From a virus, in IMG/VR virus record IMGVR_UViG_3300042465_001115, positions 1 to 59,549 of that record: DNA of 59,549 bases; one strand, 5' to 3'. This document shows positions 1-59,549 of the stretch, one piece after another. Every line of letters starts with the position of its first letter. Positions within the stretch are counted from its first letter, which is position 1. The notes under the pieces are model-generated. The model was not told the origin of the DNA and made no database searches. It saw only the letters and a program-made list of their open reading frames with translations. The position numbers were made by a program, and so were the translations under genes.

Positions 1-126
1 CACGAGATGAAGCTGTCCGTGCGTGGGTATGAGATACAGATCGAAGACCTGAGGTTGGCGCACGCTGAACTGCACGCCCTGAACGGGAAACTGCTGGAGG
101 CGTTGGTCAGCTTCACAAAGTCCGAC
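1..126. repeat. Left copy of 126-bp terminal direct repeat
   Basis: These 126 bases are identical to 59390-59515 and the copies diverge at base 127. This shows the contig is circular, circularly permuted or terminally redundant, with a unit length of 59,389 bp. The sequence alone cannot separate a true phage end from an assembler overlap. Packaged termini need read-depth or end-mapping data. Confidence 0.95.
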
Positions 127-204
127 TACATCAAGAAGCAGCACCCGAAGCGTTACGCGGCAGCGGTTGCTGCCATCGCCAAGGCAGAAGGAGAACCGAA
201 ATGA
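1..204 (+). CDS. Small coiled-coil accessory protein, C-terminal part (gene spans the contig junction)
   Basis: The frame is open from base 1. Joined through the terminal repeat to the ATG at 59240, it makes a 117-residue protein: 50 residues from the right end and 67 from here. The N-terminal half carries a charged heptad-like stretch (RLHAENERLHQ). The C-terminal part has a LLEAL segment and ends in AAIAKAEGEPK. Such proteins are common in accessory regions of phages of Burkholderiales and have no known function. The next gene starts within its stop (ATGA overlap), so the two are translationally coupled. The in-frame ATG at 7 is probably internal. Confidence 0.7.
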   Translation, partial: HEMKLSVRGYEIQIEDLRLAHAELHALNGKLLEALVSFTKSDYIKKQHPKRYAAAVAAIAKAEGEPK

Positions 205-205
205 G
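172..205 (+). repeat. 34-nt repeat, copy 1 (gene end plus next start)
   Basis: The segment matches 447-480 at 32 of 34 positions. It encodes the last residues AIAKAEGE-K of one gene, contains the Shine-Dalgarno sequence AGAAGGAGA, and ends with the ATGA overlap that starts the next gene. Confidence 0.85.
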
Positions 206-479
206 TCACACACTGGGGCCATGGAAAATCTCTGATCGGCCACGAAAGAGTTTCGCTAGTGGCGAGTTGATGTACCGCGTTGACGGGCCTGAAATCCTTT
301 TTGATTACGAAGACTGGGGGTATACGAAGGAGTCAGCCAGCCTGATCGCCGCCGCGCCGGAACTGCTGGAGGCGTTGCGGCTGGTGGTTCACCTGAACGA
401 GCGCGACGTACCAATGACTGACGAGGAACTGCGCGTTTGTCGCGCCGCCATCGCCAAAGCAGAAGGAGAAGCGAAATGA
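201..479 (+). CDS. Phage accessory protein with LIAAAPELLEAL motif
   Basis: This 92-residue protein starts at the ATG overlapping the previous stop, with AGAAGGAGA upstream. It contains SLIAAAPELLEAL (about residues 47-59), a motif very common in short accessory proteins of phages of Gram-negative hosts, usually after a GPW N-terminal segment like the LGPWKIS seen here. It ends in AAIAKAEGEAK, nearly the same as the preceding protein, so part of this gene may be duplicated. The function is unknown. It lies in a tightly overlapping rightward cluster of tiny genes, as expected of non-essential host-takeover genes. Confidence 0.75.
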   Translation: MSHTLGPWKISDRPRKSFASGELMYRVDGPEILFDYEDWGYTKESASLIAAAPELLEALRLVVHLNERDVPMTDEELRVCRAAIAKAEGEAK

Positions 480-480
480 G
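447..480 (+). repeat. 34-nt repeat, copy 2 (gene end plus next start)
   Basis: This is the partner of 172-205, with two substitutions. It again carries the conserved C-terminal codons, the Shine-Dalgarno sequence and the overlapping start of the following gene. Confidence 0.85.
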
Positions 481-634
481 CGAGTACACGATAAGTGAGC
501 CACCAAAGTACGTCGGAGGCTACCGTATCGGAGGCCCGCTTGGCGTGCACTTCCTCCTGAGGACAAAGCCCAACTTGCTCCACCGCACGATGATGCGGCT
601 ATGCATGGGCTGGGAATGGGTGGATACGATATGA
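476..634 (+). CDS. Hypothetical 52-residue accessory protein
   Basis: The ATG at 476 overlaps the stop of the previous gene and has AGAAGGAGA upstream, which decides this start over a longer upstream frame. The protein begins MSEYTISEPP and ends in a Trp-rich segment (GWEWVDTI). I recognise no domain. Coupling on both sides (ATGA at 476 and at 631) argues that it is a real gene. Confidence 0.6.
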   Translation: MSEYTISEPPKYVGGYRIGGPLGVHFLLRTKPNLLHRTMMRLCMGWEWVDTI

Positions 635-861
635 CAACATGGCACAAAGGCCCGCCGCCATCTATCGGCTGGTGGCCTGCGAGTTGGAACCGCAATCCGA
701 GAATACTGCGCTACTACAACGGCGAATGGTGGAGCATTGTTGTGTCGTGTTATATGACTGCCAAGGAAGCCGGTGAGCGCGCACGCGAAAAAGAACCTTG
801 GCAAAAAGACATCGAATGGACAGACCGGCCCGCATCGTGGCCTGAGAGGAGCCGCACATGA
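631..861 (+). CDS. Hypothetical Trp-rich accessory protein
   Basis: This 76-residue protein starts at the ATG overlapping the previous stop. The N-terminal half has many aromatic residues (TTWHKGPPPSIGWWPASW, NGEWWSIVV), a pattern seen in small phage proteins of unknown role. The C-terminus is charged. It is in an overlapping cluster with its neighbours. No catalytic motif is visible. Confidence 0.6.
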   Translation: MTTWHKGPPPSIGWWPASWNRNPRILRYYNGEWWSIVVSCYMTAKEAGERAREKEPWQKDIEWTDRPASWPERSRT

Positions 862-1070
862 AGTGCCCCCACTGCCAAGTGTGGACATCAGTGCTGCGCA
901 CGGAGGCTACCAAGCGCATACGTGAGTGCGCCAACGGGCATAGGTTCCGCACCGTGGAGATGCTCGCGGACCGGGTGGAGTACATGGAGCAACAAGTACA
1001 GGCAAGGGCTGAGAAGGCTAGGCGTGTGTTGCAAGAGAAGGGTTACTTGTGCAAACCCGCCGCCGTGTGA
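858..1070 (+). CDS. Zinc-ribbon protein resembling the NrdR N-terminus
   Basis: This 70-residue protein starts at an ATGA overlap. It opens with CPHC (residues 3-6) and has CANGH further on, the spacing of the zinc ribbon at the start of the ribonucleotide reductase regulator NrdR. The ATP-cone that follows in NrdR is absent; a charged helix takes its place. It is probably a small DNA- or protein-binding zinc protein of the type often found in phages of betaproteobacteria. The zinc site is read from the sequence; a regulatory role is only inferred. Confidence 0.65.
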   Translation: MKCPHCQVWTSVLRTEATKRIRECANGHRFRTVEMLADRVEYMEQQVQARAEKARRVLQEKGYLCKPAAV

Positions 1071-1095
1071 TATACCGACAGGGCCACAACACACT

Positions 1096-1116
1096 GCCAC
1101 GGACCACCCCCGTGGC
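1096..1116 (+). other. Small hairpin before the nuclease gene
   Basis: GCCACGG and CCGTGGC form a perfect 7-bp stem in the 54-base gap between the zinc-ribbon gene and the ATG at 1125. No T-run follows, so it is not a typical terminator. It could affect translation of the nuclease or be chance. Confidence 0.4.
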
Positions 1117-1124
1117 GTACTGCC

Positions 1125-1775
1125 ATGCGCCTGACGCATTCCTACTCATCCATCAAGCTGTTTGAGAACTGCCCCCTGCGGTACTACCGACAGCGTATCC
1201 GCAAGGATGTCAGCGACCAGGGCGGGGAGGCATCGAAGTATGGCGAGCGGATACATGCTCTGCTGGAGGCTAGGCTGAAGGGGTCAGAGATCGACCAAGA
1301 AGTTGTGGCGTACGACCCGTTGTGTGCTTCCGTCGAGAAGTTGGCACGAGAGGGGGAGCTTCACATCGAGAAGGAACTTGTGCTGAACGAGAACCTGCAC
1401 CCCACCGGGTGGTGGGAGCCTGACGCATGGCTACGCAGCAAGCTCGATGTGCTGGTACTGCGTGGTCCTGACGCTGTGGTGATGGACTGGAAGACCGGCA
1501 AGCGAAACCCGGACTTCTTCCAGATGCAGATCTTCGCTGCCCAGGTGTTCAAGCACTACCCGGATGTGCACCGGGTGCGGACCTCACTGGTGTGGCTGAA
1601 GACCCTGGAGATGGACACAGAGATGTACACACGTGTCAACATCAACTCAGCCTGGGCTGAGATCATGGCTCGCATCCAGCGTATCCACGACGCCTACACC
1701 AACGACAACTGGCCTGCGCGACCGAGTGGACTGTGCAAGTTCTGCCCTGCGCGGGACACCTGCGAATTCGCTTGA
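1125..1775 (+). CDS. RecB/Cas4-like PD-(D/E)XK nuclease with Fe-S cysteines
   Basis: This 216-residue protein has the layout of the PDDEXK_1 group (Cas4, AddB and RecB C-terminal domains). The N-terminus SYSSIKLFENCPLRYY contains Cys16. GERIH gives the conserved His44. SKLDVLV supplies Asp108, and MDWKTGK supplies Asp121 and Lys123. QMQIFAAQ follows. The C-terminal CKFCPARDTC contributes Cys204, Cys207 and Cys213, which with Cys16 match the four ligands of a 4Fe-4S cluster. The likely activity is DNA end processing during replication or recombination, or degradation of host DNA. It begins the replication and recombination run (nuclease, VRR-NUC, helicase). The catalytic set is visible; the biological role is inferred. 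Confidence 0.85.
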   Translation: MRLTHSYSSIKLFENCPLRYYRQRIRKDVSDQGGEASKYGERIHALLEARLKGSEIDQEVVAYDPLCASVEKLAREGELHIEKELVLNENLHPTGWWEPDAWLRSKLDVLVLRGPDAVVMDWKTGKRNPDFFQMQIFAAQVFKHYPDVHRVRTSLVWLKTLEMDTEMYTRVNINSAWAEIMARIQRIHDAYTNDNWPARPSGLCKFCPARDTCEFA

Positions 1776-1799
1776 CACAAACGTAAGGCTGTGTATCAT
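1772..1799 (+). promoter_or_regulatory. Possible sigma70-like promoter
   Basis: TTGACA (1772-1777) and TATCAT (1794-1799) are separated by 16 bases. The -10 box overlaps the ATG at 1798, so transcription would begin inside the VRR-NUC gene and serve the helicase and later genes. The stop codon of the upstream gene lies inside the -35 box. This may be coincidental. Confidence 0.25.
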
Positions 1800-2106
1800 G
1801 GGCAGCTTGACACCTGAGGGCAAGATCAAACGCCGAGTGCGCGAGGTCTTGCAGGCACACAAGATCTGGTACTTCCTGCCGGGGAACAACGGCTTCGGCA
1901 AGTCAGGCATCCCAGACTTCGTGTGCATCGTGGACGGCGGGTTCGTTGGCATCGAATGCAAGGCTGACAAGACCAAGAATCCCACGGCTCTGCAAGTGGC
2001 AACGGGCGAGCAGATCGTACTAGCCGGTGGGCGGTGGTTCCTGGTGCGGTGCGACGAAGACGTGGCAGAACTAGACAAGTGGTTGAGACAAGATGCTGGT
2101 AGTTGA
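1798..2106 (+). CDS. VRR-NUC family nuclease
   Basis: This 102-residue protein is the length of stand-alone viral VRR-NUC domains. The family is a branch of PD-(D/E)XK nucleases that includes FAN1 and phage Holliday-junction-type enzymes. The key residues are visible: GIPDF with Asp40, GIECKAD with Glu53 and Lys55, and a conserved Gln in the helix (ALQVATGEQ). The ATG at 1798 is chosen because family similarity begins there; an upstream open frame reads through the neighbouring nuclease gene. It overlaps the following SNF2 helicase gene by 14 bases. In phages these two are often adjacent and are thought to process branched replication intermediates. Confidence 0.85.
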   Translation: MGSLTPEGKIKRRVREVLQAHKIWYFLPGNNGFGKSGIPDFVCIVDGGFVGIECKADKTKNPTALQVATGEQIVLAGGRWFLVRCDEDVAELDKWLRQDAGS

Positions 2107-3646
2107 GCGGGCCAAGGCCCTGGCACTGAAGCTGAACAACCCCGAGCGGGTGCTCAGTGCCATACCCACAGCCAGACCTTACGAGGTGCGTGGCGTGCCC
2201 ATCGTGGTGGCACCACACAGGCTGGACGAGGTACGTGTCCTGCGCAACCTGGGGATCAAGGCACCGAGCCCCATCCTGCACTACTATGACTGGCCCGGTG
2301 GGCTCACCCCATACGACCATCAACGGGAGACGGCAGCGTTCCTCACGCTGAACCAGCGTGCCCTGGTGCTCAACGAGATCGGCACCGGCAAGACGCAATC
2401 CGCGCTGTGGGCTGCGGACTATCTGATCAAGACCCGGCAAGTCAGTAAGGTACTCATCCTCTCACCCCTCAGTACGTTGGAGCGTGTGTGGGCGGACGGT
2501 ATCTTCAAGGGGCTCATCCACCGCAAGTTCGCCGTGCTGCACGGCACCGCTGAGAAGCGACTCAAGCGGCTGTCCACCGACGTGGACTTCTACATCTGCA
2601 ACCACGACGGCTTCCCCATCATTGCGGAGAAGGCCATCGGGATGTTCGACCTCATCATCGTGGATGAGGCTGCGGTGTACCGCAATCCGCAGACGCAGAG
2701 GTTCAAGCTGTTCCGCAAATGGATGGACCAGAACACCACAGCACGTTTGTGGTTGATGACCGGCACGCCGACCCCTAACGACCCGACAGACGCCTGGGCA
2801 CTGGCGAAGCTGGTCAACAGCCCATACTGCACCAAGACGTTCACAGCCTTCCGCGAACAGGTGATGATGAAGATCGGGCAGTGGAAGTTCGTCCCGCGCC
2901 CCGAGTCCGTGGAGGTCGTAAAGCACATCCTGCAACCGGCTGTGCGGTACACACGGGACGAGTGCTTCGACCTACCTGAGACCATCGTGCAGACCCGGCA
3001 GGTGGAACTCACACCCGAACAGAGGAAGCACTTCACTCAGATGCTGCGCCACTTCGTGACCGAAGCGGCTGCGGAGGGGACCATCACCGCAGTCAACGAG
3101 GCGGTGAAGGTCCAGAAGTTGGTGCAGATCGCCTGCGGCGTGGCGTATGGCGATGACGGTCAGAACATCGAGATCGACTGCACACCACGCATCAACTTGG
3201 TAAAGGAGGTGATCGAAGAAGCAGGAGAGAAAGTCATCCTGTTCGTACCACTGACCGGTACGCTGCACATGCTGGAGAAGGAACTGTCCAAGCACTTCAC
3301 CGTAGCCGTGGTCAACGGGGAGGTCAGCGCACCGAAGCGCAACAAGATCTTCCACGACTTCCAGCACGGCAGGGACCCACAGGTTCTCATCGCCCACCCT
3401 GGGACGATGGCCCACGGGCTAACCCTGACGACAGCATCGACCATCATCTGGTACGGTCCCATCAACAGCAACGAGGTGTACGTCCAGGCCAACGGACGTA
3501 TCGAGCGCATCGGCAAGAAGCGTGTGTCCAACGTCATCCACATCGAGGCCACAGACCTTGAGCACAAGATGTACGAGCGACTGAAGAACAAGCAGAAGCT
3601 GCAAGGCGTGCTGCTTGACCTCATCCAAGAACAGACAAGGAAGTGA
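2093..3646 (+). CDS. SNF2-like superfamily 2 helicase
   Basis: This 517-residue ATPase has clear SF2 motifs: Walker A IGTGKT (about 97-102), DEAA motif II (about 191-194), MTGTP motif III (about 222-226), and QANGRIERIGK motif VI near residue 467. Length and motif spacing match phage DEAD/SNF2-like helicases that remodel branched DNA or displace proteins. It overlaps the VRR-NUC gene by 14 bases, which implies co-expression of nuclease and translocase. No nuclease or bromodomain fusion is seen. The motor is certain; the DNA substrate is unknown. Confidence 0.9.
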   Translation: MLVVERAKALALKLNNPERVLSAIPTARPYEVRGVPIVVAPHRLDEVRVLRNLGIKAPSPILHYYDWPGGLTPYDHQRETAAFLTLNQRALVLNEIGTGKTQSALWAADYLIKTRQVSKVLILSPLSTLERVWADGIFKGLIHRKFAVLHGTAEKRLKRLSTDVDFYICNHDGFPIIAEKAIGMFDLIIVDEAAVYRNPQTQRFKLFRKWMDQNTTARLWLMTGTPTPNDPTDAWALAKLVNSPYCTKTFTAFREQVMMKIGQWKFVPRPESVEVVKHILQPAVRYTRDECFDLPETIVQTRQVELTPEQRKHFTQMLRHFVTEAAAEGTITAVNEAVKVQKLVQIACGVAYGDDGQNIEIDCTPRINLVKEVIEEAGEKVILFVPLTGTLHMLEKELSKHFTVAVVNGEVSAPKRNKIFHDFQHGRDPQVLIAHPGTMAHGLTLTTASTIIWYGPINSNEVYVQANGRIERIGKKRVSNVIHIEATDLEHKMYERLKNKQKLQGVLLDLIQEQTRK

Positions 3647-3648
3647 TC

Positions 3649-4095
3649 ATGAGCGAGCAAGAGGTTGCCTCCGATGTGAGGCAGAGGATCGGTGTCCCCA
3701 ACATCGGGGATGTCATCCGCACATACATGGCCCTGCGCAGCCAGAAGGATGCCATCGAGGCAGAGATGAAGTCCCGTGTGGACGGCATCAAGGCCAACAT
3801 GGCGAAGCTGGAAGCGTGGATCAAGGAGAAGGCGGACGAGCAGGGGGTCACATCCTTCAAGTCCGACTTCGGCACTGCGTTCCTGACCACCACCGACTAC
3901 GCGAACGTGGCTGACTGGGACGCCGTGCTGGACTTCGTCCGTACGAATGAAGCGTACGACATGCTGGAGAAGCGCATCAGCAAGATCGCTGTGCGTGGCT
4001 ACATCCAGCAGAACAAGACCGTTCCCCCCGGTGTGAACTACGGCACCAAGCTGGAGGTGAACATTCGCAAGCCCGGTGCCAAGGCAGAGGAGTAG
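3649..4095 (+). CDS. Coiled-coil replication-module protein (Gp157/Gam-like guess)
   Basis: This 148-residue protein starts at the ATG at 3649, two bases after the helicase stop; an in-frame GTG at 3643 is less likely. Residues 18-65 look like a charged helical coiled coil (AIEAEMKSRVDGIKANMAKL). A compact part follows, with GVTSFKSDFGTAFLTT and a C-terminal PPGVNYGTKLEVNIRKP. Related phage proteins tend to sit directly before ssDNA-binding-type proteins, as here. A Gp157- or Gam-like role in DNA end protection is possible but not shown by any motif. Confidence 0.55.
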   Translation: MSEQEVASDVRQRIGVPNIGDVIRTYMALRSQKDAIEAEMKSRVDGIKANMAKLEAWIKEKADEQGVTSFKSDFGTAFLTTTDYANVADWDAVLDFVRTNEAYDMLEKRISKIAVRGYIQQNKTVPPGVNYGTKLEVNIRKPGAKAEE

Positions 4096-4097
4096 AC

Positions 4098-4436
4098 ATG
4101 GGACTGAAGAGCATGATACGTAGGTGGCTGGACAGTGATGTCCCGCAGCCAACTGAGCAGTCACCTAGCTTCGGACACGGATTCATGAACATGGTGTCCG
4201 AGACCCAGGCTGCGGTTGTGGCGTGGAAGATCGAGAACGGCTACATCGTCATGCAGCGAGGCAACCAGTACTCGGACCGAGCCGGAACCTTTCGATACTG
4301 CGCTGACACGCAGGCCATCGCAGACTTCATCGCAACGGTCACTGCGAGGGAAGCCATGATGTCCGGCAGCGACATCAAAAAACATCATGCAGCACAGGCG
4401 TACGCTGCCCAGAAGTCCGCCAACTCATCCTTCTAA
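4098..4436 (+). CDS. Hypothetical 112-residue protein
   Basis: This gene starts 2 bases after the previous stop and is co-directional with the replication genes. The middle (AAVVAWKIENGYIVMQR) looks like a short beta-sheet module. The second half is helical and alanine-rich. I recognise no family. Placement between the coiled-coil protein and the Cys-rich candidate ssDNA-binding protein suggests a minor role in DNA metabolism. Confidence 0.6.
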   Translation: MGLKSMIRRWLDSDVPQPTEQSPSFGHGFMNMVSETQAAVVAWKIENGYIVMQRGNQYSDRAGTFRYCADTQAIADFIATVTAREAMMSGSDIKKHHAAQAYAAQKSANSSF

Positions 4437-4445
4437 GGAACCCAC

Positions 4446-5447
4446 ATGAGCAACATCGTCCCCGTGAACATCCAGATCCCCGCCCACCTTGCTGCCCGCA
4501 TCGGTGCCCCGTCTACGCTGACGCAGTCCCTTGCCGGTGGCCTGTCCCAAGGTGGCGGCTTCCCCAAGATCTCCATCAAGTCCAGTCGCTTCCGTATCCA
4601 GGAGGGCGATGCTGAGACCGTGCTCGACACGCTGACCCTGGATGTGGTCATCGTCGGTGCCAACCCCAAGCTGTCGAAGACGTGGTACGCCAAGGCATGG
4701 TCCCAGGACTCCGAGCCGCAGGCACCTGAGTGCTTCTCGCTGGATGGTGTGAGCCCTGACATGCAGTCCACCGACCCGCAGAACGACCTGTGTGCGTCCT
4801 GCCCGCACAACGCATGGGGCTCCAAGATCGGTCCGTCCGGGCAGCAACTGAAGGCGTGCAGCGACCGCAAGCGTCTGGCTGTGGTGGCAGCGGACGATCC
4901 GTCCGGTCCGGTGTACCTGCTGGAAGTCACCCCGGCTGCGCTCAAGGGGCTGAACCAGTATCAGAACGAACTGCGTATGCGCGGCATCCCTGCCGAAGTG
5001 GTGAAGACCAAGGTGTCGTTCGACCCCAGTGCCTCGTTCCCGAAGCTGGCCTTCGGCTTCGGCGGCTTCATGGAGGCAGAGACGCAGCAAGTTGTTGACG
5101 CGCTCTTCGGCTCCGACCAAGTGCGTGAGATCACGGGCGAGATGGCCCGCCAACCGGTTGAGGTGCCGAAGATCGCGGCACCGAAGGCTGCACCGAAACC
5201 CGCTGTCGTGGCTGCTCCCGCCCCGGCTCCTACCCCTGCACCCGCCCCTGCACCGGCAGCGGCTCCGGTGGCTGCGAAGCGTGGTTTCGGTGCACCCAAG
5301 GCAGCGGCTCCGGCCCCTGCGCCTGTGGCGGCGAAGCCCGTGAAGGCAGCGGCTCCTGCACCGGCTGCGGCTCCTGCTGCGGCAGCGAGTTCGCTGGCCG
5401 ATGAGATCGCCGCGCTCGTCGGTGAGGTAGCGGCAGATGACGCCTAA
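4446..5447 (+). CDS. Cys-rich protein with Pro/Ala tail, candidate ssDNA-binding protein
   Basis: This 333-residue protein has three parts. Residues 1-95 are probably beta-rich. Residues 96-140 hold four cysteines (Cys96, Cys116, Cys119 and Cys138, with CASCP in the middle) that could bind a metal. A conserved-looking block follows to about 235. The C-terminus is a long Pro/Ala linker (APAPTPAPAPAPAAAP) ending in an acidic tip (EIAALVGEVAADDA). A flexible linker with an acidic tip is typical of ssDNA-binding proteins that recruit partners. Its place just before the primase-helicase fits. I see no definite OB-fold signature, so the function is inferred. Confidence 0.55.
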   Translation: MSNIVPVNIQIPAHLAARIGAPSTLTQSLAGGLSQGGGFPKISIKSSRFRIQEGDAETVLDTLTLDVVIVGANPKLSKTWYAKAWSQDSEPQAPECFSLDGVSPDMQSTDPQNDLCASCPHNAWGSKIGPSGQQLKACSDRKRLAVVAADDPSGPVYLLEVTPAALKGLNQYQNELRMRGIPAEVVKTKVSFDPSASFPKLAFGFGGFMEAETQQVVDALFGSDQVREITGEMARQPVEVPKIAAPKAAPKPAVVAAPAPAPTPAPAPAPAAAPVAAKRGFGAPKAAAPAPAPVAAKPVKAAAPAPAAAPAAAASSLADEIAALVGEVAADDA

Positions 5448-5721
5448 GCCCATCGACTTCGCCAAGGTCGAGGCTCTGCGCAAGCACATGCTACTGACGA
5501 CAACGGACATGGCCAAGTTGCTTGGTGTGTCCCGGATGACGTACTATGGCTGGGTCAGGGGGAAGGCCCTGCGCAAGACCAACGACGAGACCGTCCGCAC
5601 TATGCTTCGCAGGCTTCTGGCAGTCATGACCGACCACGCATGGCCCATGCCCGAAGTCATTGCCGCAGGCCAACCACAACGGTTCGCTCGGCTGAAGCAG
5701 ATCCTGGACGGTGATAAGTAG
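5437..5721 (+). CDS. Small helix-turn-helix protein
   Basis: This 94-residue protein overlaps the previous gene by 11 bases. Residues about 22-43 (TTTDMAKLLGVSRMTYYGWV) form a classic Cro/XRE-like helix-turn-helix. It is too short to carry a separate ligand-binding domain. It probably binds DNA as a regulator or helps load replication proteins, since it sits directly before the primase-helicase. No operator can be assigned from the sequence. Confidence 0.7.
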   Translation: MTPKPIDFAKVEALRKHMLLTTTDMAKLLGVSRMTYYGWVRGKALRKTNDETVRTMLRRLLAVMTDHAWPMPEVIAAGQPQRFARLKQILDGDK

Positions 5722-5724
5722 GGC

Positions 5725-5748
5725 AGTGAGGGGAGCAATCCCCTCACT
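5725..5748 (+). terminator. Hairpin before the primase gene, weak terminator or attenuator
   Basis: AGTGAGGGG and CCCCTCACT form a perfect 9-bp stem with loop AGCAAT, followed only by TT. It occupies the short gap between the HTH gene and the primase ATG, so it could attenuate transcription or control translation of the primase. Confidence 0.5.
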
Positions 5749-5759
5749 TTCGCAGGGGC

Positions 5760-8633
5760 ATGATGGACACGTTGAACTTCCTTCAGCGGGTTCTTCCGTC
5801 ATCGGGTTTCTACGTCACAGCCGTCATCAACACTGGTGAAGGTGCAAGGCATGGATTCTTCTCGACGGTAGAGGACCTCACACGGGCGGTGACCGCTTCC
5901 GACAAACGCGGCAACAACACGTACTACGCCATCTCAGCGTTCGCTGAGAAGGGGCGGCGAACACAGGACAACGCACGGGCAGTCAAGGTACTGGCGCTCG
6001 ATGTGGACTGTGGACCGAACAAGCCATACGCCACGAAGGGGGACGGTGTCGCTGCACTGGCGAAGTTCCTCAAGGACACACGGCTTCCACGGCCGATGAT
6101 CGTGGACTCAGGCAACGGACTGCATGTTTACTGGTGTCTGACTGAGGAAGTGCCGCTCGAGCAGTGGAAGCCCGTGGCACTTGCGCTCAAGGCTGCGTGC
6201 CAGGACAGGGAGTTCCACATCGACCCAGCCGTACCCGGCGACAGTGCCCGCGTACTGCGACCTGTGGGGACGACCAACCCGAAGAGCAGCACACAGGTCA
6301 CGCTACTGGCCGATGCGCCTGACTACGACCTGAGCACCATCACCGCAGCACTGGCACCATTCGCAGCCAGGACGAAGCTGGGTGTTCCCAGCGTTACGCC
6401 GGCGACGGTGCAGCACACATCCACCAGCACGTTGACCAGTGCGTTGCAGGTCAAGCAGGACTTCCCTCCTGCCATCGCAGGCGTGGTATACGCCAAGTGC
6501 CAGCAGATCAACTGGGCGGTGAAGAATCAGGCCGAGGTGCCTGAGCCCCTGTGGTACGACCTGATCGGTGTGGCTGCGCACTGCACGGAGCCTGAGGCTA
6601 CGGCCATCGCATGGAGCGACCAGCACCCGGACTTCAACGCACAGGTCACGCTCCACAAGTTGGAGCACTGGCGCAACTCTGCCACCGGACCAACAACGTG
6701 CAGCAAGTTTGAGGCTGACAGACCGGGCGGCTGCAAGGGATGCAAGTTCAGAGACAAGATCGGCTCACCCGCCCGCCTGGGTGTGCAGTACCAAGAGGTC
6801 AAGCCCAGCACGGATGTGCCCGCATTCGTCTCGACGGATGTGCCCCTGCCGCGCCCGTTCAAGCGCACCGTGGATGGGCTGAAGGCTGTGATCGATGACA
6901 CCGACATCGACGTGTGCAAGTTCGACATCTACCCCGTAGCCTATGGCAAGGACGAGGGTCTGGGCTACGAGACTGTGCGCTACTGCTGGAAGCGACCGCA
7001 CTCAGGGTGGACCGAACTGTCGCTGCGGCAGGCGTACCTCACGGTCCCTCGCATCAAGGACTTCACCACCGAGATAGCTGACCAGGGCATCGTGCTCGCT
7101 GGCGTTCGACAAACGGAGTACTTTCAACTCATGCTGCGCTCGTACATGGATGAACTACGGCAGAAGCGTGCCATGACGAACCTGTACTCCACGATGGGGT
7201 GGAAGGACAACTTCTCTCAGTTCGTCATTGGCGACACGATCCTGCGCCGTACCGAGGACGGTACCGTCACCTCTGAAGATGTCACCCTGTCTGCTGGCAG
7301 CGCCCGCTTGGGCCATGAGTTGTATGGCACCGCAGGGGAACTCAGCGAGTGGATCGACTTCACCCGCCTCATCGACCGCACCGGACTGCACGCGCACTCC
7401 TTCGCCCTGGGTGTAGGTCTGTCGTCTGCGTTGTATGCGTTCACCGGGCTCAAGGGTCTCACCGTGTCGCTGTACGGTCCGACCGGTGGTGGTAAGACGC
7501 TGGCCCAGTACTGGGTGCAGTCGATCTACGGCAACCCGGACAAGCTGCACTTCGCAGCCAAGTTCACGCAGAACTCCCTGTTCAGTCGTATGGGGCTGTA
7601 CTGCCACATGCCCATGACCATCGATGAGGTCACCATGATGGACGACAAGGAGGTGGGAGACTTCGCCTACTGGGTGTCGCAGGGCAGGGACAAGGCGCGG
7701 ATGACCCGCAATGCCGAGGAGCGAGACGCACGTACCTGGGCTATGCCTGTGGTGGTATCCACCAACAAGTCCATGCAGTCCAAGCTCATCGCCTCCGGCC
7801 TCGACACGGACGCACAGATGGCCCGTATCCTGGAGGTCAGCGTACCCCCGCACCCCATGTTCACCAAGGACAGCATGGCAGGGCGGCGGATCTATCAGTT
7901 CCTCATGAGCAACTACGGCCACGTCGGTCGAGCATTCGTCAGCAAGTTGCTGGAACTCGGTCCTGACGGATGCAAGGCCGCCATCGCAGAAGCGACGGCC
8001 ACGTTCAACAAGCGGTACCAGTGCAAGTTCGCAGGCGAGGAGCGGTTCTGGGAGCAAGCCATCATCATGGCCGACCTTGCCTCCACGATGGCGAAGGACT
8101 GGGGCCTGATACAGCACGACCCGCGCCCCGGCGTGGAGTGGACCCTAGCCCAGGTGGGTGCCATCAGGCGCACCGTGCAAGAGAGCAAGCTCGATGCGTT
8201 CGACATGCTGTCGGACTACCTCAACGACTGCGCGGACACAGCCGTCACCGTCATGCACACCGGCACGCAGAAGCCCACCGTGGACTTCAGCCGTATGCCA
8301 CGCAACGACATCCGTGTGCGGTTCGACGTGTACCGCAAGAGTGCTTCCGAGGCGTTCAACTACGGTACGGTCTTCCTCGACCGGGCGCACTTCCGGCGCT
8401 GGCTGTCACAGCGAGGCGCCGACTACAAGACCTTCATCCAGGAACTTACTGAGGAGTCTGCGATTGCCACGCCTTCGTCGAAGAAGGCGTACCTCGGCAA
8501 GGACACCCCGGCTAAGCTCGGTCAGGTCTACGTGATCGGCGTGAACCTGAACCACCCGCGCTTGCAGGGCATCCTTGACGAAGCAGACCAGTCCTACGAG
8601 AACATGGCCTTCGGCCAACTCAAGGCTGTGTGA
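5760..8633 (+). CDS. Primase-helicase fusion (RepB/AEP-like primase plus DUF927-like helicase)
   Basis: This 957-residue protein looks like a complete priming and unwinding machine. The N-terminus has primase-polymerase signatures: LALDVDCG with Asp81 and Asp83, SGNGLHVYW (117-125) with His122, and ARVLRPVGTTNPK. A Cys cluster near residue 320 (CSKF...CKGC) may bind zinc. The C-terminal half carries Walker A GPTGGGKT (573-580) and Walker B-like MTIDE (about 619-623), as in DUF927 phage ATPases. Starts at 5760 and 5763 are both possible. The 3' end overlaps the convergent giant virion gene by 14 bases. With the family A polymerase it supplies the replisome core. Confidence 0.85.
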   Translation: MMDTLNFLQRVLPSSGFYVTAVINTGEGARHGFFSTVEDLTRAVTASDKRGNNTYYAISAFAEKGRRTQDNARAVKVLALDVDCGPNKPYATKGDGVAALAKFLKDTRLPRPMIVDSGNGLHVYWCLTEEVPLEQWKPVALALKAACQDREFHIDPAVPGDSARVLRPVGTTNPKSSTQVTLLADAPDYDLSTITAALAPFAARTKLGVPSVTPATVQHTSTSTLTSALQVKQDFPPAIAGVVYAKCQQINWAVKNQAEVPEPLWYDLIGVAAHCTEPEATAIAWSDQHPDFNAQVTLHKLEHWRNSATGPTTCSKFEADRPGGCKGCKFRDKIGSPARLGVQYQEVKPSTDVPAFVSTDVPLPRPFKRTVDGLKAVIDDTDIDVCKFDIYPVAYGKDEGLGYETVRYCWKRPHSGWTELSLRQAYLTVPRIKDFTTEIADQGIVLAGVRQTEYFQLMLRSYMDELRQKRAMTNLYSTMGWKDNFSQFVIGDTILRRTEDGTVTSEDVTLSAGSARLGHELYGTAGELSEWIDFTRLIDRTGLHAHSFALGVGLSSALYAFTGLKGLTVSLYGPTGGGKTLAQYWVQSIYGNPDKLHFAAKFTQNSLFSRMGLYCHMPMTIDEVTMMDDKEVGDFAYWVSQGRDKARMTRNAEERDARTWAMPVVVSTNKSMQSKLIASGLDTDAQMARILEVSVPPHPMFTKDSMAGRRIYQFLMSNYGHVGRAFVSKLLELGPDGCKAAIAEATATFNKRYQCKFAGEERFWEQAIIMADLASTMAKDWGLIQHDPRPGVEWTLAQVGAIRRTVQESKLDAFDMLSDYLNDCADTAVTVMHTGTQKPTVDFSRMPRNDIRVRFDVYRKSASEAFNYGTVFLDRAHFRRWLSQRGADYKTFIQELTEESAIATPSSKKAYLGKDTPAKLGQVYVIGVNLNHPRLQGILDEADQSYENMAFGQLKAV

Positions 8634-11600
8634 GTTCCTGCGGGTCGATCCCGTTAAGCCGCAGCATCTCCAGCGTCTCAGGGCGCACGTTCTTGGGCGC
8701 AGACTTCAGGTAGCGCAGTGCCGTGGGGCGCTCTGCTTCCAGGGCTGCGCGGTTGGCCGACCGAGCGAACTGCGTGATCTCCAGGCCAGTGCCCTTGGCG
8801 CTGACGTTCCACGCATCAACATCTGCTCGGATCTGTGCCATCCGCTCGGCGTCGCCATCCAGCTTCGCCTTGACGTACGCCTGAACGAAGTCCGTCTTGA
8901 CTGCCTTGGAGTACTCAGCCACGTACTTCGACAGACGAACGATGTCGTTCTGCTCGGTGGCGATGGCAGGGTAGAAGCCCATCATGCGGGCGATGACGGT
9001 GTGCGCTCCCACGTCTGCGGTGACCACCTGCCCCTTGGCGTTGGTGATGCGCCCGTCCTCCATGTAGGCATAGCCGTCAGCGAAGGCCCGCACCGCAGCC
9101 AACGGAGCGTTGCGCAGGATACCCGTCAGTGACGTAGTGTCGGGGCGCAGGCCAATGACCTCGGCTCCGTACTGGGTCAGAGATGCGGCTGTGCCAACAA
9201 GTCCTGCCATGCCGCCGACCACGGGGCCAGCGAAGTCCTGCAACTCCTGGATGGGAGAAGCCCCGGCACGGAACGCTCCGGTCAGCGGGAGCAGATCGCC
9301 CATGCCCACCCGCGTGGACACCGTGGCTCCCGTCATCTTGTCGAGCACACCCTTCATCACGTAGGGCGATACGCCCGGAGCCACCGAGTCGATCCACTCG
9401 GCAGCAGCCTTCTCCACGCTTGCCATCGGCAGGCCGAGCATCTGCGCGATGGTGTCCACGATGTCCATCAGGTCTTCTGCGAACGGCAGACCCTTGAGTC
9501 CGCTGAGTAGCAGGAGGAAGCCGAGCATCATCAACTGCCCATCCTTGGGCATGTTGCGCAGCAACTCCACCGTGATGATGGCGAACTGCTTGTACACGAA
9601 CACGTATTGCAGTACCGGACCCCGCGCCATCGTGGGGCGGTTGAACATCGCGTACTCACCCTGGGCTGTGTTCACAGCCGTGCGCGCAGCCTCAGCAGCT
9701 TCGGCAATCGCCTGTTCCTCGGACAGCCCCTGAGCCAGGGCTCGGTCCTTCTCCATGCGGTACGCAGCCAGGGCGGTTGCGCGGCGGTTGAGTTGCTCCG
9801 TGTAGGAGAACATGCTCATCCACAGCTTCACCGCAGCCTGGGCCTTGTTGCTGAACACCTTACCACGTGCGGTGCCAACCAGGGCGTTGAACTGCGCAGC
9901 TTGCAGCGTGCCCTGCTCCGTCTGTGCGAAGAGGAACTGCGCCTCGTCCTCCGTGAGTCCGTACTGAGCCCACGTCCCGTCACGCATGATCTTGTCGAAG
10001 TCCTCGGCTTCAGCGAGCTTCGGGCTGCGCACATCACGCAACGCTTTCCACAGTGCGTTGGCAGCCTTCGCCATCCCGTAGCCACCACCGAACCCACGCG
10101 CCGGGTTGTACGACGCGAGGTACGGCAGGCTGTGCGTGGGGATGGAGATCAGGTTCAGCGCAGCGGAAGCCACGGAGCCACCGAGTTGCATCAGCACGGT
10201 CACCAGCTTGAGCCGTGAGCCAGCCTCACCGAACAGATCCTCGGTCGAGTCCGTGATGTTGGACGTGTCGCTGTACCAGCGCAGCACTTCCTTGGCGTAC
10301 TCACGATAGTCCTCACCGCGACCGAGCGTGGGCACTTCCTCCCCGGCGACCTTCACGGTCTTCTTGCCAGCACTGGACGCCATGTACCTGTACATATGCG
10401 CGTACTGGTCATACTCCCGTTGTGCGCGAGCCCGCTCTCCATCCGTGGCTGCGTTGTCCACAGCATCTTGCAGCGCCTGGAGCCGCTCCGGATCACCGAA
10501 CCAGTTGTCGTTGTTCAGCAGGATGTCGTCCAGCCGGTTGCGGTACAGCTTCTTCGCAGACACATGCGCCGAGGTCTCCAGGTGTTCCGACACCGAGCGG
10601 ACCACATCCTTGTCCCACCCCGGAGTACCCGAACGCTGGAGGTTCTTGCGAGCACGGCTGTTCTGGCTCGTCAGCGTGGTGATGATGCGCTCTCGCACTT
10701 CAGGTGCGAGGTTCACGTTGAGGCGGTTCAGGACGTACACGAACTCGTTGAAGTTCACGGCTTCCGTGAGGTCCGGGCTCTGCCGCACACGCGACACTTC
10801 AGGTCGCAAGCTCACGGTCACCTCAGCACCGTCCTCGTCGTACAGCGTCCACTCGTTGTCACCACCGAACGTCGTCTCCAGTTCCTCGGCAGCAGCCGTG
10901 GCTTCACTGCGCGACTCAAACTGGAAGTACGGCAGGATGGAGCGGACGTTCTCGCTCAGTGGTACCGGGTTGCCGCGCTTGTCGTACGCCACGAGGCGCA
11001 CCTGCTCAGTACCACGGCGGGTGAACGGAACGTACGCACCAAGGATGGTGCGCTTGGCGTAGTAGTCAGCGTTCTGCGCCTGGAGGTCGAACAGGAAGAT
11101 GTCCCGCACAGCCTTCTGCACGCGGAAGGACTGCTGCTCATTGGCGTCCTTGCTACCACTGAACTTCGCCCGCAATCCAGGCAGGGCAGCACGAACGTCG
11201 TCGTACTCCGCACCCTGGAACTGCTCGAAGTCGCGCTTCATGTCGCCCGTGATGCGCGGGTCCCCCATCCATGCAGCGAGCACGTCATCGTTGAAGAGCG
11301 CACGACCGAAGGCGATAAGGAAGTCTTCCGACTCCTTGGCAGCACGCTTGTTCAGGTTCACAGCAGCCGAGGCGACATCAGCACCATCGAACCGCATGTT
11401 CCGGTACCGCTCAGCCACCTTGCGGATCGCCGCAAGATCCTGCTCCGTGAATGCGTTGGCCCCCCGACGGCGAGCGTTGAGATCCCCGATGACGCGCTTG
11501 GCCTCGGTCTGTGATGCCTCGTAGTTCGACAGCATCAGGTCGATGGCAGCCTCGTTGACCGCAGCACGCTGCTCCTCGTAGATCTTCCAGACGTTGCTGT

Positions 11601-14600
11601 TCTCATCGATGTCGCGCTGGAAGCGGACCTTGGAGATGTTGTCCTTGCCGTCGTCGTACTCGATGTCGAAGCCATTGCGGAACTCTTCAGCAGAGACCAT
11701 GCCCCGCTTCTCAAGCTGATCCCGCACCTTCGTGTCGAGTTGGATGTTGCCCATCGCATCGACGTACACCAGATCATCGAAGGACTTGATGATGTCGTCG
11801 GTGGCTTGCTTGGAACGCAGCAGGGCAGCATGGGCCAGCAGTTCGCCAGCCTGGAGCTTCTCCTCCTCGGTCACACCGCCGCCGTATCCGAAGACGGTCG
11901 GTGTGTGGGTGAGCGTGGTCATGCGGCTGTACTTCGACAGCAACTGACGTGCGTACTGCTGCTGGTTCTCCAGCAGGCGGTAGATCTCGCTGAGGCCGAA
12001 GCTGCGACGGGCCTTGTTGCTCAGCGTCTGCACGTGCTCCAGCACACGAGCCACAGTACCAGGAACATCTTCCCGCTTGCCGAACGCCCGCTTGCCGAAC
12101 GCCTCCATCGCGCCGAGCAGACCGCTGCTGCCGCCGAAACGTTTGGCTCCGTTACCTACAGCGAACGCACGCTCCAGGGCATCGCCGTAACCAGCGCGGG
12201 CGTACATACCCGTACCACGATCCGACTCCATGAGTTGGATGTCTTCGGCCACAGCGCGGGCGTTGAAGAAATTGCCTCCCTCACCACGGCGCACGTACTT
12301 GCGTGCGAGGTTCACGAGGTAGCGAGCTTCGTCGTCCTGGAACTTCAGCCCCAGCTTGTTGAGGAAGTTCTTCAGCGTGTTCCAGATGCGTGCGATGAGC
12401 GACGTATCCAGCACGGCAGCGTTGTCAGCAACGTACTCCTCGATGGCTTCCAGCTTCGACATGCCCTGCACGGACATCATCGCCTCGACCGCAGACTGCA
12501 CGTCAGCGTCTGCGTCGTAGATCCGCTCCAGGATGGCGTCGAGTTCCTTGCCGGGGATCACGGCTCGGAAGCCGAAGTGGCCCATCGTCTCGTGCGCCAG
12601 GACGAACCGCAGTTGCTGCTCGGTGCGGACGAAGTCGGAGAAGACGATGACCTCCTTGCCGAACGAGTAGCCCACAGCCTTGATGGTGCCGAAGTCACCC
12701 TGCTCACGCGCAGCGGCTGCACGCCGGTACAACTCAGGGTTGCGGGCCTTCAGGTCTGCCGCGTTGGCGTAGATGTGCACCGTGGGCTTGCGCATCAGCT
12801 TCGACAGGAACCCCTTGACCAGCAGGCGGATGCGCCCCACCGGCACGTTCTTCGTGATGGGAGTACCGTCGTCGCGGAATGCAGCCCCGTTGGCATCGTC
12901 GTACTGGTCGTACAGCCGTCGAGATGGATCGAGGCGAGCGGCGGCTTCCTCAGCAGCCAGGGCAGCGGCTTCGTCCCGCTGTGCCTTCTCCAGTGCAGCC
13001 TGTTGCGTAGGCGTGAGTTGCTGCGTGCCGATGATGTACCGACCGGCAGACTTGATGATCTTCGGCTCGCCGTCCGCAGTGAAGTAGTCCGACAGCGGGT
13101 ACCCACGGACGATGTACTTGCGCCCCTCAGCAGAGACCTGAGCGTACAGCGTGCGGGCAGCATCAGCCAGCGACGTGAACTCGATGCCACGGGCGACCCT
13201 GACCTTCTGGTTGAGCCGGGTGATCTCCGACACACGGGAGATCAGATTGTCGATCAGCAACCCCAGCATGGACTGCGGGGTGTGCGCAGCACGGTAGACC
13301 GTGGACTCACTCTTCGATACGTTGCCAGGAGTTGAGCCGACAGTTGCCGGGGCCGCCACGTCACCGAGCTTGCGCTGCGTGTCCGCAGGGAGGTTGGACA
13401 GCTTCAGCTTGCCCGCAGCCACGAGGTCCTTGGCCTGCTCCAGCGACAACCCGCTCAGGGTGGAGCGGATGTTGAACAGCATCCCACGCGAGGAGGCGTA
13501 GGAGAACCAGGGCTTGGGCGTGCCCTTGTTGGCACCACGGGTGTAGACAGCCTCCAGCCGCATGGTCTCGTTGACCTGGGCCAGCACGACATCATCGAGC
13601 GCGGCACGCTGAGATTCGGACAGCGTGGTGTTGCCCAGCCATGCGCGGGCACGCTCAACCAGAGCGCGGGTGTTGGTGTCCTCGGTGGTGAAGAAGGCGT
13701 ACTCGGAGATGAGTCGCAGCGCCTCACGCACTTCCGGCGTGACCTTGGCAGTTACGGCTTCATCGACCGTGTTGATCGCATCGCCTAGGGCATCCGTGGG
13801 TTCTGCCGTGACTTCAGCCTCGGCGTCAGCGACGATCTGCGCAGCCAGTTCGCCCGTGGCTTGGTTCTTCGCAACGGCATCACGCCACCGCGTCTGCAAC
13901 TCAGCCGGAAGGTCAGTGAAGGGCATGTCCTCCATGCCCGCCCAGCGTTCTTCAGCAGTTTCAGTCGGGGCGGGGGCCGGAGGTTGTAGCCCCGTGAGCA
14001 CCCCAAAATCTTCGGTGCGAAGTTCTTTCTTGTCGGCACCAATTGCACGTGCCGCTTCTTCGCGATTGTAGAAGTTGCCCCTGGTGTCTACGAAGCCAGC
14101 TTCCCATTCTTTCAGATCAGATGCGTACCCACCGGGCAACTTGTACCGGTTGTGGACAGGTCCAGTCTCAACTACTTCCCCAGTTTTGCGGCTACGAAAC
14201 GCCGCTGCCTTCATTTGTGGGGCGGGGGCGGCGGCCCCCTCGGCTTTTGGGGGCGCGGGTTCCTTCTTCGGTGCAGGTGCCTTCTTCGGCGCTACTTCTT
14301 CTTTCTTCCCGCGCTTGAGGGCTGCACCTTTTCCGGCAGCTTTCTCTTCACTGGGTACTTTCTTTCCCACTCCTGCGCGAGTTTTGGCTGCTGGCTGTGG
14401 AGGTACCGGCGCTGCGCTTGGCTTTTGAACGGCACGGGGTTCTCCTTGCGAGATGGGACTTAACTCATTGGCGAGCTTCTGTGTCTCCTTGAAGTTGGAG
14501 AGGAAGAAGCGATCAAGTCCAGTGTTGCGGTACTCGGTCTTGTAAACCTCGCCATTGGGGTCAAGAAATTCAACGGCTTCCATGATGCCCGTGGTGACAT

Positions 14601-17079
14601 CGTTGCCGTTCTCCCAGACCGTACCGTAGACGACCAAGCGCCCACGATATTCCTCCACCCGGTCAACCACCACCTTCTGGCGACCACGGGTCGGGTTAGC
14701 CTTGGTGATGTTGTCATTGAATGTGAGCACATCCCCCTTCTGGGGAAGATTCTGGAGCTTGACAGCAGCTTGCCCAACAACAGCGCGAACAGTATCTGCA
14801 ACGCTTGGGGCCTCCTTCACTTCGACAGCAACGACCTTGGCACCACGCTTGAGTCCACGAGCACCAGCAGTCTTCTTCGCAGGTGCAGGAGTGGGTGCAG
14901 CAGCAACCTTCCTCTTGACACCCGCAGACTTGAGCGCGGGCAGCGAGGGCTCCCCTTCGGCGGTGAACATCGGCAGTTGCAGCGTTGCCTGCCGGATACC
15001 ACGGTCGGGCTGCGCAGCCGGAGCGGGCTGCATCTTGCGCCCACGGCGCAACTGCCCTGCCTTCGGCGGAACCGGAGCCTGACGGCGCGTGAACAGCGGC
15101 AACTGCCTCGGCTGACGGGGGGTGATGGGCACCATCGGCAGGGCCGGTGCGGGCGCAGGACGCTGCGCTTCCGCCATGATGTCGAGTTGCCGCTGGTTCG
15201 CAGCCTGGATAGCCATGCGCTCCAAGTCCGCTTCACGCTGCGCAGCCTCCTGTGCCTGCCGCTGGGCAAGGATCTGCTCCTCCTGGCGACGACGCATTGC
15301 ACGCTGCAACGCATTGCCCACAGCCGTGGGCGCAGTAGCCTCAGGTGCAGGCGGAGCGAACTGAAGCTGTCCTTGCGCGGCAGCTTCTTGCGGGGATAGA
15401 CCAGTGGGTGCCACAGCACCGGGCACAGGCGGAACTCCGGGCTGCATCCGGGTTGCCAGTTCCTGTGCCGAGATGGTGCCACCGAAGACATCGAGCACGC
15501 CCTGCGTGCCGGGAGCGCCAGGGGGCACGTTGCCCGCCTGACGCAGCATCTGGTCTGGGTATGCCTGCCCTTCTGGGGTGACCATCATCACCGTACCGCC
15601 GACAGGCGTAACGGCTGGCGTGGGTCCAGGGAGAAGCGGTATGGCAGGGGACCCAATACCAACGGGAGGAGTCGGAGGCGTGGGAGCGCCGGGAGGCCAA
15701 GGCGTCCCAGAAGGGGGCATCGGTCCAGGCTGGATCGGAGCGAGCGCAGTACCGGGTGTGGGCGGCACAGGAGGCGGCGGCTCCGTAGTCGACCCAGGGT
15801 CGAGCAGGTTCTCTGCCTTGCGTCCACGCAGGTTAGCCACAGCACCGATGGGACCGCCGACACCGAAGCCTGCGGCGAACGAGTTGATCAGGCGCTTCTG
15901 CGCTTCGTCGGACGTGAGGGACTGTCCGGAGATACCCAGTAGGAGCGCCTCCTGCCCAAGCTCCGTGGAGCCTTCGGCAGTACCACCTACAGCCCCGCCA
16001 ATCGTCCCACGCTTCAGAAGCTCACCTGCACGGGCGCGCAGTGGGGTACCGGGGGTGATCGCACGAGGAGCACCAAGCCCGCTGAGCACTCGGCTTGCAA
16101 GCAGGAACTCAGGCAGAGTCTCTATCGCCGCATATGGGATCGACCCAGCCAGAGCCTTCAGCCGCGCATCGACATCGTCAGCATTGGCCCCCTGGTCCCG
16201 CAGTTCGCCGTAGATGTCAGCCGCACCCGTGGCAAGGTTCTGTGTGTACGACGCAGCCGTGGCACCAGCAATGCCAGCAGCTTCGCGCAGCAACTTGTTC
16301 TCGGTAGCCGTGAGCGCCTCACCGGCCGCTCGCTTGCGTGCTGCCGCCATCACAGACTGCTTGAACGCAGACTTTCCAGCGAGACCAGCGAGGGCTGCGC
16401 CTGCACCAGCGAGTGGGTTGCCGCCTACTGCCGTACCAGCAGCGAAGCCACCGAGACCAACGGCCACGGACTCCAGCAGGTTGGGTCCCTGCTGCGCGAG
16501 GTTGGCAACGAACCAGTCGAGCACACCTCGGTTGGGCTCCCCGATGTCCGTGAACTGCCGCTCGAACGGAGAGGTCTTGGCGAGATCGGCTTCCTGTTGA
16601 GCGACGATGCGCCCACCAGTTTCTTCAGCACCGGCAAGCTGCAAGCCCCGGCCCGCCAGGGCCTGCATGGCGTCAACACCACGCCCGAAGTTCTTCTTTG
16701 CCAGCCGCCACAGACTGGGATTGCGGATCGACTCCAGGTACTGCCCATACGCCTGCGCGTCCAGGGGCACCCAATCCCCCGAAGACGGCAAGCCCGTGCC
16801 GGGGGCAGACAGGAGCTTTTCGGACTCCAGTGCACTCGCAGCGTCGTCGGCATCGAACACAATGCCTTGCACGAACACCTTGTTGGACGACGGGCTGACG
16901 GCGATGGAAACCGGTGCCTGCGCCGTAGGCATCGTGAACTGACTGCGTCCACCAAGGCGCTCACCCATCACGGCAAGATCCGCAGTGGACGGACCAAGTC
17001 CTGCCAACCCGGAACCCATAGGGCCGACAGGTGCAAACGGATCGGCGGGCTGTCCTAGGGTCAGTCCTGCGGTAGCCAT
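8620..17079 (-). CDS. Giant 2819-residue polyvalent virion protein, probably ejected
   Basis: This is the largest gene, about 14% of the genome. Visible parts in order: a Gly/Ala hydrophobic region (about 200-235); a long Pro-rich linker (about 430-490); a coiled coil (about 590-640); Lys/Ala-rich linkers; HETMGH (1496-1501), an HExxGH motif like the zincin-type domain in large phage polyvalent proteins; long helical regions; and a hydrophobic stretch near 2505-2530. Being last in the virion arm, after the transglycosylase and internal-protein genes, it resembles the huge ejected proteins of N4-, Bcep22- and LUZ24-type podoviruses. I found no RNA polymerase motifs. Which segments are enzymes is unknown. 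Confidence 0.8.
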   Translation of the reverse strand: MATAGLTLGQPADPFAPVGPMGSGLAGLGPSTADLAVMGERLGGRSQFTMPTAQAPVSIAVSPSSNKVFVQGIVFDADDAASALESEKLLSAPGTGLPSSGDWVPLDAQAYGQYLESIRNPSLWRLAKKNFGRGVDAMQALAGRGLQLAGAEETGGRIVAQQEADLAKTSPFERQFTDIGEPNRGVLDWFVANLAQQGPNLLESVAVGLGGFAAGTAVGGNPLAGAGAALAGLAGKSAFKQSVMAAARKRAAGEALTATENKLLREAAGIAGATAASYTQNLATGAADIYGELRDQGANADDVDARLKALAGSIPYAAIETLPEFLLASRVLSGLGAPRAITPGTPLRARAGELLKRGTIGGAVGGTAEGSTELGQEALLLGISGQSLTSDEAQKRLINSFAAGFGVGGPIGAVANLRGRKAENLLDPGSTTEPPPPVPPTPGTALAPIQPGPMPPSGTPWPPGAPTPPTPPVGIGSPAIPLLPGPTPAVTPVGGTVMMVTPEGQAYPDQMLRQAGNVPPGAPGTQGVLDVFGGTISAQELATRMQPGVPPVPGAVAPTGLSPQEAAAQGQLQFAPPAPEATAPTAVGNALQRAMRRRQEEQILAQRQAQEAAQREADLERMAIQAANQRQLDIMAEAQRPAPAPALPMVPITPRQPRQLPLFTRRQAPVPPKAGQLRRGRKMQPAPAAQPDRGIRQATLQLPMFTAEGEPSLPALKSAGVKRKVAAAPTPAPAKKTAGARGLKRGAKVVAVEVKEAPSVADTVRAVVGQAAVKLQNLPQKGDVLTFNDNITKANPTRGRQKVVVDRVEEYRGRLVVYGTVWENGNDVTTGIMEAVEFLDPNGEVYKTEYRNTGLDRFFLSNFKETQKLANELSPISQGEPRAVQKPSAAPVPPQPAAKTRAGVGKKVPSEEKAAGKGAALKRGKKEEVAPKKAPAPKKEPAPPKAEGAAAPAPQMKAAAFRSRKTGEVVETGPVHNRYKLPGGYASDLKEWEAGFVDTRGNFYNREEAARAIGADKKELRTEDFGVLTGLQPPAPAPTETAEERWAGMEDMPFTDLPAELQTRWRDAVAKNQATGELAAQIVADAEAEVTAEPTDALGDAINTVDEAVTAKVTPEVREALRLISEYAFFTTEDTNTRALVERARAWLGNTTLSESQRAALDDVVLAQVNETMRLEAVYTRGANKGTPKPWFSYASSRGMLFNIRSTLSGLSLEQAKDLVAAGKLKLSNLPADTQRKLGDVAAPATVGSTPGNVSKSESTVYRAAHTPQSMLGLLIDNLISRVSEITRLNQKVRVARGIEFTSLADAARTLYAQVSAEGRKYIVRGYPLSDYFTADGEPKIIKSAGRYIIGTQQLTPTQQAALEKAQRDEAAALAAEEAAARLDPSRRLYDQYDDANGAAFRDDGTPITKNVPVGRIRLLVKGFLSKLMRKPTVHIYANAADLKARNPELYRRAAAAREQGDFGTIKAVGYSFGKEVIVFSDFVRTEQQLRFVLAHETMGHFGFRAVIPGKELDAILERIYDADADVQSAVEAMMSVQGMSKLEAIEEYVADNAAVLDTSLIARIWNTLKNFLNKLGLKFQDDEARYLVNLARKYVRRGEGGNFFNARAVAEDIQLMESDRGTGMYARAGYGDALERAFAVGNGAKRFGGSSGLLGAMEAFGKRAFGKREDVPGTVARVLEHVQTLSNKARRSFGLSEIYRLLENQQQYARQLLSKYSRMTTLTHTPTVFGYGGGVTEEEKLQAGELLAHAALLRSKQATDDIIKSFDDLVYVDAMGNIQLDTKVRDQLEKRGMVSAEEFRNGFDIEYDDGKDNISKVRFQRDIDENSNVWKIYEEQRAAVNEAAIDLMLSNYEASQTEAKRVIGDLNARRRGANAFTEQDLAAIRKVAERYRNMRFDGADVASAAVNLNKRAAKESEDFLIAFGRALFNDDVLAAWMGDPRITGDMKRDFEQFQGAEYDDVRAALPGLRAKFSGSKDANEQQSFRVQKAVRDIFLFDLQAQNADYYAKRTILGAYVPFTRRGTEQVRLVAYDKRGNPVPLSENVRSILPYFQFESRSEATAAAEELETTFGGDNEWTLYDEDGAEVTVSLRPEVSRVRQSPDLTEAVNFNEFVYVLNRLNVNLAPEVRERIITTLTSQNSRARKNLQRSGTPGWDKDVVRSVSEHLETSAHVSAKKLYRNRLDDILLNNDNWFGDPERLQALQDAVDNAATDGERARAQREYDQYAHMYRYMASSAGKKTVKVAGEEVPTLGRGEDYREYAKEVLRWYSDTSNITDSTEDLFGEAGSRLKLVTVLMQLGGSVASAALNLISIPTHSLPYLASYNPARGFGGGYGMAKAANALWKALRDVRSPKLAEAEDFDKIMRDGTWAQYGLTEDEAQFLFAQTEQGTLQAAQFNALVGTARGKVFSNKAQAAVKLWMSMFSYTEQLNRRATALAAYRMEKDRALAQGLSEEQAIAEAAEAARTAVNTAQGEYAMFNRPTMARGPVLQYVFVYKQFAIITVELLRNMPKDGQLMMLGFLLLLSGLKGLPFAEDLMDIVDTIAQMLGLPMASVEKAAAEWIDSVAPGVSPYVMKGVLDKMTGATVSTRVGMGDLLPLTGAFRAGASPIQELQDFAGPVVGGMAGLVGTAASLTQYGAEVIGLRPDTTSLTGILRNAPLAAVRAFADGYAYMEDGRITNAKGQVVTADVGAHTVIARMMGFYPAIATEQNDIVRLSKYVAEYSKAVKTDFVQAYVKAKLDGDAERMAQIRADVDAWNVSAKGTGLEITQFARSANRAALEAERPTALRYLKSAPKNVRPETLEMLRLNGIDPQELTQP

Positions 17080-17082
17080 GAG

Positions 17083-18981
17083 TTATCCCCTGGGTTTCGT
17101 TCCACCGTATGTCGGCAACCCTGCAATCGGATACGCAGCGTTGGACTGTACCTTGACCCCATCGATCTCAATAGTCTTGCCGGTCGGATTGAACAGGTAA
17201 GGCACAGCGCCGTAGCCGGGAGGAGTGATGATGAGTGTGCCGTCACCAGCACCTGTCGGTTTCACATCGTACCGCGATTGCTTCATGGTCTCCAGGGCCA
17301 TGTTGATGTCACCGTTCGTACGGGCCACAGCGATCTCGCGGATCATCTTGGCAAGTTCACCGGCATTGGCCTCGGCCTGCTTGAGCATGGACTCGAACTG
17401 CTTCATGCCCGCAGCGGCGGCAGCCTCTGCCTTCTGCTTGCGGAACGCCACGTCGAACGAGGACCGCGCCCGGTCGGTGACATCGGTCTGACTCACACCC
17501 TCCATGATGCGCTGACCATCCACGAACAGGTCGAACAATCCGTCGGAGCGCGGCTGCACGCCGACCGGGGATCCGAAGTACTGTGACCACACAGCCATGA
17601 GGCGACGGGGATCACCAACGGTGGAGAACTCCTGGATGCCCTGCATACCTTGCAGGTACATCATCCCATTGTCCATCTCCATGACCTTGGCGCGGGCCTC
17701 CATGTACTGAGCCCCCATGCCTGCGTCCCGATATAGCCGTGCCAGCCGTGCCATCTCCTCACGCTGCTGCATTGCCATCCGCATGTCCTGCGTGATGGCG
17801 TTGGGGTCGCGCAGGTACGTCGTGGAGGTCTTGAGCTTCGGAGCCGTGATCGTGATGGAAGGCGGCTCAGCCTGTGCGACAGCCGGAGCAGGTGCAGCAG
17901 GTGCAGCAGGTGCAGCAGCGGCAACCGTCGCACCCGGCTGTAGGAGAGCGCGAACCTTGGGGATATAGGCTCGTGTCTCGGGGGGCATGGCAGTCATGCC
18001 CTGCCTACGGACGTTGCCGATCCCCCAGTTGTACCCGGCTAGAGCCTGATCGAGATCGCCTCCTGTCATACGGAGGAGGTCAGCCAACATGCGTGCGGCA
18101 CCGCTCGCTTCCGATGCGAGGTCGTTCACCTTCACACCGTACTGAGCCGCTGTATCAGGCATGAACTGGAAGTAGCCCTGAGCGCCTGCGGGGGATGTGA
18201 GACCTGGGCGACCACCAGATTCGACCGACATCACAGCGTTCAACAAGCCCTGCGGCAGACCATTCTGCTGCTCCAAGGAGGCGAACATGCTGGCCGTCTG
18301 TGGAGAGACGGAGGATGCAGCAGGCGCGGCAGGAGCCGCAGTGGGGGCAGCAGGTGCGGGCGCAGCAGGGGCGGCAGGAGCAGGGGGCGGCACCAACCGC
18401 TCAAGCCCTTGCATAGCAGCCGTAAGCTGCTCGGTCTCACGCGCAACAAGCGCACGCTGGTTCGCCACCATGCGGGCAGGCGCGTTCGGTGTGCTCAGCA
18501 GCCGATCCAGCCCGATCTGTGCGTCACGCAGGCGCATGGCCCGCATACGGTAGTTCTCCTGCGCGTTGCGCATGAGTCGGTCGTCACCAGGGCGCAACAG
18601 GACTGGCGTGATAGGAGCCGGAGCAGGGCCTACGAACGTACCTCGACCGCCACCTACGGGCGGGTATTCGACATTGGCCTCCATGAACGCGGCCTGTTCC
18701 CGCGACATGGGTTGCGCAAGTCCTGGAGCGGCAGGAGCCGGAGCGGGCGATGGAGGGGCGATCTGCCGAGTGGGCATGATCGGCATGCCACTGGCGTCGA
18801 CAAAGGACGGAGCCACGGCCTCCGGCACCTGCTGTTGTCCCTGTCGCAGCAACTCCAGCCTGTTGCGCTCTTCGATGGCAAGTTGGTTCTGCCGTGCAAC
18901 ACGCTCAGCCTCTTCGGCCTGCCGCATCGAAGTAGCGGCAACCCCGGCACCGCCGAGGAGTCGTCCAAGACTCAGAGCCAT
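17083..18981 (-). CDS. Internal virion protein with lytic transglycosylase (SLT) domain
   Basis: This 632-residue protein has a central SLT fold. The catalytic glutamate is Glu254 in MSVESGGRPG, followed by SPAGAQGYFQFMPDTA and ALAGYNWGIGNV, the usual goose-lysozyme-like signatures. An alanine/proline-rich linker precedes it. The C-terminal half is largely helical, with a coiled coil near 520-570. In podoviruses such proteins (compare T7 gp16) are ejected and open the peptidoglycan for DNA entry, as opposed to final lysis. It ends 3 bases before the giant gene start, and both probably belong to the ejection complex. Confidence 0.85.
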   Translation of the reverse strand: MALSLGRLLGGAGVAATSMRQAEEAERVARQNQLAIEERNRLELLRQGQQQVPEAVAPSFVDASGMPIMPTRQIAPPSPAPAPAAPGLAQPMSREQAAFMEANVEYPPVGGGRGTFVGPAPAPITPVLLRPGDDRLMRNAQENYRMRAMRLRDAQIGLDRLLSTPNAPARMVANQRALVARETEQLTAAMQGLERLVPPPAPAAPAAPAPAAPTAAPAAPAASSVSPQTASMFASLEQQNGLPQGLLNAVMSVESGGRPGLTSPAGAQGYFQFMPDTAAQYGVKVNDLASEASGAARMLADLLRMTGGDLDQALAGYNWGIGNVRRQGMTAMPPETRAYIPKVRALLQPGATVAAAAPAAPAAPAPAVAQAEPPSITITAPKLKTSTTYLRDPNAITQDMRMAMQQREEMARLARLYRDAGMGAQYMEARAKVMEMDNGMMYLQGMQGIQEFSTVGDPRRLMAVWSQYFGSPVGVQPRSDGLFDLFVDGQRIMEGVSQTDVTDRARSSFDVAFRKQKAEAAAAAGMKQFESMLKQAEANAGELAKMIREIAVARTNGDINMALETMKQSRYDVKPTGAGDGTLIITPPGYGAVPYLFNPTGKTIEIDGVKVQSNAAYPIAGLPTYGGTKPRG

Positions 18982-18990
18982 GATCTCTCC

Positions 18991-20241
18991 TCAACCACCA
19001 GGGGGTCGAAGCCCCGGCGACTTAGACTGGCTACCACCAGTCAGCGATCCGAACAGGGATCCGATGTCCTGTTCCCGCTGGCGGCGACGGCGCTCTTCCG
19101 TGTCATATGCACCACGGATACCCTCGTACCCGGAGGTCATGCTCATCGGCCCTGGCAGTGCGGCCAGCCCAGCCTGTAGCGTACCAATGCGCCCCTGGAC
19201 ACCAGTCTGGTACCCCACGTCGAACTGCGTACCCACATTGCGACCAGTGGCAATGTCGTACCGCCGCGCTTCCGCAGCCGCACGGTCACCCCGGAGTCCA
19301 CGCAGGCCCGCCTGCTTGGCGACAGCACCAGCCACCTGTGCCTTACGGGCACGTTGCAGACCGAAGTACTCGGGGTCGAAGTACTTGGACTCACCGATGA
19401 GACCCTGTGCCGCCTCCAGGCGTTGGTTGAACAACGCCGTGTTCGTCTCACGCAGTTGCCGCAGTTCCTGCGTCTGCTCGTTCAGGAGTCGCTGCTCCTC
19501 AGGAGACAGTCCCTGCCCCGCCAGGGCGGAACCCGCAAGGGCACCAGCCGCACGCAGCGTCAGGTCAGCCAGGGCCTTGGGGTCCTTGAACCGACCGGCG
19601 ATCTCCCCTGGGATGCGCTGTACGGCTTCCGTGAAGGTCCTTGGGGCACCAGTGGTGGTGACCCCTGCTGCGGGAGCCTGCGATGCAAGCATGGGCTGCG
19701 TTCCACCAGCCGTCATGACCGGAGCAGGCGTGCCGGTAGTAGGGGGCATCCTAAGTCCTTGTCCGGCTTCCATAGCTGCCGTATCGAAGGACGGAACACC
19801 GGACGCCATCCCTTCTCCGAGGAATGCTCCCTGAGTCATCAGAGGAGCCGCCGCTGGTGTCGCAGTCGGCAAAGTCAGCCCTGCGGAAGTAGCTGCCGCG
19901 TCAAAGGATGGAACACCAGACGCCACCCCTTCCCCAAGGAACGCACCTTGCGGATTCGAAGCAATAGTCGACTGCATCGACGAGCTTACTGTACCCGGTG
20001 CGTTGAAATACCCCCCTAGGCCACCGCCGATGCCCCCTGTTAACGCCGCTCGTTCGACGTTCCCTCCTAGGGCTGCGGCTGTGGCTGCGTTGATGCCTGC
20101 ACCGACAAGGGCGGAGGTGGCGGTAGTTCCGATAGTGCCGACGACGCCTGCCAGTGCGGCAGAGCCTGCGATCATAGGCGCAACGAATGGAATCGCAACA
20201 GCGACACCCACCATCACGACAGTCTTGAGAGCTTTGCTCAT
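18991..20241 (-). CDS. Internal core protein with hydrophobic N-terminus and internal repeat
   Basis: This 416-residue protein starts with a long Gly/Ala-rich hydrophobic region (residues 8-75) of GxxxG character that could insert in or span a membrane. Two near-identical 20-residue copies follow (98-117 and 137-156, QGAFLGEG-ASGVPSFD). The C-terminal half is helical and heptad-rich, with an Arg-rich end. Size and position resemble the T7 gp14 type internal proteins that form the outer-membrane part of the ejection tunnel. That comparison rests on context, not on a motif. It overlaps the upstream gene by an ATGA. Confidence 0.6.
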   Translation of the reverse strand: MSKALKTVVMVGVAVAIPFVAPMIAGSAALAGVVGTIGTTATSALVGAGINAATAAALGGNVERAALTGGIGGGLGGYFNAPGTVSSSMQSTIASNPQGAFLGEGVASGVPSFDAAATSAGLTLPTATPAAAPLMTQGAFLGEGMASGVPSFDTAAMEAGQGLRMPPTTGTPAPVMTAGGTQPMLASQAPAAGVTTTGAPRTFTEAVQRIPGEIAGRFKDPKALADLTLRAAGALAGSALAGQGLSPEEQRLLNEQTQELRQLRETNTALFNQRLEAAQGLIGESKYFDPEYFGLQRARKAQVAGAVAKQAGLRGLRGDRAAAEARRYDIATGRNVGTQFDVGYQTGVQGRIGTLQAGLAALPGPMSMTSGYEGIRGAYDTEERRRRQREQDIGSLFGSLTGGSQSKSPGLRPPGG

Positions 20242-20663
20242 AGCGACATCCTTACGTACGAGCAGGACTTGTTGAAGCCGAACTTGCTGCGGTAGATGCG
20301 GGCAAGGCGATCAGGAGCGTAGGCATCGAGGAACTGTACACCGTTGGCACGAAGCCAATCCAGGATCGTATCCCAGTACGCAGCCTTGAACTTCATGAGG
20401 TTGCGCCCTGCCAGGGCGATCACGTCTGCGCCCTTGCGACCGTTGGTCATGTTGAACTGCAACGCCACGATGCAGGCAGGGTCAGCGCCCTCGAAGCCCA
20501 CGAACACAACGGCCATGTCAGTTTGTGTAAGGACGTATACGTCGCCTGCTTCGAGTTCGTCCTTGGCGATCTCGTTGCCCTCACACGCCGCAGTGAGCAG
20601 CGGTTCCAGCACAGGCCACAACTCGGTGACCCGTGCGGGTGTGAGCATCTCGATCTGCATCAT
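20238..20663 (-). CDS. GNAT-like internal virion protein (T7 gp13-like)
   Basis: This 141-residue protein has an alternating strand-helix pattern typical of acetyltransferase-fold proteins (MAVVFVGFEG, GADVIALAGRNLMKF, ARIYRSKFGFNKSCSYVRM). The final segment, a RIYRSKFGF turn followed by a strand, is characteristic of the fold. The acetyl-CoA loop is not convincing, so it may be structural. T7 gp13 and homologues have this size and place next to core proteins. It starts at 20663 (ATGATG), overlapping the previous stop. Confidence 0.65.
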   Translation of the reverse strand: MMQIEMLTPARVTELWPVLEPLLTAACEGNEIAKDELEAGDVYVLTQTDMAVVFVGFEGADPACIVALQFNMTNGRKGADVIALAGRNLMKFKAAYWDTILDWLRANGVQFLDAYAPDRLARIYRSKFGFNKSCSYVRMSL

Positions 20664-21427
20664 GCCATCTGGTCCTTACCAATCATGCGGTCGAAGAAGG
20701 CGGTCCCCTTTTCACGGACGATGTGTTCGGGGATGACGTATTCTCCCGTATGCAGCATGGCAAGTACAGGCTTGCTGTCAGGATTCTTCATCGCCCCGCC
20801 TTCCTTCATGGTGGGGATGGGGGCTTCGAGTTCGTACTCATCGCCCTCTTCGTCCTCCTGCTCCATGCCGCCCATGCCACCGCCCATCTGTCGCTGAACT
20901 GCACGCCCCACCAGGAGCAGGATGAACACCAGCCCCTCGTCGTACTGCGGGGGTAGGTCCTGCTCGGTGGCGATGCCCTGCTGGATGGCGAACTTGCGCA
21001 CGTAGGGGTACATCTCCGGATTCTGCGCAGCGACCGTTGCCAACTGGACAACAGTGTTGAGTTCCTGTGGGGTCAACTGTCCGGTCTGCATGACCTCTGC
21101 GATGGCCTGCTGCATCATCTGCACCTGCTCCGGGTGCTGGCTGGCGAACTGGTTGATCTGCATCTCCAGCATCTGCCCATCCATCGGGGCACCGGACTGC
21201 ATCTGCGGGTTCAGCCCTGCCATCGTGGGCTCCACGGAGCCTCCCTCCTGGAACTGCGGCATGAACGTAGACTGCGCAGGCATGGCCGTGTTCAGTCCGA
21301 CGGGAGTCATCGGAGCCTGGGCGGCCATGTCGGGCGTCTGGGTGGAGGACATCGACATGAGACTGGCCAGCGCGGGCGGCAGATCCAGCGATGTGGTCGA
21401 CGCGGGGGTGGGGGAGAGGAAGTTCAT
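20660..21427 (-). CDS. Structural protein with EGG and HTGEYVIP motifs
   Basis: This 255-residue protein starts at the ATG at 21427, three bases after the upstream stop; an in-frame GTG at 21433 is less likely. It has a Met/Gln-rich helical middle, a possible hydrophobic segment (EGLVFILLLVGRAV), an acidic stretch and a C-terminal AMLHTGEYVIPEHIV. The pairing of EGG turns with T-P/H-GE-V-IP is recurrent in phage tail and core proteins of unknown detail. It lies between the nozzle gene and the internal proteins, so it is probably a virion component. Confidence 0.6.
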   Translation of the reverse strand: MNFLSPTPASTTSLDLPPALASLMSMSSTQTPDMAAQAPMTPVGLNTAMPAQSTFMPQFQEGGSVEPTMAGLNPQMQSGAPMDGQMLEMQINQFASQHPEQVQMMQQAIAEVMQTGQLTPQELNTVVQLATVAAQNPEMYPYVRKFAIQQGIATEQDLPPQYDEGLVFILLLVGRAVQRQMGGGMGGMEQEDEEGDEYELEAPIPTMKEGGAMKNPDSKPVLAMLHTGEYVIPEHIVREKGTAFFDRMIGKDQMA

Positions 21428-21429
21428 GA

Positions 21430-21780
21430 TCACGCCTTCAGTTGTGCGATGAGCGAGTTGACCGTAGCCCGCAGGGACGCCACGTCGTTGGCGAGGGTCT
21501 GCACGTTGGAGAGAAGCTGGTTGTAGTCGTCAAGCGCCGGAACGCTCACACCGCTGATGGTAAACCCCACCCCCTGCGCAGTCACGGTCGTCATGTTCTG
21601 CGCAGCCGGGGCAGACACAGTGATCTGTGCCTTGGTGACCGCACGCAGTGCACCACCCGACCGAGCGCCCGTCAGCAGTTCGACGTTCTCCTTGAGCGCG
21701 TTGAGCGTGGAGTACTGCCAGTTGTTGAGGTCACTCAGTGGGATGTTGGGGACCGCAGCGAAGTTGGGCAGACGCGCCAT
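21430..21780 (-). CDS. Small structural protein with C-terminal coiled coil
   Basis: This 116-residue protein has a short N-terminal segment (PNFAAVPNIPLSDLNNWQ), a middle with alternating small and hydrophobic residues, and a heptad-type C-terminus (LLSNVQTLANDVASLRATVNSLIAQL) that could trimerise. Its start shares one base with the stop of the nozzle-like gene upstream (TGATG), implying coupled expression. It is probably a tail accessory or fibre-attachment protein. Confidence 0.55.
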   Translation of the reverse strand: MARLPNFAAVPNIPLSDLNNWQYSTLNALKENVELLTGARSGGALRAVTKAQITVSAPAAQNMTTVTAQGVGFTISGVSVPALDDYNQLLSNVQTLANDVASLRATVNSLIAQLKA

Positions 21781-24197
21781 CAGACCTCCCGCAGACCCAG
21801 TGCCGTCTCAGCCAAGTGGATTGCCCGTACCCGGATGTTGCTCTCCACGCCCACCTCGAACGTGTCGGATCGGTACCCGGTGGGCAAGCGGAACGTGTCC
21901 TTGTCCGCCACGGTCGTGGTGAAGATCAGTTGCTTGTCCACCCACAGCTTGAACGTCACGGGGTCGACGCTGCTCCAGGACGCCGTGGTGTTCTGCCACT
22001 GCGTGGACACTGAGTCCCAGGTAGCCGTCTCGGCAGCGTAGTCGGCAATGACACGGGCCGCGCCGAGGTTGATCATGTTCTGGGTGACGATGACCTTGGA
22101 CTTCCACTCCTGGACGACAGGAGGTTGTGAGAGGTTGTCCCACTCGTAGACATCCCCAGCCGTCCCACTGACGTAGTACAGCTTGCCCGTGACACTGTCG
22201 TACCAGGAAGCGGTGAAGATGTATGGAGTGTCTACGAAGTACCCACCGGTACGCTCATCTCGCTCGAAGACGAACGACCCCGCTGAGTGCGAGGCGAAGT
22301 AGGCATCCCCATAGTACTCAGCCACAACCGTTGAGGGGTTGAGTTCAGTCTGCCACGTGTCGTTGTTGTACAGCAGCCGCGTGATCAGTTGTGTGCCGCC
22401 AGTGGACGCCACTGCCAACCCGTCATGGGTGGAGTACACGACGCCGTAGTTCATCGCTACGATGCTGCGACTGTTCAGGCATGGGTACAGCACGTCCACG
22501 CGGGAGACAGACAGCGAAGCCGGATCCGAGCCCTGCACGACGTAGGGATACCCATCCGTCATCACCAGGGCGGAGCCGCCCAGCGGGGCAACCCCCACGA
22601 TCTGATGTTCGATAGTCTGTGCGTAGCCGGTGGGCCATGCGTGCGGACGGCCGATCTCCGAGAAGTACAGCTTGTTGCCGACGAACCCGCAGAGGACCTG
22701 ATTCTGGATGGCCGTCAACCCCTTGAGGTCGTCAGGCGGCGGGTCGTACTCGTCGGACCCCAGGATGTCCAGCAGAAGCGTGGAGTCGAAGTCGTCGGTG
22801 AAGTCGTACGTCCCATCCCCCCAATACCGGGCTGTGGTCGTAGGCGGATTCTGAGAGACATCGTGGTACAGCGTACCCGTAGCCACAGTACTGGCGACAT
22901 CAGCAGCCGCCTGGGCGTACTCGAACGTGTTGTCGTCGACGATGTCAGTGACGATACCGCCCGTGATGTTGAACGAAGCCACCGAGCAGCCGCTGATCTT
23001 GAACCGATCTCCGATGGCGAAGTTGTGTGGGAACGCCAACTGCACCCTGGAGACGTTGCTCGTGCGCTGGACGTTGGCAAGCGCCGTGGGAAACCACAGC
23101 GTCTTGAGGAGGAAGTACTCGGTACCGGAGGCGGACGCCAGCGTCCGATACAGCCGCACACCACGGACGAAGTTGTTGCCGGAAGGTGCGGCGATGGGCA
23201 AGTTGCTCACCGTGACTGTGATGCCTTCCCGGATGAACAGGTTGTCCGACGGCTTGGACGCCACGGACTCTTCGTCCCAGGGGGTGTACCACGTGAAGAC
23301 GTATGACCGGGCCTGCGTGAGTCCGCCAAGGTCTACCTTGCCGTCGATGATGGTGAACGTGGTGGTCGATGGGCCGGGGCTGAAGTAGGTAAACGTCGTC
23401 GCGTTGACCACCGTGCATTCCACGTTGGTTGCGTTGAAGCTGCGGATATCCATCCGCATGTCGCCGCTCGTGGTCGCTGATGTTGCAGCAACAACATCGA
23501 ACGTGTTGAGCGTGACGTTGCTAACAACGAAGGAGCCATCAGTCGCTGTGCCGGAGGTGAAGTCCAGGGAGACCGTAGCTCCGTTGGACAACCCATGACT
23601 GTTGAGGGTCACCGTGAGCGCGGTGCCGACTTGGTTGTACGTCCCGTTGCGAAACGAGAAGCCGGACACCGTGATGAGGTTGCCCGTGCGCAGTCCGTGC
23701 GCCGTACCCGTGATAAGCGTGACGATGCTGCTGGCATCCCGAGCAATGCTCAGGGATATCTTCTGCGTGAACGTAGCCGCAGTCGTCGTGAGCGTGGCGG
23801 AATCGGGCGGAAGCGGCAGGCCGAGATCGTAGTATCCCGCAGGATACGGAGCCGATGCCGTAGCCAGGGCGTACGTGCTGACCTTGGGTACCCCATCCCC
23901 GGTGTAGTAGAACCGCTGTTCTTCAGCGTCCGTCTCGATGGACGTGACGATGTCCACATCCGTCAGCCATGACAGCCACTTCAGATCGCTGGGGTTGCTC
24001 GGATTGCGCAGGGCGTACAGCGTCTTGATCGTGCCAGTGCGCCCCGTGTTGGCGGCTACCACGGGCTGCGGGTAGGGGATCAGGTCGCCTGAGTACAGCT
24101 TGCAGTTGGTCGCAATCTGCGCTGCCGTGTTGGGCAGCAGTTCAGGCGAGATCTTCGGTGCAGTACCGAGGAACGTGGTGATCTTGACGCCAGCCAT
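21780..24197 (-). CDS. Large tail nozzle-like protein (tail tubular protein B type)
   Basis: This 805-residue protein begins with a pattern common in podovirus nozzle proteins (ISPELLPNTAAQIATNCKLY, then SGDLIPYPQP). Beta-rich segments follow, with Ig-like inserts about 140-270 and a likely beta-propeller in the middle (DGYPYVVQGSDP, VYSTHDGLAVAS, AYFASHSAGSFVFERDERT). The length agrees with T7 gp12-type nozzles. It shares overlaps with the endopeptidase gene upstream and the small structural gene downstream. Role: the distal tube of the short tail. Confidence 0.65.
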   Translation of the reverse strand: MAGVKITTFLGTAPKISPELLPNTAAQIATNCKLYSGDLIPYPQPVVAANTGRTGTIKTLYALRNPSNPSDLKWLSWLTDVDIVTSIETDAEEQRFYYTGDGVPKVSTYALATASAPYPAGYYDLGLPLPPDSATLTTTAATFTQKISLSIARDASSIVTLITGTAHGLRTGNLITVSGFSFRNGTYNQVGTALTVTLNSHGLSNGATVSLDFTSGTATDGSFVVSNVTLNTFDVVAATSATTSGDMRMDIRSFNATNVECTVVNATTFTYFSPGPSTTTFTIIDGKVDLGGLTQARSYVFTWYTPWDEESVASKPSDNLFIREGITVTVSNLPIAAPSGNNFVRGVRLYRTLASASGTEYFLLKTLWFPTALANVQRTSNVSRVQLAFPHNFAIGDRFKISGCSVASFNITGGIVTDIVDDNTFEYAQAAADVASTVATGTLYHDVSQNPPTTTARYWGDGTYDFTDDFDSTLLLDILGSDEYDPPPDDLKGLTAIQNQVLCGFVGNKLYFSEIGRPHAWPTGYAQTIEHQIVGVAPLGGSALVMTDGYPYVVQGSDPASLSVSRVDVLYPCLNSRSIVAMNYGVVYSTHDGLAVASTGGTQLITRLLYNNDTWQTELNPSTVVAEYYGDAYFASHSAGSFVFERDERTGGYFVDTPYIFTASWYDSVTGKLYYVSGTAGDVYEWDNLSQPPVVQEWKSKVIVTQNMINLGAARVIADYAAETATWDSVSTQWQNTTASWSSVDPVTFKLWVDKQLIFTTTVADKDTFRLPTGYRSDTFEVGVESNIRVRAIHLAETALGLREV

Positions 24198-24562
24198 CAG
24201 TAGCTCCAGACCATCGGCGTCTTGCGGATGTCCAGGTGGATGAACCTGCCGGTGCCCTTCTGCTGCACACCCAGGCCCGTGAAGCCCAGTTGCAGTCCCA
24301 GGCGTACGATCTCGAACGCATCCGTGCCAGTGGCGGCCACATCGGCCGCCAGTCCTGTGGCGTGCATACCGGGCTCAGGCTTGGCCTTCTCGATGGGGTG
24401 GTCCGGGCAGCGGTAGCCGGAAGAGACATTCATGGGACGCCCGTACGCAAGCCGAAGCTCCTGCAACTTGGCAAGAAACTCCGGCTTCATCTCCGCCTTG
24501 CCGCAGTGCCGACAACGGAACTCGACTTCGGAGAAGTTGGGGTACAGGCTCCAGTCGATCAC
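24197..24562 (-). CDS. M15-type D,D-peptidase endolysin
   Basis: This 121-residue protein starts at the GTG at 24562, which overlaps the holin stop (GTGA); the longer open frame runs back through the holin gene and is rejected. Zinc ligands of the M15 fold are visible: His67 and Asp74 in GMHATGLAADV and His109 in RFIHLDI. It also has SSGYRCPDH and an N-terminal CRHCG. It should cut peptide cross-links of peptidoglycan during lysis. It follows directly after the holin gene, forming the lysis pair. A short C-terminal tail follows the last ligand. Confidence 0.85.
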   Translation of the reverse strand: MIDWSLYPNFSEVEFRCRHCGKAEMKPEFLAKLQELRLAYGRPMNVSSGYRCPDHPIEKAKPEPGMHATGLAADVAATGTDAFEIVRLGLQLGFTGLGVQQKGTGRFIHLDIRKTPMVWSY

Positions 24563-24960
24563 TTCGTGACGCCCTTCGTTTTCTCGAACGTCCGCAACCC
24601 ACCAATCCCCAGCAGGCCGGACACCACCACCCACAAGAACTCGGTGTCGATGTCAGGAGGCACAGGCCAACCCTTGATCGTTGCAACCCAGGTCAGGAGG
24701 GGCTTGATGATACCCACGTAGGCGAAGGCAGTGCCGCCCACCCAGCCGAAGTACGGACGCCATCCGGCCACCCAGGTACTGGGGTGCGCAGCTTCCTTGG
24801 CGTTGATTTCCAACTGCGCGATGGTCTGCTTGAGTTCCCCCTCCATCGCCATGCGCAGGAAGTCAGCCTCAGCCTGTCGCTTCGCTTCAGGGTCAGGGAC
24901 GAAACGATCCAGGAGGGTCTTGCCGACCTCCAGAATGGGGCCGAGAAGTAGAGGGTTCAC
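24559..24960 (-). CDS. Holin, GTA/3TM type
   Basis: This 133-residue protein has the features of the 3TM holin family: an N-terminal hydrophobic segment (NPLLLGPILEVGKTLL), a charged linker, WRPYFGWVGGTAFAYVGIIKPLL, and a last hydrophobic stretch (FLWVVVSGLLGIGGL). The GTG at 24960 overlaps the stop of the small Cys protein upstream, and the gene's own stop overlaps the M15 peptidase start. It should form the inner-membrane lesion that starts lysis. No antiholin is obvious. Confidence 0.8.
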   Translation of the reverse strand: MNPLLLGPILEVGKTLLDRFVPDPEAKRQAEADFLRMAMEGELKQTIAQLEINAKEAAHPSTWVAGWRPYFGWVGGTAFAYVGIIKPLLTWVATIKGWPVPPDIDTEFLWVVVSGLLGIGGLRTFEKTKGVTK

Positions 24961-25094
24961 TTCTTAGCCTTCAACATGCACTTGCCCATCGCCTTGCACT
25001 TCGCAGCGTTCGGGCACTGCGGACACGGCTTGAACACGGGACCGCCCTTCTGATAGGACATGGGCTTCTTGGCTTGCTTCATCATTCCAGGCAT
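24957..25094 (-). CDS. 45-residue Cys-rich protein coupled to the holin
   Basis: The ATG at 25094 has a strong Shine-Dalgarno (AAGGAGGG) 5 bases before it, and the stop overlaps the holin GTG start. The product starts MPGMMKQAKKPMSYQKGGPV and ends in a Cys cluster with spacing C-x2-C-x5-C-x5-C, suited to a zinc or iron-sulfur site. It is basic and has no membrane segment. Its place invites a role in timing lysis or simply in coupling translation. The YQKGG turn recalls the 67-residue protein before the portal. No family is recognised. Confidence 0.7.
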   Translation of the reverse strand: MPGMMKQAKKPMSYQKGGPVFKPCPQCPNAAKCKAMGKCMLKAKK

Positions 25095-25108
25095 GGTGCC
25101 CTCCTTGG

Positions 25109-25984
25109 TTAGAAAGTGATCGTGTCGCTGCCAGCGGTGAACGTGTAGACCCGATACCCGGCGCGGCTGACGGTTGAGACGGAGTAGGTCAGGCCACCGC
25201 CGACGCTTGTGATCGCCGGGAACGTGTCGGGATAGGCGAGGATGACGACGCCTGAACCGCCCGCTGCGCTTAAACTAATGTTGGTCCCATCGTTGTATCC
25301 ACCGCCGCCGCCACCGCCCGTATTCGCAGTTCCGGCGACTGGATTTACTTGAGCGCCCACAGTGCCGTTGCCACCCGCACCGCCTCCGCCAGAGCCGCCA
25401 CTACCGCCAGTTGTTCTCGTGCCGCCACCGCCACCGCCTCCCGCGTAAGTGACCGAGGAACCCGTGATGCTCGATGCAGTACCTGCGCCGCCGTTTCCAC
25501 CTACCGCAGCGGAGCCACCATCAAACGCTACTGCGTTTGCTCCCACAGCACCCGCGCCGCCACCGCCTGCGCTGCCAAAAGAGATGGACGCAGAAGTCCC
25601 GCCTGCGGTGCCTTGACCCGAAGTGCCCGTACCATTTGCTGATCCGTAGGTAGCGCCCCCGCCAGACCCGCCGTTACCGGCAGTTGCGCCCCCCGCATTT
25701 GCCCCGAAGCCGCCGCCCGTTGAGGTAATGGTAGAAAAAACGGAATTTGCACCAGTTCCCCCGCCAAAACCGGCGGAAGCACCTGCTCCCACCGTGACTG
25801 TATGGCTCGTGCCAACAGTTACTGAAAACCCAGTGGCCGTGCGATATCCGCCAGCACCGCCGCCGCCGCCCAGGTTGTACCCACCGCCCCCTCCACCAGC
25901 AACAACAAGGTACTCAACTGATATAACGACAGGCGCAGCGGCTGCCTGCCGACGCAGGCGAGTCATGAGCGTGGTGTTCAACAC
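25109..25984 (-). CDS. Glycine-rich tail adhesin-like protein
   Basis: This 291-residue protein is dominated by glycine runs (VVAGGGGGGYNLGGGGGAGGY, and others to about residue 235), with beta-type segments at both ends. The layout, a short attachment N-terminus then a polyglycine sandwich then a beta C-terminus, matches phage receptor-binding adhesins of the glycine-rich domain kind. It lies between the anchor and spike genes and the lysis genes. The DNA is less G+C-uniform than its neighbours. Role as a receptor adhesin is inferred from composition. Confidence 0.6.
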   Translation of the reverse strand: MLNTTLMTRLRRQAAAAPVVISVEYLVVAGGGGGGYNLGGGGGAGGYRTATGFSVTVGTSHTVTVGAGASAGFGGGTGANSVFSTITSTGGGFGANAGGATAGNGGSGGGATYGSANGTGTSGQGTAGGTSASISFGSAGGGGAGAVGANAVAFDGGSAAVGGNGGAGTASSITGSSVTYAGGGGGGGTRTTGGSGGSGGGGAGGNGTVGAQVNPVAGTANTGGGGGGGYNDGTNISLSAAGGSGVVILAYPDTFPAITSVGGGLTYSVSTVSRAGYRVYTFTAGSDTITF

Positions 25985-25988
25985 CTTG

Positions 25989-26342
25989 TCAGCCCCGCAG
26001 GCAGAGAATCACGTTGACCGAGTTACCGGAGCCGCTGGCAATGGCGGGCCGGAGGTACAGACCTGCGGTCGTGAACTCGAAGAACCCCGCTGCTGTGGCG
26101 GAGATCACGGTGCCGGAGAGATCCTTCATATCGAAGAAGGTCGTGCCGTCGTTCGACACCTGTAACTTGATGGTAGCACCACCAAACGTTCCTGAGAACT
26201 GCACTGAGCCAGCAACGGCAGCTTGGCCCGAGACAGGGAGGGACGTGAAGGTGTCGCCTGTGACGATACCAGTCCAGGCCACACGGGCAACATCAGCGCC
26301 CTGAGTCTTGATGACGGTGAAAACGGGAGAGACGAGTGCCAT
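25989..26342 (-). CDS. Small beta-rich virion protein
   Basis: This 117-residue protein has repeated strand patterns (VARVAWTGIVTGDTF, SVQFSGTFGGATIKLQVSNDG, YLRPAIASGSGNSVNVIL), typical of small decoration or tail-fibre-associated beta-sandwich proteins. It sits between the tailspike and the glycine-rich adhesin. No enzyme motif is present. Position indicates a virion or receptor-complex component. Confidence 0.55.
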   Translation of the reverse strand: MALVSPVFTVIKTQGADVARVAWTGIVTGDTFTSLPVSGQAAVAGSVQFSGTFGGATIKLQVSNDGTTFFDMKDLSGTVISATAAGFFEFTTAGLYLRPAIASGSGNSVNVILCLRG

Positions 26343-26362
26343 GATTGGCTCCTGTTAGTTGC

Positions 26363-29300
26363 TTATGCCGCTGTAGTCACGGCTGTCCAAGTCGTACTGC
26401 CGTCGGTGTTGACATACATCCGGTTGTTCGTCGTGGTGCCGTCCGAGCGCAAGTACAGCGACCCCTTAGCCGCTACCAGCGTAGGAGCACCGGAACCGAA
26501 GAAGATGCCGAAGTTCACCGCGTTGCTGAACTCAAAGCCCGCGCCCGCTGTGCCGCCTGCGGGGATGGCTGTCGCACGGTTGGCTTTGATCTTGCCATTC
26601 GTCTCGGTCGATCCGCTTGACGTAAACCGGATGCGCTCGCTGGCAGTAGCAGAACCATCGTTGGCCGTGTTGATCGTCACCATCGTCGGCAGATCGCCGG
26701 CCCCTACAGCGCCGTCGATGTACGCCTCAATCGATGCCACAGAAGCGAACGCCGCCCCGTCCGTAGCCTGGAAAATCAAGCCGCCAAGCTGGTCGCCGTT
26801 CTGTACGATGGTGGTGTCAGTCGGCGTGGTGCCTCGTGACTTGGACAGGACATGAATTGGCCCAGTTGCATCATTGCTGAAGCGGCGGGTCAGCGTGTTC
26901 GCAGTCGGTCCGGTACTACCATAGACCTGCACCGCTTGCGTCGTGGGAGCATCCGACTGCGTGCCGATCAGTAGCCGATTCTTGACACGAGCGTTGCCCT
27001 GCTGCGTTGTTTCGACTGCGAAGTCGTCCTGCGCGAAGCTGTCCTCAACCACGCTGGGGGCAAACGTACCGGGCGTCATATGGAATGCGCCCGCCCACAC
27101 CACTGTATTGGTGACGAAGCTGGTGACCGTGTTCATCACCTGCGCTGTGACTTCCCGCGTCAGCACCGAACTCAAGGCGTAAGTACCTGCGCCGCCCGTG
27201 CCCGTGGTACCGCTGGTGCCATAGGCCTGAATCGTGATGCTGGCCCCCAGCGGATGGATGTCCAGGCCAGTGATGGTTGGGCCGCCGATCAACGTATCGC
27301 CCGCGACAATGACACCAGTGACGCTGGTCACCGTCATGACGTTGCTGCCGTAGGGCACCGTAGCCGTGAACGTAGTACCAGACGCCGCAGCTACATACAG
27401 CACGGCGCTGGCTTTCGTCGTCAGTGGCTGCGACCAGCGAATGAACTGCCAAGTGTTCGCCACCGTGTTACTGCCCAACACCGCAGTTGCACCAGCGCCG
27501 TCGGTCGCGTACACAACAGCCTTGGCCGTGCTCAGGTTGGGCGACAACACCCACACGCCGCATGCCACCGTATCGCCATTGGTAAGGTGCGGCGAGTCCA
27601 GCGAGAGGATCAGCCCGTTACTGACTGTCGTACCGATGGACTGGATTCGTGCGGCCTGCCCGGTGGGGTTGTTGGGACACGGGCTAGGTGGCGTAGCGGA
27701 CCACACCACACCAACAGGCGTAGTGCTGCACCCCACGGGCGGCCCGCCACTAACACCCCACACGCCCGTAGTCGCTGCGGAACCATACACGTTGAACCAC
27801 GGATTGACGAACAGGTTGCCCATAGTCGGCGCACTGGTGGGTGTGCCTTGCAGGCCGACAAGGGATCCGTCCGCGTCATACGCAGGGGTACCAGCCTTAG
27901 TGCGGAGGTTGCCATTGGTGTCCGTCCAGTAGTGCTGCTGACCCATCACCAAGTGGGCCGTATTCCACGCCGACTGCCAGGACAGATTACGCAAAATGAG
28001 GTTCTTGCCTACGCCCTCCGTGATGACGGTGTAGTCAGACGGACCACCTGCCTGACTGAACGAGTCGGCGTAGTAGGTGCTCTGCGCCGCGTATACGATC
28101 TGCGCGTTGGGGTTGATGATGTAGTTGTCCGACGATCCGGTCACCGTGTAGTCCGGCCCCAGGGTGGGGGGCGTGCTGTGGTCCGGTAGGTACCGCACAC
28201 CACTGACCACCATAGGTCCGGAAACAGCCGCCGCATGCGTCAGAGCCAAAGCATAGGTGCCGTTGCCGCCCGTGCCGGTTGTGCCGCTGGTGCCATATGC
28301 TTGCACTACCGCAGGCGTCAGTACACCAGTACCAGTGACCACTGACCCCGCTGCGATGGTGCCGGTGATGCCAGTCACGGTTAGGACGTTGGTACCCGCT
28401 GCAATGCTGCCGGTGAACGTGGCTGCATCCGCGATGAACGGTGTGTTGCTGCCGATGTTGAAGTAGCTGTATGACGACTCCACCCGGTTGCTCTTAGCCA
28501 TCAGGCCCACGGGCATGATAATGGCCGGTAAGTCGGTATTCACCTTGATAGCGTTGATCACGCCCTCGAAGTCATTGCGCTCCACGCGCAGCCCGTTAGG
28601 GTGTCCCAAATCACCGCTGGGCCAGCCGGGGGCAGGCGTGGAACTGCCGGGATCAAGGCGGACAGCATCTACCACCGTGGCGAACGAGCAGTTGATGATC
28701 TTGGTCGCGTTCTGCGCCCCGGCCATACGCACGCCGAAGTCGCTATATCGCGCAAACGCCACCGTATCGGTGGTGGTGCTACCGAGCGAGTTGCTCGACA
28801 AACGATAGACGCCTGCGCCACCGGGCGTACCGGATACCTGCGCTGTCACCACCGTACCCACCGGCAACAGGCTCTGCCCGCCGACAGGTGCTCCCGCCAG
28901 ATCAAACACCACTTGCCCCACAACGATGGTGCCCGTCACTGAGGCCACGGTCATCAGGTTGCTGCCGGAGGTCAGCGTAGTGGTCGCGGTGGTTTGCGCC
29001 ACAAATACGTCTATGCCTGTCCGCGTACGCGTAGTGAAGCCGTCAATCAGCGTCCAGAAGCAACCAGTGTCTCCGTTGCCGGGGGTGAGGTCTTCGAGTT
29101 GAACGGCCGCCCAGCCAGCCTTGTTGAGTCCCAACTCCACCGAACACTTGGCGATGCGCAGGTTGCTGGTGCCTTGGGCCAGAATTGCACCGTTGACGTT
29201 GGCATTGCCACGCTGATCGAACTGCAAGCCTTCGATCTTCAGGCCGTGGTTGTTGTAGCTACCATAAACCTTGATCGCCCAGCTTGTAACAGCCGCACCC

Positions 29301-30019
29301 GTGATGATGGTGGCACCGTAGCCGAGGATCTCGTAGTTGTGCGGTAGGCTCGTGTCAATGTCGAGCGCCCACTGCGTATTGAGAAGGTACGTACCAGGGG
29401 GGATGAGGATAGCCCCACCAGCAGTCTTGATCTTGGTCCAGGCTGCGGCAAACGCCGGATACGAATCGGACGCCCCCGTGTTGTCCGCACCGAAGTCCAG
29501 TACGCTGACAATGTCGCGCAACTTGTTCTGCGCCGTACGCGGCTGTGCTCCGGTTCCGGCTTGTAGGAAGCCCACCAGGGTGGATCCGTCGTTATCGTCC
29601 AGACGGGTGAACGCCACCTTCTCGGTATCGACCTCGGTCAGGGCGTCCTGTACATTCGTAGCGGCGATACCCCCAGTAGGGGTGAACGAGACATTGGCGG
29701 CAACAGTGGAGTTCTGCGTCACGGCGTCGAGGACGGCCTGCGCATTGACCCGCATCTCAAGGCGCGAGCCTGCTGCGAAGCCAGTGGCCGAGGAGCCGTC
29801 CTGTGCTCGCACAACGGTCATGGTGTCGCCCACACGGGCGGTCGCCTTGACTACTTCGAGTGTGCCCCCGCTGCTTACCAGAGTGGCGAAGAAGTACTCC
29901 CCCGCACTCAGCGATGGGAAGTCCGCTCCATCGCCAGCCTGAAGGACGATGCCGGTGTCGGAAGCGTTGATCGTCGTGGCAAGGTAGCCGACGACGTTGT
30001 TCTTGAGCTTGATGTTCAT
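26363..30019 (-). CDS. Tailspike 1, beta-helix (pectate-lyase-type) protein
   Basis: This 1218-residue protein has four parts. Residues 1-100 form an anchor domain related to the adjacent 106-residue protein. A linker contains VDTEKVAFTRLDDNDG. A pectate-lyase-like beta-helix starts near DIVSVLDFGADNTG. The distal part carries long beta-rich segments with repeated inserts (see findings). The anchor-plus-helix arrangement is that of podovirus spikes that cut or bind surface polysaccharide. The final segment is probably a trimerisation or chaperone-like C-terminus. Enzyme specificity cannot be read. Confidence 0.8.
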   Translation of the reverse strand: MNIKLKNNVVGYLATTINASDTGIVLQAGDGADFPSLSAGEYFFATLVSSGGTLEVVKATARVGDTMTVVRAQDGSSATGFAAGSRLEMRVNAQAVLDAVTQNSTVAANVSFTPTGGIAATNVQDALTEVDTEKVAFTRLDDNDGSTLVGFLQAGTGAQPRTAQNKLRDIVSVLDFGADNTGASDSYPAFAAAWTKIKTAGGAILIPPGTYLLNTQWALDIDTSLPHNYEILGYGATIITGAAVTSWAIKVYGSYNNHGLKIEGLQFDQRGNANVNGAILAQGTSNLRIAKCSVELGLNKAGWAAVQLEDLTPGNGDTGCFWTLIDGFTTRTRTGIDVFVAQTTATTTLTSGSNLMTVASVTGTIVVGQVVFDLAGAPVGGQSLLPVGTVVTAQVSGTPGGAGVYRLSSNSLGSTTTDTVAFARYSDFGVRMAGAQNATKIINCSFATVVDAVRLDPGSSTPAPGWPSGDLGHPNGLRVERNDFEGVINAIKVNTDLPAIIMPVGLMAKSNRVESSYSYFNIGSNTPFIADAATFTGSIAAGTNVLTVTGITGTIAAGSVVTGTGVLTPAVVQAYGTSGTTGTGGNGTYALALTHAAAVSGPMVVSGVRYLPDHSTPPTLGPDYTVTGSSDNYIINPNAQIVYAAQSTYYADSFSQAGGPSDYTVITEGVGKNLILRNLSWQSAWNTAHLVMGQQHYWTDTNGNLRTKAGTPAYDADGSLVGLQGTPTSAPTMGNLFVNPWFNVYGSAATTGVWGVSGGPPVGCSTTPVGVVWSATPPSPCPNNPTGQAARIQSIGTTVSNGLILSLDSPHLTNGDTVACGVWVLSPNLSTAKAVVYATDGAGATAVLGSNTVANTWQFIRWSQPLTTKASAVLYVAAASGTTFTATVPYGSNVMTVTSVTGVIVAGDTLIGGPTITGLDIHPLGASITIQAYGTSGTTGTGGAGTYALSSVLTREVTAQVMNTVTSFVTNTVVWAGAFHMTPGTFAPSVVEDSFAQDDFAVETTQQGNARVKNRLLIGTQSDAPTTQAVQVYGSTGPTANTLTRRFSNDATGPIHVLSKSRGTTPTDTTIVQNGDQLGGLIFQATDGAAFASVASIEAYIDGAVGAGDLPTMVTINTANDGSATASERIRFTSSGSTETNGKIKANRATAIPAGGTAGAGFEFSNAVNFGIFFGSGAPTLVAAKGSLYLRSDGTTTNNRMYVNTDGSTTWTAVTTAA

Positions 30020-30336
30020 AGGAGCAGCACGTCCTGATTCATGATGTCGATGTTCTCCGCCGTGACGCGCAACTCAAGTCGGCTGTTGGCGGGGAACGGA
30101 ATGGCCAGGGTGCTTTCCTGCCCTCGGACGACGGTCATTGCGTCATCCGTGCGCGCCGTGACCTTGACAATCTCGTAGTTGCCACTGACATCGACCAGCG
30201 TGGCGTAGAAGTAGTCCGATCCACCGAGTGATGGGAACCGGGCACCCTGCCCCGAACTGACCGTGAGAGCGGTCTGGATGCTCGTCACTGCCGCAGGGAC
30301 AGTGGCGAAGGCGTTGTTGGTGATCTTCAGGGCCAT
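30016..30336 (-). CDS. Stand-alone paralogue of the tailspike anchor domain
   Basis: This 106-residue protein matches residues 1-100 of tailspike 1, in the order FPSL-G-YF-ATLV, the E-VK-TAR block, the TVVR block and a final SRLE-RV. It probably folds as the same beta module. Its stop overlaps the tailspike start (ATGA), so the two are made together. It may cap the tail in place of a spike, act as an assembly partner, or be a duplication remnant. No other tail function is visible. Confidence 0.7.
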   Translation of the reverse strand: MALKITNNAFATVPAAVTSIQTALTVSSGQGARFPSLGGSDYFYATLVDVSGNYEIVKVTARTDDAMTVVRGQESTLAIPFPANSRLELRVTAENIDIMNQDVLLL

Positions 30337-30337
30337 C

Positions 30338-31111
30338 TCACACTCCGAATCCGGGGTACCGCACCATCAGCGTCCCCCGCATGTTGCCCAGGTTGGCACG
30401 GGCACGACGCTCCGCGAGATGGAAGGTGTACTGCTTGGCATGATACGCGGCAAGCTCGCGGTCCGACCAGTGCACGTTCGGCAGCACCAGAAGATGTTGC
30501 AGTGCACCATGCAGGATGACATCCTCCAACTCACCGAACGCCACGTCGTCCATTGCAGTGGCCGTGCGCTTGGGCTTGAGGGCCACGAACATCCGCATGC
30601 GGTAGGTTCGCTCCGCGTCCGGCAGCGGCAGGACGATGAACTTGTCGGGGCTGATCTGGCAGACCGCTCGCGGCTGTGAACCATCTGCGACGATGGAGTC
30701 CGGCAGGACGTACCCTGACCCGCCGTTGAACAACTGCTCGTTGTACTGCTGCCCGTTGAACACGCCAGGGGGTGTCAGACTCCACACGACGGAAGGATCT
30801 TCCCCGCTGTACAGGTCCGCCCACTTCGGAAACTGCGCAATCGCCTGCTCCAGCGTCAGACGTTGTAGCACCTCGTCGTTCATCAGGGCGTCGAAGAGCA
30901 CGTGCACATCAGCGTTCAGCGGCTTGTTGTAGGGGTACTCGTGTACCCCCGGTAGCAAGTTGAACAGCGGCACTTCGTAGCGCCACATGAGGGAACGCTC
31001 GCAGGCTCGGATCGCCGCATCCCGGATGTACTGCAACATCGTCTGCTGCGGGCACCCAGGCACGCTAGGACTCAGCCGAGGGACAAGGGAGGCGAAGGTA
31101 CGGTCGGCCAT
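30338..31111 (-). CDS. Neck/adaptor-like tail protein
   Basis: This 257-residue protein follows the SU10-type adaptor gene with a one-base overlap. It is mixed alpha/beta with a helical C-terminus (AAYHAKQYTFHLAERRARANL) typical of head-tail connector proteins. The early segment MLQYIRDAAIRACERSLMWRYE also looks connector-like. It is probably part of the portal-tail junction or the tail hub. Assignment is by context and helix pattern only. Confidence 0.55.
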   Translation of the reverse strand: MADRTFASLVPRLSPSVPGCPQQTMLQYIRDAAIRACERSLMWRYEVPLFNLLPGVHEYPYNKPLNADVHVLFDALMNDEVLQRLTLEQAIAQFPKWADLYSGEDPSVVWSLTPPGVFNGQQYNEQLFNGGSGYVLPDSIVADGSQPRAVCQISPDKFIVLPLPDAERTYRMRMFVALKPKRTATAMDDVAFGELEDVILHGALQHLLVLPNVHWSDRELAAYHAKQYTFHLAERRARANLGNMRGTLMVRYPGFGV

Positions 31112-31755
31112 CAGATCACCTGCTTCGGCTCCATGCCGCTTTCCTCAGTGTCCGTGACGACCCTGGACTGCAACGACACCCCCAGCGCCTGGGTGTACGC
31201 ATCCTGGAAAAGCTTGGCCCGTCCGGAGTTCACATGCTCGTTGTCCACCGACTCAGCGAGGAACACCGCGCCGTCCACCAGGACGGGGAAGAATGCGTCG
31301 GGGATGAGCAGAATCGTGTCGTTCAAGCCGTAGTTCGGCGGGGTCTGGGCATACTCTCCGACGAGGATGACCCCAGCCGTGGGGCGGGGGTAGACGAAGA
31401 ACTTGTTGGGGTTGCGCACGTGGCGCATGAAGTTGACCGGCGTACCGGCTGTTTCGTTCACCCAGTTCGGGTACATCTGATCCAGCGTCTCCCGCCGAGA
31501 CTCAGTGACCGCATCCCCGTTCTTGACCTGGAAGATCTCGATCAGCCGAAGGGAGTCGGCTGGCGTCGATTGCAGTACCGTGTTGGGAGTCGTGGAGATG
31601 TCACCGATCACGCCGAACAGGTCAGGGCGCAGCACAGCCGTGCGCCGCAGGGTCATGTTGACCCAGCCAAGAATCACGGCGTCCGAGTACCGATACGCGA
31701 CCTTCGTGTCACTGATCAGCCGACGTACCTCGGTGATGATCTCGTTAGGGGTCAC
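31111..31755 (-). CDS. SU10-type phage adaptor (DUF6682-like)
   Basis: This 214-residue protein has a conserved head-tail adaptor pattern: an N-terminal helix (NEIITEVRRLISDT), a YSDAVILGWVNMTLRRTAVLRPDLF segment, a beta middle with QMYPNWVNETAGTP and a C-terminal helix (LFQDAYTQALGVS). This pattern occurs in the adaptor family once called DUF6682, which docks below the portal in podoviruses. It overlaps its upstream and downstream neighbours by short start-stop overlaps. Confidence 0.75.
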   Translation of the reverse strand: MTPNEIITEVRRLISDTKVAYRYSDAVILGWVNMTLRRTAVLRPDLFGVIGDISTTPNTVLQSTPADSLRLIEIFQVKNGDAVTESRRETLDQMYPNWVNETAGTPVNFMRHVRNPNKFFVYPRPTAGVILVGEYAQTPPNYGLNDTILLIPDAFFPVLVDGAVFLAESVDNEHVNSGRAKLFQDAYTQALGVSLQSRVVTDTEESGMEPKQVI

Positions 31756-32135
31756 GGCAATCCTCGGGCAGCCTCCGCCGCCAACTCAGGCGCAGTGTAC
31801 TGCGGCGGCTCAGGAATGTCATCAGTCCCGAGATCCAAGGCGGCAGCCTTCTTGGGGCGTCCACGGGGGCGCTTGGTAGCGGGCTCCGGTTCGGCGGCGG
31901 GCTCCGGTTCGGCGGCGGGCTCCGGTTCGGCGGCGGGCTCCGGTTCCGGAACAGCCGCAGGGGTGTCGTCCACAACAGCATGGCGGTCGATGGCCTCCTG
32001 TACTTCCGGTGTGATGGCCTTCTGCGGGAAAGCGACTTCCTCAGGGATGACTTCGCAGTCCGAGTTCTTGGCAAGAATGTCGTCGTACGGGTAGAGGAAC
32101 CCGTCCTTCTTCACACGAATCCACATTGTGCTCAC
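31752..32135 (-). CDS. Acidic-repeat protein with AT-hook-like segment
   Basis: This 127-residue protein starts at the GTG at 32135, chosen because AGGAG lies 7 bases upstream; the in-frame ATG at 32126 would have its site 16 bases away. The central part repeats AAEPEP, encoded by three identical 18-bp units plus a partial one. It is followed by KRPRGRPKK, which resembles an AT-hook or nuclear-type basic patch. A flexible acidic tail with a basic patch suits a head-internal or DNA-contacting protein. No family is recognised. Confidence 0.6.
   Translation of the reverse strand: MSTMWIRVKKDGFLYPYDDILAKNSDCEVIPEEVAFPQKAITPEVQEAIDRHAVVDDTPAAVPEPEPAAEPEPAAEPEPAAEPEPATKRPRGRPKKAAALDLGTDDIPEPPQYTAPELAAEAARGLP
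31881..31946 (-). repeat. 18-bp tandem repeat (3.7 units)
   Basis: Three identical copies of an 18-bp unit (31881-31898, 31899-31916, 31917-31934) plus 12 bases of a fourth encode AAEPEP repeats. Perfect identity suggests recent slippage-type expansion, and copy number may vary between isolates. Confidence 0.9.
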
Positions 32136-32139
32136 TTCG

Positions 32140-32373
32140 TCACTCCTTTCGTTTCCCCGAGGGGGACACAGGCCACGATTGTCGTGCAGGCCCGGTCTTC
32201 TTACCAGAGATCGTGCGCTTCTCAGCGGAAGTCATGCGCTGCGCCGCAGCCTGAGGACGACATGCCGGATACGCCCGCTTGGACTTCTCCGTGCCTGAGC
32301 GACCGCACTCTTTTCCGGTCTTGACATCGACCCACTTCTCACCGAACCACTTGCCGAGGCCACCCTTAGCCAC
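32140..32373 (-). CDS. DUF5872-like small virion-region protein
   Basis: This 77-residue basic protein begins MAKGGLGKWFGEKWVDV and has GKECGRSGTEKSKRAYPACRP, matching the DUF5872 pattern found in phages of marine and freshwater bacteria. The two cysteines in that block are conserved family features. Function is unknown. It overlaps the adjacent 57-residue protein by 8 bases and sits in a run of four small basic genes. Confidence 0.65.
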   Translation of the reverse strand: MAKGGLGKWFGEKWVDVKTGKECGRSGTEKSKRAYPACRPQAAAQRMTSAEKRTISGKKTGPARQSWPVSPSGKRKE

Positions 32374-32539
32374 GCTTCTTCACCCGGTTGTCCGCACCCG
32401 ACCACGACCCACCACGGGACTTGTACTCCTTCGCAGCCCATGCGTTGGCGTAGGCGCTGGGGTACACGTCGAACTTGCGCTTGGCCTCGGCTTTCACACG
32501 GGACCACAGCGCAGGGTTGTTGGGCTTGGACTCGGCCAT
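32366..32539 (-). CDS. Small basic phage protein
   Basis: This 57-residue protein starts at the ATG at 32539; a longer upstream frame is rejected because it runs into the next gene. The sequence contains LWSRVKAEAKRKFDVYP and AYANAWAAKEYKSRGGSW, a pattern seen in many phage genomes near DUF5872-like genes. Being highly basic, it may bind DNA or virion components. Function is unknown. Confidence 0.65.
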   Translation of the reverse strand: MAESKPNNPALWSRVKAEAKRKFDVYPSAYANAWAAKEYKSRGGSWSGADNRVKKRG

Positions 32540-32540
32540 G

Positions 32541-32795
32541 TCAGCAGTTCCAGGCCCGCAGGCTCTTGTTGATCCGGCTGTTGGGGTCATTGGCCGTCTT
32601 CTCGGAAGTCAGCTTCTTCTTCATGCCCTTCATCCGGGCGCAGAAGGAATCACGCCGAGGTCCGCCTTCAGGCTGCGGGGCCTTCAACCCAGGCTTTCCA
32701 GGGTTGGCCTTGTTGTACGACGCCCGCCCTGCGGCGTTGAGTCCGCCCTTGGGGTCCTTCCCCTCCTTGCGCTGCCATGCGGGTGTCTTGGCCAT
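32541..32795 (-). CDS. DUF6321-like small basic protein
   Basis: This 84-residue protein starts at the ATG at 32795, which shares a base with the stop of the upstream gene (TAATG). The GKDPKGGLNAAGRASYN segment and the conserved FCARMKGMKKKLTSEKTAND and SRINKSLRAWNC blocks define a family widespread in phages, usually next to genes like its neighbours here. The last two Cys are far apart, so no zinc site is claimed. Role unknown, possibly a virion-associated basic protein. Confidence 0.7.
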   Translation of the reverse strand: MAKTPAWQRKEGKDPKGGLNAAGRASYNKANPGKPGLKAPQPEGGPRRDSFCARMKGMKKKLTSEKTANDPNSRINKSLRAWNC

Positions 32796-33892
32796 TACGC
32801 GATCCTCTCTGTAACAACGATAGCCGAGGGAATCGCAGGAGCAATGGCCCCCGCCACTGTGTGATCGAGGGTGACCGCAATGTTCTCCGGCAACCACAAT
32901 ACCTGGACATACTGCCCTGCGGTCACAGTGATGTAGAAGATGATCTGGAAGAACGTCGTGCCGCCGTCAGTGGCCTTGGGCACCGAGATCTTGGTAGCTG
33001 ACCGCGCAACATTGGTGCCGTTCAGCGCAAGCCATATCGTTGCATCATGGTCGGCGCTATCCGAGTTAGCGAACTGGAGGTTGGGGGCGATCATGTAGGT
33101 GCCCGCTACAGCAAACGTCAACCGGGTCAGATTCGCCCCGTCTGTCACCATCGTGACGCCAGCCCCGACGATCTCTGTCGTACCGAACTTCACTGCCGTC
33201 GCCGCAGACACACTACCTGTCTGGTCAGTGATGTCCGAGAACGAAGCGTAGGCGCGGTTCGTGATGGTGTTGAACGGTACCTTGCCGCTGAGCACGTCGA
33301 TGTTAGTGACGTTCACTTCGCCCGTACCCTTGGGCGTGATGTTGATGTCGATGTTGGTATCGGTACCATCTGCCGACAACGTATTGCTGGTCAGCGTGAC
33401 GCCGGTCGTCGCGTTGCTCGTCGTGAACGTGCCGGAGTCGATGGACGTGATGCCGGAGAAGCTGCCAGTGAAGGTGACTCCGGAGATCGCCCCACCAGTG
33501 ATGCTGACGTTGTTGGACGACTGAGTGGCCATCGTACCGAGGCCCAGGTTCGTTCGTGCATCCGCAGATGTCGAGGCTCCCGTACCGCCATCAGCAATGG
33601 CGAGGTCCGTGATGCCTGCAATGGTCCCGCCTGTAACAGCGACTTTGCTGATGGCGACCGAACCGGTGCCGTTGGGGGCCAGGACAAGGTTGCCGTTGGT
33701 GTTCGTGGTCGAAAGGGTGTTAGCCCCCAGGCTGAGGTTCCCCACACCAATGGATGTGGTACCTACCTTGAGGGCCGTAGCAACCCCGGTGCCGCTGTAG
33801 ACGACCTTCTCCGTTGCGGTTGGACCGTCGTCGACATGCAGCAACTGATCGTACGTTGCATTGATCGCACTACCAGTGAGGTTGCTAGGCAT
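32795..33892 (-). CDS. Tail fibre-like protein with C1q-like C-terminus
   Basis: This 365-residue protein is Ser/Thr/Gly/Asn-rich with repeated beta motifs (ITDLAIADGGTGASTSADAR, then VTFTGSFSGITSIDSGTF), typical of phage fibre shafts. The last 150 residues (LTFAVAGTYMIAPNLQFANS, then IIFYITVTAGQYVQVLWLPE) follow the strand order of C1q/TNF-like receptor-binding heads. It lies in the fibre block between the LamG and adaptor genes. Receptor unknown. Confidence 0.6.
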   Translation of the reverse strand: MPSNLTGSAINATYDQLLHVDDGPTATEKVVYSGTGVATALKVGTTSIGVGNLSLGANTLSTTNTNGNLVLAPNGTGSVAISKVAVTGGTIAGITDLAIADGGTGASTSADARTNLGLGTMATQSSNNVSITGGAISGVTFTGSFSGITSIDSGTFTTSNATTGVTLTSNTLSADGTDTNIDINITPKGTGEVNVTNIDVLSGKVPFNTITNRAYASFSDITDQTGSVSAATAVKFGTTEIVGAGVTMVTDGANLTRLTFAVAGTYMIAPNLQFANSDSADHDATIWLALNGTNVARSATKISVPKATDGGTTFFQIIFYITVTAGQYVQVLWLPENIAVTLDHTVAGAIAPAIPSAIVVTERIA

Positions 33893-33902
33893 AGCCGCTC
33901 CG

Positions 33903-34256
33903 TTACTTTCGCATTTCGTTCTTGACGTGCTCCCAGACCCCGACGGCCAGGAACACTACAACCGCCCACAACCCCAGGGACGCAGTCTTGGCGAATGCGT
34001 CGCTCTTGACCTTGTCCCACCAGCCCGCGTTGGCGATGGCCTTCTCATGGGCGATGCGGTGTCCGTGCGGGTCACCGCCTGGGAAGGCGTCGGTGAAGGT
34101 CTGCCGCAGCGCCTTGAACTGCTGATCCATGTGGGTCACAAGATGCTGTTCGTGTGCGGTCAGCGCCTGCTGCACAGCCTCCTGGATCATCAGCTTCACC
34201 CGATCTTCGGTGATCGCCTCGCTGCGGCGCTCAGGCCCTTCGTAGGGTGGGCTCAC
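33903..34256 (-). CDS. Single-pass membrane protein in the fibre block
   Basis: This 117-residue protein starts at the GTG at 34256 overlapping the previous stop (GTGA); the longer frame is a read-through. The N-terminus has YEGPERRSEAITEDRVKLM and a helical, His/Gln-rich region. The one membrane segment lies at residues 93-109 (LGLWAVVVFLAVGVWEH). It ends with a short basic tail. Together with the adjacent VanZ-like gene it may form a second lysis or envelope unit, but no holin signature beyond the membrane segment is present. Confidence 0.6.
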   Translation of the reverse strand: MSPPYEGPERRSEAITEDRVKLMIQEAVQQALTAHEQHLVTHMDQQFKALRQTFTDAFPGGDPHGHRIAHEKAIANAGWWDKVKSDAFAKTASLGLWAVVVFLAVGVWEHVKNEMRK

Positions 34257-34501
34257 TTCAATGCCTCCAGTACCCCCCAGGCGACGAAGCCCGGAAGCGC
34301 AGTTGCGGCAGCGTCCCACGGATCAGGCTGGCCCTCTTTGCGGATCAGTTGGTTGATCTCGTAGAGGATGCCGAACACTGTCGTATGGTAGGCCAGGAAC
34401 GGGCCGATGCCGAAGAGCACCAGCACCCAGTAGCTCACCATAGCGGCGAACAGCCAGACGCATCCGAGACCGAAGTGAAGGAGTTTGTCGCGTGGGATCA
34501 T
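34253..34501 (-). CDS. Small VanZ-like membrane protein
   Basis: This 82-residue protein starts at the ATG at 34501 overlapping the LamG stop. It has two or three hydrophobic stretches (CVWLFAAMVSYWVLVLFGI, LAYHTTVFGILYEI, ALPGFVAWGVL) and the layout of VanZ-like proteins: DKLLHFGLG near the start, a Glu in the middle helix, and DAAATALPG toward the end. Phage members of the group are of unknown function. Pairing with the single-pass protein suggests a role at the host envelope. Confidence 0.6.
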   Translation of the reverse strand: MIPRDKLLHFGLGCVWLFAAMVSYWVLVLFGIGPFLAYHTTVFGILYEINQLIRKEGQPDPWDAAATALPGFVAWGVLEALK

Positions 34502-35868
34502 GATGTCGGGAACGCCGCAGCAGGCGGCGTGAAGGTGGCGGTGTAGCGGGCTACGCCCTTGGTGATGCGGAGGTCGTCTATGTAGCCGTTGAACAAAAAC
34601 CCGGTTGAGTACCACCCGCCGATAACAAAGTATTGGTCTGTGTAATTGGTGGTGTCTGCGACGGAAATTATTGAAGTCCCGTTCACGTAGAGCTTAGTCG
34701 TGCCAGAGGACCGGACAATTGCTGTGTGGTACCAAGTGTTAATGGCGGGAACATTCCCCGTGGATTGTGTGAAAGTAGTCCCGTGGTAGATAGTCCACTC
34801 GCCTGTGCTGTTTTCAGCGCCCAGACCCGGCCCGCGAACTTGGGAATTCAAATAACCGTTGCTGAGTTGGTAAATACCCTGACCGTTGCCGACCGGGGTG
34901 ACTGCAAACCGAACCCAGCACTCAATCGTGAAGTCTCCGGTGCCAAGAGACATATTGGTTGACACGGGGACGGTCAGGTAATCGCCGGTCTCGTCGAACA
35001 ACATCGAACTCCCGCCGAACTTGCTCTGCGCCGTGCTGATCTGCGCGTTGCCGACCGTCTCCAGCGCATTGAGCATCGCGTTGTCGATGACGCCTGCGTT
35101 TGTGAAGTTCAGCAGCAGGGAGGTGTTGGTGATGGCGGTGAGGGGCGCTGTCGGCGGGGTGAAGTTGGATGCGCCGTAAACCGCTGTGCCGTTGACGTAA
35201 CGGACATTTGATATGTAGCCTTTTGCCGCATATCCAGTAATCGTGGAAAACTCTCCAATACGAAGGGGGTCTGTTCCGGTATTGGGAGCAGACGACGATG
35301 GGCTTGATACGACAACACCATTCAATGCCGCATAGTAGGTGTTGCCAATACGATACACGGCAACGTGTTGCCAAGTGTTTAGCGTACCAGTTCCAAAAGT
35401 GAGGAGTACATAGTACGTAGCTGTATTTGTGGAAGAAAGTGCTAGCCCCCACGCCCCAGCAGTGGTGTAAATCTGTATTCCGTAACCCTTGGCATACCAC
35501 TCAACAACATTCCCAGGGTTCCCGGTAAAGGATTCTGGATACGCCCAGAATTCAATTGTGAAGTCGCCTGATGGGGTGAGCGTTGCCGCGCTTGCGACCT
35601 CAAGGTAATCTCCCGTCCCATCAAAGTACCCGCTGCCGCCCTTCGTTGCGGCGCTGTACGGCGCGGCAGCAGTGAATGGCGAGAACGTGCCCTGGGTCGT
35701 ATTGCCGTTGCGGGTGATGGTGAAGTTGTTGGTGCTGGCGTCCGTGAAGGTGTTGTTCTGCGCGCCGTTCGTGCCATTACCCGGCAAGAGCATGGTGACG
35801 CTCGACCAGAAGGCGTCCTTCAAGACGCCCGCGAGCGACCCAATCAGCCCTTGAACAGCACCGCTCAT
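34498..35868 (-). CDS. Tandem LamG (concanavalin-like) receptor protein
   Basis: This 456-residue protein starts at the ATG at 35868 overlapping the tailspike 2 stop. After a short N-terminal piece it contains two Laminin-G-type beta-sandwiches. Repeated marks are GYFDGTGDYLEV and SMLFDETGDYLTV, FTIEFWAY and FTIECWVRF, and GYISNVRYVNGTAVYG and GYIDDLRITKGVARYT. Such domains bind glycans. The gene is visibly poorer in G+C than its neighbours, which may point to recent acquisition. It follows tailspike 2, so it may be a branched receptor component. Confidence 0.75.
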   Translation of the reverse strand: MSGAVQGLIGSLAGVLKDAFWSSVTMLLPGNGTNGAQNNTFTDASTNNFTITRNGNTTQGTFSPFTAAAPYSAATKGGSGYFDGTGDYLEVASAATLTPSGDFTIEFWAYPESFTGNPGNVVEWYAKGYGIQIYTTAGAWGLALSSTNTATYYVLLTFGTGTLNTWQHVAVYRIGNTYYAALNGVVVSSPSSSAPNTGTDPLRIGEFSTITGYAAKGYISNVRYVNGTAVYGASNFTPPTAPLTAITNTSLLLNFTNAGVIDNAMLNALETVGNAQISTAQSKFGGSSMLFDETGDYLTVPVSTNMSLGTGDFTIECWVRFAVTPVGNGQGIYQLSNGYLNSQVRGPGLGAENSTGEWTIYHGTTFTQSTGNVPAINTWYHTAIVRSSGTTKLYVNGTSIISVADTTNYTDQYFVIGGWYSTGFLFNGYIDDLRITKGVARYTATFTPPAAAFPTS

Positions 35869-38345
35869 GTCAGCCCGTTCCCCGAGATGATCCACGAGGT
35901 CGAAGTGACCTTCACCGCCGTCGCCATGCCATAGGCGGCAAGCGTTCTGCTGCCCGTGGTGCCCGCCCCAGCGAGGTACATCGTGTCCGTGGTGATGGCG
36001 ATGGTGAGCGTATTGATCATGTTGATAAACGTGATCGCGGTGCCGACTGGGAACGGGATCGACCCGTTATTCGGGATCGTGAACGTCCTCGGGTTGTTGT
36101 CCGTGATCGGATGGACGATGGTTTTGCCCGCGTCAGACAGGACCAGCGTGTAGGCGGCGCTCTGAGCGTTTTGTGGAAGACCGAGGTACCCAGGTGCGTC
36201 CACATAGAACGGGTCCGGGGTAGCGTTGCGCAAGAGGCCGTTCCAGCGGCGCACGGACGGCGGTGTAGCGAAATCGGCCAAGTACCCTGGCACGACCGGC
36301 GTGCTGAGAACGGTGCCTTGAGTGACCCCCCCGACCTGTACGTTCTCACCAATCTGCCATGCGATGAAGTTGTTCGGCTTGTAGAGGAAGACGAACGTAC
36401 CAACCGCCGTCACCACGCCCGATGCACCGGAACTCGCTCCGGTGATTGTGTTGCCGACCGCAATCGTACCGGTCACGTTGATGCCGACGCTGGTGCGGTC
36501 GAGTGTAGCCTGCGTGTTATAGATCAGGAACGGACCAGAGGAGCCGCCATTGGCGGTTGGCGCAACGTCGTAGATCTCCTTGCCTTCATAGACATTGCCG
36601 CTGGTGACAAAGTTCTCGATGGTAGCGCTGTACTGGTTGTTCTGCGTAGCCGACGTGGCTCGCAGTATCCACAGGTTGCCGCTGTTGCCAGGGACGGCCG
36701 ACACCGTTCCTTGGGACACACCACCGACCAACACGCTGTTGCCGTTGCCGAAGTTCGTGTTCAGCGTGTTCTGCGTAAACGTCACACGCGAGCCCGACAC
36801 GCTGACCACCTTGCCGGATGCGCCCGTGGTGCCGTCAACGATGGTATTGCCGACCGAGATAGTACCGGTAATCGTCACGCTGATCGTGTTGAGCGAGCGG
36901 AACGTGTTCCCAACGTACTTGATCGTCTCGATGCTGACGCTGGAGTCCGATAGTTGCACCGCTGCGGCTTCAAGGTTCGCCACAGCAGACAGGTTCGACG
37001 CCTCTAGCGAGATCGTGCCGACCTTGCCCGAACTGGTCTGAATAAACAGGAACTGGTCTTCGATCTTGTCGGCCAGCACCGAGTCCCAGCGGAACTGGGC
37101 GCAGGCATTGAAGCGGAAGCCCGACGAGAACGGGGCGGCTGGCACCTGACTGTGAACATGCCAGCAGTTCTGCAAGATCACGTTCGTGTTCGCCCCGGTT
37201 GCACTGTCGCAATCGTAGTCGATGGCCCAGCGCGCCACGCTGGCCGTGTAGTTGCTGATCTGGCCGACGAAGGCGAATGAGCCGGAAGAAGCTGGACAAC
37301 GAATGCCGTCGTAGGCGTCGAGGATTTGCAAGTTGTCGATGATGAATTGGTACGAGAACGCTTCCGCCGCCAACCGCAGGCCCATTCCAAGTCTGACCGC
37401 CGTGCGCGTGGAGGTCGTGGTAGCTTGCGCCTGCCCGTTGACCGACAGCGACTCGCCATTCACCAGCGTCCCGTTACCTGCCAGATACGTCAGCACGCCT
37501 CCAACCACGCTCACCACGCGGCCCCATGCCCCCGAAGTCAGGCCAACGAACTTGTCGCCCGCATTCAGCGCGCCTGTCACCGTGACGCTGATCGTCGAGG
37601 TGCCATCCTGCGGAGTGTTGTAGCGCAGCGTGCCGTTACGCAGGCTCCAGAAATTGATGGTCGTGCCGGTTGGAGCAGTAACAATGTTCGTGTTGTCTGT
37701 GTACTGCTTGATCGTCGCGCCGCACAAGTCGATCTGCACGCCGGTCTTGAGTACCAGCGCTGTGGTGATCTTGTATGTCGCACCAGCCTTGCCGTTCAAT
37801 GTGCCGCCACCTGCTGCGGCCACGGCGTCGATGGCAGCCTGCATCTCGGCGGTGTCGTCATTCAGGTCATTGCCCAGCGCGCCGAACTGTTCGAAAGTAT
37901 ACGAGTGCCGCAGCGCGGCCTGCACCGTGGTTGGCTGCGCACCCGTACCGGTCTGCAAGAAACCGACAAGAGACGCGCCATCGTTGTCGTCCAGGCGAGT
38001 GAACGAAACCTTTTCAGTGTCCACCTCGGCAATAGCCGCTTGAACTGTGCTGGCAGCAACACCGCCTGTAGGGCTGAACCCGATTAGTGCCGCGCCGCCG
38101 TTGGCGGCAAGGGCTGCGGACCTCGCAGCTTCAGAGTCGAGTTCGGCAATGGCCGTGGGGACTGTGGTGGCCGAGATGCCACCTGCTGGCGTGTACGGCA
38201 AGTCCCCGACAAGACCGGCAGCAAGCTGCGACCTGAGGATCCGCTTCGTCTCGTTCGCATCCGTGTCGAAGATGACAAGGTTGTCGTCGTTCGCGGTGCT
38301 GGCACCGGCGATAGGGTTCAGGCCAGGGATGCGCTTAGCTGCCAT
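35865..38345 (-). CDS. Tailspike 2, beta-helix protein
   Basis: This 826-residue protein carries an N-terminal anchor part unlike that of tailspike 1, starting MAAKRIPGLNPIAGASTAND. A linker with VDTEKVSFTRLDDNDG is shared with tailspike 1. A right-handed beta-helix starts near EQFGALGNDLNDDTAEMQAA. Repeated beta segments and inserted modules follow (three copies; see findings), with a C-terminal part ending in SWIISGNGLT. Two spikes with one linker suggest two receptor specificities on one tail. The enzyme type is not evident. Confidence 0.75.
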   Translation of the reverse strand: MAAKRIPGLNPIAGASTANDDNLVIFDTDANETKRILRSQLAAGLVGDLPYTPAGGISATTVPTAIAELDSEAARSAALAANGGAALIGFSPTGGVAASTVQAAIAEVDTEKVSFTRLDDNDGASLVGFLQTGTGAQPTTVQAALRHSYTFEQFGALGNDLNDDTAEMQAAIDAVAAAGGGTLNGKAGATYKITTALVLKTGVQIDLCGATIKQYTDNTNIVTAPTGTTINFWSLRNGTLRYNTPQDGTSTISVTVTGALNAGDKFVGLTSGAWGRVVSVVGGVLTYLAGNGTLVNGESLSVNGQAQATTTSTRTAVRLGMGLRLAAEAFSYQFIIDNLQILDAYDGIRCPASSGSFAFVGQISNYTASVARWAIDYDCDSATGANTNVILQNCWHVHSQVPAAPFSSGFRFNACAQFRWDSVLADKIEDQFLFIQTSSGKVGTISLEASNLSAVANLEAAAVQLSDSSVSIETIKYVGNTFRSLNTISVTITGTISVGNTIVDGTTGASGKVVSVSGSRVTFTQNTLNTNFGNGNSVLVGGVSQGTVSAVPGNSGNLWILRATSATQNNQYSATIENFVTSGNVYEGKEIYDVAPTANGGSSGPFLIYNTQATLDRTSVGINVTGTIAVGNTITGASSGASGVVTAVGTFVFLYKPNNFIAWQIGENVQVGGVTQGTVLSTPVVPGYLADFATPPSVRRWNGLLRNATPDPFYVDAPGYLGLPQNAQSAAYTLVLSDAGKTIVHPITDNNPRTFTIPNNGSIPFPVGTAITFINMINTLTIAITTDTMYLAGAGTTGSRTLAAYGMATAVKVTSTSWIISGNGLT

Positions 38346-38361
38346 GTCTCATCCTCAGGAA

Positions 38362-38385
38362 AAGTAGGGGCCGAAGCCCCTACTT
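38362..38385 (-). terminator. UUCG hairpin between the 133-residue protein and tailspike 2 genes
   Basis: On the minus strand AAGTAGGGGC and GCCCCTACTT form a perfect 10-bp stem around a TTCG tetraloop, followed by TTCC. The very stable tetraloop suggests a terminator or RNA-stability element that lowers read-through from capsid genes into spike genes. Confidence 0.7.
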
Positions 38386-38386
38386 C

Positions 38387-38788
38387 TTAGGTCGCCATGA
38401 TCACCCAGGCGGTGCCATTGCTGACCAACAACGCCCAGTTACCAGCGGTGCCGGTAACGATAGCCGTACCAGCCGTATTCGAGTTGGCAGGAATCACATT
38501 CGACGAGGCAGAGTTCACTGCCTGCGCCTGAATGGTCTTGATAACCAGAATCCGACCGGTCCACGACGCTGCTGCGGGAAGAGTCACGACACACGCAGAA
38601 CCCGTCTTGTTGTTCACAAGGAAGGTCTCGGTGTCGCCAACAGTGAAGTCTGCCGTCTTGATGACCGGAGCCGTAGACGCCAATGCGCCTGCGTTGGTCA
38701 TCAGGCCCGTCACGGTAAGCGTCTGAAGAGTCGCCCGCCCACTGTTGATCGTGACGTTGTCTTGTGCGATGCCGGTATAGACACCCAT
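38387..38788 (-). CDS. Small virion or fibre-associated protein
   Basis: This 133-residue protein has an AAAGGAG-type site upstream of the ATG at 38788. It is beta-rich (NVTINSGRATLQTLTVTGLM, then TVGDTETFLVNNKTGSACVV) and ends in WALLVSNGTAWVIMAT. Such proteins are often decoration or tail-fibre accessories. It lies between two UUCG hairpins, which isolates its expression from both neighbours. Confidence 0.55.
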   Translation of the reverse strand: MGVYTGIAQDNVTINSGRATLQTLTVTGLMTNAGALASTAPVIKTADFTVGDTETFLVNNKTGSACVVTLPAAASWTGRILVIKTIQAQAVNSASSNVIPANSNTAGTAIVTGTAGNWALLVSNGTAWVIMAT

Positions 38789-38807
38789 GATGATCTCTCC
38801 TTTAAGG

Positions 38808-38831
38808 AGACAGGGGCCGAAGCCCCCATCT
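38808..38831 (-). terminator. UUCG hairpin between the decoration-type and 133-residue protein genes
   Basis: On the minus strand AGATGGGGGC and GCCCCTGTCT pair around a TTCG tetraloop, with two wobble pairs. The stem lies about 20 bases upstream of the ribosome-binding site of the next gene. It may act as an intercistronic processing or attenuation element, as for the hairpin at 38362-38385. Confidence 0.65.
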
Positions 38832-38832
38832 C

Positions 38833-39288
38833 TTAGGCGTTGGCGTTCAGAACCAGAGCGAACGCCTTCACCACACAGTCGGTCGGAACCGCCGTGTTGA
38901 GCAGGAGGTCGATGGTGTCTGCCGTCGGGATGACCGAGGGGTTGGCAAGGTCAGCCGCCGAAAGACCCAGCGCGTTTGCCGGATCGTCGTTGGCGTACAC
39001 GTTCGCCGCGTACGGGGTACCACCCGTGAAGCCAAGGTCGAAAGTCGCCGTGGTGTTGGTGGACTCCACCTTCGTCACGACGAGACCCGCCGACAGCACG
39101 ATAGACCCGGCAGGCAGCTTGATCACTTGCATCGTGTCGGTGGCCACCAGCGCGGTAGCACCGGCAGCAGCACGCGCAGCCACGATCTTGGCGAAGTCGA
39201 GTTCGACGGTGAACTTCGACATGCCATGCCCGTCCGGGTACGCCGCCGTACCCTGATTGAACCCGAGAGAGTCGGTGTATGCAGCCAT
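38833..39288 (-). CDS. Decoration-type virion protein
   Basis: This 151-residue protein directly follows the major capsid gene in the leftward operon, 15 bases before it on the map. It is beta-rich with a polar surface (GSIVLSAGLVVTKVESTNTT, then PTDCVVKAFALVLNANA) and has no enzymatic motif. Position and composition fit a capsid decoration or stabilisation protein. A tail accessory role cannot be excluded. Confidence 0.6.
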   Translation of the reverse strand: MAAYTDSLGFNQGTAAYPDGHGMSKFTVELDFAKIVAARAAAGATALVATDTMQVIKLPAGSIVLSAGLVVTKVESTNTTATFDLGFTGGTPYAANVYANDDPANALGLSAADLANPSVIPTADTIDLLLNTAVPTDCVVKAFALVLNANA

Positions 39289-39303
39289 GATGGTTGCTCC
39301 TCT

Positions 39304-40239
39304 TTAGAACTTGATGACGGAGGTCGCCAGGGCCTCGCCCTTGGTGACCTTGTACCCGTAGACCTGGAGGCCACGGATGATGTTGCCGAAGGTCGACTCC
39401 GAGCGGATGGTTTCCATGTTCGTCATCTGGGACGCGAACGTGAAGCCCATCTTGTGCCCAGCGATGAGGCTGAACTCGGTAGCGCCGCCCACCGACGCCT
39501 TCTTCAGGTTGTGGCTCATGTAGACCGTGAAGCGGTCGATCATGCCGAGACGCCCGTTGCGGACGATGGAGGTGCCGTCGCCCGTGAGCGAAGCGTCCTT
39601 CAGTTCCGACTTCTTGATCAGGCCAGCCATCTTAGCCGGGATGACCACGAAACGGTTGTCCTCAGGGCAGTTCGCCTCGTCCAGCACCGTGCCGAGGTCG
39701 ACCAGCAGGTCGATCACAGCCGTCGTGCCGCCAGCGCCGTCCTTGGTCACGGTCAACGGGGACGTGGTAACGCCCAGGTTGAACGATGCCGAGATCGCGC
39801 CAGCCGTCGCGCCCTTGTTGGTCGACGCCACACCCGGAAGGATGTCGGTCAGAACGCGCTGGTCGATCTTGATCTTCATCCGCTCGGAGGCGTCCTTCGA
39901 CCACGTGTCCATCAGGTTGATGTCGGACTGAACCTTGTCCACATCGTCCTCGACGCAGGCGAAGTACTCGCCCTTGTCGATCAGAAGCTGGATCTTCGGC
40001 TTGTCCGGGTTCTCGACCGTCAGGGTCTGGCCCTTGACGTAGTCACGAATCGTGATCTCCGGCGTAGTGCGGATGTTCACCGTGTCGCCGTACTGGCGAA
40101 TCTCACCTTCGTAGTCGGTGTTGGAGATGGCCGCGAGAACCGTGGCGTCGTAGAAGTTCTCGATGAGCTTCCCGGACCAGATCTCGGGGATGAAGTTGCC
40201 GCTGTAATTCGGGCGGCCGGGAGAGACGGGGTACGTCAT
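39304..40239 (-). CDS. Major capsid protein (P22 coat/HK97-fold type)
   Basis: This 311-residue protein lies between the scaffold and decoration genes, the canonical place of the coat protein. Features include an N-terminal arm (GNFIPEIWSGKLIENFYDATVLAA), an EITIRDYVKGQTLTVENPDKP block resembling the P22-type E-loop and spine region, a long helix (SDINLMDTWSKDASERMKIKI), and a conserved end (VYGYKVTKGEALATSVIKF). The ATG is preceded by GAGGACAT. This is the head shell subunit. Confidence 0.85.
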   Translation of the reverse strand: MTYPVSPGRPNYSGNFIPEIWSGKLIENFYDATVLAAISNTDYEGEIRQYGDTVNIRTTPEITIRDYVKGQTLTVENPDKPKIQLLIDKGEYFACVEDDVDKVQSDINLMDTWSKDASERMKIKIDQRVLTDILPGVASTNKGATAGAISASFNLGVTTSPLTVTKDGAGGTTAVIDLLVDLGTVLDEANCPEDNRFVVIPAKMAGLIKKSELKDASLTGDGTSIVRNGRLGMIDRFTVYMSHNLKKASVGGATEFSLIAGHKMGFTFASQMTNMETIRSESTFGNIIRGLQVYGYKVTKGEALATSVIKF

Positions 40240-40255
40240 GATGTATGTCCTCGAA

Positions 40256-41284
40256 TCATGCAGTTACTTGGATGCGATTCTCACGCTGTGCGGTGAAGAT
40301 ATCGCGTTCGATACGATCCCTTTCCTGCTCACGGCCTCGGTACTTACCCGAGCGGACATCATTGAAGAACTTCTTGATGTCCTCAGGAGTATAGACCTTT
40401 CCCTTGTTGGTTTGCGGGGTTCCGGCGCTGCGTGCGCGACCGGGGGTAACCTGCTTCTCCAACTCGGACTTCGCAGCCGGGGCGGGGGAGGATCCTTGGG
40501 TTTGAGCAACGTTGGCTTGTCCAGTGGACTCCAGCCATGTACGGAAGAAAGCCGAGACACGTCGGGCGTCGAGCGCCCGCTGAGCGTCTTCGAGGTACGT
40601 CTGCCGGGTGATCCCGGTCAGCGGATCCATTTCAAGCAGCCATGCCTGGAAGGCTTGGTTGTCGTTGACCTCACGCCAGTTCGACACTGCGGAGGTCAGG
40701 TCAGCCCAGAACTGTTGCTCGGCGGTGACCGCCTGCTTCTGAGCGACCGCCTGAACTTGCGGTACGACATTGGACTGGAACTGCTGTAGGACACCTTCAA
40801 GCTGAGACATCCGCTGCATGACAGCGTTCATCTCCTCCTTGGTGACCTTGCGCATCATGTCAATCGCGTCACCATACTCCTCAACATCTTTCTCAGTCAC
40901 GAGCTTCGCGGGCGGCGTTGCTGTGGCTGCGGCAGGTGCAGAGGCAGCAGGGGTGGGCTGCGACGACAACGATGCGAGCAGTTGCTCCATCTGCTGGATC
41001 CGCTGGTGCAGACGCGGAACCTCAGCGTTGTACATACCCTGAAGGGTCTTGTACTTCTGGGCGAAATCTTCCGAGGCCTTGTCATCACCCGTCTTCTGCT
41101 CAGGCGCGGGTGAAGGAGCGACAGGGTCATTCGGTGCAGGCTCGTCGGCGGCGGAGGACTCAACGGGCGTGACAGGCTCATCGGCTTGAGGGGTCTCCTC
41201 GCCTGATTCCTGGCCAACGTTGAGTTGCTTGTACAACTCCTGGACTGCCTCGGTCTGCTTGCGAATCTGCTCTGGAAGGGCCAT
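40256..41284 (-). CDS. Scaffolding protein
   Basis: This 342-residue protein directly precedes the capsid gene. It is acidic and Pro/Glu-rich at the N-terminus (residues 25-70), then helical with a clear coiled coil (RLHQRIQQMEQLLASL and EEMNAVMQRMSQLEGVLQQF), and ends in a basic region (SGKYRGREQERDRIERDIF) suited to bind the coat. This three-part layout is typical of podovirus scaffolds. No protease motif is seen. Confidence 0.75.
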   Translation of the reverse strand: MALPEQIRKQTEAVQELYKQLNVGQESGEETPQADEPVTPVESSAADEPAPNDPVAPSPAPEQKTGDDKASEDFAQKYKTLQGMYNAEVPRLHQRIQQMEQLLASLSSQPTPAASAPAAATATPPAKLVTEKDVEEYGDAIDMMRKVTKEEMNAVMQRMSQLEGVLQQFQSNVVPQVQAVAQKQAVTAEQQFWADLTSAVSNWREVNDNQAFQAWLLEMDPLTGITRQTYLEDAQRALDARRVSAFFRTWLESTGQANVAQTQGSSPAPAAKSELEKQVTPGRARSAGTPQTNKGKVYTPEDIKKFFNDVRSGKYRGREQERDRIERDIFTAQRENRIQVTA

Positions 41285-41326
41285 GTTGAACGCTCCGTAT
41301 CGGTGTGCGTGATTAGACGGCGAGTA

Positions 41327-41542
41327 TCACAACTTTGCCGCGAAACCAGGGGCTGCCTTTACGAGATCGGTAATCTCGTTGAGAACCTGACAGCGCCCCT
41401 GAAAGACTGCCGGGTTTGCAACAGCTTGGGGTAGGCGTTCCAGTTCGGACATACGCCACTCCTCAAGCCATTCCACTACCTCCGGGTGCGTACGCGCCAC
41501 GGAGGCAAGCGACTTGATCACATGAGTTCCGGGCTTGATCAT
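41327..41542 (-). CDS. Small protein between portal and scaffold genes
   Basis: This 71-residue helical protein overlaps the portal stop by an ATGA. Segments such as HPEVVEWLEEWRMSELERLPQ form amphipathic helices. It probably has an assembly or head-completion role by position. No family or catalytic residues are recognised. It is translated with the portal through the overlap. Confidence 0.55.
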   Translation of the reverse strand: MIKPGTHVIKSLASVARTHPEVVEWLEEWRMSELERLPQAVANPAVFQGRCQVLNEITDLVKAAPGFAAKL

Positions 41543-43596
41543 GCAGCCCTCCCGCTCATGCGACTCTGTACCGTGTTAGCCGCCATCCCACCTTTGGGTT
41601 CGCCGCTGGGGTCGGTCGGAGCCGGGGCTTGTGCTTGCTGCGCCTGCGCAGCCGCCATCGCCCTGCCCTGAATACCGTCCTGGTACGCAGCGTTCTCCCG
41701 AGAAGGGACAACATCTTCCACGGTCATCTGCAATCCCTTGGCCACTTCCCTGAGGATCGTGGCCCGCCCCTTCTTGCCCATAATCTCAAGATCGATGGGG
41801 TTGGCGGTGGCGTTGAGGAACTCAATTCGGCGGAGGTTCACGGTCTCCTTGACCGCAAGGTTGATGGAGCCCTTGGCGATGACCTGAACGTCGCCCTTGA
41901 TGGCTTCATCATCGTCGTAGCGCATGTTGTAGATGAACTGCCGCTCGACGATGGGCTTCACCACATCCGCGTCTATGTGCATGACGACCTGCCGGATGCC
42001 CTTGCCAGCAGCACCCATGAGCATGGACAGCCCGGACGATGTACGCCCAGCCCCCTGCACGTTCAGATCGCCATACACATAGGCCGGAATGCCCGAGTGA
42101 TCGTCAGCCAGACGGCTGAACTTCTCGTAGACACCCATCAGTTCCGCCGCACGCGACTCAGGCTGCGTGAAGCGGATGGCCGGGGCACTGGACCCCACCG
42201 GGTCGTTGATCGTCTGCCAGATCTTCCACGGTGCCAGCGTGGTGATGTCTTCGTTGGGCGGTAAACGTTCGACGTTGACCTCAACCTGAGGTCCGCTGCT
42301 GATGCCCATGTTGTTCACCAGCGCCCGTGCCGCCGCGTTGCACACGGCTTGCAGATCCTCGATGATCTTGGGGATGCCCTTGCCCCAGAAGGCACCGGGG
42401 CACTTGATGAACGAGGTCTTGGTGTAGGGCTTCTCACCCAGCGGGTCGTAGTTCAGCACCGCCTTGATGACGAAGTTCCCCACCAACCAGACGTTGGCGT
42501 CATACTCACGAGCGTCGTCCGGCACGTCCTCCTCGGACATGCCCCACTCCCGCAGCATCTTGCCGCTGACCTTGCCCCAGAACTCCAGGGCGTCGTACAC
42601 ATCAGTCGGACGCATGTAGGAGTAGAACTTGCGCTCCTCCTCGTCCTTGATCAACTCGACATCCTCGTTGATCCACGACTGCCCGTTGCCGATCTCCAGC
42701 AGCTTGCGGATGGCATCTTCGTCGTACCCAGGCACGCCGATCAGGTCGGACAACTGCATCCGCGACAGCGGGTGGTACTCGAAGAGGTAGCCCTCGTTGA
42801 TGTTGCTGATCCCCGGCTCGGGGTAGATGTAGAACGGATCGACCCGCTCGTACTCCGGTGCCAGCCGCTCGATGGGCTCAACCGTAGTGCGCCCCGTGGC
42901 GTCGACCTTCCAACCCAGCGCCCGCTGCCTGCGCACAACTGGCCCCTTGACGAACGCAGCCGGGAACGTCACGAGGTCCGTGATGAAGTCGTTGAACGCC
43001 TGTTCCCAGCCGCCCTGGACGAACTGGTCCTGGATCTTCTGCTTCATCCGGTCGGCACGAGTCTGTGCCCCCTGAAGCACGGCGAAGCGGTAGTCCTGCG
43101 CGACCATCTCGCGCATCTGTGACATCTCCTCCTGGTTGGGAGCCTTGCCGAACTCCTGCACCATGCGCAGCACACGCTCAGCGAACTGAGCCTGGATCTC
43201 CTTCGACTGTGTGGGCGACAGGTCGGGGATGGGCGTAGCCTCCAGGTCCCACGGGGGAGAGCCGGTATCGAGCAGGATGTCCCGCAGCCACGACTCAGCC
43301 GCACGGCACTTGACCTCGGTGATCATCATGTAGATCTCCGAGCCACCCTGATCGCGGATCTGCTTGAGCTTGTCCGCCTCGTACTCGCCGTTGCGCTGCC
43401 GCAGCGCACGCAGCATCTCGTTCTCGATGGGCTTCTTCGCCATCTGAGCCCGGTCCCAGCAACCCCGTAGGTACGCCGCCAGACCGAGGATAACCGGCTG
43501 ATTCTGACGCGCCTGCAACGCCCGGTCCGCTGCCGCCTGCTCCTGACGAGCAAGTTCAGCGTTACCGACGACCCGCAGGAATGTCAGACCGGCCAT
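41539..43596 (-). CDS. Portal protein
   Basis: This 685-residue protein starts at the ATG at 43596, two bases after the previous stop; a longer frame to 43665 runs into the neighbouring gene. Podovirus portal features are seen: a long helical N-terminal region (AADRALQARQNQPVI), a beta/alpha wing and the block DVYDALEFWGKVSGKMLREWG, then a helical barrel region (IPAYVYGDLNVQGAGRTSSG and SMLMGAAGKGIRQVVMHID) and a Gln/Ala-rich C-terminus (GRAMAAAQAQQAQAPAPTDP). It forms the DNA gate for packaging and ejection. Confidence 0.85.
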   Translation of the reverse strand: MAGLTFLRVVGNAELARQEQAAADRALQARQNQPVILGLAAYLRGCWDRAQMAKKPIENEMLRALRQRNGEYEADKLKQIRDQGGSEIYMMITEVKCRAAESWLRDILLDTGSPPWDLEATPIPDLSPTQSKEIQAQFAERVLRMVQEFGKAPNQEEMSQMREMVAQDYRFAVLQGAQTRADRMKQKIQDQFVQGGWEQAFNDFITDLVTFPAAFVKGPVVRRQRALGWKVDATGRTTVEPIERLAPEYERVDPFYIYPEPGISNINEGYLFEYHPLSRMQLSDLIGVPGYDEDAIRKLLEIGNGQSWINEDVELIKDEEERKFYSYMRPTDVYDALEFWGKVSGKMLREWGMSEEDVPDDAREYDANVWLVGNFVIKAVLNYDPLGEKPYTKTSFIKCPGAFWGKGIPKIIEDLQAVCNAAARALVNNMGISSGPQVEVNVERLPPNEDITTLAPWKIWQTINDPVGSSAPAIRFTQPESRAAELMGVYEKFSRLADDHSGIPAYVYGDLNVQGAGRTSSGLSMLMGAAGKGIRQVVMHIDADVVKPIVERQFIYNMRYDDDEAIKGDVQVIAKGSINLAVKETVNLRRIEFLNATANPIDLEIMGKKGRATILREVAKGLQMTVEDVVPSRENAAYQDGIQGRAMAAAQAQQAQAPAPTDPSGEPKGGMAANTVQSRMSGRAA

Positions 43597-43597
43597 G

Positions 43598-43801
43598 TCA
43601 CTTCTTGGGTTCGGAAGCCCGAGGAGCCGGAGGCTTGACCCCCATGCGCTTCTCAGCGTCTGCACGCTCCTTGCCCTTGAGCGAGGAGATCATGTCGATG
43701 TCCTGAGGAACTTTCGGCGCAGACGCTGCCTTCGCCGGACCCTTGGTCACAAGCCCACCCGTCTGGTAGGACTTGAACGGTTTGCCTTGTCCACACTTCA
43801 T
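43598..43801 (-). CDS. Small basic protein upstream of the portal
   Basis: This 67-residue protein has GGAG 6 bases before the ATG at 43801 and ends 1 base before the portal start. The N-terminus MKCGQGKPFKSYQTGGLVTK has a YQ-x-GG turn like that of the 45-residue lysis-region protein. The C-terminal part is basic and proline-rich (GVKPPAPRASEPKK). Function is unknown; it lies directly after the terminator, so it is the first gene of the portal operon. Confidence 0.6.
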   Translation of the reverse strand: MKCGQGKPFKSYQTGGLVTKGPAKAASAPKVPQDIDMISSLKGKERADAEKRMGVKPPAPRASEPKK

Positions 43802-43845
43802 GGAGTATCTCCAGTAGCCTCACGACAAGTATACAGGTGTTGCGC

Positions 43846-43878
43846 AAAAGAAAAAGCCCCCCGTGTTACCGGAGGGCT
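43846..43878 (-). terminator. Rho-independent terminator between terL and portal genes
   Basis: Read on the minus strand, AGCCCTCCG and CGGGGGGCT form a 9-bp stem (one G-U) with loop GTAACA, followed by TTTTTCTTTT. It stands between the large terminase stop at 43926 and the start at 43801. It should limit read-through from the terminase genes into the portal and capsid genes. Confidence 0.85.
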
Positions 43879-43925
43879 AACCTCGATCAGAGGAGGAGAC
43901 AAGGGAGTGAACCGAGAGGAGCATA

Positions 43926-45314
43926 TCACGTCCAGCCCACAGGGGAAGACCTTTTCACCTCCCGACGCTGTGACATGGCGTGCCCCTCCCCAGCGTTGCC
44001 CACGTGGAGCATGAAGTACTGGAGGGCTTCCGCGATGTGGGAGTGGGAGTTCTTGTCGATCTGCCCGTCCCCCTTGGGCTTGTACCGGTAGCCCCCCATC
44101 ATGGCCGCCTTGAGCCTCGTGCACCTGGGGTCCACCAGGAACGCCGGGTCCCCGTCCACCTGCCGCATGAGGTAGTCGTCCACCGCGTTGATCCGCGCCG
44201 AGACGCTGTTGGTCTTGGCCGGGATGACCCGCATCCCCTCCGCCTTGATGATGTCCACCGCGCTGCGCTCGTCGGTCTGTGCGCGCTGCACCCCTGCGGG
44301 GTCAACGACGATGAGCACCGGAGCCCCCGGAAACCGCTCGTAGAGCAACGGCTTGAGCTTCGTCCGCAGGAACCGCTGCACCCCCATGTCGAACGAGACA
44401 CACTCGTCAAGCACGAGCGCCCGCCCCCTGGGGTCCTGCTGCCCGATGACAGCCGCAGGCGTGAGACCCAAGTCCATCCCGATGAGCACGGGCCGCACCC
44501 CGTTGAGCGTGAAGCGCAGCCGCTCCTTCGCCATGTGGTAGTCCGGCCTGAAGTACTTGTACACCGGCATCCCCGCCGATGACAGCCCGTACTCCCCATC
44601 GATGTAGACCCGGATGTATTCCTCCGAGCGACCCTGGGTGTCGTAGTACCCCTCGGGCAGGTTCTCCACGTTCTCGGCGTACGGACTACGCCCGGAGGGC
44701 TGCTTGAACACATCCCACCCGTTGTCGTTGAGCGACACGCCGTCCTTGGGATCGAGGTGCTCAAGCTGGTAGTACCACCACGTATCCATCGTGGGTGGGT
44801 TCGTATCCCCCCACATCCCATGCCATGTGGGCCCACCGTCCTTCTTCGACGGGAAGCGTCCGATCCGCTTGGACATGGCGTCCACGATGTCGGGGTGGAT
44901 GTCCCGGCACTCGTTGAACCACGCTCCTGTCAACTCCAGCGAGTTGAGGTTGGCTACGTCGTCGGCGTCATCCAGCGCCCGGAACATGATCTCCGCCTCG
45001 ACATCCCCCACCTTGAAGAAGTAGGTCTTCGTCGTGCGCATGTAGTCCCCACACTCCCCCGGTGGGAACCAGTCCAGGAACGTCTTGATCGTCGTGTCTT
45101 GTAGCTGCCGCGCAGTCTCACGGACCACAGCGAAGCGGGTGCGCCGCTTTCCACGAGCGTCAGGTGCCTGTGCACTGGCCCTACGGATGATCTCGAAGGA
45201 GCACGTCACCGACTTGCCCGAGCCCACGGGGCCCATGAGAACGCGCATCTTGGCATCGCTCTGCATGAACCGCGCCCCTGTGGGCGGCGGGGTGTAGTTG
45301 ATCTCAAGCGGCAT
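43926..45314 (-). CDS. terL: Terminase large subunit
   Basis: This 462-residue protein carries the ATPase and nuclease parts of DNA packaging. The motor has Walker A GPVGSGKS (28-35) and Walker B-like AWFNE (131-135). The nuclease part has GMDLGLTPAA with Asp281, LIVVDPAG with Asp338, and a late acidic region (HIAEALQYF). The length is on the short side for podoviruses. It overlaps the small gene upstream by 11 bases. It translocates DNA into the head and cuts the concatemer. Confidence 0.9.
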   Translation of the reverse strand: MPLEINYTPPPTGARFMQSDAKMRVLMGPVGSGKSVTCSFEIIRRASAQAPDARGKRRTRFAVVRETARQLQDTTIKTFLDWFPPGECGDYMRTTKTYFFKVGDVEAEIMFRALDDADDVANLNSLELTGAWFNECRDIHPDIVDAMSKRIGRFPSKKDGGPTWHGMWGDTNPPTMDTWWYYQLEHLDPKDGVSLNDNGWDVFKQPSGRSPYAENVENLPEGYYDTQGRSEEYIRVYIDGEYGLSSAGMPVYKYFRPDYHMAKERLRFTLNGVRPVLIGMDLGLTPAAVIGQQDPRGRALVLDECVSFDMGVQRFLRTKLKPLLYERFPGAPVLIVVDPAGVQRAQTDERSAVDIIKAEGMRVIPAKTNSVSARINAVDDYLMRQVDGDPAFLVDPRCTRLKAAMMGGYRYKPKGDGQIDKNSHSHIAEALQYFMLHVGNAGEGHAMSQRREVKRSSPVGWT

Positions 45315-45498
45315 GGGGCAGGATGACCACGAACTCGCGCTGCTTCTTGCGCTTGAGGATCTTCGTCAGGTGCGACACGCGGTACTCCCTCAGGGCTGCC
45401 TGGAGGTTGTGCACCTCCACAGAACTCTTCAGACGTGCTGCGGGCATACCCTCGAAGGTCTCACTGAACAGACTCTGAATACTCGTCGGCAGGGACAT
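45304..45498 (-). CDS. Small protein between terminase genes
   Basis: This 64-residue protein starts at the ATG at 45498 with AGGAGG 6-7 bases upstream, inside the 3' end of the small terminase candidate gene. It is basic (SHLTKILKRKKQREF) with a helical middle (SVEVHNLQAALREYR). It overlaps TerL by 11 bases. It might be a packaging accessory. No family is recognised. Confidence 0.55.
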   Translation of the reverse strand: MSLPTSIQSLFSETFEGMPAARLKSSVEVHNLQAALREYRVSHLTKILKRKKQREFVVILPHAA

Positions 45499-45952
45499 CC
45501 ACGACCTCCTGAACAGCCTCGATGGTACGCGCATCCTGGGGGTTGGAGCCCAGGTTGATGGTGATCTTCACACCACCGCCTTCAGCAGAGGCTGAGGCGG
45601 AGTCCTTGGGTTCCAGGCCACCCCACTTGACGGTGGACTTGATCAGGTCGGCCTTGACCGTGGGGGAGACTGCCGGATCGTGGATGAGGAGCCATGAGGT
45701 GGTGAGCAGTTCTTCGGCTTGTGCGCGTGCCTTGAGTCGGAACGTGAGCCCCTTGTCCCGGACCTCGGTTCGGTAGTGCTCGACCTTCTTGAGGAAGAGC
45801 GGGTCCTGGTTGAACGTGAGGAGGTCGGCGGGTTGGATCCTGTGGCGGGCGACGATCTCGCTCAGCGTCTCTCCACTGCCCTCAAGGGTGAGGGCCACAT
45901 CGAACGCCAGCCTGTCGTTCCACTTGGTCAGGTTCAGCGGGAGGTTGTCCAT
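45461..45952 (-). CDS. Candidate terminase small subunit
   Basis: This 163-residue protein is first in the virion operon, upstream of TerL. Residues about 14-58 form a helix-turn-helix-like segment (AFDVALTLEGSGETLSEIVA, then HRIQPADLLTF), followed by a helical middle (RAQAEELLTTSWLLIHDP) and a Gly/Asp-rich tail (GGGVKITINLGSNPQDARTI). DNA-recognition domain plus oligomerisation helices is the TerS pattern. Specific TerS family features are not certain. Position strongly supports the call. Confidence 0.65.
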   Translation of the reverse strand: MDNLPLNLTKWNDRLAFDVALTLEGSGETLSEIVARHRIQPADLLTFNQDPLFLKKVEHYRTEVRDKGLTFRLKARAQAEELLTTSWLLIHDPAVSPTVKADLIKSTVKWGGLEPKDSASASAEGGGVKITINLGSNPQDARTIEAVQEVVDVPADEYSESVQ

Positions 45953-46336
45953 GACGGGAGTGTAGGGGGAAGTGCGGGTATTGGGAAGTTACTGCGGTTT
46001 ACAGGATGGGGCTAACTTTACTGGGTGTGCGCCCCAGGCGCTAACTTTACACTCTGGTTTTTCGGGTCTTGGGTTGTGAGGTTGCCTACAACATAGGGGG
46101 GCCTCGCGCCACGCAATCCATGTACCCCCCTCCCCCCGGCCGGTCGGCCGTGCCGCTGGCTGGTCGGAGGCAAAGACCCTGCGGCGCAGTCGGGTATCCC
46201 TGCCCCGGCAACTTGACAATCTTGTCAGCCTGAGCGAATCTGGATTTGTCGACGGCGGACCCCGAAGTCGACAGGCCGGGTGACCCTCACCCAGGTCACT
46301 CGCTCTTTCACAATCTGGGTGCTGGAGGATTCGATC
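45953..46336. promoter_or_regulatory. Divergent control region between virion and early arms
   Basis: No gene fits in these 384 bases. It must drive leftward (terminase) and rightward (46337) transcription. Direct repeats GCTAACTTTAC lie at 46011-46021 and 46040-46050. Inverted repeats are TGACAA/TTGTCA (46214-46219 and 46222-46227), TGTCGAC/GTCGACA (46247-46253 and 46267-46273) and GTGACC/GGTCAC (46280-46285 and 46294-46299). TTGACA at 46213 could be a rightward -35 box, but no good -10 box follows. Operators for a phage or host regulator are likely. Confidence 0.65.
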
Positions 46337-46636
46337 ATGGGATCGAAGACCTTTGAAGGCAACGTGTCCATCGTTCTCAACACCAAGGGTGAGATCGCTC
46401 TCAAGCGTGACCCCGAAGGCGACTGGGACGCAAGCAAGGCGCAAGCCCTGCACGTCAAGATGGGCGAACTGGCGAAGAAGCACAAGGCCAAGATCAGCAG
46501 CTACGCGCTGTTCCAGGCCGAAGGCGGCACCGAGCCGGTTCTCCTGGCCAATCGCTACGGTAACCCGTACGTGGCGCTTCTCCCGAAGCGTGGTGAAGGT
46601 GGCGCGACCCGGAAGGGCGTGACGAAGCTGGCGTAA
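46337..46636 (+). CDS. Early gene A, paralogue of the gene at 47610
   Basis: This 99-residue protein is the first gene of the rightward arm. GGAGG lies 8 bases before the ATG; a longer frame runs into the control region. It shares with the 47610 product, in the same order, the F/Y-G-VS-NTKGE block, the K-P-EG block, PVLL, R-GPY-ALL and a final VTKLA. Predicted secondary structure is a small beta-rich N-terminus and one helix. The duplicate pair flanks the repeat-rich non-coding segment. Function is unknown; early expression suggests host control or anti-defence. Confidence 0.7.
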   Translation: MGSKTFEGNVSIVLNTKGEIALKRDPEGDWDASKAQALHVKMGELAKKHKAKISSYALFQAEGGTEPVLLANRYGNPYVALLPKRGEGGATRKGVTKLA

Positions 46637-46651
46637 GCCAGCAGCTAGGAA

Positions 46652-46676
46652 CCCGGTGGCCGGTAAAGCCACCGGG
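46652..46676 (+). terminator. Hairpin after early gene A
   Basis: CCCGGTGGC and GCCACCGGG form a perfect 9-bp stem with loop CGGTAAA, 16 bases after the stop of gene A. No T-run follows, so it may be an attenuator or an RNA-protecting structure between the two early genes. Confidence 0.6.
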
Positions 46677-46700
46677 CCTGCTTCTTCAACGGAGTGAACC

Positions 46701-46883
46701 ATGAAGCCAATCGAACTGAGGCTGACCCGCTGGGCGGGCAAGACCACGGTCTACACCGTGGACCGTGTCTACCCTGGAGTCGGCAACGTAGTGAAGGGAC
46801 TGCGGACCTTCCCGTCCGCAGTCGAGGCGCGCCAGTGGGCGCGTACCCATCACCCCGGAGTGCCACTGCTCCGGAATGTGTGA
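46701..46883 (+). CDS. Early gene B, small basic protein
   Basis: This 60-residue protein has CGGAGT 9 bases upstream of the ATG, like the gene at 47926. It is basic with several aromatic residues, and the central GVGN recalls GVGN in the 62-residue protein at 47926. The end GVPLLRNV parallels GIPATILMK there. The two may be paralogues in step with the paralogous pair before them, but similarity is weak. A terminator follows 5 bases downstream. Confidence 0.55.
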   Translation: MKPIELRLTRWAGKTTVYTVDRVYPGVGNVVKGLRTFPSAVEARQWARTHHPGVPLLRNV

Positions 46884-46887
46884 ACCG

Positions 46888-46923
46888 AGCCCGCCACCGC
46901 AAGGTGAGCGGGCTTTTCTTTTG
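46888..46923 (+). terminator. Rho-independent terminator ending the first early operon
   Basis: On the plus strand GCCCGCCACC and GGTGAGCGGGC pair as a 10-bp stem with one bulged A and a GCAA tetraloop, followed by TTTTCTTTT. The first early transcript should end here, and genes from 47610 onward need a new promoter. Confidence 0.85.
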
Positions 46924-47044
46924 TCCTCTCGCACCACGTCGCCCGCCTCAGGAGGGTCACTGCTTCTCGAAGAGAAGAAACTATACGTCGGGGGGTCACG
47001 GCACGCTTTACACCGCACCTCACGGCTGCTGTACAGTAGCAAGC

Positions 47045-47066
47045 GTCAAGTTATGGGTCAGAGCGT
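47045..47066. repeat. 22-nt direct repeat, copy 1
   Basis: This copy matches 47153-47174 at 19 of 22 positions and carries the GTCAAGTTATGGG core and an AGCGT end. Part of the iteron-like set in the putative origin. Confidence 0.8.
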
Positions 47067-47095
47067 GTCAACTTGTAAACAATCTATCTGAGAAC

Positions 47096-47123
47096 CTTAC
47101 AACTGTACAAACGGGCGTATAGT
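47096..47123 (+). promoter_or_regulatory. Possible rightward promoter in the repeat region
   Basis: CTTACA (47096-47101) and TATAGT (47118-47123) are spaced by 16 bases, and the palindrome at 47134-47160 lies just downstream, where an operator would block it. It would serve genes from 47610. The -35 box is only a moderate match. Confidence 0.35.
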
Positions 47124-47133
47124 TTAGATGGAT

Positions 47134-47160
47134 AACTTGACACTTTACATCTGTCAAGTT
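47134..47160. promoter_or_regulatory. Perfect inverted repeat, operator-like
   Basis: AACTTGACA and TGTCAAGTT form 9-bp arms with a 9-base spacer. The half-site recurs throughout the region and near 46213, indicating a dimeric protein with many sites. Confidence 0.7.
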
Positions 47161-47174
47161 ATGGGGAAAAGCGT
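47153..47174. repeat. 22-nt direct repeat, copy 2
   Basis: Partner of 47045-47066; three substitutions. Its first bases form the right arm of the palindrome at 47134-47160. Confidence 0.8.
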
Positions 47175-47481
47175 TATAAATCAAGGACTTAGCCGAGGTG
47201 AGCCACGGGGGAGTGGCCGGTATATAATCTATATAAGATAGAAAAGTAATGATTTTTATATACCCTTTTCAGTGGCGCGCACTTCCCACTTGACATTTCA
47301 TAATGCGGAACGCTCTCCCCCTCATCTCAAAATCTCAACATTACACTCAAAAATCTACCTTTTTTGGATCATTTCCGAAAAAGCCTTATGAATCAACCAC
47401 TTGCACGATCTACGTAAGGTTTCCCCACCTACCTTTTTCGGATCATTGCTCGCTTTACATAGATTGTTTACATGGACTTTG

Positions 47482-47539
47482 TCCAGGCAAAGCCTTAAAC
47501 TTGACGCTTATCCAGGGAAAGCGGCCCGCACTTGACGCT
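47482..47539. repeat. Two tandem units with ACTTGACGCT
   Basis: Units at 47482-47509 and 47511-47539 both begin TCCAGG-AAAGC and end ACTTGACGCT. Regular spacing of nearly three helical turns suggests that two protein molecules bind side by side. Confidence 0.75.
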
Positions 47540-47609
47540 CGGTCCGGCCCCGGCGAGACTGGCTCTGGCCCCCGGGCCGCTTTACAAACCCCTTTCAATG
47601 GAGCCAATC

Positions 47610-47894
47610 ATGGCGATGATGTACAAAGGTCAAGTCTCTGTTTACAGCAACACCAAGGGAGAACTCACTGTCAAGCCCGATGTGGAAGGCAAGTACAGTT
47701 TCTCCAACGTGGATGACCTTTACAAGGTCATGCAGAAGCTGAGCAAGGAGCACAAGATGCCAATCAAGGCGTTCAAGCCGGAAGCCGGTGGCAACTCTCC
47801 TGTCCTCCTCACCGACCGTTTCGGCAAGCCCTACCTCGCCCTGCTGTCGGCTTCCAAGGCCCCCTCCAAGCCGACCGTGACGAAGCTCGCCTAA
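47610..47894 (+). CDS. Early gene A', paralogue of the gene at 46337
   Basis: This 94-residue protein starts at the ATG at 47610, with GGAG 6 bases upstream; in-frame upstream starts lie in the repeat region. It aligns along its length with the 46337 product: the Y-G-VSV-NTKGE block, the helical middle with K-SKEHK, AGG-PVLL, R-FGKPY-ALL and final VTKLA. Both are basic at the end and lack cysteines. The duplicate is older, as the DNA sequences have diverged. Function unknown; probably a small early regulator or inhibitor. Confidence 0.7.
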   Translation: MAMMYKGQVSVYSNTKGELTVKPDVEGKYSFSNVDDLYKVMQKLSKEHKMPIKAFKPEAGGNSPVLLTDRFGKPYLALLSASKAPSKPTVTKLA

Positions 47895-47925
47895 CCTCCC
47901 TCAACCCTGGTTCATCGGAGTACCC

Positions 47926-48114
47926 ATGAAGATCACCACCCTGCCTTACAAGGCACCCCGTAAGCACCGGAGGCAGGAAGCCTTGCGCTTCTGTGTCAAG
48001 TACGGTGTCGGCAACACCATCTCCTACCGTTGGTATCGCCGTGACTCGGCGGCTGTCAACTTCCTCAACTCCCTGGCCGACCAGGGTATCCCCGCAACCA
48101 TCCTGATGAAGTGA
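47926..48114 (+). CDS. Early gene B', small basic protein
   Basis: This 62-residue protein has CGGAGT 7 bases upstream. It is highly basic (KAPRKHRRQEAL, then SYRWYRRDS) and ends in QGIPATILMK. It follows gene A' as B follows A, with similar spacing and leader. It may bind nucleic acid because of its charge. A 24-nt repeat overlaps its end and the start of the next gene. Confidence 0.55.
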   Translation: MKITTLPYKAPRKHRRQEALRFCVKYGVGNTISYRWYRRDSAAVNFLNSLADQGIPATILMK

Positions 48115-48128
48115 GAACCCTCATGGAC
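48105..48128 (+). repeat. 24-nt repeat, copy 1 (gene end and next start)
   Basis: The 24 bases are identical to 48601-48624 and include the end of gene B', a GTGAG segment and the start codon ATGGAC of the next gene. Confidence 0.95.
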
Positions 48129-48539
48129 TACGTCAGCACCATCCTACTGCTCCAACTCCACATCCTCCGGGCTTTCTTCAGGGCTCTCGATGTGGATGTC
48201 ACCAACCGGGACCTGGAGATCCAGGACCTCCTCTCCAAGATCCGTGACAGGGACTACAACGTAGTCGCTGTCATCAAGGCTGTCCGGAACTTCGGACGGG
48301 CTCAATACACCTTCGAGATCAACAAGAATCTCCACCCCAACTCGGTGGTCTACACCGCCATCAAGGAGGGCATTGCTGAGTTCGGCTCCTACCCTGAGTA
48401 CCGTGATGGTGTTGGGAACGCCGACACCATCCAGGATGCCCTCTTCGTCAGGGTCTTTCTGGACACTCCCCCTCGGTGTAGTCTGAAGGAGGCCAAGGAC
48501 ATCGTGGATCAACTGCGGTCCATGAGGCAGGACATCTGA
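48123..48539 (+). CDS. Hypothetical 138-residue early protein
   Basis: The ATG at 48123 is chosen because the same start context is repeated at 48619; an upstream GTG at 48111 is possible. The N-terminus is hydrophobic then helical (DYVSTILLLQLHILRAFFRA). The rest is mixed alpha/beta with RNFGRAQYTFEINKNLHP and SLKEAKDIVDQLRSM. I recognise no family. Early position suggests host-directed function. Confidence 0.6.
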   Translation: MDYVSTILLLQLHILRAFFRALDVDVTNRDLEIQDLLSKIRDRDYNVVAVIKAVRNFGRAQYTFEINKNLHPNSVVYTAIKEGIAEFGSYPEYRDGVGNADTIQDALFVRVFLDTPPRCSLKEAKDIVDQLRSMRQDI

Positions 48540-48556
48540 TCGACAGACCCTGGCTT

Positions 48557-48581
48557 ACAGGGCATCCACAAGGTGCCCTGT
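48557..48581 (+). other. Hairpin in the early-gene spacer
   Basis: ACAGGGCA and TGCCCTGT form a perfect 8-bp stem with a 9-base loop in the 79-base gap after the stop at 48539. No T-run follows. Perhaps an attenuator or RNA-stability element. Confidence 0.45.
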
Positions 48582-48600
48582 GGGATGTGGTCGTCACATC

Positions 48601-48624
48601 GATGAAGTGAGAACCCTCATGGAC
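48601..48624 (+). repeat. 24-nt repeat, copy 2 (leader and next start)
   Basis: Identical to 48105-48128, including the sequence from GATGAAGTGAG to the ATGGAC start. Confidence 0.95.
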
Positions 48625-48870
48625 AAACGCACCGTCGAACTGCTGCTGACAGCAGAGAATCTAACCACCATCGCCCAGGGCATCGGCTCCTGGGACAAGC
48701 TGTGGGAGGCTGTCGGCTACCTCTCCACGTGGAACATGGAGGTTCCCACCGTCCGGATCCACCGGGGTGGCGACACCGACTTGGTCGCCACCTACCTCAA
48801 GGGGGATGGTGAGTTGTACTACGTCATCGGTGCCGTGTGGCACGGTACTCACTACGGGTTCCACTCATGA
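48619..48870 (+). CDS. Hypothetical 83-residue early protein
   Basis: It starts at the ATG at 48619 in the repeated start context. The first half is helical (TVELLLTAENLTTIAQGI) and the second has beta/aromatic features (ELYYVIGAVWHGTHYGF). It overlaps the following gene by an ATGA. No family is recognised. Confidence 0.6.
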   Translation: MDKRTVELLLTAENLTTIAQGIGSWDKLWEAVGYLSTWNMEVPTVRIHRGGDTDLVATYLKGDGELYYVIGAVWHGTHYGFHS

Positions 48871-49145
48871 AGCCCAAGTGGAAGCACGACTGCACCAAGT
48901 GCCGTTACCTGGGCAGCATGTCCATGTCACGTGGGTTTGCTGACTGGTATGAGTGCGAAGGGACCGATAGGTCCGTCGTGGCTCGATTCAGTGAGGACGG
49001 GCCGGACTACTGGTCCATGCCCAAGGACATGGTGACTGATGACCGCTACATGCTTGCCCGCAGTGCCAGTGATGACACCGTTGGTCTGTCACACATGCAG
49101 ATCCTGGCCCAGTACATGTTGAAGTATCGGAGGATCACGGAATGA
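48867..49145 (+). CDS. Zinc-type cysteine protein of phage accessory family
   Basis: This 92-residue protein starts at an ATGA overlap. It has HDCTKC and a later Cys (YECEG), then RFSEDGPDYWSMP. The arrangement, a CxxC near the N-terminus followed by ARF--DGPDY, recurs in small phage proteins. A zinc-binding or redox role is possible. The C-terminus is helical (HMQILAQYMLKYRR). Confidence 0.65.
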   Translation: MKPKWKHDCTKCRYLGSMSMSRGFADWYECEGTDRSVVARFSEDGPDYWSMPKDMVTDDRYMLARSASDDTVGLSHMQILAQYMLKYRRITE

Positions 49146-49342
49146 CTGATCTCACCCACGTATGGGTTGTGGAGTCCCTGGGGGATGACACCCCCACACT
49201 GCTCTCGGTGCACACCGACCAGCAGACTGCCAGGGCAGCCGTATACGACTACATCGCCCATCCCCACTTCGGTGGTACCCAGGCTGACTACTGGGTGCAC
49301 AGTGTCAAGCTCAACTGGACAGGAGTGCCACGCGGTGACTGA
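49142..49342 (+). CDS. Hypothetical 66-residue protein
   Basis: This protein starts at an ATGA overlap. HVWVVESLGDDTPTLLSVH and QTARAAVYDYIAHP give a small alpha/beta unit. Function unknown. It is closely packed with zinc-type genes on both sides. Confidence 0.55.
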   Translation: MTDLTHVWVVESLGDDTPTLLSVHTDQQTARAAVYDYIAHPHFGGTQADYWVHSVKLNWTGVPRGD

Positions 49343-49559
49343 GAAGAACCTCTACCTCCCCATCTGCACCCACTGCTATGCAGTGAGGGTGGAGCCCCAC
49401 AGGGCACGAGCCCCAAGGCCGACGTGCATGGGCTGTGGAGATGCGGTAGCCAAGCAGGTGAAGCGCACCGTGGTGCCGCTGCACAAGAGCAACTACATGC
49501 TCATCACCGACCCCGAGGACCTCAAGGGGATCAACAACAAGGGAGGGTTGCACAGGTGA
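49335..49559 (+). CDS. Zinc-ribbon protein (two CxxC pairs)
   Basis: This 74-residue protein starts at the GTG at 49335 (AGGAG 9 bases before), overlapping the previous stop. CTHC and CMGC, separated by a basic stretch, form a zinc ribbon. KRTVVPLHKSNYML follows. It is probably a small nucleic-acid- or protein-binding factor. The next gene starts in its stop (GTGA). Confidence 0.65.
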   Translation: MTEKNLYLPICTHCYAVRVEPHRARAPRPTCMGCGDAVAKQVKRTVVPLHKSNYMLITDPEDLKGINNKGGLHR

Positions 49560-49831
49560 AGCGCACCGTCGAGAACATCGACTTCTCATGGAGCCACGAC
49601 GCGATGCCCTCGGAAGGGGCTGTGTTCTCCGTCCTACCCGAAAGGGTGGAAGTCGTGGCTGTGGACTCCAACCACGCCGGTTGTCAGGTCTGTGTGGTGG
49701 ACGACGGGGTGGTTACCAACATCTGTGGACAGATGCCCAACTGCGACAGCCTTACGTTCATGCCCAACACACAGGAAACCGTGATCCAGGTGGTCAAGGC
49801 CAGGATCACAGGCAAGAGGTACACGGGATGA
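49556..49831 (+). CDS. Hypothetical 91-residue protein
   Basis: This gene begins at the GTG at 49556 in a GTGA overlap, with a short basic N-terminus (VKRTVENIDFSW) and a beta-like middle (VEVVAVDSNHAGCQVCVVDDG). GCQVC is a CxxC pair that could be redox-active, but a second pair is missing. Unknown function. Confidence 0.6.
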   Translation: MKRTVENIDFSWSHDAMPSEGAVFSVLPERVEVVAVDSNHAGCQVCVVDDGVVTNICGQMPNCDSLTFMPNTQETVIQVVKARITGKRYTG

Positions 49832-50040
49832 ACGTCATCAAGGTTCGTGAGTTGAAGCCCGCAGACTGCTATGGGTGTGTGTTCGCTCGGAACGGCCTCG
49901 GTGGAACATATGTGCGTTGCCAACGTGACCGCCGCCACATCCCGGAGTGCAACTTCGACATGGCGAGCATCTACATCGAAGACACCCCGGAGGCCAAGGT
50001 CGAGTACACCCGCAAGATGTTCATAGGAGTGCCCCTGTGA
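49828..50040 (+). CDS. Cys-rich small protein
   Basis: This 70-residue protein starts at an ATGA overlap. Cysteines in DCYGCVFA, VRCQRDRRHIPEC suggest a four-Cys metal site. The C-terminal part is helical and basic. No known family is recognised. Confidence 0.6.
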   Translation: MNVIKVRELKPADCYGCVFARNGLGGTYVRCQRDRRHIPECNFDMASIYIEDTPEAKVEYTRKMFIGVPL

Positions 50041-50213
50041 GATCAATCCTCAAGTTCCTGCTCAACCTCATCGGATCCCTCGTCATTGCAGCCGGTTTGA
50101 TGGTGATCTTCATCGAGTGGATCGCAGGCTGTGGCGAGACGTACGTAGACGCAAAGGGGGAGCGTCATGCGTATGAATGCGTCGTAATCCCCCAACCAAC
50201 GGAGAAGAAGTGA
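50037..50213 (+). CDS. Small membrane protein
   Basis: This 58-residue protein begins at the GTG at 50037 (GTGA overlap). Residues 4-27 are hydrophobic (ILKFLLNLIGSLVIAAGLMV). The soluble end holds two Cys (GCGETY, YECVV) that could form a disulfide outside the inner membrane. It overlaps the next gene. Membrane effector or entry-exclusion roles are possible. Confidence 0.6.
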   Translation: MRSILKFLLNLIGSLVIAAGLMVIFIEWIAGCGETYVDAKGERHAYECVVIPQPTEKK

Positions 50214-50392
50214 AGCGTTTGTTCATGCTGCGAAGCGGCAAAGGCGGAGCCCCTGTGAAGGGGCCAATCAGCGGGCTGGTGCTGTACTTCAGCGCCAAGC
50301 CCGAAGCGAAGAAGGCTCGGGATGAGATCGGTGGCAACACCGTCGTGTCCTTCGGCCCTGACCATGTGAAGTTCAACAAGAACGGAGTCTGA
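50210..50392 (+). CDS. Hypothetical 60-residue protein
   Basis: This protein starts at the GTG at 50210 in a GTGA overlap. It is basic with beta-like segments (ISGLVLYFSAKPEAKKARDE). It ends 1 base before the ATPase start at 50394. Function unknown. Confidence 0.5.
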   Translation: MKRLFMLRSGKGGAPVKGPISGLVLYFSAKPEAKKARDEIGGNTVVSFGPDHVKFNKNGV

Positions 50393-50393
50393 A

Positions 50394-51389
50394 ATGCGTG
50401 CATCCCTGCTGAAAGAGACCATCAAGTCCCTCTTCCCCATCAAGCGTACCCTGTGCATCGAGGGCAGCCCCGGTGGTGGCAAGACCACCATCGTGCAAGA
50501 AGTTGCAGCCGAACTCGGTGTGCCCTACATCGAACGGCACATGCCCACCATGCTGGTGGAGGACTTCGGCATCCTGTTCCCGTCGTCCGCAAGCGGCGAC
50601 TCGACACTGGCCTACAAGCTGCCCGACTGGTTCCCCGTCAAGGGCAAGGCACCGGAGCGGGGCATCCTGTGCTTCGATGACCGCAACCAAGCGTCTGCTG
50701 ACTTGCAGAAGGTGCTGGCTAACATCTGCCAAGCACGCAACTTGCACGGTGTCGAGATGCCCGATGGGTGGATGGTGGTCTCCACTGGCAACAGGCAGTC
50801 CGACCGTGCTGGTGCCAACCGGGTGCTGGGCCATCTGCGTAACCGCGAGACGGTCATCGAACTCGAAACCCACCTCGATGACTTCCGTGGATGGGCGATC
50901 AATCACGGTGTTCGTGCCGAGGTGATCTCGTTCATCTCCTTCCGTCCTGGTCTGCTGCATGACTACGACCCGCAGCGTGACAGCAACCCCACTCCCAGGG
51001 CATGGGTTGAGGGTGTGAGCGATGTGCTTGGCACGGTGCCTGCCGAGGCTGAGTACGAGTGCTTCAAGGGCACGGTCGGTGAGGGTGCAGCGGCTGAGTT
51101 CGTGGGGTTCCTCAAGATCTTCCGCAAGCTGCCCAACCCGGACGGTGTGCTGCTCAACCCCAAGACGAGCGACGTGCCCAGTGACCCGGCGACTCTCTAT
51201 GCCCTCAGTGGTGCCCTGGCGACACGGGCTACGGAGGCGAACATGGAGCGGTTCAACGACTACATCGAGCGGATGCCCAAGGAGTTCAGCGTGCTCTCGA
51301 TGAGCATGGCCTGCCGTCGTGACCCGGACCTGTGCAACACGGCAGCGTTCACCCGGTGGTCGGTCAACCACCAGGATGTTCTGTTCTGA
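50394..51389 (+). CDS. MoxR/CobS-like AAA+ ATPase
   Basis: This 331-residue protein has Walker A GSPGGGKT (24-31), Walker B ILCFDD (91-96), sensor-1 STGN (130-133), and a late helical lid. The insert PTMLVEDFGILFPS follows the pattern of MoxR/CobS-type ATPases. In bacteria these work with VWA proteins to insert metals or remodel complexes. Here the ATPase is followed by a DUF3150-like protein and a CobT/VWA-like protein, forming a known phage three-gene set. Substrate unknown. Confidence 0.85.
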   Translation: MRASLLKETIKSLFPIKRTLCIEGSPGGGKTTIVQEVAAELGVPYIERHMPTMLVEDFGILFPSSASGDSTLAYKLPDWFPVKGKAPERGILCFDDRNQASADLQKVLANICQARNLHGVEMPDGWMVVSTGNRQSDRAGANRVLGHLRNRETVIELETHLDDFRGWAINHGVRAEVISFISFRPGLLHDYDPQRDSNPTPRAWVEGVSDVLGTVPAEAEYECFKGTVGEGAAAEFVGFLKIFRKLPNPDGVLLNPKTSDVPSDPATLYALSGALATRATEANMERFNDYIERMPKEFSVLSMSMACRRDPDLCNTAAFTRWSVNHQDVLF

Positions 51390-51411
51390 TCAACCAAGAG
51401 GAGTACAAGCG

Positions 51412-52272
51412 ATGAATCTTTCGGAACGAGCCCTGCTGGTGCAATTGAGCGTCAGCCAGTGGACTGCACGCAAGTACGACAAGCGTGCCACCAAGGAGGT
51501 GGCCGATGCCAACAGTGCGTCGATGTCTGCCGGACGGTACAACAAGTCCCTGCTGCCCATGAACGATGCCCTCGACCATGTGCACAAGAAGACTACGTAC
51601 ATCCGGACGAAGTTCTACGCCAACACCCTGCCCTGGGGCATGGAGGGCACGCAGATGCTGCCCTCGGCCAACTACCTCAACTTCCTGACGGACTTCCGCA
51701 AGGAGCGTGATGAGTGGAACAGGTTGGTCAACGACTTCGTGCTCAACTACGAGCAGCTTGTGGTGCACGACAAGCACATCCTGCAACGTACCCTGGGCAA
51801 CCTGTACGACCCGGCTGACTACCCGTCGGTTCTGGAGATCAGGCTGAAGTTCAACATCGACATGGCTGTGTTCCCCGTGCCGTCATCGGACTTCAGGGTG
51901 AGCATCGGGTCCGACGAACTGACCCGCATCCAGCAGGATGTTGAGCGTCGAGTGCAGCAGGCACAGCAGCAAGCCATGCAGGAGGTGTGGCAGCGCCTGT
52001 TCGACCGGGTCAAGCACATGGCGGAGAAACTGGCCGACCCCAGGGCTATCTTCCGCGACTCGATGGTGGAGAACGCACGGGAGATCTGTGCCCTTCTGCC
52101 AAGGCTCAACTTCTCTGACGATCCGCACCTGGAGGAAATGCGGACACAAGTGGAGGCATCCCTGCTCAAGCATCCGGATGCTCTGCGTAACGACCCCGAC
52201 CTGCGTCGGGACACTGCTGCTGAAGCGAAGGCAATCATGGACAAGATGTCCATCTTCATGGGAGTCAAGTGA
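51412..52272 (+). CDS. DUF3150-like protein of the CobS/CobT cassette
   Basis: This 286-residue protein starts at the ATG at 51412 with AGGAG about 9 bases before. The pattern is that of DUF3150: a QLSVSQWTARKYDK start, ALDHVHKKTTYIRTKFYANTLPW, and a long coiled coil (DELTRIQQDVERRVQQAQQQ). It is the usual middle member between ATPase and VWA proteins. It may be the adaptor that links motor to substrate. Function is unproven. Confidence 0.75.
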   Translation: MNLSERALLVQLSVSQWTARKYDKRATKEVADANSASMSAGRYNKSLLPMNDALDHVHKKTTYIRTKFYANTLPWGMEGTQMLPSANYLNFLTDFRKERDEWNRLVNDFVLNYEQLVVHDKHILQRTLGNLYDPADYPSVLEIRLKFNIDMAVFPVPSSDFRVSIGSDELTRIQQDVERRVQQAQQQAMQEVWQRLFDRVKHMAEKLADPRAIFRDSMVENAREICALLPRLNFSDDPHLEEMRTQVEASLLKHPDALRNDPDLRRDTAAEAKAIMDKMSIFMGVK

Positions 52273-52273
52273 A

Positions 52274-52642
52274 ATGCTGGAAGTGCAGAAGGAAGGGCTC
52301 AAGCGTGCCCTCATCGTACTCAACGGGCTCGGTGCCCAGTACAAGATCATCCTGCTGGATGGCACGGAGTACGGCGACCTAGTCGTCGCCCCCAAGGCGG
52401 AGGAGAAGAAGCGTAAGCGCAAGCCCAGCCTCTACCCCCACGGTGCGTTGCAGAACTACTTCCAGCCCATTCTGGAAGCCCTCAGACCCGGTGATGCAGC
52501 GGAGGTGCCTGCGCAGCAGTTCGACATCGAGTCCCTGCGTGGGTCCATGACTGCCTGGGCAGGAAAGACCTGGGGACGCAAGACGTTCATCAGCCGATCC
52601 GACAAGACCCGGAACGTGGTCGAGTTTCTTCGTATGGAGTGA
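52274..52642 (+). CDS. Cassette companion protein, 122 residues
   Basis: This gene starts 1 base after the previous stop and ends 3 bases before the VWA protein start. It is basic in the middle (PKAEEKKRKRKPSLYPHG). The C-terminal AGKTWGRKTFISRSD segment has the look of a small winged or beta-hairpin DNA-binding domain, as in short phage regulatory proteins. Being embedded in the cassette, it may provide DNA or substrate specificity. No family is certain. Confidence 0.6.
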   Translation: MLEVQKEGLKRALIVLNGLGAQYKIILLDGTEYGDLVVAPKAEEKKRKRKPSLYPHGALQNYFQPILEALRPGDAAEVPAQQFDIESLRGSMTAWAGKTWGRKTFISRSDKTRNVVEFLRME

Positions 52643-52645
52643 GAG

Positions 52646-53794
52646 ATGACAAGCGTAGTAGCCGTCAAGCCCAAGACCCTGGACCCCCGCAAGGAGTCCA
52701 CCCTCAAGACCCGCCTTGCCAAGGCGAAGACTGCTCTCATCCTGGAGCATCCCTTCGTCGGCACGGTGGCCCTGTCCATGCCCTTCACCCTGTCGTTCGA
52801 CATCCCCACGGCAGCGACGAACGGCAAGCGTGTGCTGTTCAACCCGGAGTTCATCGACAAGTTGTCGGATGAGGAACTCAAGTTCCTCGTGGCCCACGAG
52901 TGCTTCCACCCCATGCTGGAGCACAACTACCGGCGACATGGCCGTGACCACGGGAAGTGGAACCGTGCCGCTGACTACGTGATCAACCAACTGTTGACCG
53001 ACGAGAAGATCGGCAAGATGCCCAGCATGGGCCTGCTGGACAAGAGCATCTACATCGCAGGGCACGGCACCTCGGACGGGATCTACAACATCCTGCCCGA
53101 AGATCAGGGCGACGGGCAAGGACCCGGCCCTCTCGATGACTGCGAGGACGCCGAGGGTACTCCTGCTGACCAAGCGCAACAGGCTGCGGAGTGGAAGGTC
53201 CGTGTGGCCCAGGCTGCACAGGCTGCTCGGATGATGGGCAAGATGTCGACCAACATGGAGCGTGTGGTCGGTGAGGTGTTGCAGCCCAAGGTGGACTGGC
53301 GAGACGTGCTGCAACGCTTCCTCGTGAAGTGCAAGGATGACTCTCGGTCCTGGGCTCGGTTCAACCGACGCTTCCTGCCGCAGGGTCTGTACCTGCCCAC
53401 TGCCAGTGGTGAGCGCATGGGTCCCATCGTCTTCGCTGTGGACTGCTCAGGGTCCATCGGTGACAAGGAGATCGCCCAGTTCGCTGCCGAGATCCGCGTG
53501 GTCAAGGAGGACCTCAACCCCGAGTGCATCCACGTGGTGTACTTCGACAGTGAGGTGTGCCACGCCGAGCAGTACGGTCCTGACGATCCGCTGGACATCA
53601 AGCCCCACGGTGGTGGAGGGACCGACTTCGCTCCGGTGTTCGCTCACATCGTGGAGCAGGGCATCGAGCCCGTTGCCATTGCGTTCCTCACCGACCTGTG
53701 CTGCAACAGCTTCGGCATCCAGCCTGCGGCTCCCGTCCTGTGGGTCACCACGGAACCGGGCAAGGCACCCTTCGGTGAAGTGGTGGAGATGTGA
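52646..53794 (+). CDS. CobT/VWA-like protein with metallopeptidase-like N-terminus (DUF2201-like)
   Basis: This 382-residue protein has two parts. The N-terminus carries an HExxH motif (HECFH, His84, Glu85 and His88) followed by WNRAADYVIN, typical of DUF2201. The C-terminus is a VWA-like domain with MIDAS DCSGS (Asp266, Ser268, Ser270) and the following GGGGTDFAPVF. An acidic linker joins them. In the family, VWA proteins partner with MoxR/CobS ATPases. Peptidase activity is only predicted. It ends with a TGATG overlap to the next gene. Confidence 0.8.
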   Translation: MTSVVAVKPKTLDPRKESTLKTRLAKAKTALILEHPFVGTVALSMPFTLSFDIPTAATNGKRVLFNPEFIDKLSDEELKFLVAHECFHPMLEHNYRRHGRDHGKWNRAADYVINQLLTDEKIGKMPSMGLLDKSIYIAGHGTSDGIYNILPEDQGDGQGPGPLDDCEDAEGTPADQAQQAAEWKVRVAQAAQAARMMGKMSTNMERVVGEVLQPKVDWRDVLQRFLVKCKDDSRSWARFNRRFLPQGLYLPTASGERMGPIVFAVDCSGSIGDKEIAQFAAEIRVVKEDLNPECIHVVYFDSEVCHAEQYGPDDPLDIKPHGGGGTDFAPVFAHIVEQGIEPVAIAFLTDLCCNSFGIQPAAPVLWVTTEPGKAPFGEVVEM

Positions 53795-54027
53795 TGCTGG
53801 ACATCGGTGATGACGTGACGGAACTCGCCAATGACATTGGCGAGGTGATCGACGGTGGAGACTTCGACACCGTCATGAATGCCCTCGTGTACCTCATCGT
53901 GCACGGCGGGCTCAACTCAGGCAATACCAAGGAGGAGTTCCTCGGCAAGGTGACACAACAAAGCTCGGACATCTGGGACGTACTCAAGATGGCCGGTGAC
54001 CCCTCGACCTCGATCAGACACAACTAG
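53794..54027 (+). CDS. Small acidic protein after the VWA gene
   Basis: This 77-residue protein starts at the ATG at 53794 (TGATG); the GTG at 53791 is an alternative. It is acidic and helical (DIGDDVTELANDIGEVIDGG). Coupled translation with the VWA protein suggests it is part of the same cassette. No family is recognised. Confidence 0.55.
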   Translation: MLDIGDDVTELANDIGEVIDGGDFDTVMNALVYLIVHGGLNSGNTKEEFLGKVTQQSSDIWDVLKMAGDPSTSIRHN

Positions 54028-54035
54028 GAGTGAAC

Positions 54036-54692
54036 ATGGCAGTCGTACGAATCTCTGACTCCCTGAAGAATGACATCGTCAACAACGCACGTAACTCTTT
54101 CCGATCCCAGGTGATCGCAGTGGCTCACTTCCAGTGCCCGCCTGAGGTGATGACGGGTGACCGCATCCTCAATGCATTCATCGGGGTGGAGAACCTGGAG
54201 CGCATGAACTTGTTGCCCGTTGGGTACTTCAAGGAGGTGGAGAAGGTCAAGATCATGCGCATCATGACCTCCAGTTCCAGCAACATCCTGCTCCAGAAGG
54301 ACTTCCCCCTCAGCGGCAAGCGACGTGTGCCCTACGATCCGCAGTCCAACAACATCCAGTACATAAGCAACGGCTACTCCCCGACGTTCCAGGCAACGCT
54401 GGATCCGTTCTGGGATGAGATGCGTGCCCTGGCCATTGCGTGGCATGAGAAGAAGACCGCTACGGCGAAGCGGCAGGAGGAGTTCGTGACCTCCGTCAAG
54501 ACCATCCTCGGTCAGTTCACCACGCTGGCTCCTGCCCTCAAGGCGTGGCCTGCCCTGTGGGATCTTGTACCGGAGAAGGACAAGGAGCGGCACCGCACCG
54601 TGGTGTCCAGGGAGAAGGCTTCCGCTGACCTGTCCGGGGTGGACCTCAACAAGCTCACGGCCCTGGCTACCCAGGCCAAGATGATCCGCTGA
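54036..54692 (+). CDS. Hypothetical 218-residue protein next to the CobS/CobT cassette
   Basis: The ATG at 54036 has AGGAG 5 bases upstream; the GTG at 54030 is less likely. The protein is helical at both ends. The segment FTTLAPALKAWPALWDLVPE is a pattern seen in phage proteins near nucleotide-modification genes (Nmad5-like), but without diagnostic residues. The function is unknown. Position after the cassette and before the polymerase makes a role in DNA metabolism plausible. Confidence 0.55.
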   Translation: MAVVRISDSLKNDIVNNARNSFRSQVIAVAHFQCPPEVMTGDRILNAFIGVENLERMNLLPVGYFKEVEKVKIMRIMTSSSSNILLQKDFPLSGKRRVPYDPQSNNIQYISNGYSPTFQATLDPFWDEMRALAIAWHEKKTATAKRQEEFVTSVKTILGQFTTLAPALKAWPALWDLVPEKDKERHRTVVSREKASADLSGVDLNKLTALATQAKMIR

Positions 54693-54701
54693 GGAGGGGC
54701 T

Positions 54702-55469
54702 ATGTTTCACAGCTACGCTGACGTTACCAAGTGGTTCACTCCCCGCGACCCCGAAAGGGGTAAGCAACTGACATCCTTCCTCAGGATGTACGTGGAAGAT
54801 GGCCTCCCCACCATCTACTTCGCCACCCCATCCCACAAGGGTGAGGCTCTGTGTCGCATCTACCCTGATGACACGGTGAAGTTCGTTGCCTCGGTTGCCA
54901 CACTGCGAGCCCGCATCGTGACAGTAGGTTCCACCCTTCCCAGGATCATGCGGTTCTGGTTTGCCCGGATATCGAAGGGCCGGTATGCATGCGTCCCGCT
55001 CACCCTGGGAGGACGGTATGGCGACCCGAAGGGAGGGTACGAATACTTCCCTGGGCTCAAGTTCAACATGAGCAGCGGTGCGTGCCTCAACCCCTTGGAG
55101 TACGAGGAGGACCCGGAGCGCAAGAAGTTGTGGCTTGCGTGTCTGCGCAAGTTCAAGAACAACATCCGAACACGTGCCAAGATCGGTGCGCTGGATACCT
55201 TCTGCGCCTCACTACCCATGCCGATTACGGAGAAACCCCAATGGGACTCCGAGGGATGGCGGAACAAACTGTACGGCTGCATCCGGAACAACACGGTGGA
55301 CAACGAGATCCTCATCGGCTTCGCTGCCTCTGCCACATCGTTCCCCTTCTGGGGTAGCAGGTCGAAGGTGGACGGGCAGAAGATCCTGGATGCCATGAAC
55401 TCGGTGTGCGATGAGCAGAGCCGTGCCATGCGTGTGATGTTTGGTGCACTGCGTGAGCGACGTACCTGA
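54702..55469 (+). CDS. Hypothetical 255-residue protein
   Basis: AGGAGG lies 7 bases before the ATG. It begins MFHSYADVTKWFTPRDPERG and has mixed alpha/beta structure (PRIMRFWFARISKGRYACVP, then WLACLRKFKNNIRTRAKIGA). Basic and aromatic residues are frequent. I recognise no domain. It overlaps the next small gene by 17 bases. Possibly a DNA-processing or host-shutoff factor. Confidence 0.55.
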   Translation: MFHSYADVTKWFTPRDPERGKQLTSFLRMYVEDGLPTIYFATPSHKGEALCRIYPDDTVKFVASVATLRARIVTVGSTLPRIMRFWFARISKGRYACVPLTLGGRYGDPKGGYEYFPGLKFNMSSGACLNPLEYEEDPERKKLWLACLRKFKNNIRTRAKIGALDTFCASLPMPITEKPQWDSEGWRNKLYGCIRNNTVDNEILIGFAASATSFPFWGSRSKVDGQKILDAMNSVCDEQSRAMRVMFGALRERRT

Positions 55470-55623
55470 GGACGATACAAGAGACGAACCACGACCTCCC
55501 GGAATGACGTTGGCTGAGTGGCTGTGGCCGTTCAAGACCGACGCACAACGGGAGGTTGTGGCTCGATGGTTCAAACGTAAAGACGCTGAGGCACGAGGCC
55601 AAGGCGAGGAGGCTCTGATGTGA
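55453..55623 (+). CDS. Short protein upstream of DUF3310
   Basis: This gene starts at the GTG at 55453; upstream TTG or GTG starts are possible. The product has 56 residues and is acidic at the start and basic at the end (WFKRKDAEARGQGEEAL). TLAEWLWPFKTDAQREVV is helical. Overlaps on both sides support it. No family is recognised. Confidence 0.5.
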   Translation: MSDVPEDDTRDEPRPPGMTLAEWLWPFKTDAQREVVARWFKRKDAEARGQGEEALM

Positions 55624-55841
55624 GTGCGAATGATGTGCAAGTAGGTGGTGACCACTACCGCAACAAGACGATTCAGCCGTGGGATGCGATGGAGGCATGG
55701 ATGTCCCCCGAACGGGTCAAGGGATTCATGCAGGGCAACGTCATCAAGTACGTTGCCCGATACGTGGAGAAGGGAGGGGTGGAGGACCTGCGCAAGGCGA
55801 GGCACTACCTCGACAAGCTCATCGAACTGGAGATCTCGTGA
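55620..55841 (+). CDS. DUF3310 protein
   Basis: This 73-residue protein starts at the GTG at 55620 (GTGA). It shows the DUF3310 pattern: VGGDHYRNKTIQPWDAMEAW, MQGNVIKYVARYVEKGG and DLRKARHYLDKLIELE. DUF3310 is very common in phages and is often annotated as a nucleotide kinase-type protein, though that is not established. It is near the polymerase gene, as is usual. Confidence 0.85.
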   Translation: MSANDVQVGGDHYRNKTIQPWDAMEAWMSPERVKGFMQGNVIKYVARYVEKGGVEDLRKARHYLDKLIELEIS

Positions 55842-56071
55842 GCCACATCACCAACAACACGTCCAGTGGTGGTCCATTCGGAGTAACGGGTCTGAAGGCT
55901 GGAAGCAGCCTCATCCTCACCAAGGTAGACGGCACACAAGTAGAACTCGACGGTGAACAACTCACCTTTCTGCTCGACATGATGGGCTTCCTGCGGTTCG
56001 TAGTGAACGCAGACCCACACCTCAAGGAACTCCTCACCGCGTACAAGACGCAGAAACGGATACTGGAATGA
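55838..56071 (+). CDS. Hypothetical 77-residue protein
   Basis: This gene starts at the GTG at 55838 in a GTGA overlap. GVTGLKAGSSLILTKVDGTQ and GEQLTFLLDMMGFLRFVV suggest a beta hairpin followed by helices. Unknown family. Coupled to DUF3310 and to the next small gene. Confidence 0.55.
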   Translation: MSHITNNTSSGGPFGVTGLKAGSSLILTKVDGTQVELDGEQLTFLLDMMGFLRFVVNADPHLKELLTAYKTQKRILE

Positions 56072-56244
56072 GCGAAGAACTATTCGACTACGCACCCATC
56101 ATGACCAAGATGGAGCGCCTCCTCAAGGAGATCCACAAGAACTTCCTGGATGGTAAGCCTGAGGAGAATCTGCCCCTCATCGAAGAGCTTGCTGTTGAAG
56201 CACGCCTGCTGCGGGTCTACACCTTGGGGGTGGTGGGGAAATGA
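56068..56244 (+). CDS. 58-residue helical protein
   Basis: The ATG at 56068 overlaps the previous stop, and the stop overlaps the next gene. The sequence MSEELFDYAPIMTKMERLLK is followed by an acidic helix (PEENLPLIEELAVEARLL). Size and overlaps at both ends argue for a real gene. No family is recognised. Confidence 0.65.
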   Translation: MSEELFDYAPIMTKMERLLKEIHKNFLDGKPEENLPLIEELAVEARLLRVYTLGVVGK

Positions 56245-56480
56245 GTACTTATCGTGATCCGTTCTACCTGGAGGACATGGCCCGACGTATTGGTCATGAC
56301 CCACGGGAGATTGCGTACTACCTAGAGAAGTTGTCGAACCGTATGCGTGCTCTCGAGGAGAAGGTGAGTCAAGCTCCATCGCTATACACGTTTGTGACCA
56401 CCAACTACCCGGAGATCGTGGAGCAGTTCGAACGGGTGCAAGCCACGAAGAAGCGCCTCGGGGCTAAGGAGAAGCCGTGA
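56241..56480 (+). CDS. Small helical protein preceding the polymerase
   Basis: This 79-residue protein starts at an ATGA overlap. It begins MSTYRDPFYLEDMARRIGHD and has a coiled coil (EIAYYLEKLSNRMRALEEKV). It ends in basic residues (KKRLGAKEKP) and overlaps the polymerase start. It may be a polymerase or replication accessory by context. Confidence 0.55.
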   Translation: MSTYRDPFYLEDMARRIGHDPREIAYYLEKLSNRMRALEEKVSQAPSLYTFVTTNYPEIVEQFERVQATKKRLGAKEKP

Positions 56481-58366
56481 TGGATGTTGCAACCATCGAC
56501 TTCGAAACGTACTACGACGATGAGTACAGCCTGTCGAAGATGACCACCGAGGCGTACGTCCGTGACCCGCGTTTCGAGATCATCGGTGTGGGGATCAAGG
56601 TCAACGACTACCCCACCGACTGGTTCACCGGGGACCACGCTGCCATCGGCAAGTTCCTCAAGGGTCTGGACTACCGCAAGCGGGCGATCCTGTGTCACAA
56701 CACAGCGTTCGATGGTGCCATCCTCTCGTGGCACTTCGGCATCAAGCCCAGGCTGTGGCTTGACACCCTCAGCATGGCACGCCCGAACCACAACGTCACT
56801 GTGGGCGGCAGTCTCGCTGCGCTCACCGCGTACTACGGCATCGGCAAGAAGGGGGATGAGGTCGTTGCTGCCAAGGGTAAGCGGCGTGCGGACTTCACCG
56901 AGCGTGACCTTGATCAGTACGGGCAGTACTGCATCAACGACGTGAACATGACCAAGCAGTTGTTCGACAAGCTCAAGGTGGGCTTCCCCGCCAGTGAGTT
57001 GCTGGTCATCGACCAGACGCTGCGCATGTACACCGAGCCGGTAATCGAACTCGACGTGCCCCTGCTGGAGGACCACCTGAAGGAGGTGCGTGCACGCAAG
57101 CAAGCACTGCTGGACAAGTTGTTGGTGGTGTATGGGGATGGGCCTGTGGCTATGTCCCATACGTTGATGAGCAACGAGGCCTTCGCTCAGATGCTGGGGA
57201 ACCTCGGCGTGGATCCACCGAGGAAGATCAGCCGCACCACTGGCAACATGACGTGGGCACTGGCGAAGACCGACAAGGGTATGACCGACTTGCTGGAACA
57301 TCCTGATGAGCGTGTGCAGAGTCTTGTGGCTGCTCGTCTCGGAGTCAAGTCCACCATCGAGGAGACTCGGACCGAAGCCCTCATCGGTGTGGCTGGGCGT
57401 GGCCGACTGCCCATCATGCTGAACTACTACGGTGCCCACACGGGTCGGTTCAGTGGCGGCGACAAGCTCAACCTTCAGAACCTGCCGAGCCGTGGTAACA
57501 CGACGATACGGCGCGCACTGAAGGCACCACCGGACCACAAGATCATTGCCTGTGATTCCTCGCAGATCGAGGCTCGCATGGTGGCGTACATCGCAGGACA
57601 GGAGGACTTGCTGCAAGCGTTCCGTGAGAAGCGTGACGTGTACTCGGAGTTCGCATCCAAGGTGTACGGACGGGACATCACGAAGAAGGACAAGATCGAA
57701 CGGTTCGTAGGCAAGACTTGCATCCTCGGCCTGGGCTACGGCATGGGTGCCGAGAAGTTCCGGCGCACCCTGGAGATCGGACAGGGTGGAGTGAACGTGG
57801 TGATCGACATCCACGAAGCCGAGCGGATCGTCAGGCTGTACCGGCAGGAGAACTGGAAGATCGTGCAGTTGTGGCAGCGGTGCGGCAATGCCCTGAGCAA
57901 CATGGTCTTCGGTACTGGTGGCGAGATCCACCCGCTGCTGCCCTACGACAAGGACGGCATCCACCTGCCGAGCAGGTTCAAGGTCCAATATCCTGCACTG
58001 CGGCAGAACGGCAGCGGCTTCGAATACATCTCGGACGCACGGTCATACCGCAAGGCGCTCAAGGAACGCATCACTGGTGGTGACATCGAGGACATCCCGT
58101 GGACGAAGATCTACGGAGGCAAGGTGGTGGAGAACTGCATCCAGGCACTCGCAGCCATCGTCATCCGTGAGCAGATGGCGACCATCGGGCAGCACTACCG
58201 GGCAGCGTTCCAGGTGCACGACGAGATCATTATCACTGCGAAGAAGGAATACGCAGCAGTGGCGGTGCGGCAACTTGTTGCTGTGATGTCAACCCCGCCC
58301 AAGTGGGCACCCGACCTACCGGTTGCGTGTGAGTCCGGTATGGCTGACAACTATGGAGATACGTGA
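56477..58366 (+). CDS. Family A DNA polymerase with 3'-5' exonuclease
   Basis: This 629-residue protein has both activities. The exonuclease shows DFETY (Asp8, Glu10), an exo-II-like AFDGAILSW, and YGQYCINDVNMTKQL (exo III). The polymerase shows motif A DSSQIEARM (Asp360), motif B-like KDKIERFVGKTCILGLGYG (about 405-423) and motif C HDEIII (His581, Asp582, Glu583). It is shorter than T7 polymerase (704) and lacks a 5'-3' exonuclease. Start at GTG 56477 or ATG 56480. It should copy the genome with the primase-helicase. Confidence 0.92.
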   Translation: MMDVATIDFETYYDDEYSLSKMTTEAYVRDPRFEIIGVGIKVNDYPTDWFTGDHAAIGKFLKGLDYRKRAILCHNTAFDGAILSWHFGIKPRLWLDTLSMARPNHNVTVGGSLAALTAYYGIGKKGDEVVAAKGKRRADFTERDLDQYGQYCINDVNMTKQLFDKLKVGFPASELLVIDQTLRMYTEPVIELDVPLLEDHLKEVRARKQALLDKLLVVYGDGPVAMSHTLMSNEAFAQMLGNLGVDPPRKISRTTGNMTWALAKTDKGMTDLLEHPDERVQSLVAARLGVKSTIEETRTEALIGVAGRGRLPIMLNYYGAHTGRFSGGDKLNLQNLPSRGNTTIRRALKAPPDHKIIACDSSQIEARMVAYIAGQEDLLQAFREKRDVYSEFASKVYGRDITKKDKIERFVGKTCILGLGYGMGAEKFRRTLEIGQGGVNVVIDIHEAERIVRLYRQENWKIVQLWQRCGNALSNMVFGTGGEIHPLLPYDKDGIHLPSRFKVQYPALRQNGSGFEYISDARSYRKALKERITGGDIEDIPWTKIYGGKVVENCIQALAAIVIREQMATIGQHYRAAFQVHDEIIITAKKEYAAVAVRQLVAVMSTPPKWAPDLPVACESGMADNYGDT

Positions 58367-58563
58367 TGAGCAGGATACCGAAAGGACTTGACCAGCAGGG
58401 CAGGCATCCCGAAGCCGCTGAAGCAGCGACTGATCTCGGCATCGAGGAACCCGAGGAGCCTGATCACGACATGCTGCGCATTGTGATTGACGATGTGCTT
58501 CTCGCCCTGGCCGGGATCGCTGCGATCTGCGTGGTTGTGCTGACAGCGGCGGGGTTGGTATGA
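58366..58563 (+). CDS. Small membrane protein after the polymerase
   Basis: This 65-residue protein starts at the ATG at 58366 (or GTG 58363) overlapping the polymerase stop. The acidic N-terminal half (ATDLGIEEPEEPDHDM) precedes a hydrophobic segment to the end (VLLALAGIAAICVVVLTAAG). It is a C-tail-anchored type protein of unknown role, possibly directed at the host membrane. Confidence 0.6.
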   Translation: MSRIPKGLDQQGRHPEAAEAATDLGIEEPEEPDHDMLRIVIDDVLLALAGIAAICVVVLTAAGLV

Positions 58564-58901
58564 GCACACTGGAGAAAGCCGCCCAGCAGGCGCTGGAGGC
58601 GTTGGAAGATTGGGACAGCCCTGTTGCGTTGCCAGCCATCACCGCCCTCAAGGCCGCGCTGGCGCAGCCTGAGCAGGAGCCGGTGGCGTGGCAAGGGGTG
58701 TACGACAAGACCGATCTTTTCTATCGCAAGCCACCGCAAGCTGACGTTAGGCCCCTCTACACCCACCCACCCCGCCGCGAGTGGGTTGGGCTGACGGAGG
58801 AGGAGCGGGCCGACATCTTGTTCCCCCTCACCGCAGCGGGTGCGTCGGACATGGAATGTGCCCGCGCCGTCGAGCAGGCGCTGAAGGAGCGAAACACATG
58901 A
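58560..58901 (+). CDS. Accessory protein with WVGLTEEE motif
   Basis: This 113-residue protein starts at an ATGA overlap. AAQQALEALEDW, VALPAITALKAAL and REWVGLTEEERADI are common segments in accessory proteins of phages of Burkholderiales and relatives. No enzymatic motif is present. This is among the clues to the host range. The next gene overlaps its stop. Confidence 0.65.
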   Translation: MSTLEKAAQQALEALEDWDSPVALPAITALKAALAQPEQEPVAWQGVYDKTDLFYRKPPQADVRPLYTHPPRREWVGLTEEERADILFPLTAAGASDMECARAVEQALKERNT

Positions 58902-59128
58902 CCCCGACCAACAAGCTGCGCTTCGTGGAGCGCGAAGCACCGACAGAAGCACCGACATTCAGCCAAGTATTCGGGTGCGTCACCACCCGCACCGTTCGCA
59001 TCCTCCAGCAATGGTGGGAGGACAGGAACATCATGCTCACGGTGCACATCACCGACCAAGATGGAAACCCCGTGCCGTCGCCCACGCGGGGCGAGTGGCG
59101 CGATGTGCCGGTGGAGAAGGAAGCATGA
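58898..59128 (+). CDS. Hypothetical 76-residue protein
   Basis: The ATG at 58898 overlaps the previous stop; the longer upstream frame is rejected. TRTVRILQQWWEDRNIMLTV and VHITDQDGNPVPSPTRGEW suggest a mixed helix and beta fold. Unknown family. The next gene starts within its stop codon. Confidence 0.55.
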   Translation: MTPTNKLRFVEREAPTEAPTFSQVFGCVTTRTVRILQQWWEDRNIMLTVHITDQDGNPVPSPTRGEWRDVPVEKEA

Positions 59129-59247
59129 TCCCCGCCGAATGCATGGAGTACACCGCCGTGTTCAAGACCCTGAAGCTGGAGTTTGGAATCGTGGCTATCG
59201 TGGCGCTGCTGATTGGCATCTGGATCGGGAGGCGTGGAGATGACTGA
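59125..59247 (+). CDS. 40-residue single-pass membrane peptide
   Basis: The ATG at 59125 overlaps the previous stop. After a short polar start the sequence has one hydrophobic segment (FGIVAIVALLIGIWIG) and a charged tail (RRGDD). Its stop overlaps the next start. Such mini-membrane proteins are frequent in phages; function unknown. Confidence 0.6.
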   Translation: MIPAECMEYTAVFKTLKLEFGIVAIVALLIGIWIGRRGDD

Positions 59248-59549
59248 CCAACCCGAAGCCCTGCGGCTGGCTGATGCGCTTGAAGCGTACTGGGGCGCAG
59301 ACCTCGGCCACGACCGCGAACGACAAGCCGCCGCCGAACTGCGCCGTTTGCACGCGGAGAACGAGCGCCTGCACCAGATCAACCAGTCGCACGAGATGAA
59401 GCTGTCCGTGCGTGGGTATGAGATACAGATCGAAGACCTGAGGTTGGCGCACGCTGAACTGCACGCCCTGAACGGGAAACTGCTGGAGGCGTTGGTCAGC
59501 TTCACAAAGTCCGACAACCTCAGGTCTTCGATCTGTATCTCATACCCAC
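59240..59549 (+). CDS. Small coiled-coil accessory protein, N-terminal part (gene spans the contig junction)
   Basis: The ATG at 59240 overlaps the previous stop (ATGACTGA). The frame runs MTDQPEALRLADALEAYWGA into the terminal repeat at 59390, and continues at base 1 of the contig to the stop at 204, giving 117 residues. The codons after 59515 (NLRSSICISYP) come from the fold-back and are not part of the true protein. Confidence 0.7.
   Translation, partial: MTDQPEALRLADALEAYWGADLGHDRERQAAAELRRLHAENERLHQINQSHEMKLSVRGYEIQIEDLRLAHAELHALNGKLLEALVSFTKSDNLRSSICISYP
59390..59515. repeat. Right copy of 126-bp terminal direct repeat
   Basis: Identical to 1-126. It joins the two halves of the junction gene in frame, which supports circular continuity. 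Confidence 0.95.
59515..59549. repeat. 35-nt fold-back of the terminal sequence
   Basis: The last 35 bases are the reverse complement of 23-57 and therefore of 59412-59446. They would pair as a 35-bp stem with a 68-base loop. They break the junction gene, so they are probably an artefact of sequencing, amplification or assembly. Confidence 0.9.

Follow-up and report, generated by a model that had tools for sequence, protein, structure and literature searches.

The window, a virus record of 59,549 bases whose first 100 bases reappear at 59,389, close to its end, has a structural arm and an early arm that diverge between 46.1 and 48.1 kb. The minus strand, running leftward from this point, encodes the portal protein, TerL and tail proteins, and the plus-strand early arm, running rightward, encodes a DNA polymerase, an exonuclease, a DNA helicase, a primase/helicase at 5760..8633, a MoxR-type ATPase and a VWA-metallopeptidase. 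At the divergence point, two gene pairs on the plus strand bracket a non-coding region of 726 bp (46884..47609). The left pair consists of A1 (46337..46636), encoding a 99-residue protein with relatives in dozens of loci, and B1 (46701..46883). The right pair consists of A2 (47610..47894), encoding a 94-residue protein, and B2 (47926..48114). Both A proteins have a pI of 9.7 and end in VTKLA. A terminator-like hairpin follows A1 (46652..46676, plus strand) and has equivalents after A1 in relatives, the number of hairpins being no higher than the shuffle mean. The left unit ends at a GC-rich hairpin with a T-rich tail (46889..46913, plus strand), identified from sequence and likewise with equivalents in relatives.

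The intervening region is a candidate control region by composition, repeats and conservation. Its GC content is 49%, compared with 61% for the genome, and the lowest-GC stretches of 200, 500 and 700 bp in the genome all lie within it. The words ACTTGAC (6 observed versus 0.07 expected) and CTTTACA (4 versus 0.13) are strongly enriched, with p about 5e-4 for each, the floor set by 2000 resamplings, and CTTKACA and AATCTA words recur along the region. The repeat-rich spacer of about 0.7 kb described in the initial annotation is thus borne out. A perfect dyad, ATAACTTGACA-9-TGTCAAGTTAT, lies at 47132..47162, and dyads of the same word recur here in relatives. Every one of the five copies of AACTTGAC in the genome falls within the two non-coding control stretches; dispersed stoperator-like operators were rejected on this confinement. 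The region also carries a single-copy element, CTATACGTCGGGGGGTCACGGCACGC (46981..47006, plus strand), which is near-universal among relatives. A second single-copy element, TCCATGTACCCCCC (46117..46130, plus strand), lies between a small-terminase-like gene and the left early promoter, and points the opposite way to the main element's G6. The form CCATGTACCCCC occurs in 35 of the 86 loci whose flank is long enough and invariably lies 684–1127 bp to the left of the main element, and it is suspected to be a packaging or regulatory site. Searches of Rfam yielded sub-threshold chance matches only, and a tRNA search found none.

A scan for the main element in the form CYATACGTCGGGGGKYYRYDGC matched 116 IMG/VR stretches and one contig from a metagenome-assembled genome (MAG). 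The latter (L213), 7.4 kb long and from the MAG of an uncultured actinobacterium, is the sole match to the element in bacterial genomes and may be a misbinned phage. The context sample comprised about 100 related IMG/VR loci; the scan matches combined with the loci from the other scans gave 94 loci after partial removal of near-copies, and leader and B families were assigned across the loci by per-family HMMs. The phage group is large in IMG/VR, at least 590 stretches among the matches listed encoding a TerL relative, and its nearest cultured-phage terminases are less than 50% identical, the best being 46% for Pseudomonas phage Rollin. An INPHARED DNA search gave zero matches, as did tblastn of the A, C and D leader protein families against the INPHARED cultured phages at the limits used; the A gene is absent from the cultured neighbours Rollin and RHph_TM3_14A, and literature searches returned nothing on this phage group.

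Across these relatives, the near-universal constituents of the control region are the single-copy element CYATACGYCGGGGG, the words ACTTKACA and ANNATCTA, and the promoter TTGACN-17-GAGNCT. Alignment of 40 spacers gives ordered blocks: the element, ACTTKACA words and dyads, AATCTA-type words, an AT-rich block, and TTGACG-17-GAGNCT before A2. The AATCTA-type words vary by lineage, being CTATCTA in some. The repeated spacer word itself differs among lineages (ACAATCTA, ACTATCTA, ACGATCTA and TATCTCA), as if the binding protein had changed its specificity. In about a quarter of the loci, but not in the window, a predicted membrane miniprotein of 28 residues (MSDDAKAIIGAIIFAPIFYFLLVVVMSF and similar) is conserved in the left unit just before the element, as in L057, L025 and L052.

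A predicted early promoter precedes each A gene on the plus strand: TTGACA-17-GAATCT (46213..46241) upstream of A1, and TTGACG-17-GAGACT (47532..47560), identified by pattern match and spacer alignment, upstream of A2. Of the four occurrences of a loose promoter pattern in the window, two are the A1 and A2 promoters. In relatives, the promoter pattern is present at the left slot of 45 of 78 loci and at the right slot of 40 of 54, as against 1 of 286 control windows. It is well supported that A1 and A2 lead two early units and that each of them is preceded by a separate copy of a predicted TTGACN-17-GAGNCT promoter. The −35 hexamer of the left promoter overlaps a TTGACA/TGTCA dyad, and a TTGAC/YGTMR dyad is found on 26 of 40 distinct left promoters, compared with 7% in shuffles for its half-site, and on none of 25 right promoters. 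Because the dyad is restricted to left promoters, the protein that reads the spacer words may regulate the left unit, and hence A1, as well.

A1 and A2 are paralogues, as proposed in the initial annotation: BLASTP aligns them over 95 columns with 42% identity (E 3e-22), and the blocks named there (NTKGE, PVLL, R-G-PY-ALL and VTKLA) are present in order in both. A protein scan identified 20 A loci, and further copies were found in TerL loci by HMM; the pI is 9.3–9.9 in all 73 A proteins examined. In one locus (L026:887-1220), A1 lies in two overlapping frames, representing a frameshifted or misassembled copy. Two AlphaFold models concur in a beta-hairpin/helix/beta-hairpin arrangement with a pLDDT of 78–79, A2 having the same predicted fold as A1. 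Searches of the PDB with both models (Foldseek and VIA-align), of BFVD with the first model and of the PDB by sequence gave no match, and Pfam and PHROG searches with A, B, C, D and R gave nothing reliable, in agreement with the earlier statement that no family could be recognised for A. The model of A is beta-beta-alpha-beta-beta, not the beta-alpha-alpha core of ribbon-helix-helix (RHH) proteins, and the A and RHH-like (R) profiles score 0.5% against each other. A has neither a match to the Bac_DNA_binding profile nor a PDB match to the HU fold. Its tail is basic and ends in KLA, unlike the acidic C-terminal tip of single-stranded DNA-binding proteins (SSB), and no match to the SSB fold was found; one of 44 A members matches an SSB PHROG weakly (E 0.049).

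The two small genes that follow A1 and A2 are basic, as had been noted, B1 being 60 residues long with a pI of 11.3 and B2 62 residues with a pI of 10.5. Nevertheless, the earlier description of a duplicated two-gene cassette does not hold, since B1 and B2 are not paralogues (profile–profile comparison, 0.1%) and have separate relatives; only the A gene is duplicated. The CGGAGT leader taken as a mark of the cassette is an ordinary ribosome-binding (Shine-Dalgarno) site, because a similar GGAG leader precedes other genes here. B1 has protein-level relatives in 7 distinct sequences elsewhere and its slot is filled variably among relatives, and B2, with 30 such sequences, is single-copy in each genome and lies to the right of the element in 26 loci, to the left in 5 and on both sides in none.

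The two leader slots can be filled by three mutually unrelated families, A, C and D. The A...A layout is found in 42 loci, with 890–1176 bp from the A1 stop to the A2 start in most unique loci. The other left...right combinations are C...none (12 loci), A...none, D...D and none...none (6 each), C...C and D...A (3 each), C...R and A...R (2 each) and none...A (1). Inspection was used to assign the left C of L067, the A of L060 and, within the CGCC group, the five D...D loci. The earlier view of paired early proteins beside a control region is upheld, and the layout is conserved in dozens of relatives. When both slots are occupied by A, C or D, the families agree in 51 of 54 loci, compared with a mean of 36 and a maximum of 45 in 5000 shuffles, which ignore kinship although many of the A...A loci are closely related to each other. 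L023, the window's nearest relative, breaks this rule, with D on the left and A on the right. Pairing is thus not absolute, and what the initial annotation named as refuting its view, the absence of one pair from related phages without any trace, is seen in part: six loci are A...none, indicating that A1 can do without A2, and L023 is D...A.

In three close sister pairs (L145/L109, L058/L045 and L067/L005), the leaders differ at both slots, yet the spacers are 75–82% identical, so leader pair and spacer did not travel together as a single block. The right-hand A gave way to an RHH-like gene or was lost in L145 and L058, and in L067 both slots have turned to C. The swap of one leader usually comes with the swap or loss of the other, which suggests that the two act together. 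In the main group, A1 and A2 each form their own clade, and these separate orthologous clades indicate that the pair has been retained long after the duplication. In L022 and in the L054 lineage, on the other hand, the A copies cluster by genome, indicating separate duplications or gene conversion. The A1 and A2 distances correlate with r = 0.94 (partial r = 0.95 given TerL, compared with 0.16 for A1–TerS and 0.38 for A1–MoxR), mostly because the divergent L054-type lineage has changed both proteins; within the main group, the A1–A2 partial r is 0.67, no better than the 0.64 for A1–TerS.

The main rival explanation treats the slots simply as places of high early expression in which interchangeable genes for host takeover or anti-defence accumulate. 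The second copy would arise by recombination between similar promoter flanks, and the family match would then reflect copying rather than joint function. Leader and B genes are indeed often swapped, the left label A requiring 15 changes on the TerL tree, at least 10 of them forced, and both the clustering of A copies by genome in L022 and in the L054 lineage and the occurrence of B2 on either side of the element are consistent with such exchange. However, the long retention of separate A1 and A2 clades in the main group and the loss or swap of A1 along with A2 in close sister pairs argue against it. This explanation is somewhat unlikely. In the T7 0.3–0.7 genes and the SPO1 host-takeover module, small exchangeable ORFans come first in strong early units. 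The leaders here are likewise small exchangeable ORFans, but they differ from those takeover regions in occupying two slots, one on each side of a single control region, that mostly carry members of one family.

The element and its words are not confined to genomes with A. The same words and element occur where the leaders are C, D, RHH-like or unassigned. They extend to genomes without A: L092, L097 and L100 carry the CGCC variant CCATACGCCGGGG, the words themselves recur in L091, and most of the checked genomes without A combine the CGCC element variant with D leaders. This tells against the initial proposal that the pair binds DNA and acts on this very region, and it makes A-specific recognition of those words unlikely, although A could bind the region non-specifically. 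In a related proposal, A1 and A2 would recognise the ACTTKACA or ANNATCTA words sequence-specifically and regulate the promoters on either side. This proposal would agree with the position of basic proteins next to repeated dyads, with the overlap of a dyad and the left promoter, and with the presence of a gene resembling RHH repressors (Arc/CopG type) in the right slot of four genomes (L010, L116, L145 and L165). It is improbable, because the words persist next to C, D or other non-A leaders and the searches gave no known DNA-binding fold for A, which differs from Arc/CopG repressors in secondary structure and has no RHH signature.

Iteron-type origins of plasmids and phages are AT-rich non-coding stretches that lie beside early and replication genes and contain short words repeated in either orientation. 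The spacer resembles them in its AT-rich DNA with clustered repeated words in both orientations, and DnaA-like boxes are enriched in the control regions of relatives (0.34 per kb, compared with 0.05 elsewhere, AT content not being factored in). The window contains no consensus DnaA box, and the GC skew is weak in the region. Unlike iteron-type origins, the spacer has no recognised initiator gene adjacent to it, contains two unrelated word families and carries the extra single-copy element containing G6; its origin activity is putative. Genomes with and without A alike encode the primase/helicase, the DNA polymerase and the small-terminase-like protein, and so their distribution does not discriminate between an origin and a packaging site. 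A role of the element and spacer mainly as a packaging (pac/cos) start beside the terminase genes rather than as an origin, merely flanked by the leaders, has little probability. In its favour, the element is single-copy and about 1 kb from the small-terminase-like gene, and the second conserved C6 element is nearer still to that gene; against it, the region also contains AT-rich DNA, iteron-like words and promoters, and most contigs continue through the element, with no ends there.

It is well supported that a conserved control region is framed by two promoter-leader units, whose leaders are usually paralogous. The explanation tentatively preferred is that A is a jointly acting, small, basic, nucleic-acid-binding early protein whose genes lie beside an origin/control region that a different protein would read. 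In such a scheme, a conserved origin/control region would be flanked by two early transcription units, each with its leader gene first, and the repeats would most likely serve as origin and operator sites for a different conserved protein, such as the phage primase/helicase or a host factor. A1 and A2, ancient paralogues, would act as a matched pair, either as a heteromer or as two proteins on one target, and would assist replication or host takeover as early accessory proteins that bind nucleic acid. The bacterial DNA-architectural proteins HU and IHF are heterodimeric, and A1 and A2 resemble them as two small basic paralogues of about 95 residues that may act together; they differ in lacking a sequence match to HU/IHF and in their predicted beta-beta-alpha-beta-beta order, which is not that of the HU fold. 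No match to a family, the PDB or BFVD speaks for nucleic-acid binding by A. Nucleic-acid binding, heteromer formation, docking, origin activity and operator use are all inferred.

A possible further link between the leader families lies in their C-termini. Most A proteins end in KLA and a few in KLF, and almost every D protein seen has KLF or KLFS at its end, while the cores of A and D show no similarity (profile–profile comparison, 0.2%); C proteins often finish in an aromatic residue or leucine behind a basic linker. From the one motif that A and D share, their tails may be docking peptides, and the flexible VTKLA tail of A would then dock to a partner also used by the unrelated D family. 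A stronger version, in which the control module consists of an origin region and two leaders necessarily of the same family, with at least three unrelated families in the matched-pair role and a common C-terminal docking peptide, is doubtful. If the matched-pair rule is functional, three unrelated families solve the same early task with a defined control region, and origin, promoters and leader function could be tested together.

In two relatives, the match to DNA polymerase falls into separate parts within an uninterrupted open frame (L023, 12131-14848, 909 residues; L165, 42235-45420, 1076 residues), a pattern expected of an in-frame intein or a similar insert.

Follow-up and report, generated by a model that had tools for sequence, protein, structure and literature searches.

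Analysis of a 59,549-bp IMG/VR virus contig (the window, meaning the whole stretch of DNA analysed here) revealed a gene-free, AT-rich array of conserved repeats that, judged from its sequence, is probably the phage's own DnaA-independent replication origin, with an early promoter embedded at its right edge. The array fills a 726-bp gap between two paralogous small-gene cassettes, and both the 50-bp and the 500-bp stretch with the highest AT content in the genome lie within it (Table 1). The origin reading was supported by clustered conserved sites, an AT core, an orientation flip of one site family across this core, flanking IHF-consensus sites, the lack of any excess of DnaA boxes and the presence of a primase-helicase gene. 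The first-pass annotation had interpreted the interval 46924-47609 as either a replication origin or an early control region. There was evidence for both halves of this proposal, since the origin reading, with a phage-encoded initiator, was the best supported and an early promoter is predicted within the array; the proposal therefore stands in part, with four corrections.

Table 1. Coordinates of the predicted features in the window
Feature	Position	Strand	Basis or remark
Candidate T-site binder: HTH protein, 94 aa (HTH_3/HTH_17/excisionase-like)	5437..5721	+	Pfam HTH_3 E 3.7e-5, 24.1 bits against a cut-off of 23
Candidate initiator: archaeo-eukaryotic primase + DUF927 (Cch/SaPI Rep-like) helicase, 957 aa	5760..8633	+	DUF927 E 1.4e-24
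Outlying T-site AACTTTACA, between terS and gpA	46043..46051	+	16.9 bits
Putative promoter P_A, TTGACA-N17-GAATCT(G), -35 = T-site	46213..46241	+	one of two genome matches of TTGACR-N17-xAxxCTG
gpA, left bookend, family F1, 99 aa	46337..46636	+	paralogue of gpB
gpA60, second gene of left cassette	46701..46883	+	ORF; related sequences in L010 and L025
Gene-free array, proposed replication origin and early promoter	46884..47609		most AT-rich 500 bp of genome; conserved in relatives
Intrinsic-terminator-like hairpin ending left cassette, GCCCGCCACCGCAAGGTGAGCGGGC + T-rich tail	46889..46923	+	read from sequence
Hairpin CTTCTC-GAA-GAGAAG, 6-bp stem, 3-nt loop	46963..46977	+	DNA fold z -2.94
G-element CTATACGTCGGGGGGTCACGGCACG, core ATACGTCGGGGG at 46983-46994, single copy	46981..47005	+	core pattern in at least 119 IMG/VR stretches
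T-site	47044..47052	-	14.2 bits
T-site	47066..47074	-	11.2 bits
U-site ACAATCTA	47079..47086	+	16.2 bits
Three overlapping/inverted T-sites (palindrome of the first-pass annotation)	47134..47160	47134-47142 +, 47141-47149 +, 47152-47160 -	folding and matrix
IHF-consensus site AATCAAGGACTTA	47179..47191	+	one of two WATCAANNNNTTR matches in window
AT-rich core, candidate unwinding element	47221..47270		82% AT, genome's most AT-rich 50 bp; includes U-site 47224-47231
T-site	47287..47295	+	12.7 bits
Weak U-site AAAATCTA	47350..47357	+	10.2 bits in full model only; below 10 in leave-window-out model
IHF-consensus site AATCAACCACTTG	47391..47403	+	other of two WATCAANNNNTTR matches
U-site ACGATCTA	47405..47412	+	14.9 bits
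T-site	47413..47421	-	11.3 bits
U-site TAGATTGT, opposite orientation	47460..47467	-	17.4 bits
T-site	47498..47506	+	13.1 bits
Putative promoter P_B, TTGACG-N17-GAGACT(G), -35 = last T-site (47529-47537)	47532..47560	+	second of two genome matches
gpB, right bookend, family F1, 94 aa	47610..47894	+	AF2 model
gpB62, second gene of right cassette	47926..48114	+	relatives found

Bases 59390-59522 of the window duplicate bases 1-133 at 98.5% as a terminal direct repeat, and the final 27 bases fold back onto the start; at the extreme end, bases 23-57 recur in inverted orientation. Because of this 133-bp repeat and fold-back the genome is most likely circular, of ~59.39 kb after closure, and the inverted copy is a probable assembly artefact. 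From TerS/TerL the late genes point leftward (45952 to 8620), and the replication genes point rightward from 46.3 kb, across the join, to 8.6 kb. The strand divergence point lies outside the interval of the first-pass annotation, with terS leading leftward from 45952 and the rightward gpA-gpA60 cassette preceding the array. The GC skew, suggested with that annotation as a check, had its detrended minimum at 48474, near the array, and so does not contradict an origin, but it is confounded by gene strand; the AT-skew minimum was at 46378. Skew is non-diagnostic here, given that the coding strand changes at this point. Elsewhere in the genome, the early region encodes an AAA ATPase paired with a DUF2201 metallopeptidase/VWA-like protein (50394-51389 and 52646-53794), an exact 24-nt direct repeat occurs at 48105-48128 and 48601-48624, and the product of 54036-54692 has weak similarity to nucleotide modification associated domain 5 (Nmad5; E 9e-4, under the Pfam cut-off), making DNA modification a possible function. 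An Rfam search gave no match and a tRNA search found none.

The clade is common in IMG/VR, with at least 598 confirmed TerL relatives, 80 loci of which were kept from the scan. No close isolate was present in the phage collection, the nearest being Pseudomonas phage Rollin (TerL 46%); Rhizobium phages RHph_TM3_14A and kin followed at 39% for TerL and 56% for the capsid. Blastn of 46000-48500 against 50,697 phage records, and a search of 46960-47560 against 72,556 plasmids, gave no match. The ATACGTCGGGGG pattern was not found in Rollin or RHph_TM3_14A at up to one mismatch, and the most AT-rich part of the Rollin stretch read held no comparable array. RHph_TM3_14A has a 0.77-kb gene-free AT-rich gap (L197:19355-20125) with different repeats; that this is an equivalent origin is possible, the likeness being suggestive only. 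A host search in genome contigs returned five loci, one on a chromosome and the other four in MAGs from mixed groups, and no usable host.

The repeat families described by the first-pass annotation were all present in the sequence. The 27-bp palindrome with perfect 9-bp arms was recovered, its arms reaching 11 pairs on folding, as were three copies of CGCTTTACA, the paired motifs (two CTACCTTTTT and two GGATCATT), a 22-nt repeat pair at 47045/47153 (86% identical) and the AT tract; the most AT-rich 500-bp windows all fell within the array. The half-site ACTTGAC(A/G) does occur in both orientations; the reported tally of at least seven was slightly high, as the interval holds exactly six (47044-, 47135+, 47152-, 47288+, 47499+ and 47530+). 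The whole window has nine, against a mean of 3.7 in whole-window shuffles, one of 100 of which reached nine.

Site families were then defined from relatives. Among the 80 TerL loci, 11 had a gpB start and sufficient flank (L069 being a near-duplicate of L065), and alignment of the window with 10 of these revealed blocks of strong conservation. The strongest, CYATACGTCGGGGG followed by (G/T/C)T...RGC, had been missed by the first-pass annotation and is referred to here as the G-element. From 133 regions with 650 bases 3' of this element, 61 non-redundant regions were obtained by 12-mer sharing, 60 of them full-length and used for later counts; carrying the G-element was the condition for choosing the regions, whereas their other features played no part in the selection. 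Refined matrices from the 61 regions gave two families, T (AACTTKACA) and U (AAYRATCTA). ACTTGACR and CTTTACA, previously listed as separate half-sites, thus form one motif. Enrichment of 8-mers was pronounced in the same 61 regions: ACTTGACA was seen 108 times (1.65 expected), ACTTTACA 133 times (3.63), ACAATCTA 109 times (2.06) and ATAATCTA 100 times (2.83). Per-region medians were 7.5 T-sites and 6.5 U-sites, compared with means of 0.2 and 0.1 in shuffles that keep neighbour frequencies (60 regions). A U-site of at least 10 bits was absent from four of the 60 regions (L173, L182, L116 and L135), and a T-site from L090. The repeats are thus conserved among relatives, and this suggested check does not refute the earlier interpretation. 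When the matrices were rebuilt without the window and its closest kin (L003, with L002 also barred) and applied at a threshold of at least 10 bits, the array contained 10 T-sites and 4 U-sites, compared with 0.14 and 0.06 in 1000 shuffled arrays. With these models, 10 of the window's 16 T-matches and all four U-matches fell within the 726-bp array, which is 1.2% of the genome.

The arrangement of the two families differed. T-sites peaked in the first 200 bases past the G-element and again at 400-525, with no fixed phasing found, and U-sites were spread over 50-500 and often recurred every 9 bases. When divided at position 275, U-sites were oriented 119+/28- on the left and 67+/125- on the right, and within regions the flip across the AT core was positive in 42 of 45, zero in one and reversed in two; these regions are mutually related and not independent, though the per-region count is clear. 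T-sites had no such flip (158+/103- left, 85+/33- right). The origin-like symmetry thus belongs to AAYRATCTA, a repeat the first-pass annotation had not named. The window's own U symmetry is weak (47079+, 47224+, weak 47350+ and 47405+ versus 47460-).

We also examined matches to WATCAANNNNTTR, the IHF consensus, a string that occurs in 15 published papers. These analyses revealed 91 matches compared with 3.5 expected, distributed over 55 of the 60 regions. The matches clustered on either side of the 50-base bin 250-300, which had none; at least two were present in 31 of 60 regions, and in 30 of 60 they stood to the left as well as to the right of the AT core. In the full 59.5 kb of the window, both strands counted, just two matches occur, and they flank the AT core. 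The sites prefer ..AC within the free spacer, for which reason we call them IHF-like, and a protein other than IHF may bind these predicted sites. DnaA boxes (consensus TTWTNCACA) were absent from the window and not enriched in the 60 regions (9 versus 6.6 expected).

The candidate initiator scored 87.7 bits against PF06048 (DUF927; cut-off 22.6). It matched NCBIfam SCCmet_Cch1 (NF047345) at E 2.4e-9 and 36.3 bits, far under the equivalog cut-off of 700, and is therefore a relative of that protein and not the named protein itself. Its AF2 model is good only at the ends and poor in the middle (mean pLDDT 57.8). Residues 1-199 matched AEP primases, including cyanophage S-2L PrimPol (6zp9; Z 15.8, 174 aligned, rmsd 2.8) and RSF1010 RepB' (3h25; Z 11.9), and residues 475-943 matched the SCCmec Cch helicase (5dgk; Z 16.4, 351 aligned, rmsd 5.4) and SaPIBov1 Rep (8tch; Z 14.8, 324 aligned, rmsd 7.1), the 8tch alignment extending to residue 942, where pLDDT is mostly 40-70. 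The protein is encoded in 30 of 34 records searched, the exceptions being G013 and three contigs of 25-37 kb, and the gene for the HTH protein lies directly upstream of it in 77 of 80 loci. SaPI Rep is reported to recognise its iteron origin via the C-terminal domain, with Cch (DUF927) described as its relative and both helicases as initiators (PMC7581432), and fusions of a primase with DUF927 have been predicted to act as replicative helicases in mobile elements (PMC5862659). We infer that the primase-helicase pairs with the origin sites. Counting against the origin, its gene does not adjoin the array, being ~17.5 kb away on the circle (5760-8633 versus 46884-47609), whereas SaPI and pRN1 origins adjoin the rep gene.

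The main rival, which we consider unlikely, is that the array serves transcription control only, with a phage repressor or activator acting through the T- and U-sites to time the early genes together with P_A and P_B, while replication would begin elsewhere. Two T-site copies (46213 and 47532) are indeed predicted -35 boxes ahead of the flanking small genes; TTGACR-N17-xAxxCTG occurs only at these positions in the window (0.26 expected). Of 50 distinct gpB upstreams, 48 contained ACTTGACR, and 39 of these 48 had xAxxCTG at exactly 17 nt, with none at 12-16 or 18-22. Ahead of gpA, ACTTGACR was present in 47 of 56, with the partner at 17 nt in 29 of 47 and at 16 nt in 6 of 47. The P_A spacer frequently contains an inverted T half-site resembling an operator, and the conserved HTH protein beside the primase-helicase would suit a regulator as well. 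The proposed -10 elements of P_A and P_B are atypical, and a sigma-70 promoter scan of 45500-48600 was uninformative (1 match, 1.1 expected); a scan of the same interval missed the terminator-like hairpin that ends the left cassette, which is similar in the aligned relatives. Most sites are nevertheless not promoters: only 1 of 70 array-internal ACTTGACR copies had a -10-like partner at 17 nt, which argues for a -35 role in a few T-sites and for some other role in the rest. Nor would a regulator call for a 600-bp stretch that combines an AT core with inverted U sets and bilateral IHF-type sites. A hairpin promoter for a virion RNA polymerase was considered for the giant 2819-aa protein (8620-17079) and rejected, as this PLxRFG-domain protein had no RNA polymerase match and no polymerase signature.

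The genes served by these putative promoters form a paralogous pair, gpA and gpB being 42% alike over 95 aa. In 70 loci with 1.4 kb to the left and 1.7 kb to the right of the G-element, the same HMM family was present on both sides of the array in 50 (F1/F1 34, F2/F2 13 and F3/F3 3), with different families in 4, one side only in 15 and neither in 1. Single-linkage gave 54 of 70 and direct BLASTP 49 of 70, the HMM count being preferred; when F1 only was counted, it occupied both sides in 29 of 65. At a control point 3.6 kb downstream, a direct paralogue pair was detected in 0 of 31 loci. F1, F2 and F3 are mutually unrelated (~0.1% probability of relatedness by profile comparison). Family F1 had no match in PHROGs, nor in Pfam above cut-off, and a search with F1/gpB of the 50,697 phage records found none. 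A gpB model built from 44 sequences (the window's two and a selection of the listed relatives) had a beta-beta-alpha-beta-beta fold (pLDDT 77.6) with no convincing PDB match (best Foldseek E 0.61, best Z 2.7).

The G-element lies directly 3' of the left cassette's terminator and was found in at least 119 stretches by an exact core-pattern scan of IMG/VR, in most records as one copy on one strand. Second copies with one mismatch were seen in G010 (L129 record) and G013 (L083 record), at distances of 2.1 kb and 0.18 kb from the original copy, respectively. A hairpin of at least 5 pairs preceded it in 33 of 92 distinct upstreams of relatives, compared with ~7% of shuffles, and DNA folding reached p ≤ 0.1 versus shuffles in 26 of 92 upstreams compared with 7 of 92 downstream controls; the stem sequences vary among relatives. 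The pattern was present, at up to one mismatch, in 7 of 16 records found via the primase-helicase, and the element is therefore narrower in distribution than that protein. L067 and L071 (TerL 85% identical, primase-helicase 50-51% identical) lack the G-element yet retain the U orientations (+ on the left, - on the right), near-perfect T dyads and a core of 29-33% GC, so the T/U array is more conserved than the G-element. L067 has a single IHF-type match, at its left edge, and the conserved site on both sides was not seen there. A unique G-rich element with IHF-type sites recalls lambda cos or attP, and the array lies ~1 kb from terS; it might accordingly be a packaging (cos/pac) or integration (att) site, with the G-element as cut or core and the IHF-type sites folding it. 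We regard this as very unlikely, because the G-element is missing from L067 and L071, with their 85% identical TerL, while the array persists, because no integrase was found among the scanned proteins (a subset of ORFs) and because the window's 133-bp end repeat is situated elsewhere. Non-coding gaps of GC-rich phages tend to be AT-rich, but an origin of the repeats by chance or mutation in such a gap can be practically dismissed given the 0.2 T-sites and 0.1 U-sites per shuffled region against medians of 7.5 and 6.5, and given that neither the U flip nor the exact promoter spacing is compositional.

Under the origin reading, the C-terminal end of the helicase would bind the two inverted sets of U-sites, and a head-to-head pair of helicase hexamers would assemble on the AT core, the flanks of which would be wrapped by IHF or a similar bender. 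The core would then melt and the fused primase would lay the first primers. A second protein would occupy the T-sites, the likeliest candidate being the HTH protein, whose gene neighbours that of the primase-helicase; by covering the -35 boxes of P_A and P_B, this protein would link the origin's state to early transcription of the small genes on either side.

Several known systems resemble parts of this arrangement. SaPIBov1 Rep and SCCmec Cch replicons, with DUF927, MCM-like self-loading helicases and iteron origins, share the helicase fold (residues 475-943) and, like the phage array, have short repeats with an AT-rich core. The phage protein differs in having a primase fused in front, its origin is remote from the initiator gene whereas theirs lies just downstream of rep, its repeats differ, and it has two site families, the G-element and paralogous bookend genes. 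On our best reading the array would work like a SaPI/Cch-type origin; we do not class it as one because it is not beside the initiator gene. In lambda O and iteron plasmid origins, initiator-type repeats are likewise clustered with an AT-rich region, and with IHF in some (PMC5043065); in contrast, the phage window has no DnaA box and its relatives no excess, the T-sites have no fixed phasing, and the candidate initiator is itself a helicase-primase. The pRN1-type AEP plasmids (ORF904/ORF56) also have a primase-helicase fusion adjoining a small DNA-binding protein gene (PMC4234260); they differ in an SF3 helicase and a ~100-nt stem-loop downstream of the gene, compared with a 600-bp site array far from it. 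RSF1010 RepB', which matches the phage primase domain, is described as starting primers beside a hairpin (PMC4434180, PMC4234260), and at ssiA/ssiB of the RSF1010 oriV, as in the window and some of its relatives, a hairpin is followed by a conserved 3' flank (PMC4434180). The G-element hairpin as an RSF1010-like priming site is a lead, although RSF1010 has one ssi per strand whereas the phage element is single-copy, on one strand, and has a hairpin of at least 5 pairs in only the 33 of 92 relatives.

A more far-reaching proposal, which we advance tentatively and think unlikely, is a new origin type in which a Cch/SaPI-class primase-helicase is loaded by two inverted iteron sets, its fused primase reads the hairpin-CYATACGTCGGGGG element as a single-strand start site, and the interchangeable bookends, exchanged as a pair among three unrelated families, are part of origin function or inheritance. 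A limited literature search did not find the string ATACGTCGGGGG, and one combining phage, replication origin, iteron and podovirus returned nothing; the novelty of the hairpin-CYATACGTCGGGGG element and of the paralogous flanking pair rests solely on this limited search. Bookend genes that come in pairs and can be swapped would surprise a specialist. To our knowledge, origins have been mapped in few phages outside model systems. Taken together, the T-sites, U-sites and G-element would provide a recognisable origin signature and, with a named candidate initiator, initiation by a fused primase-helicase would become directly testable using a 600-bp fragment and one protein.
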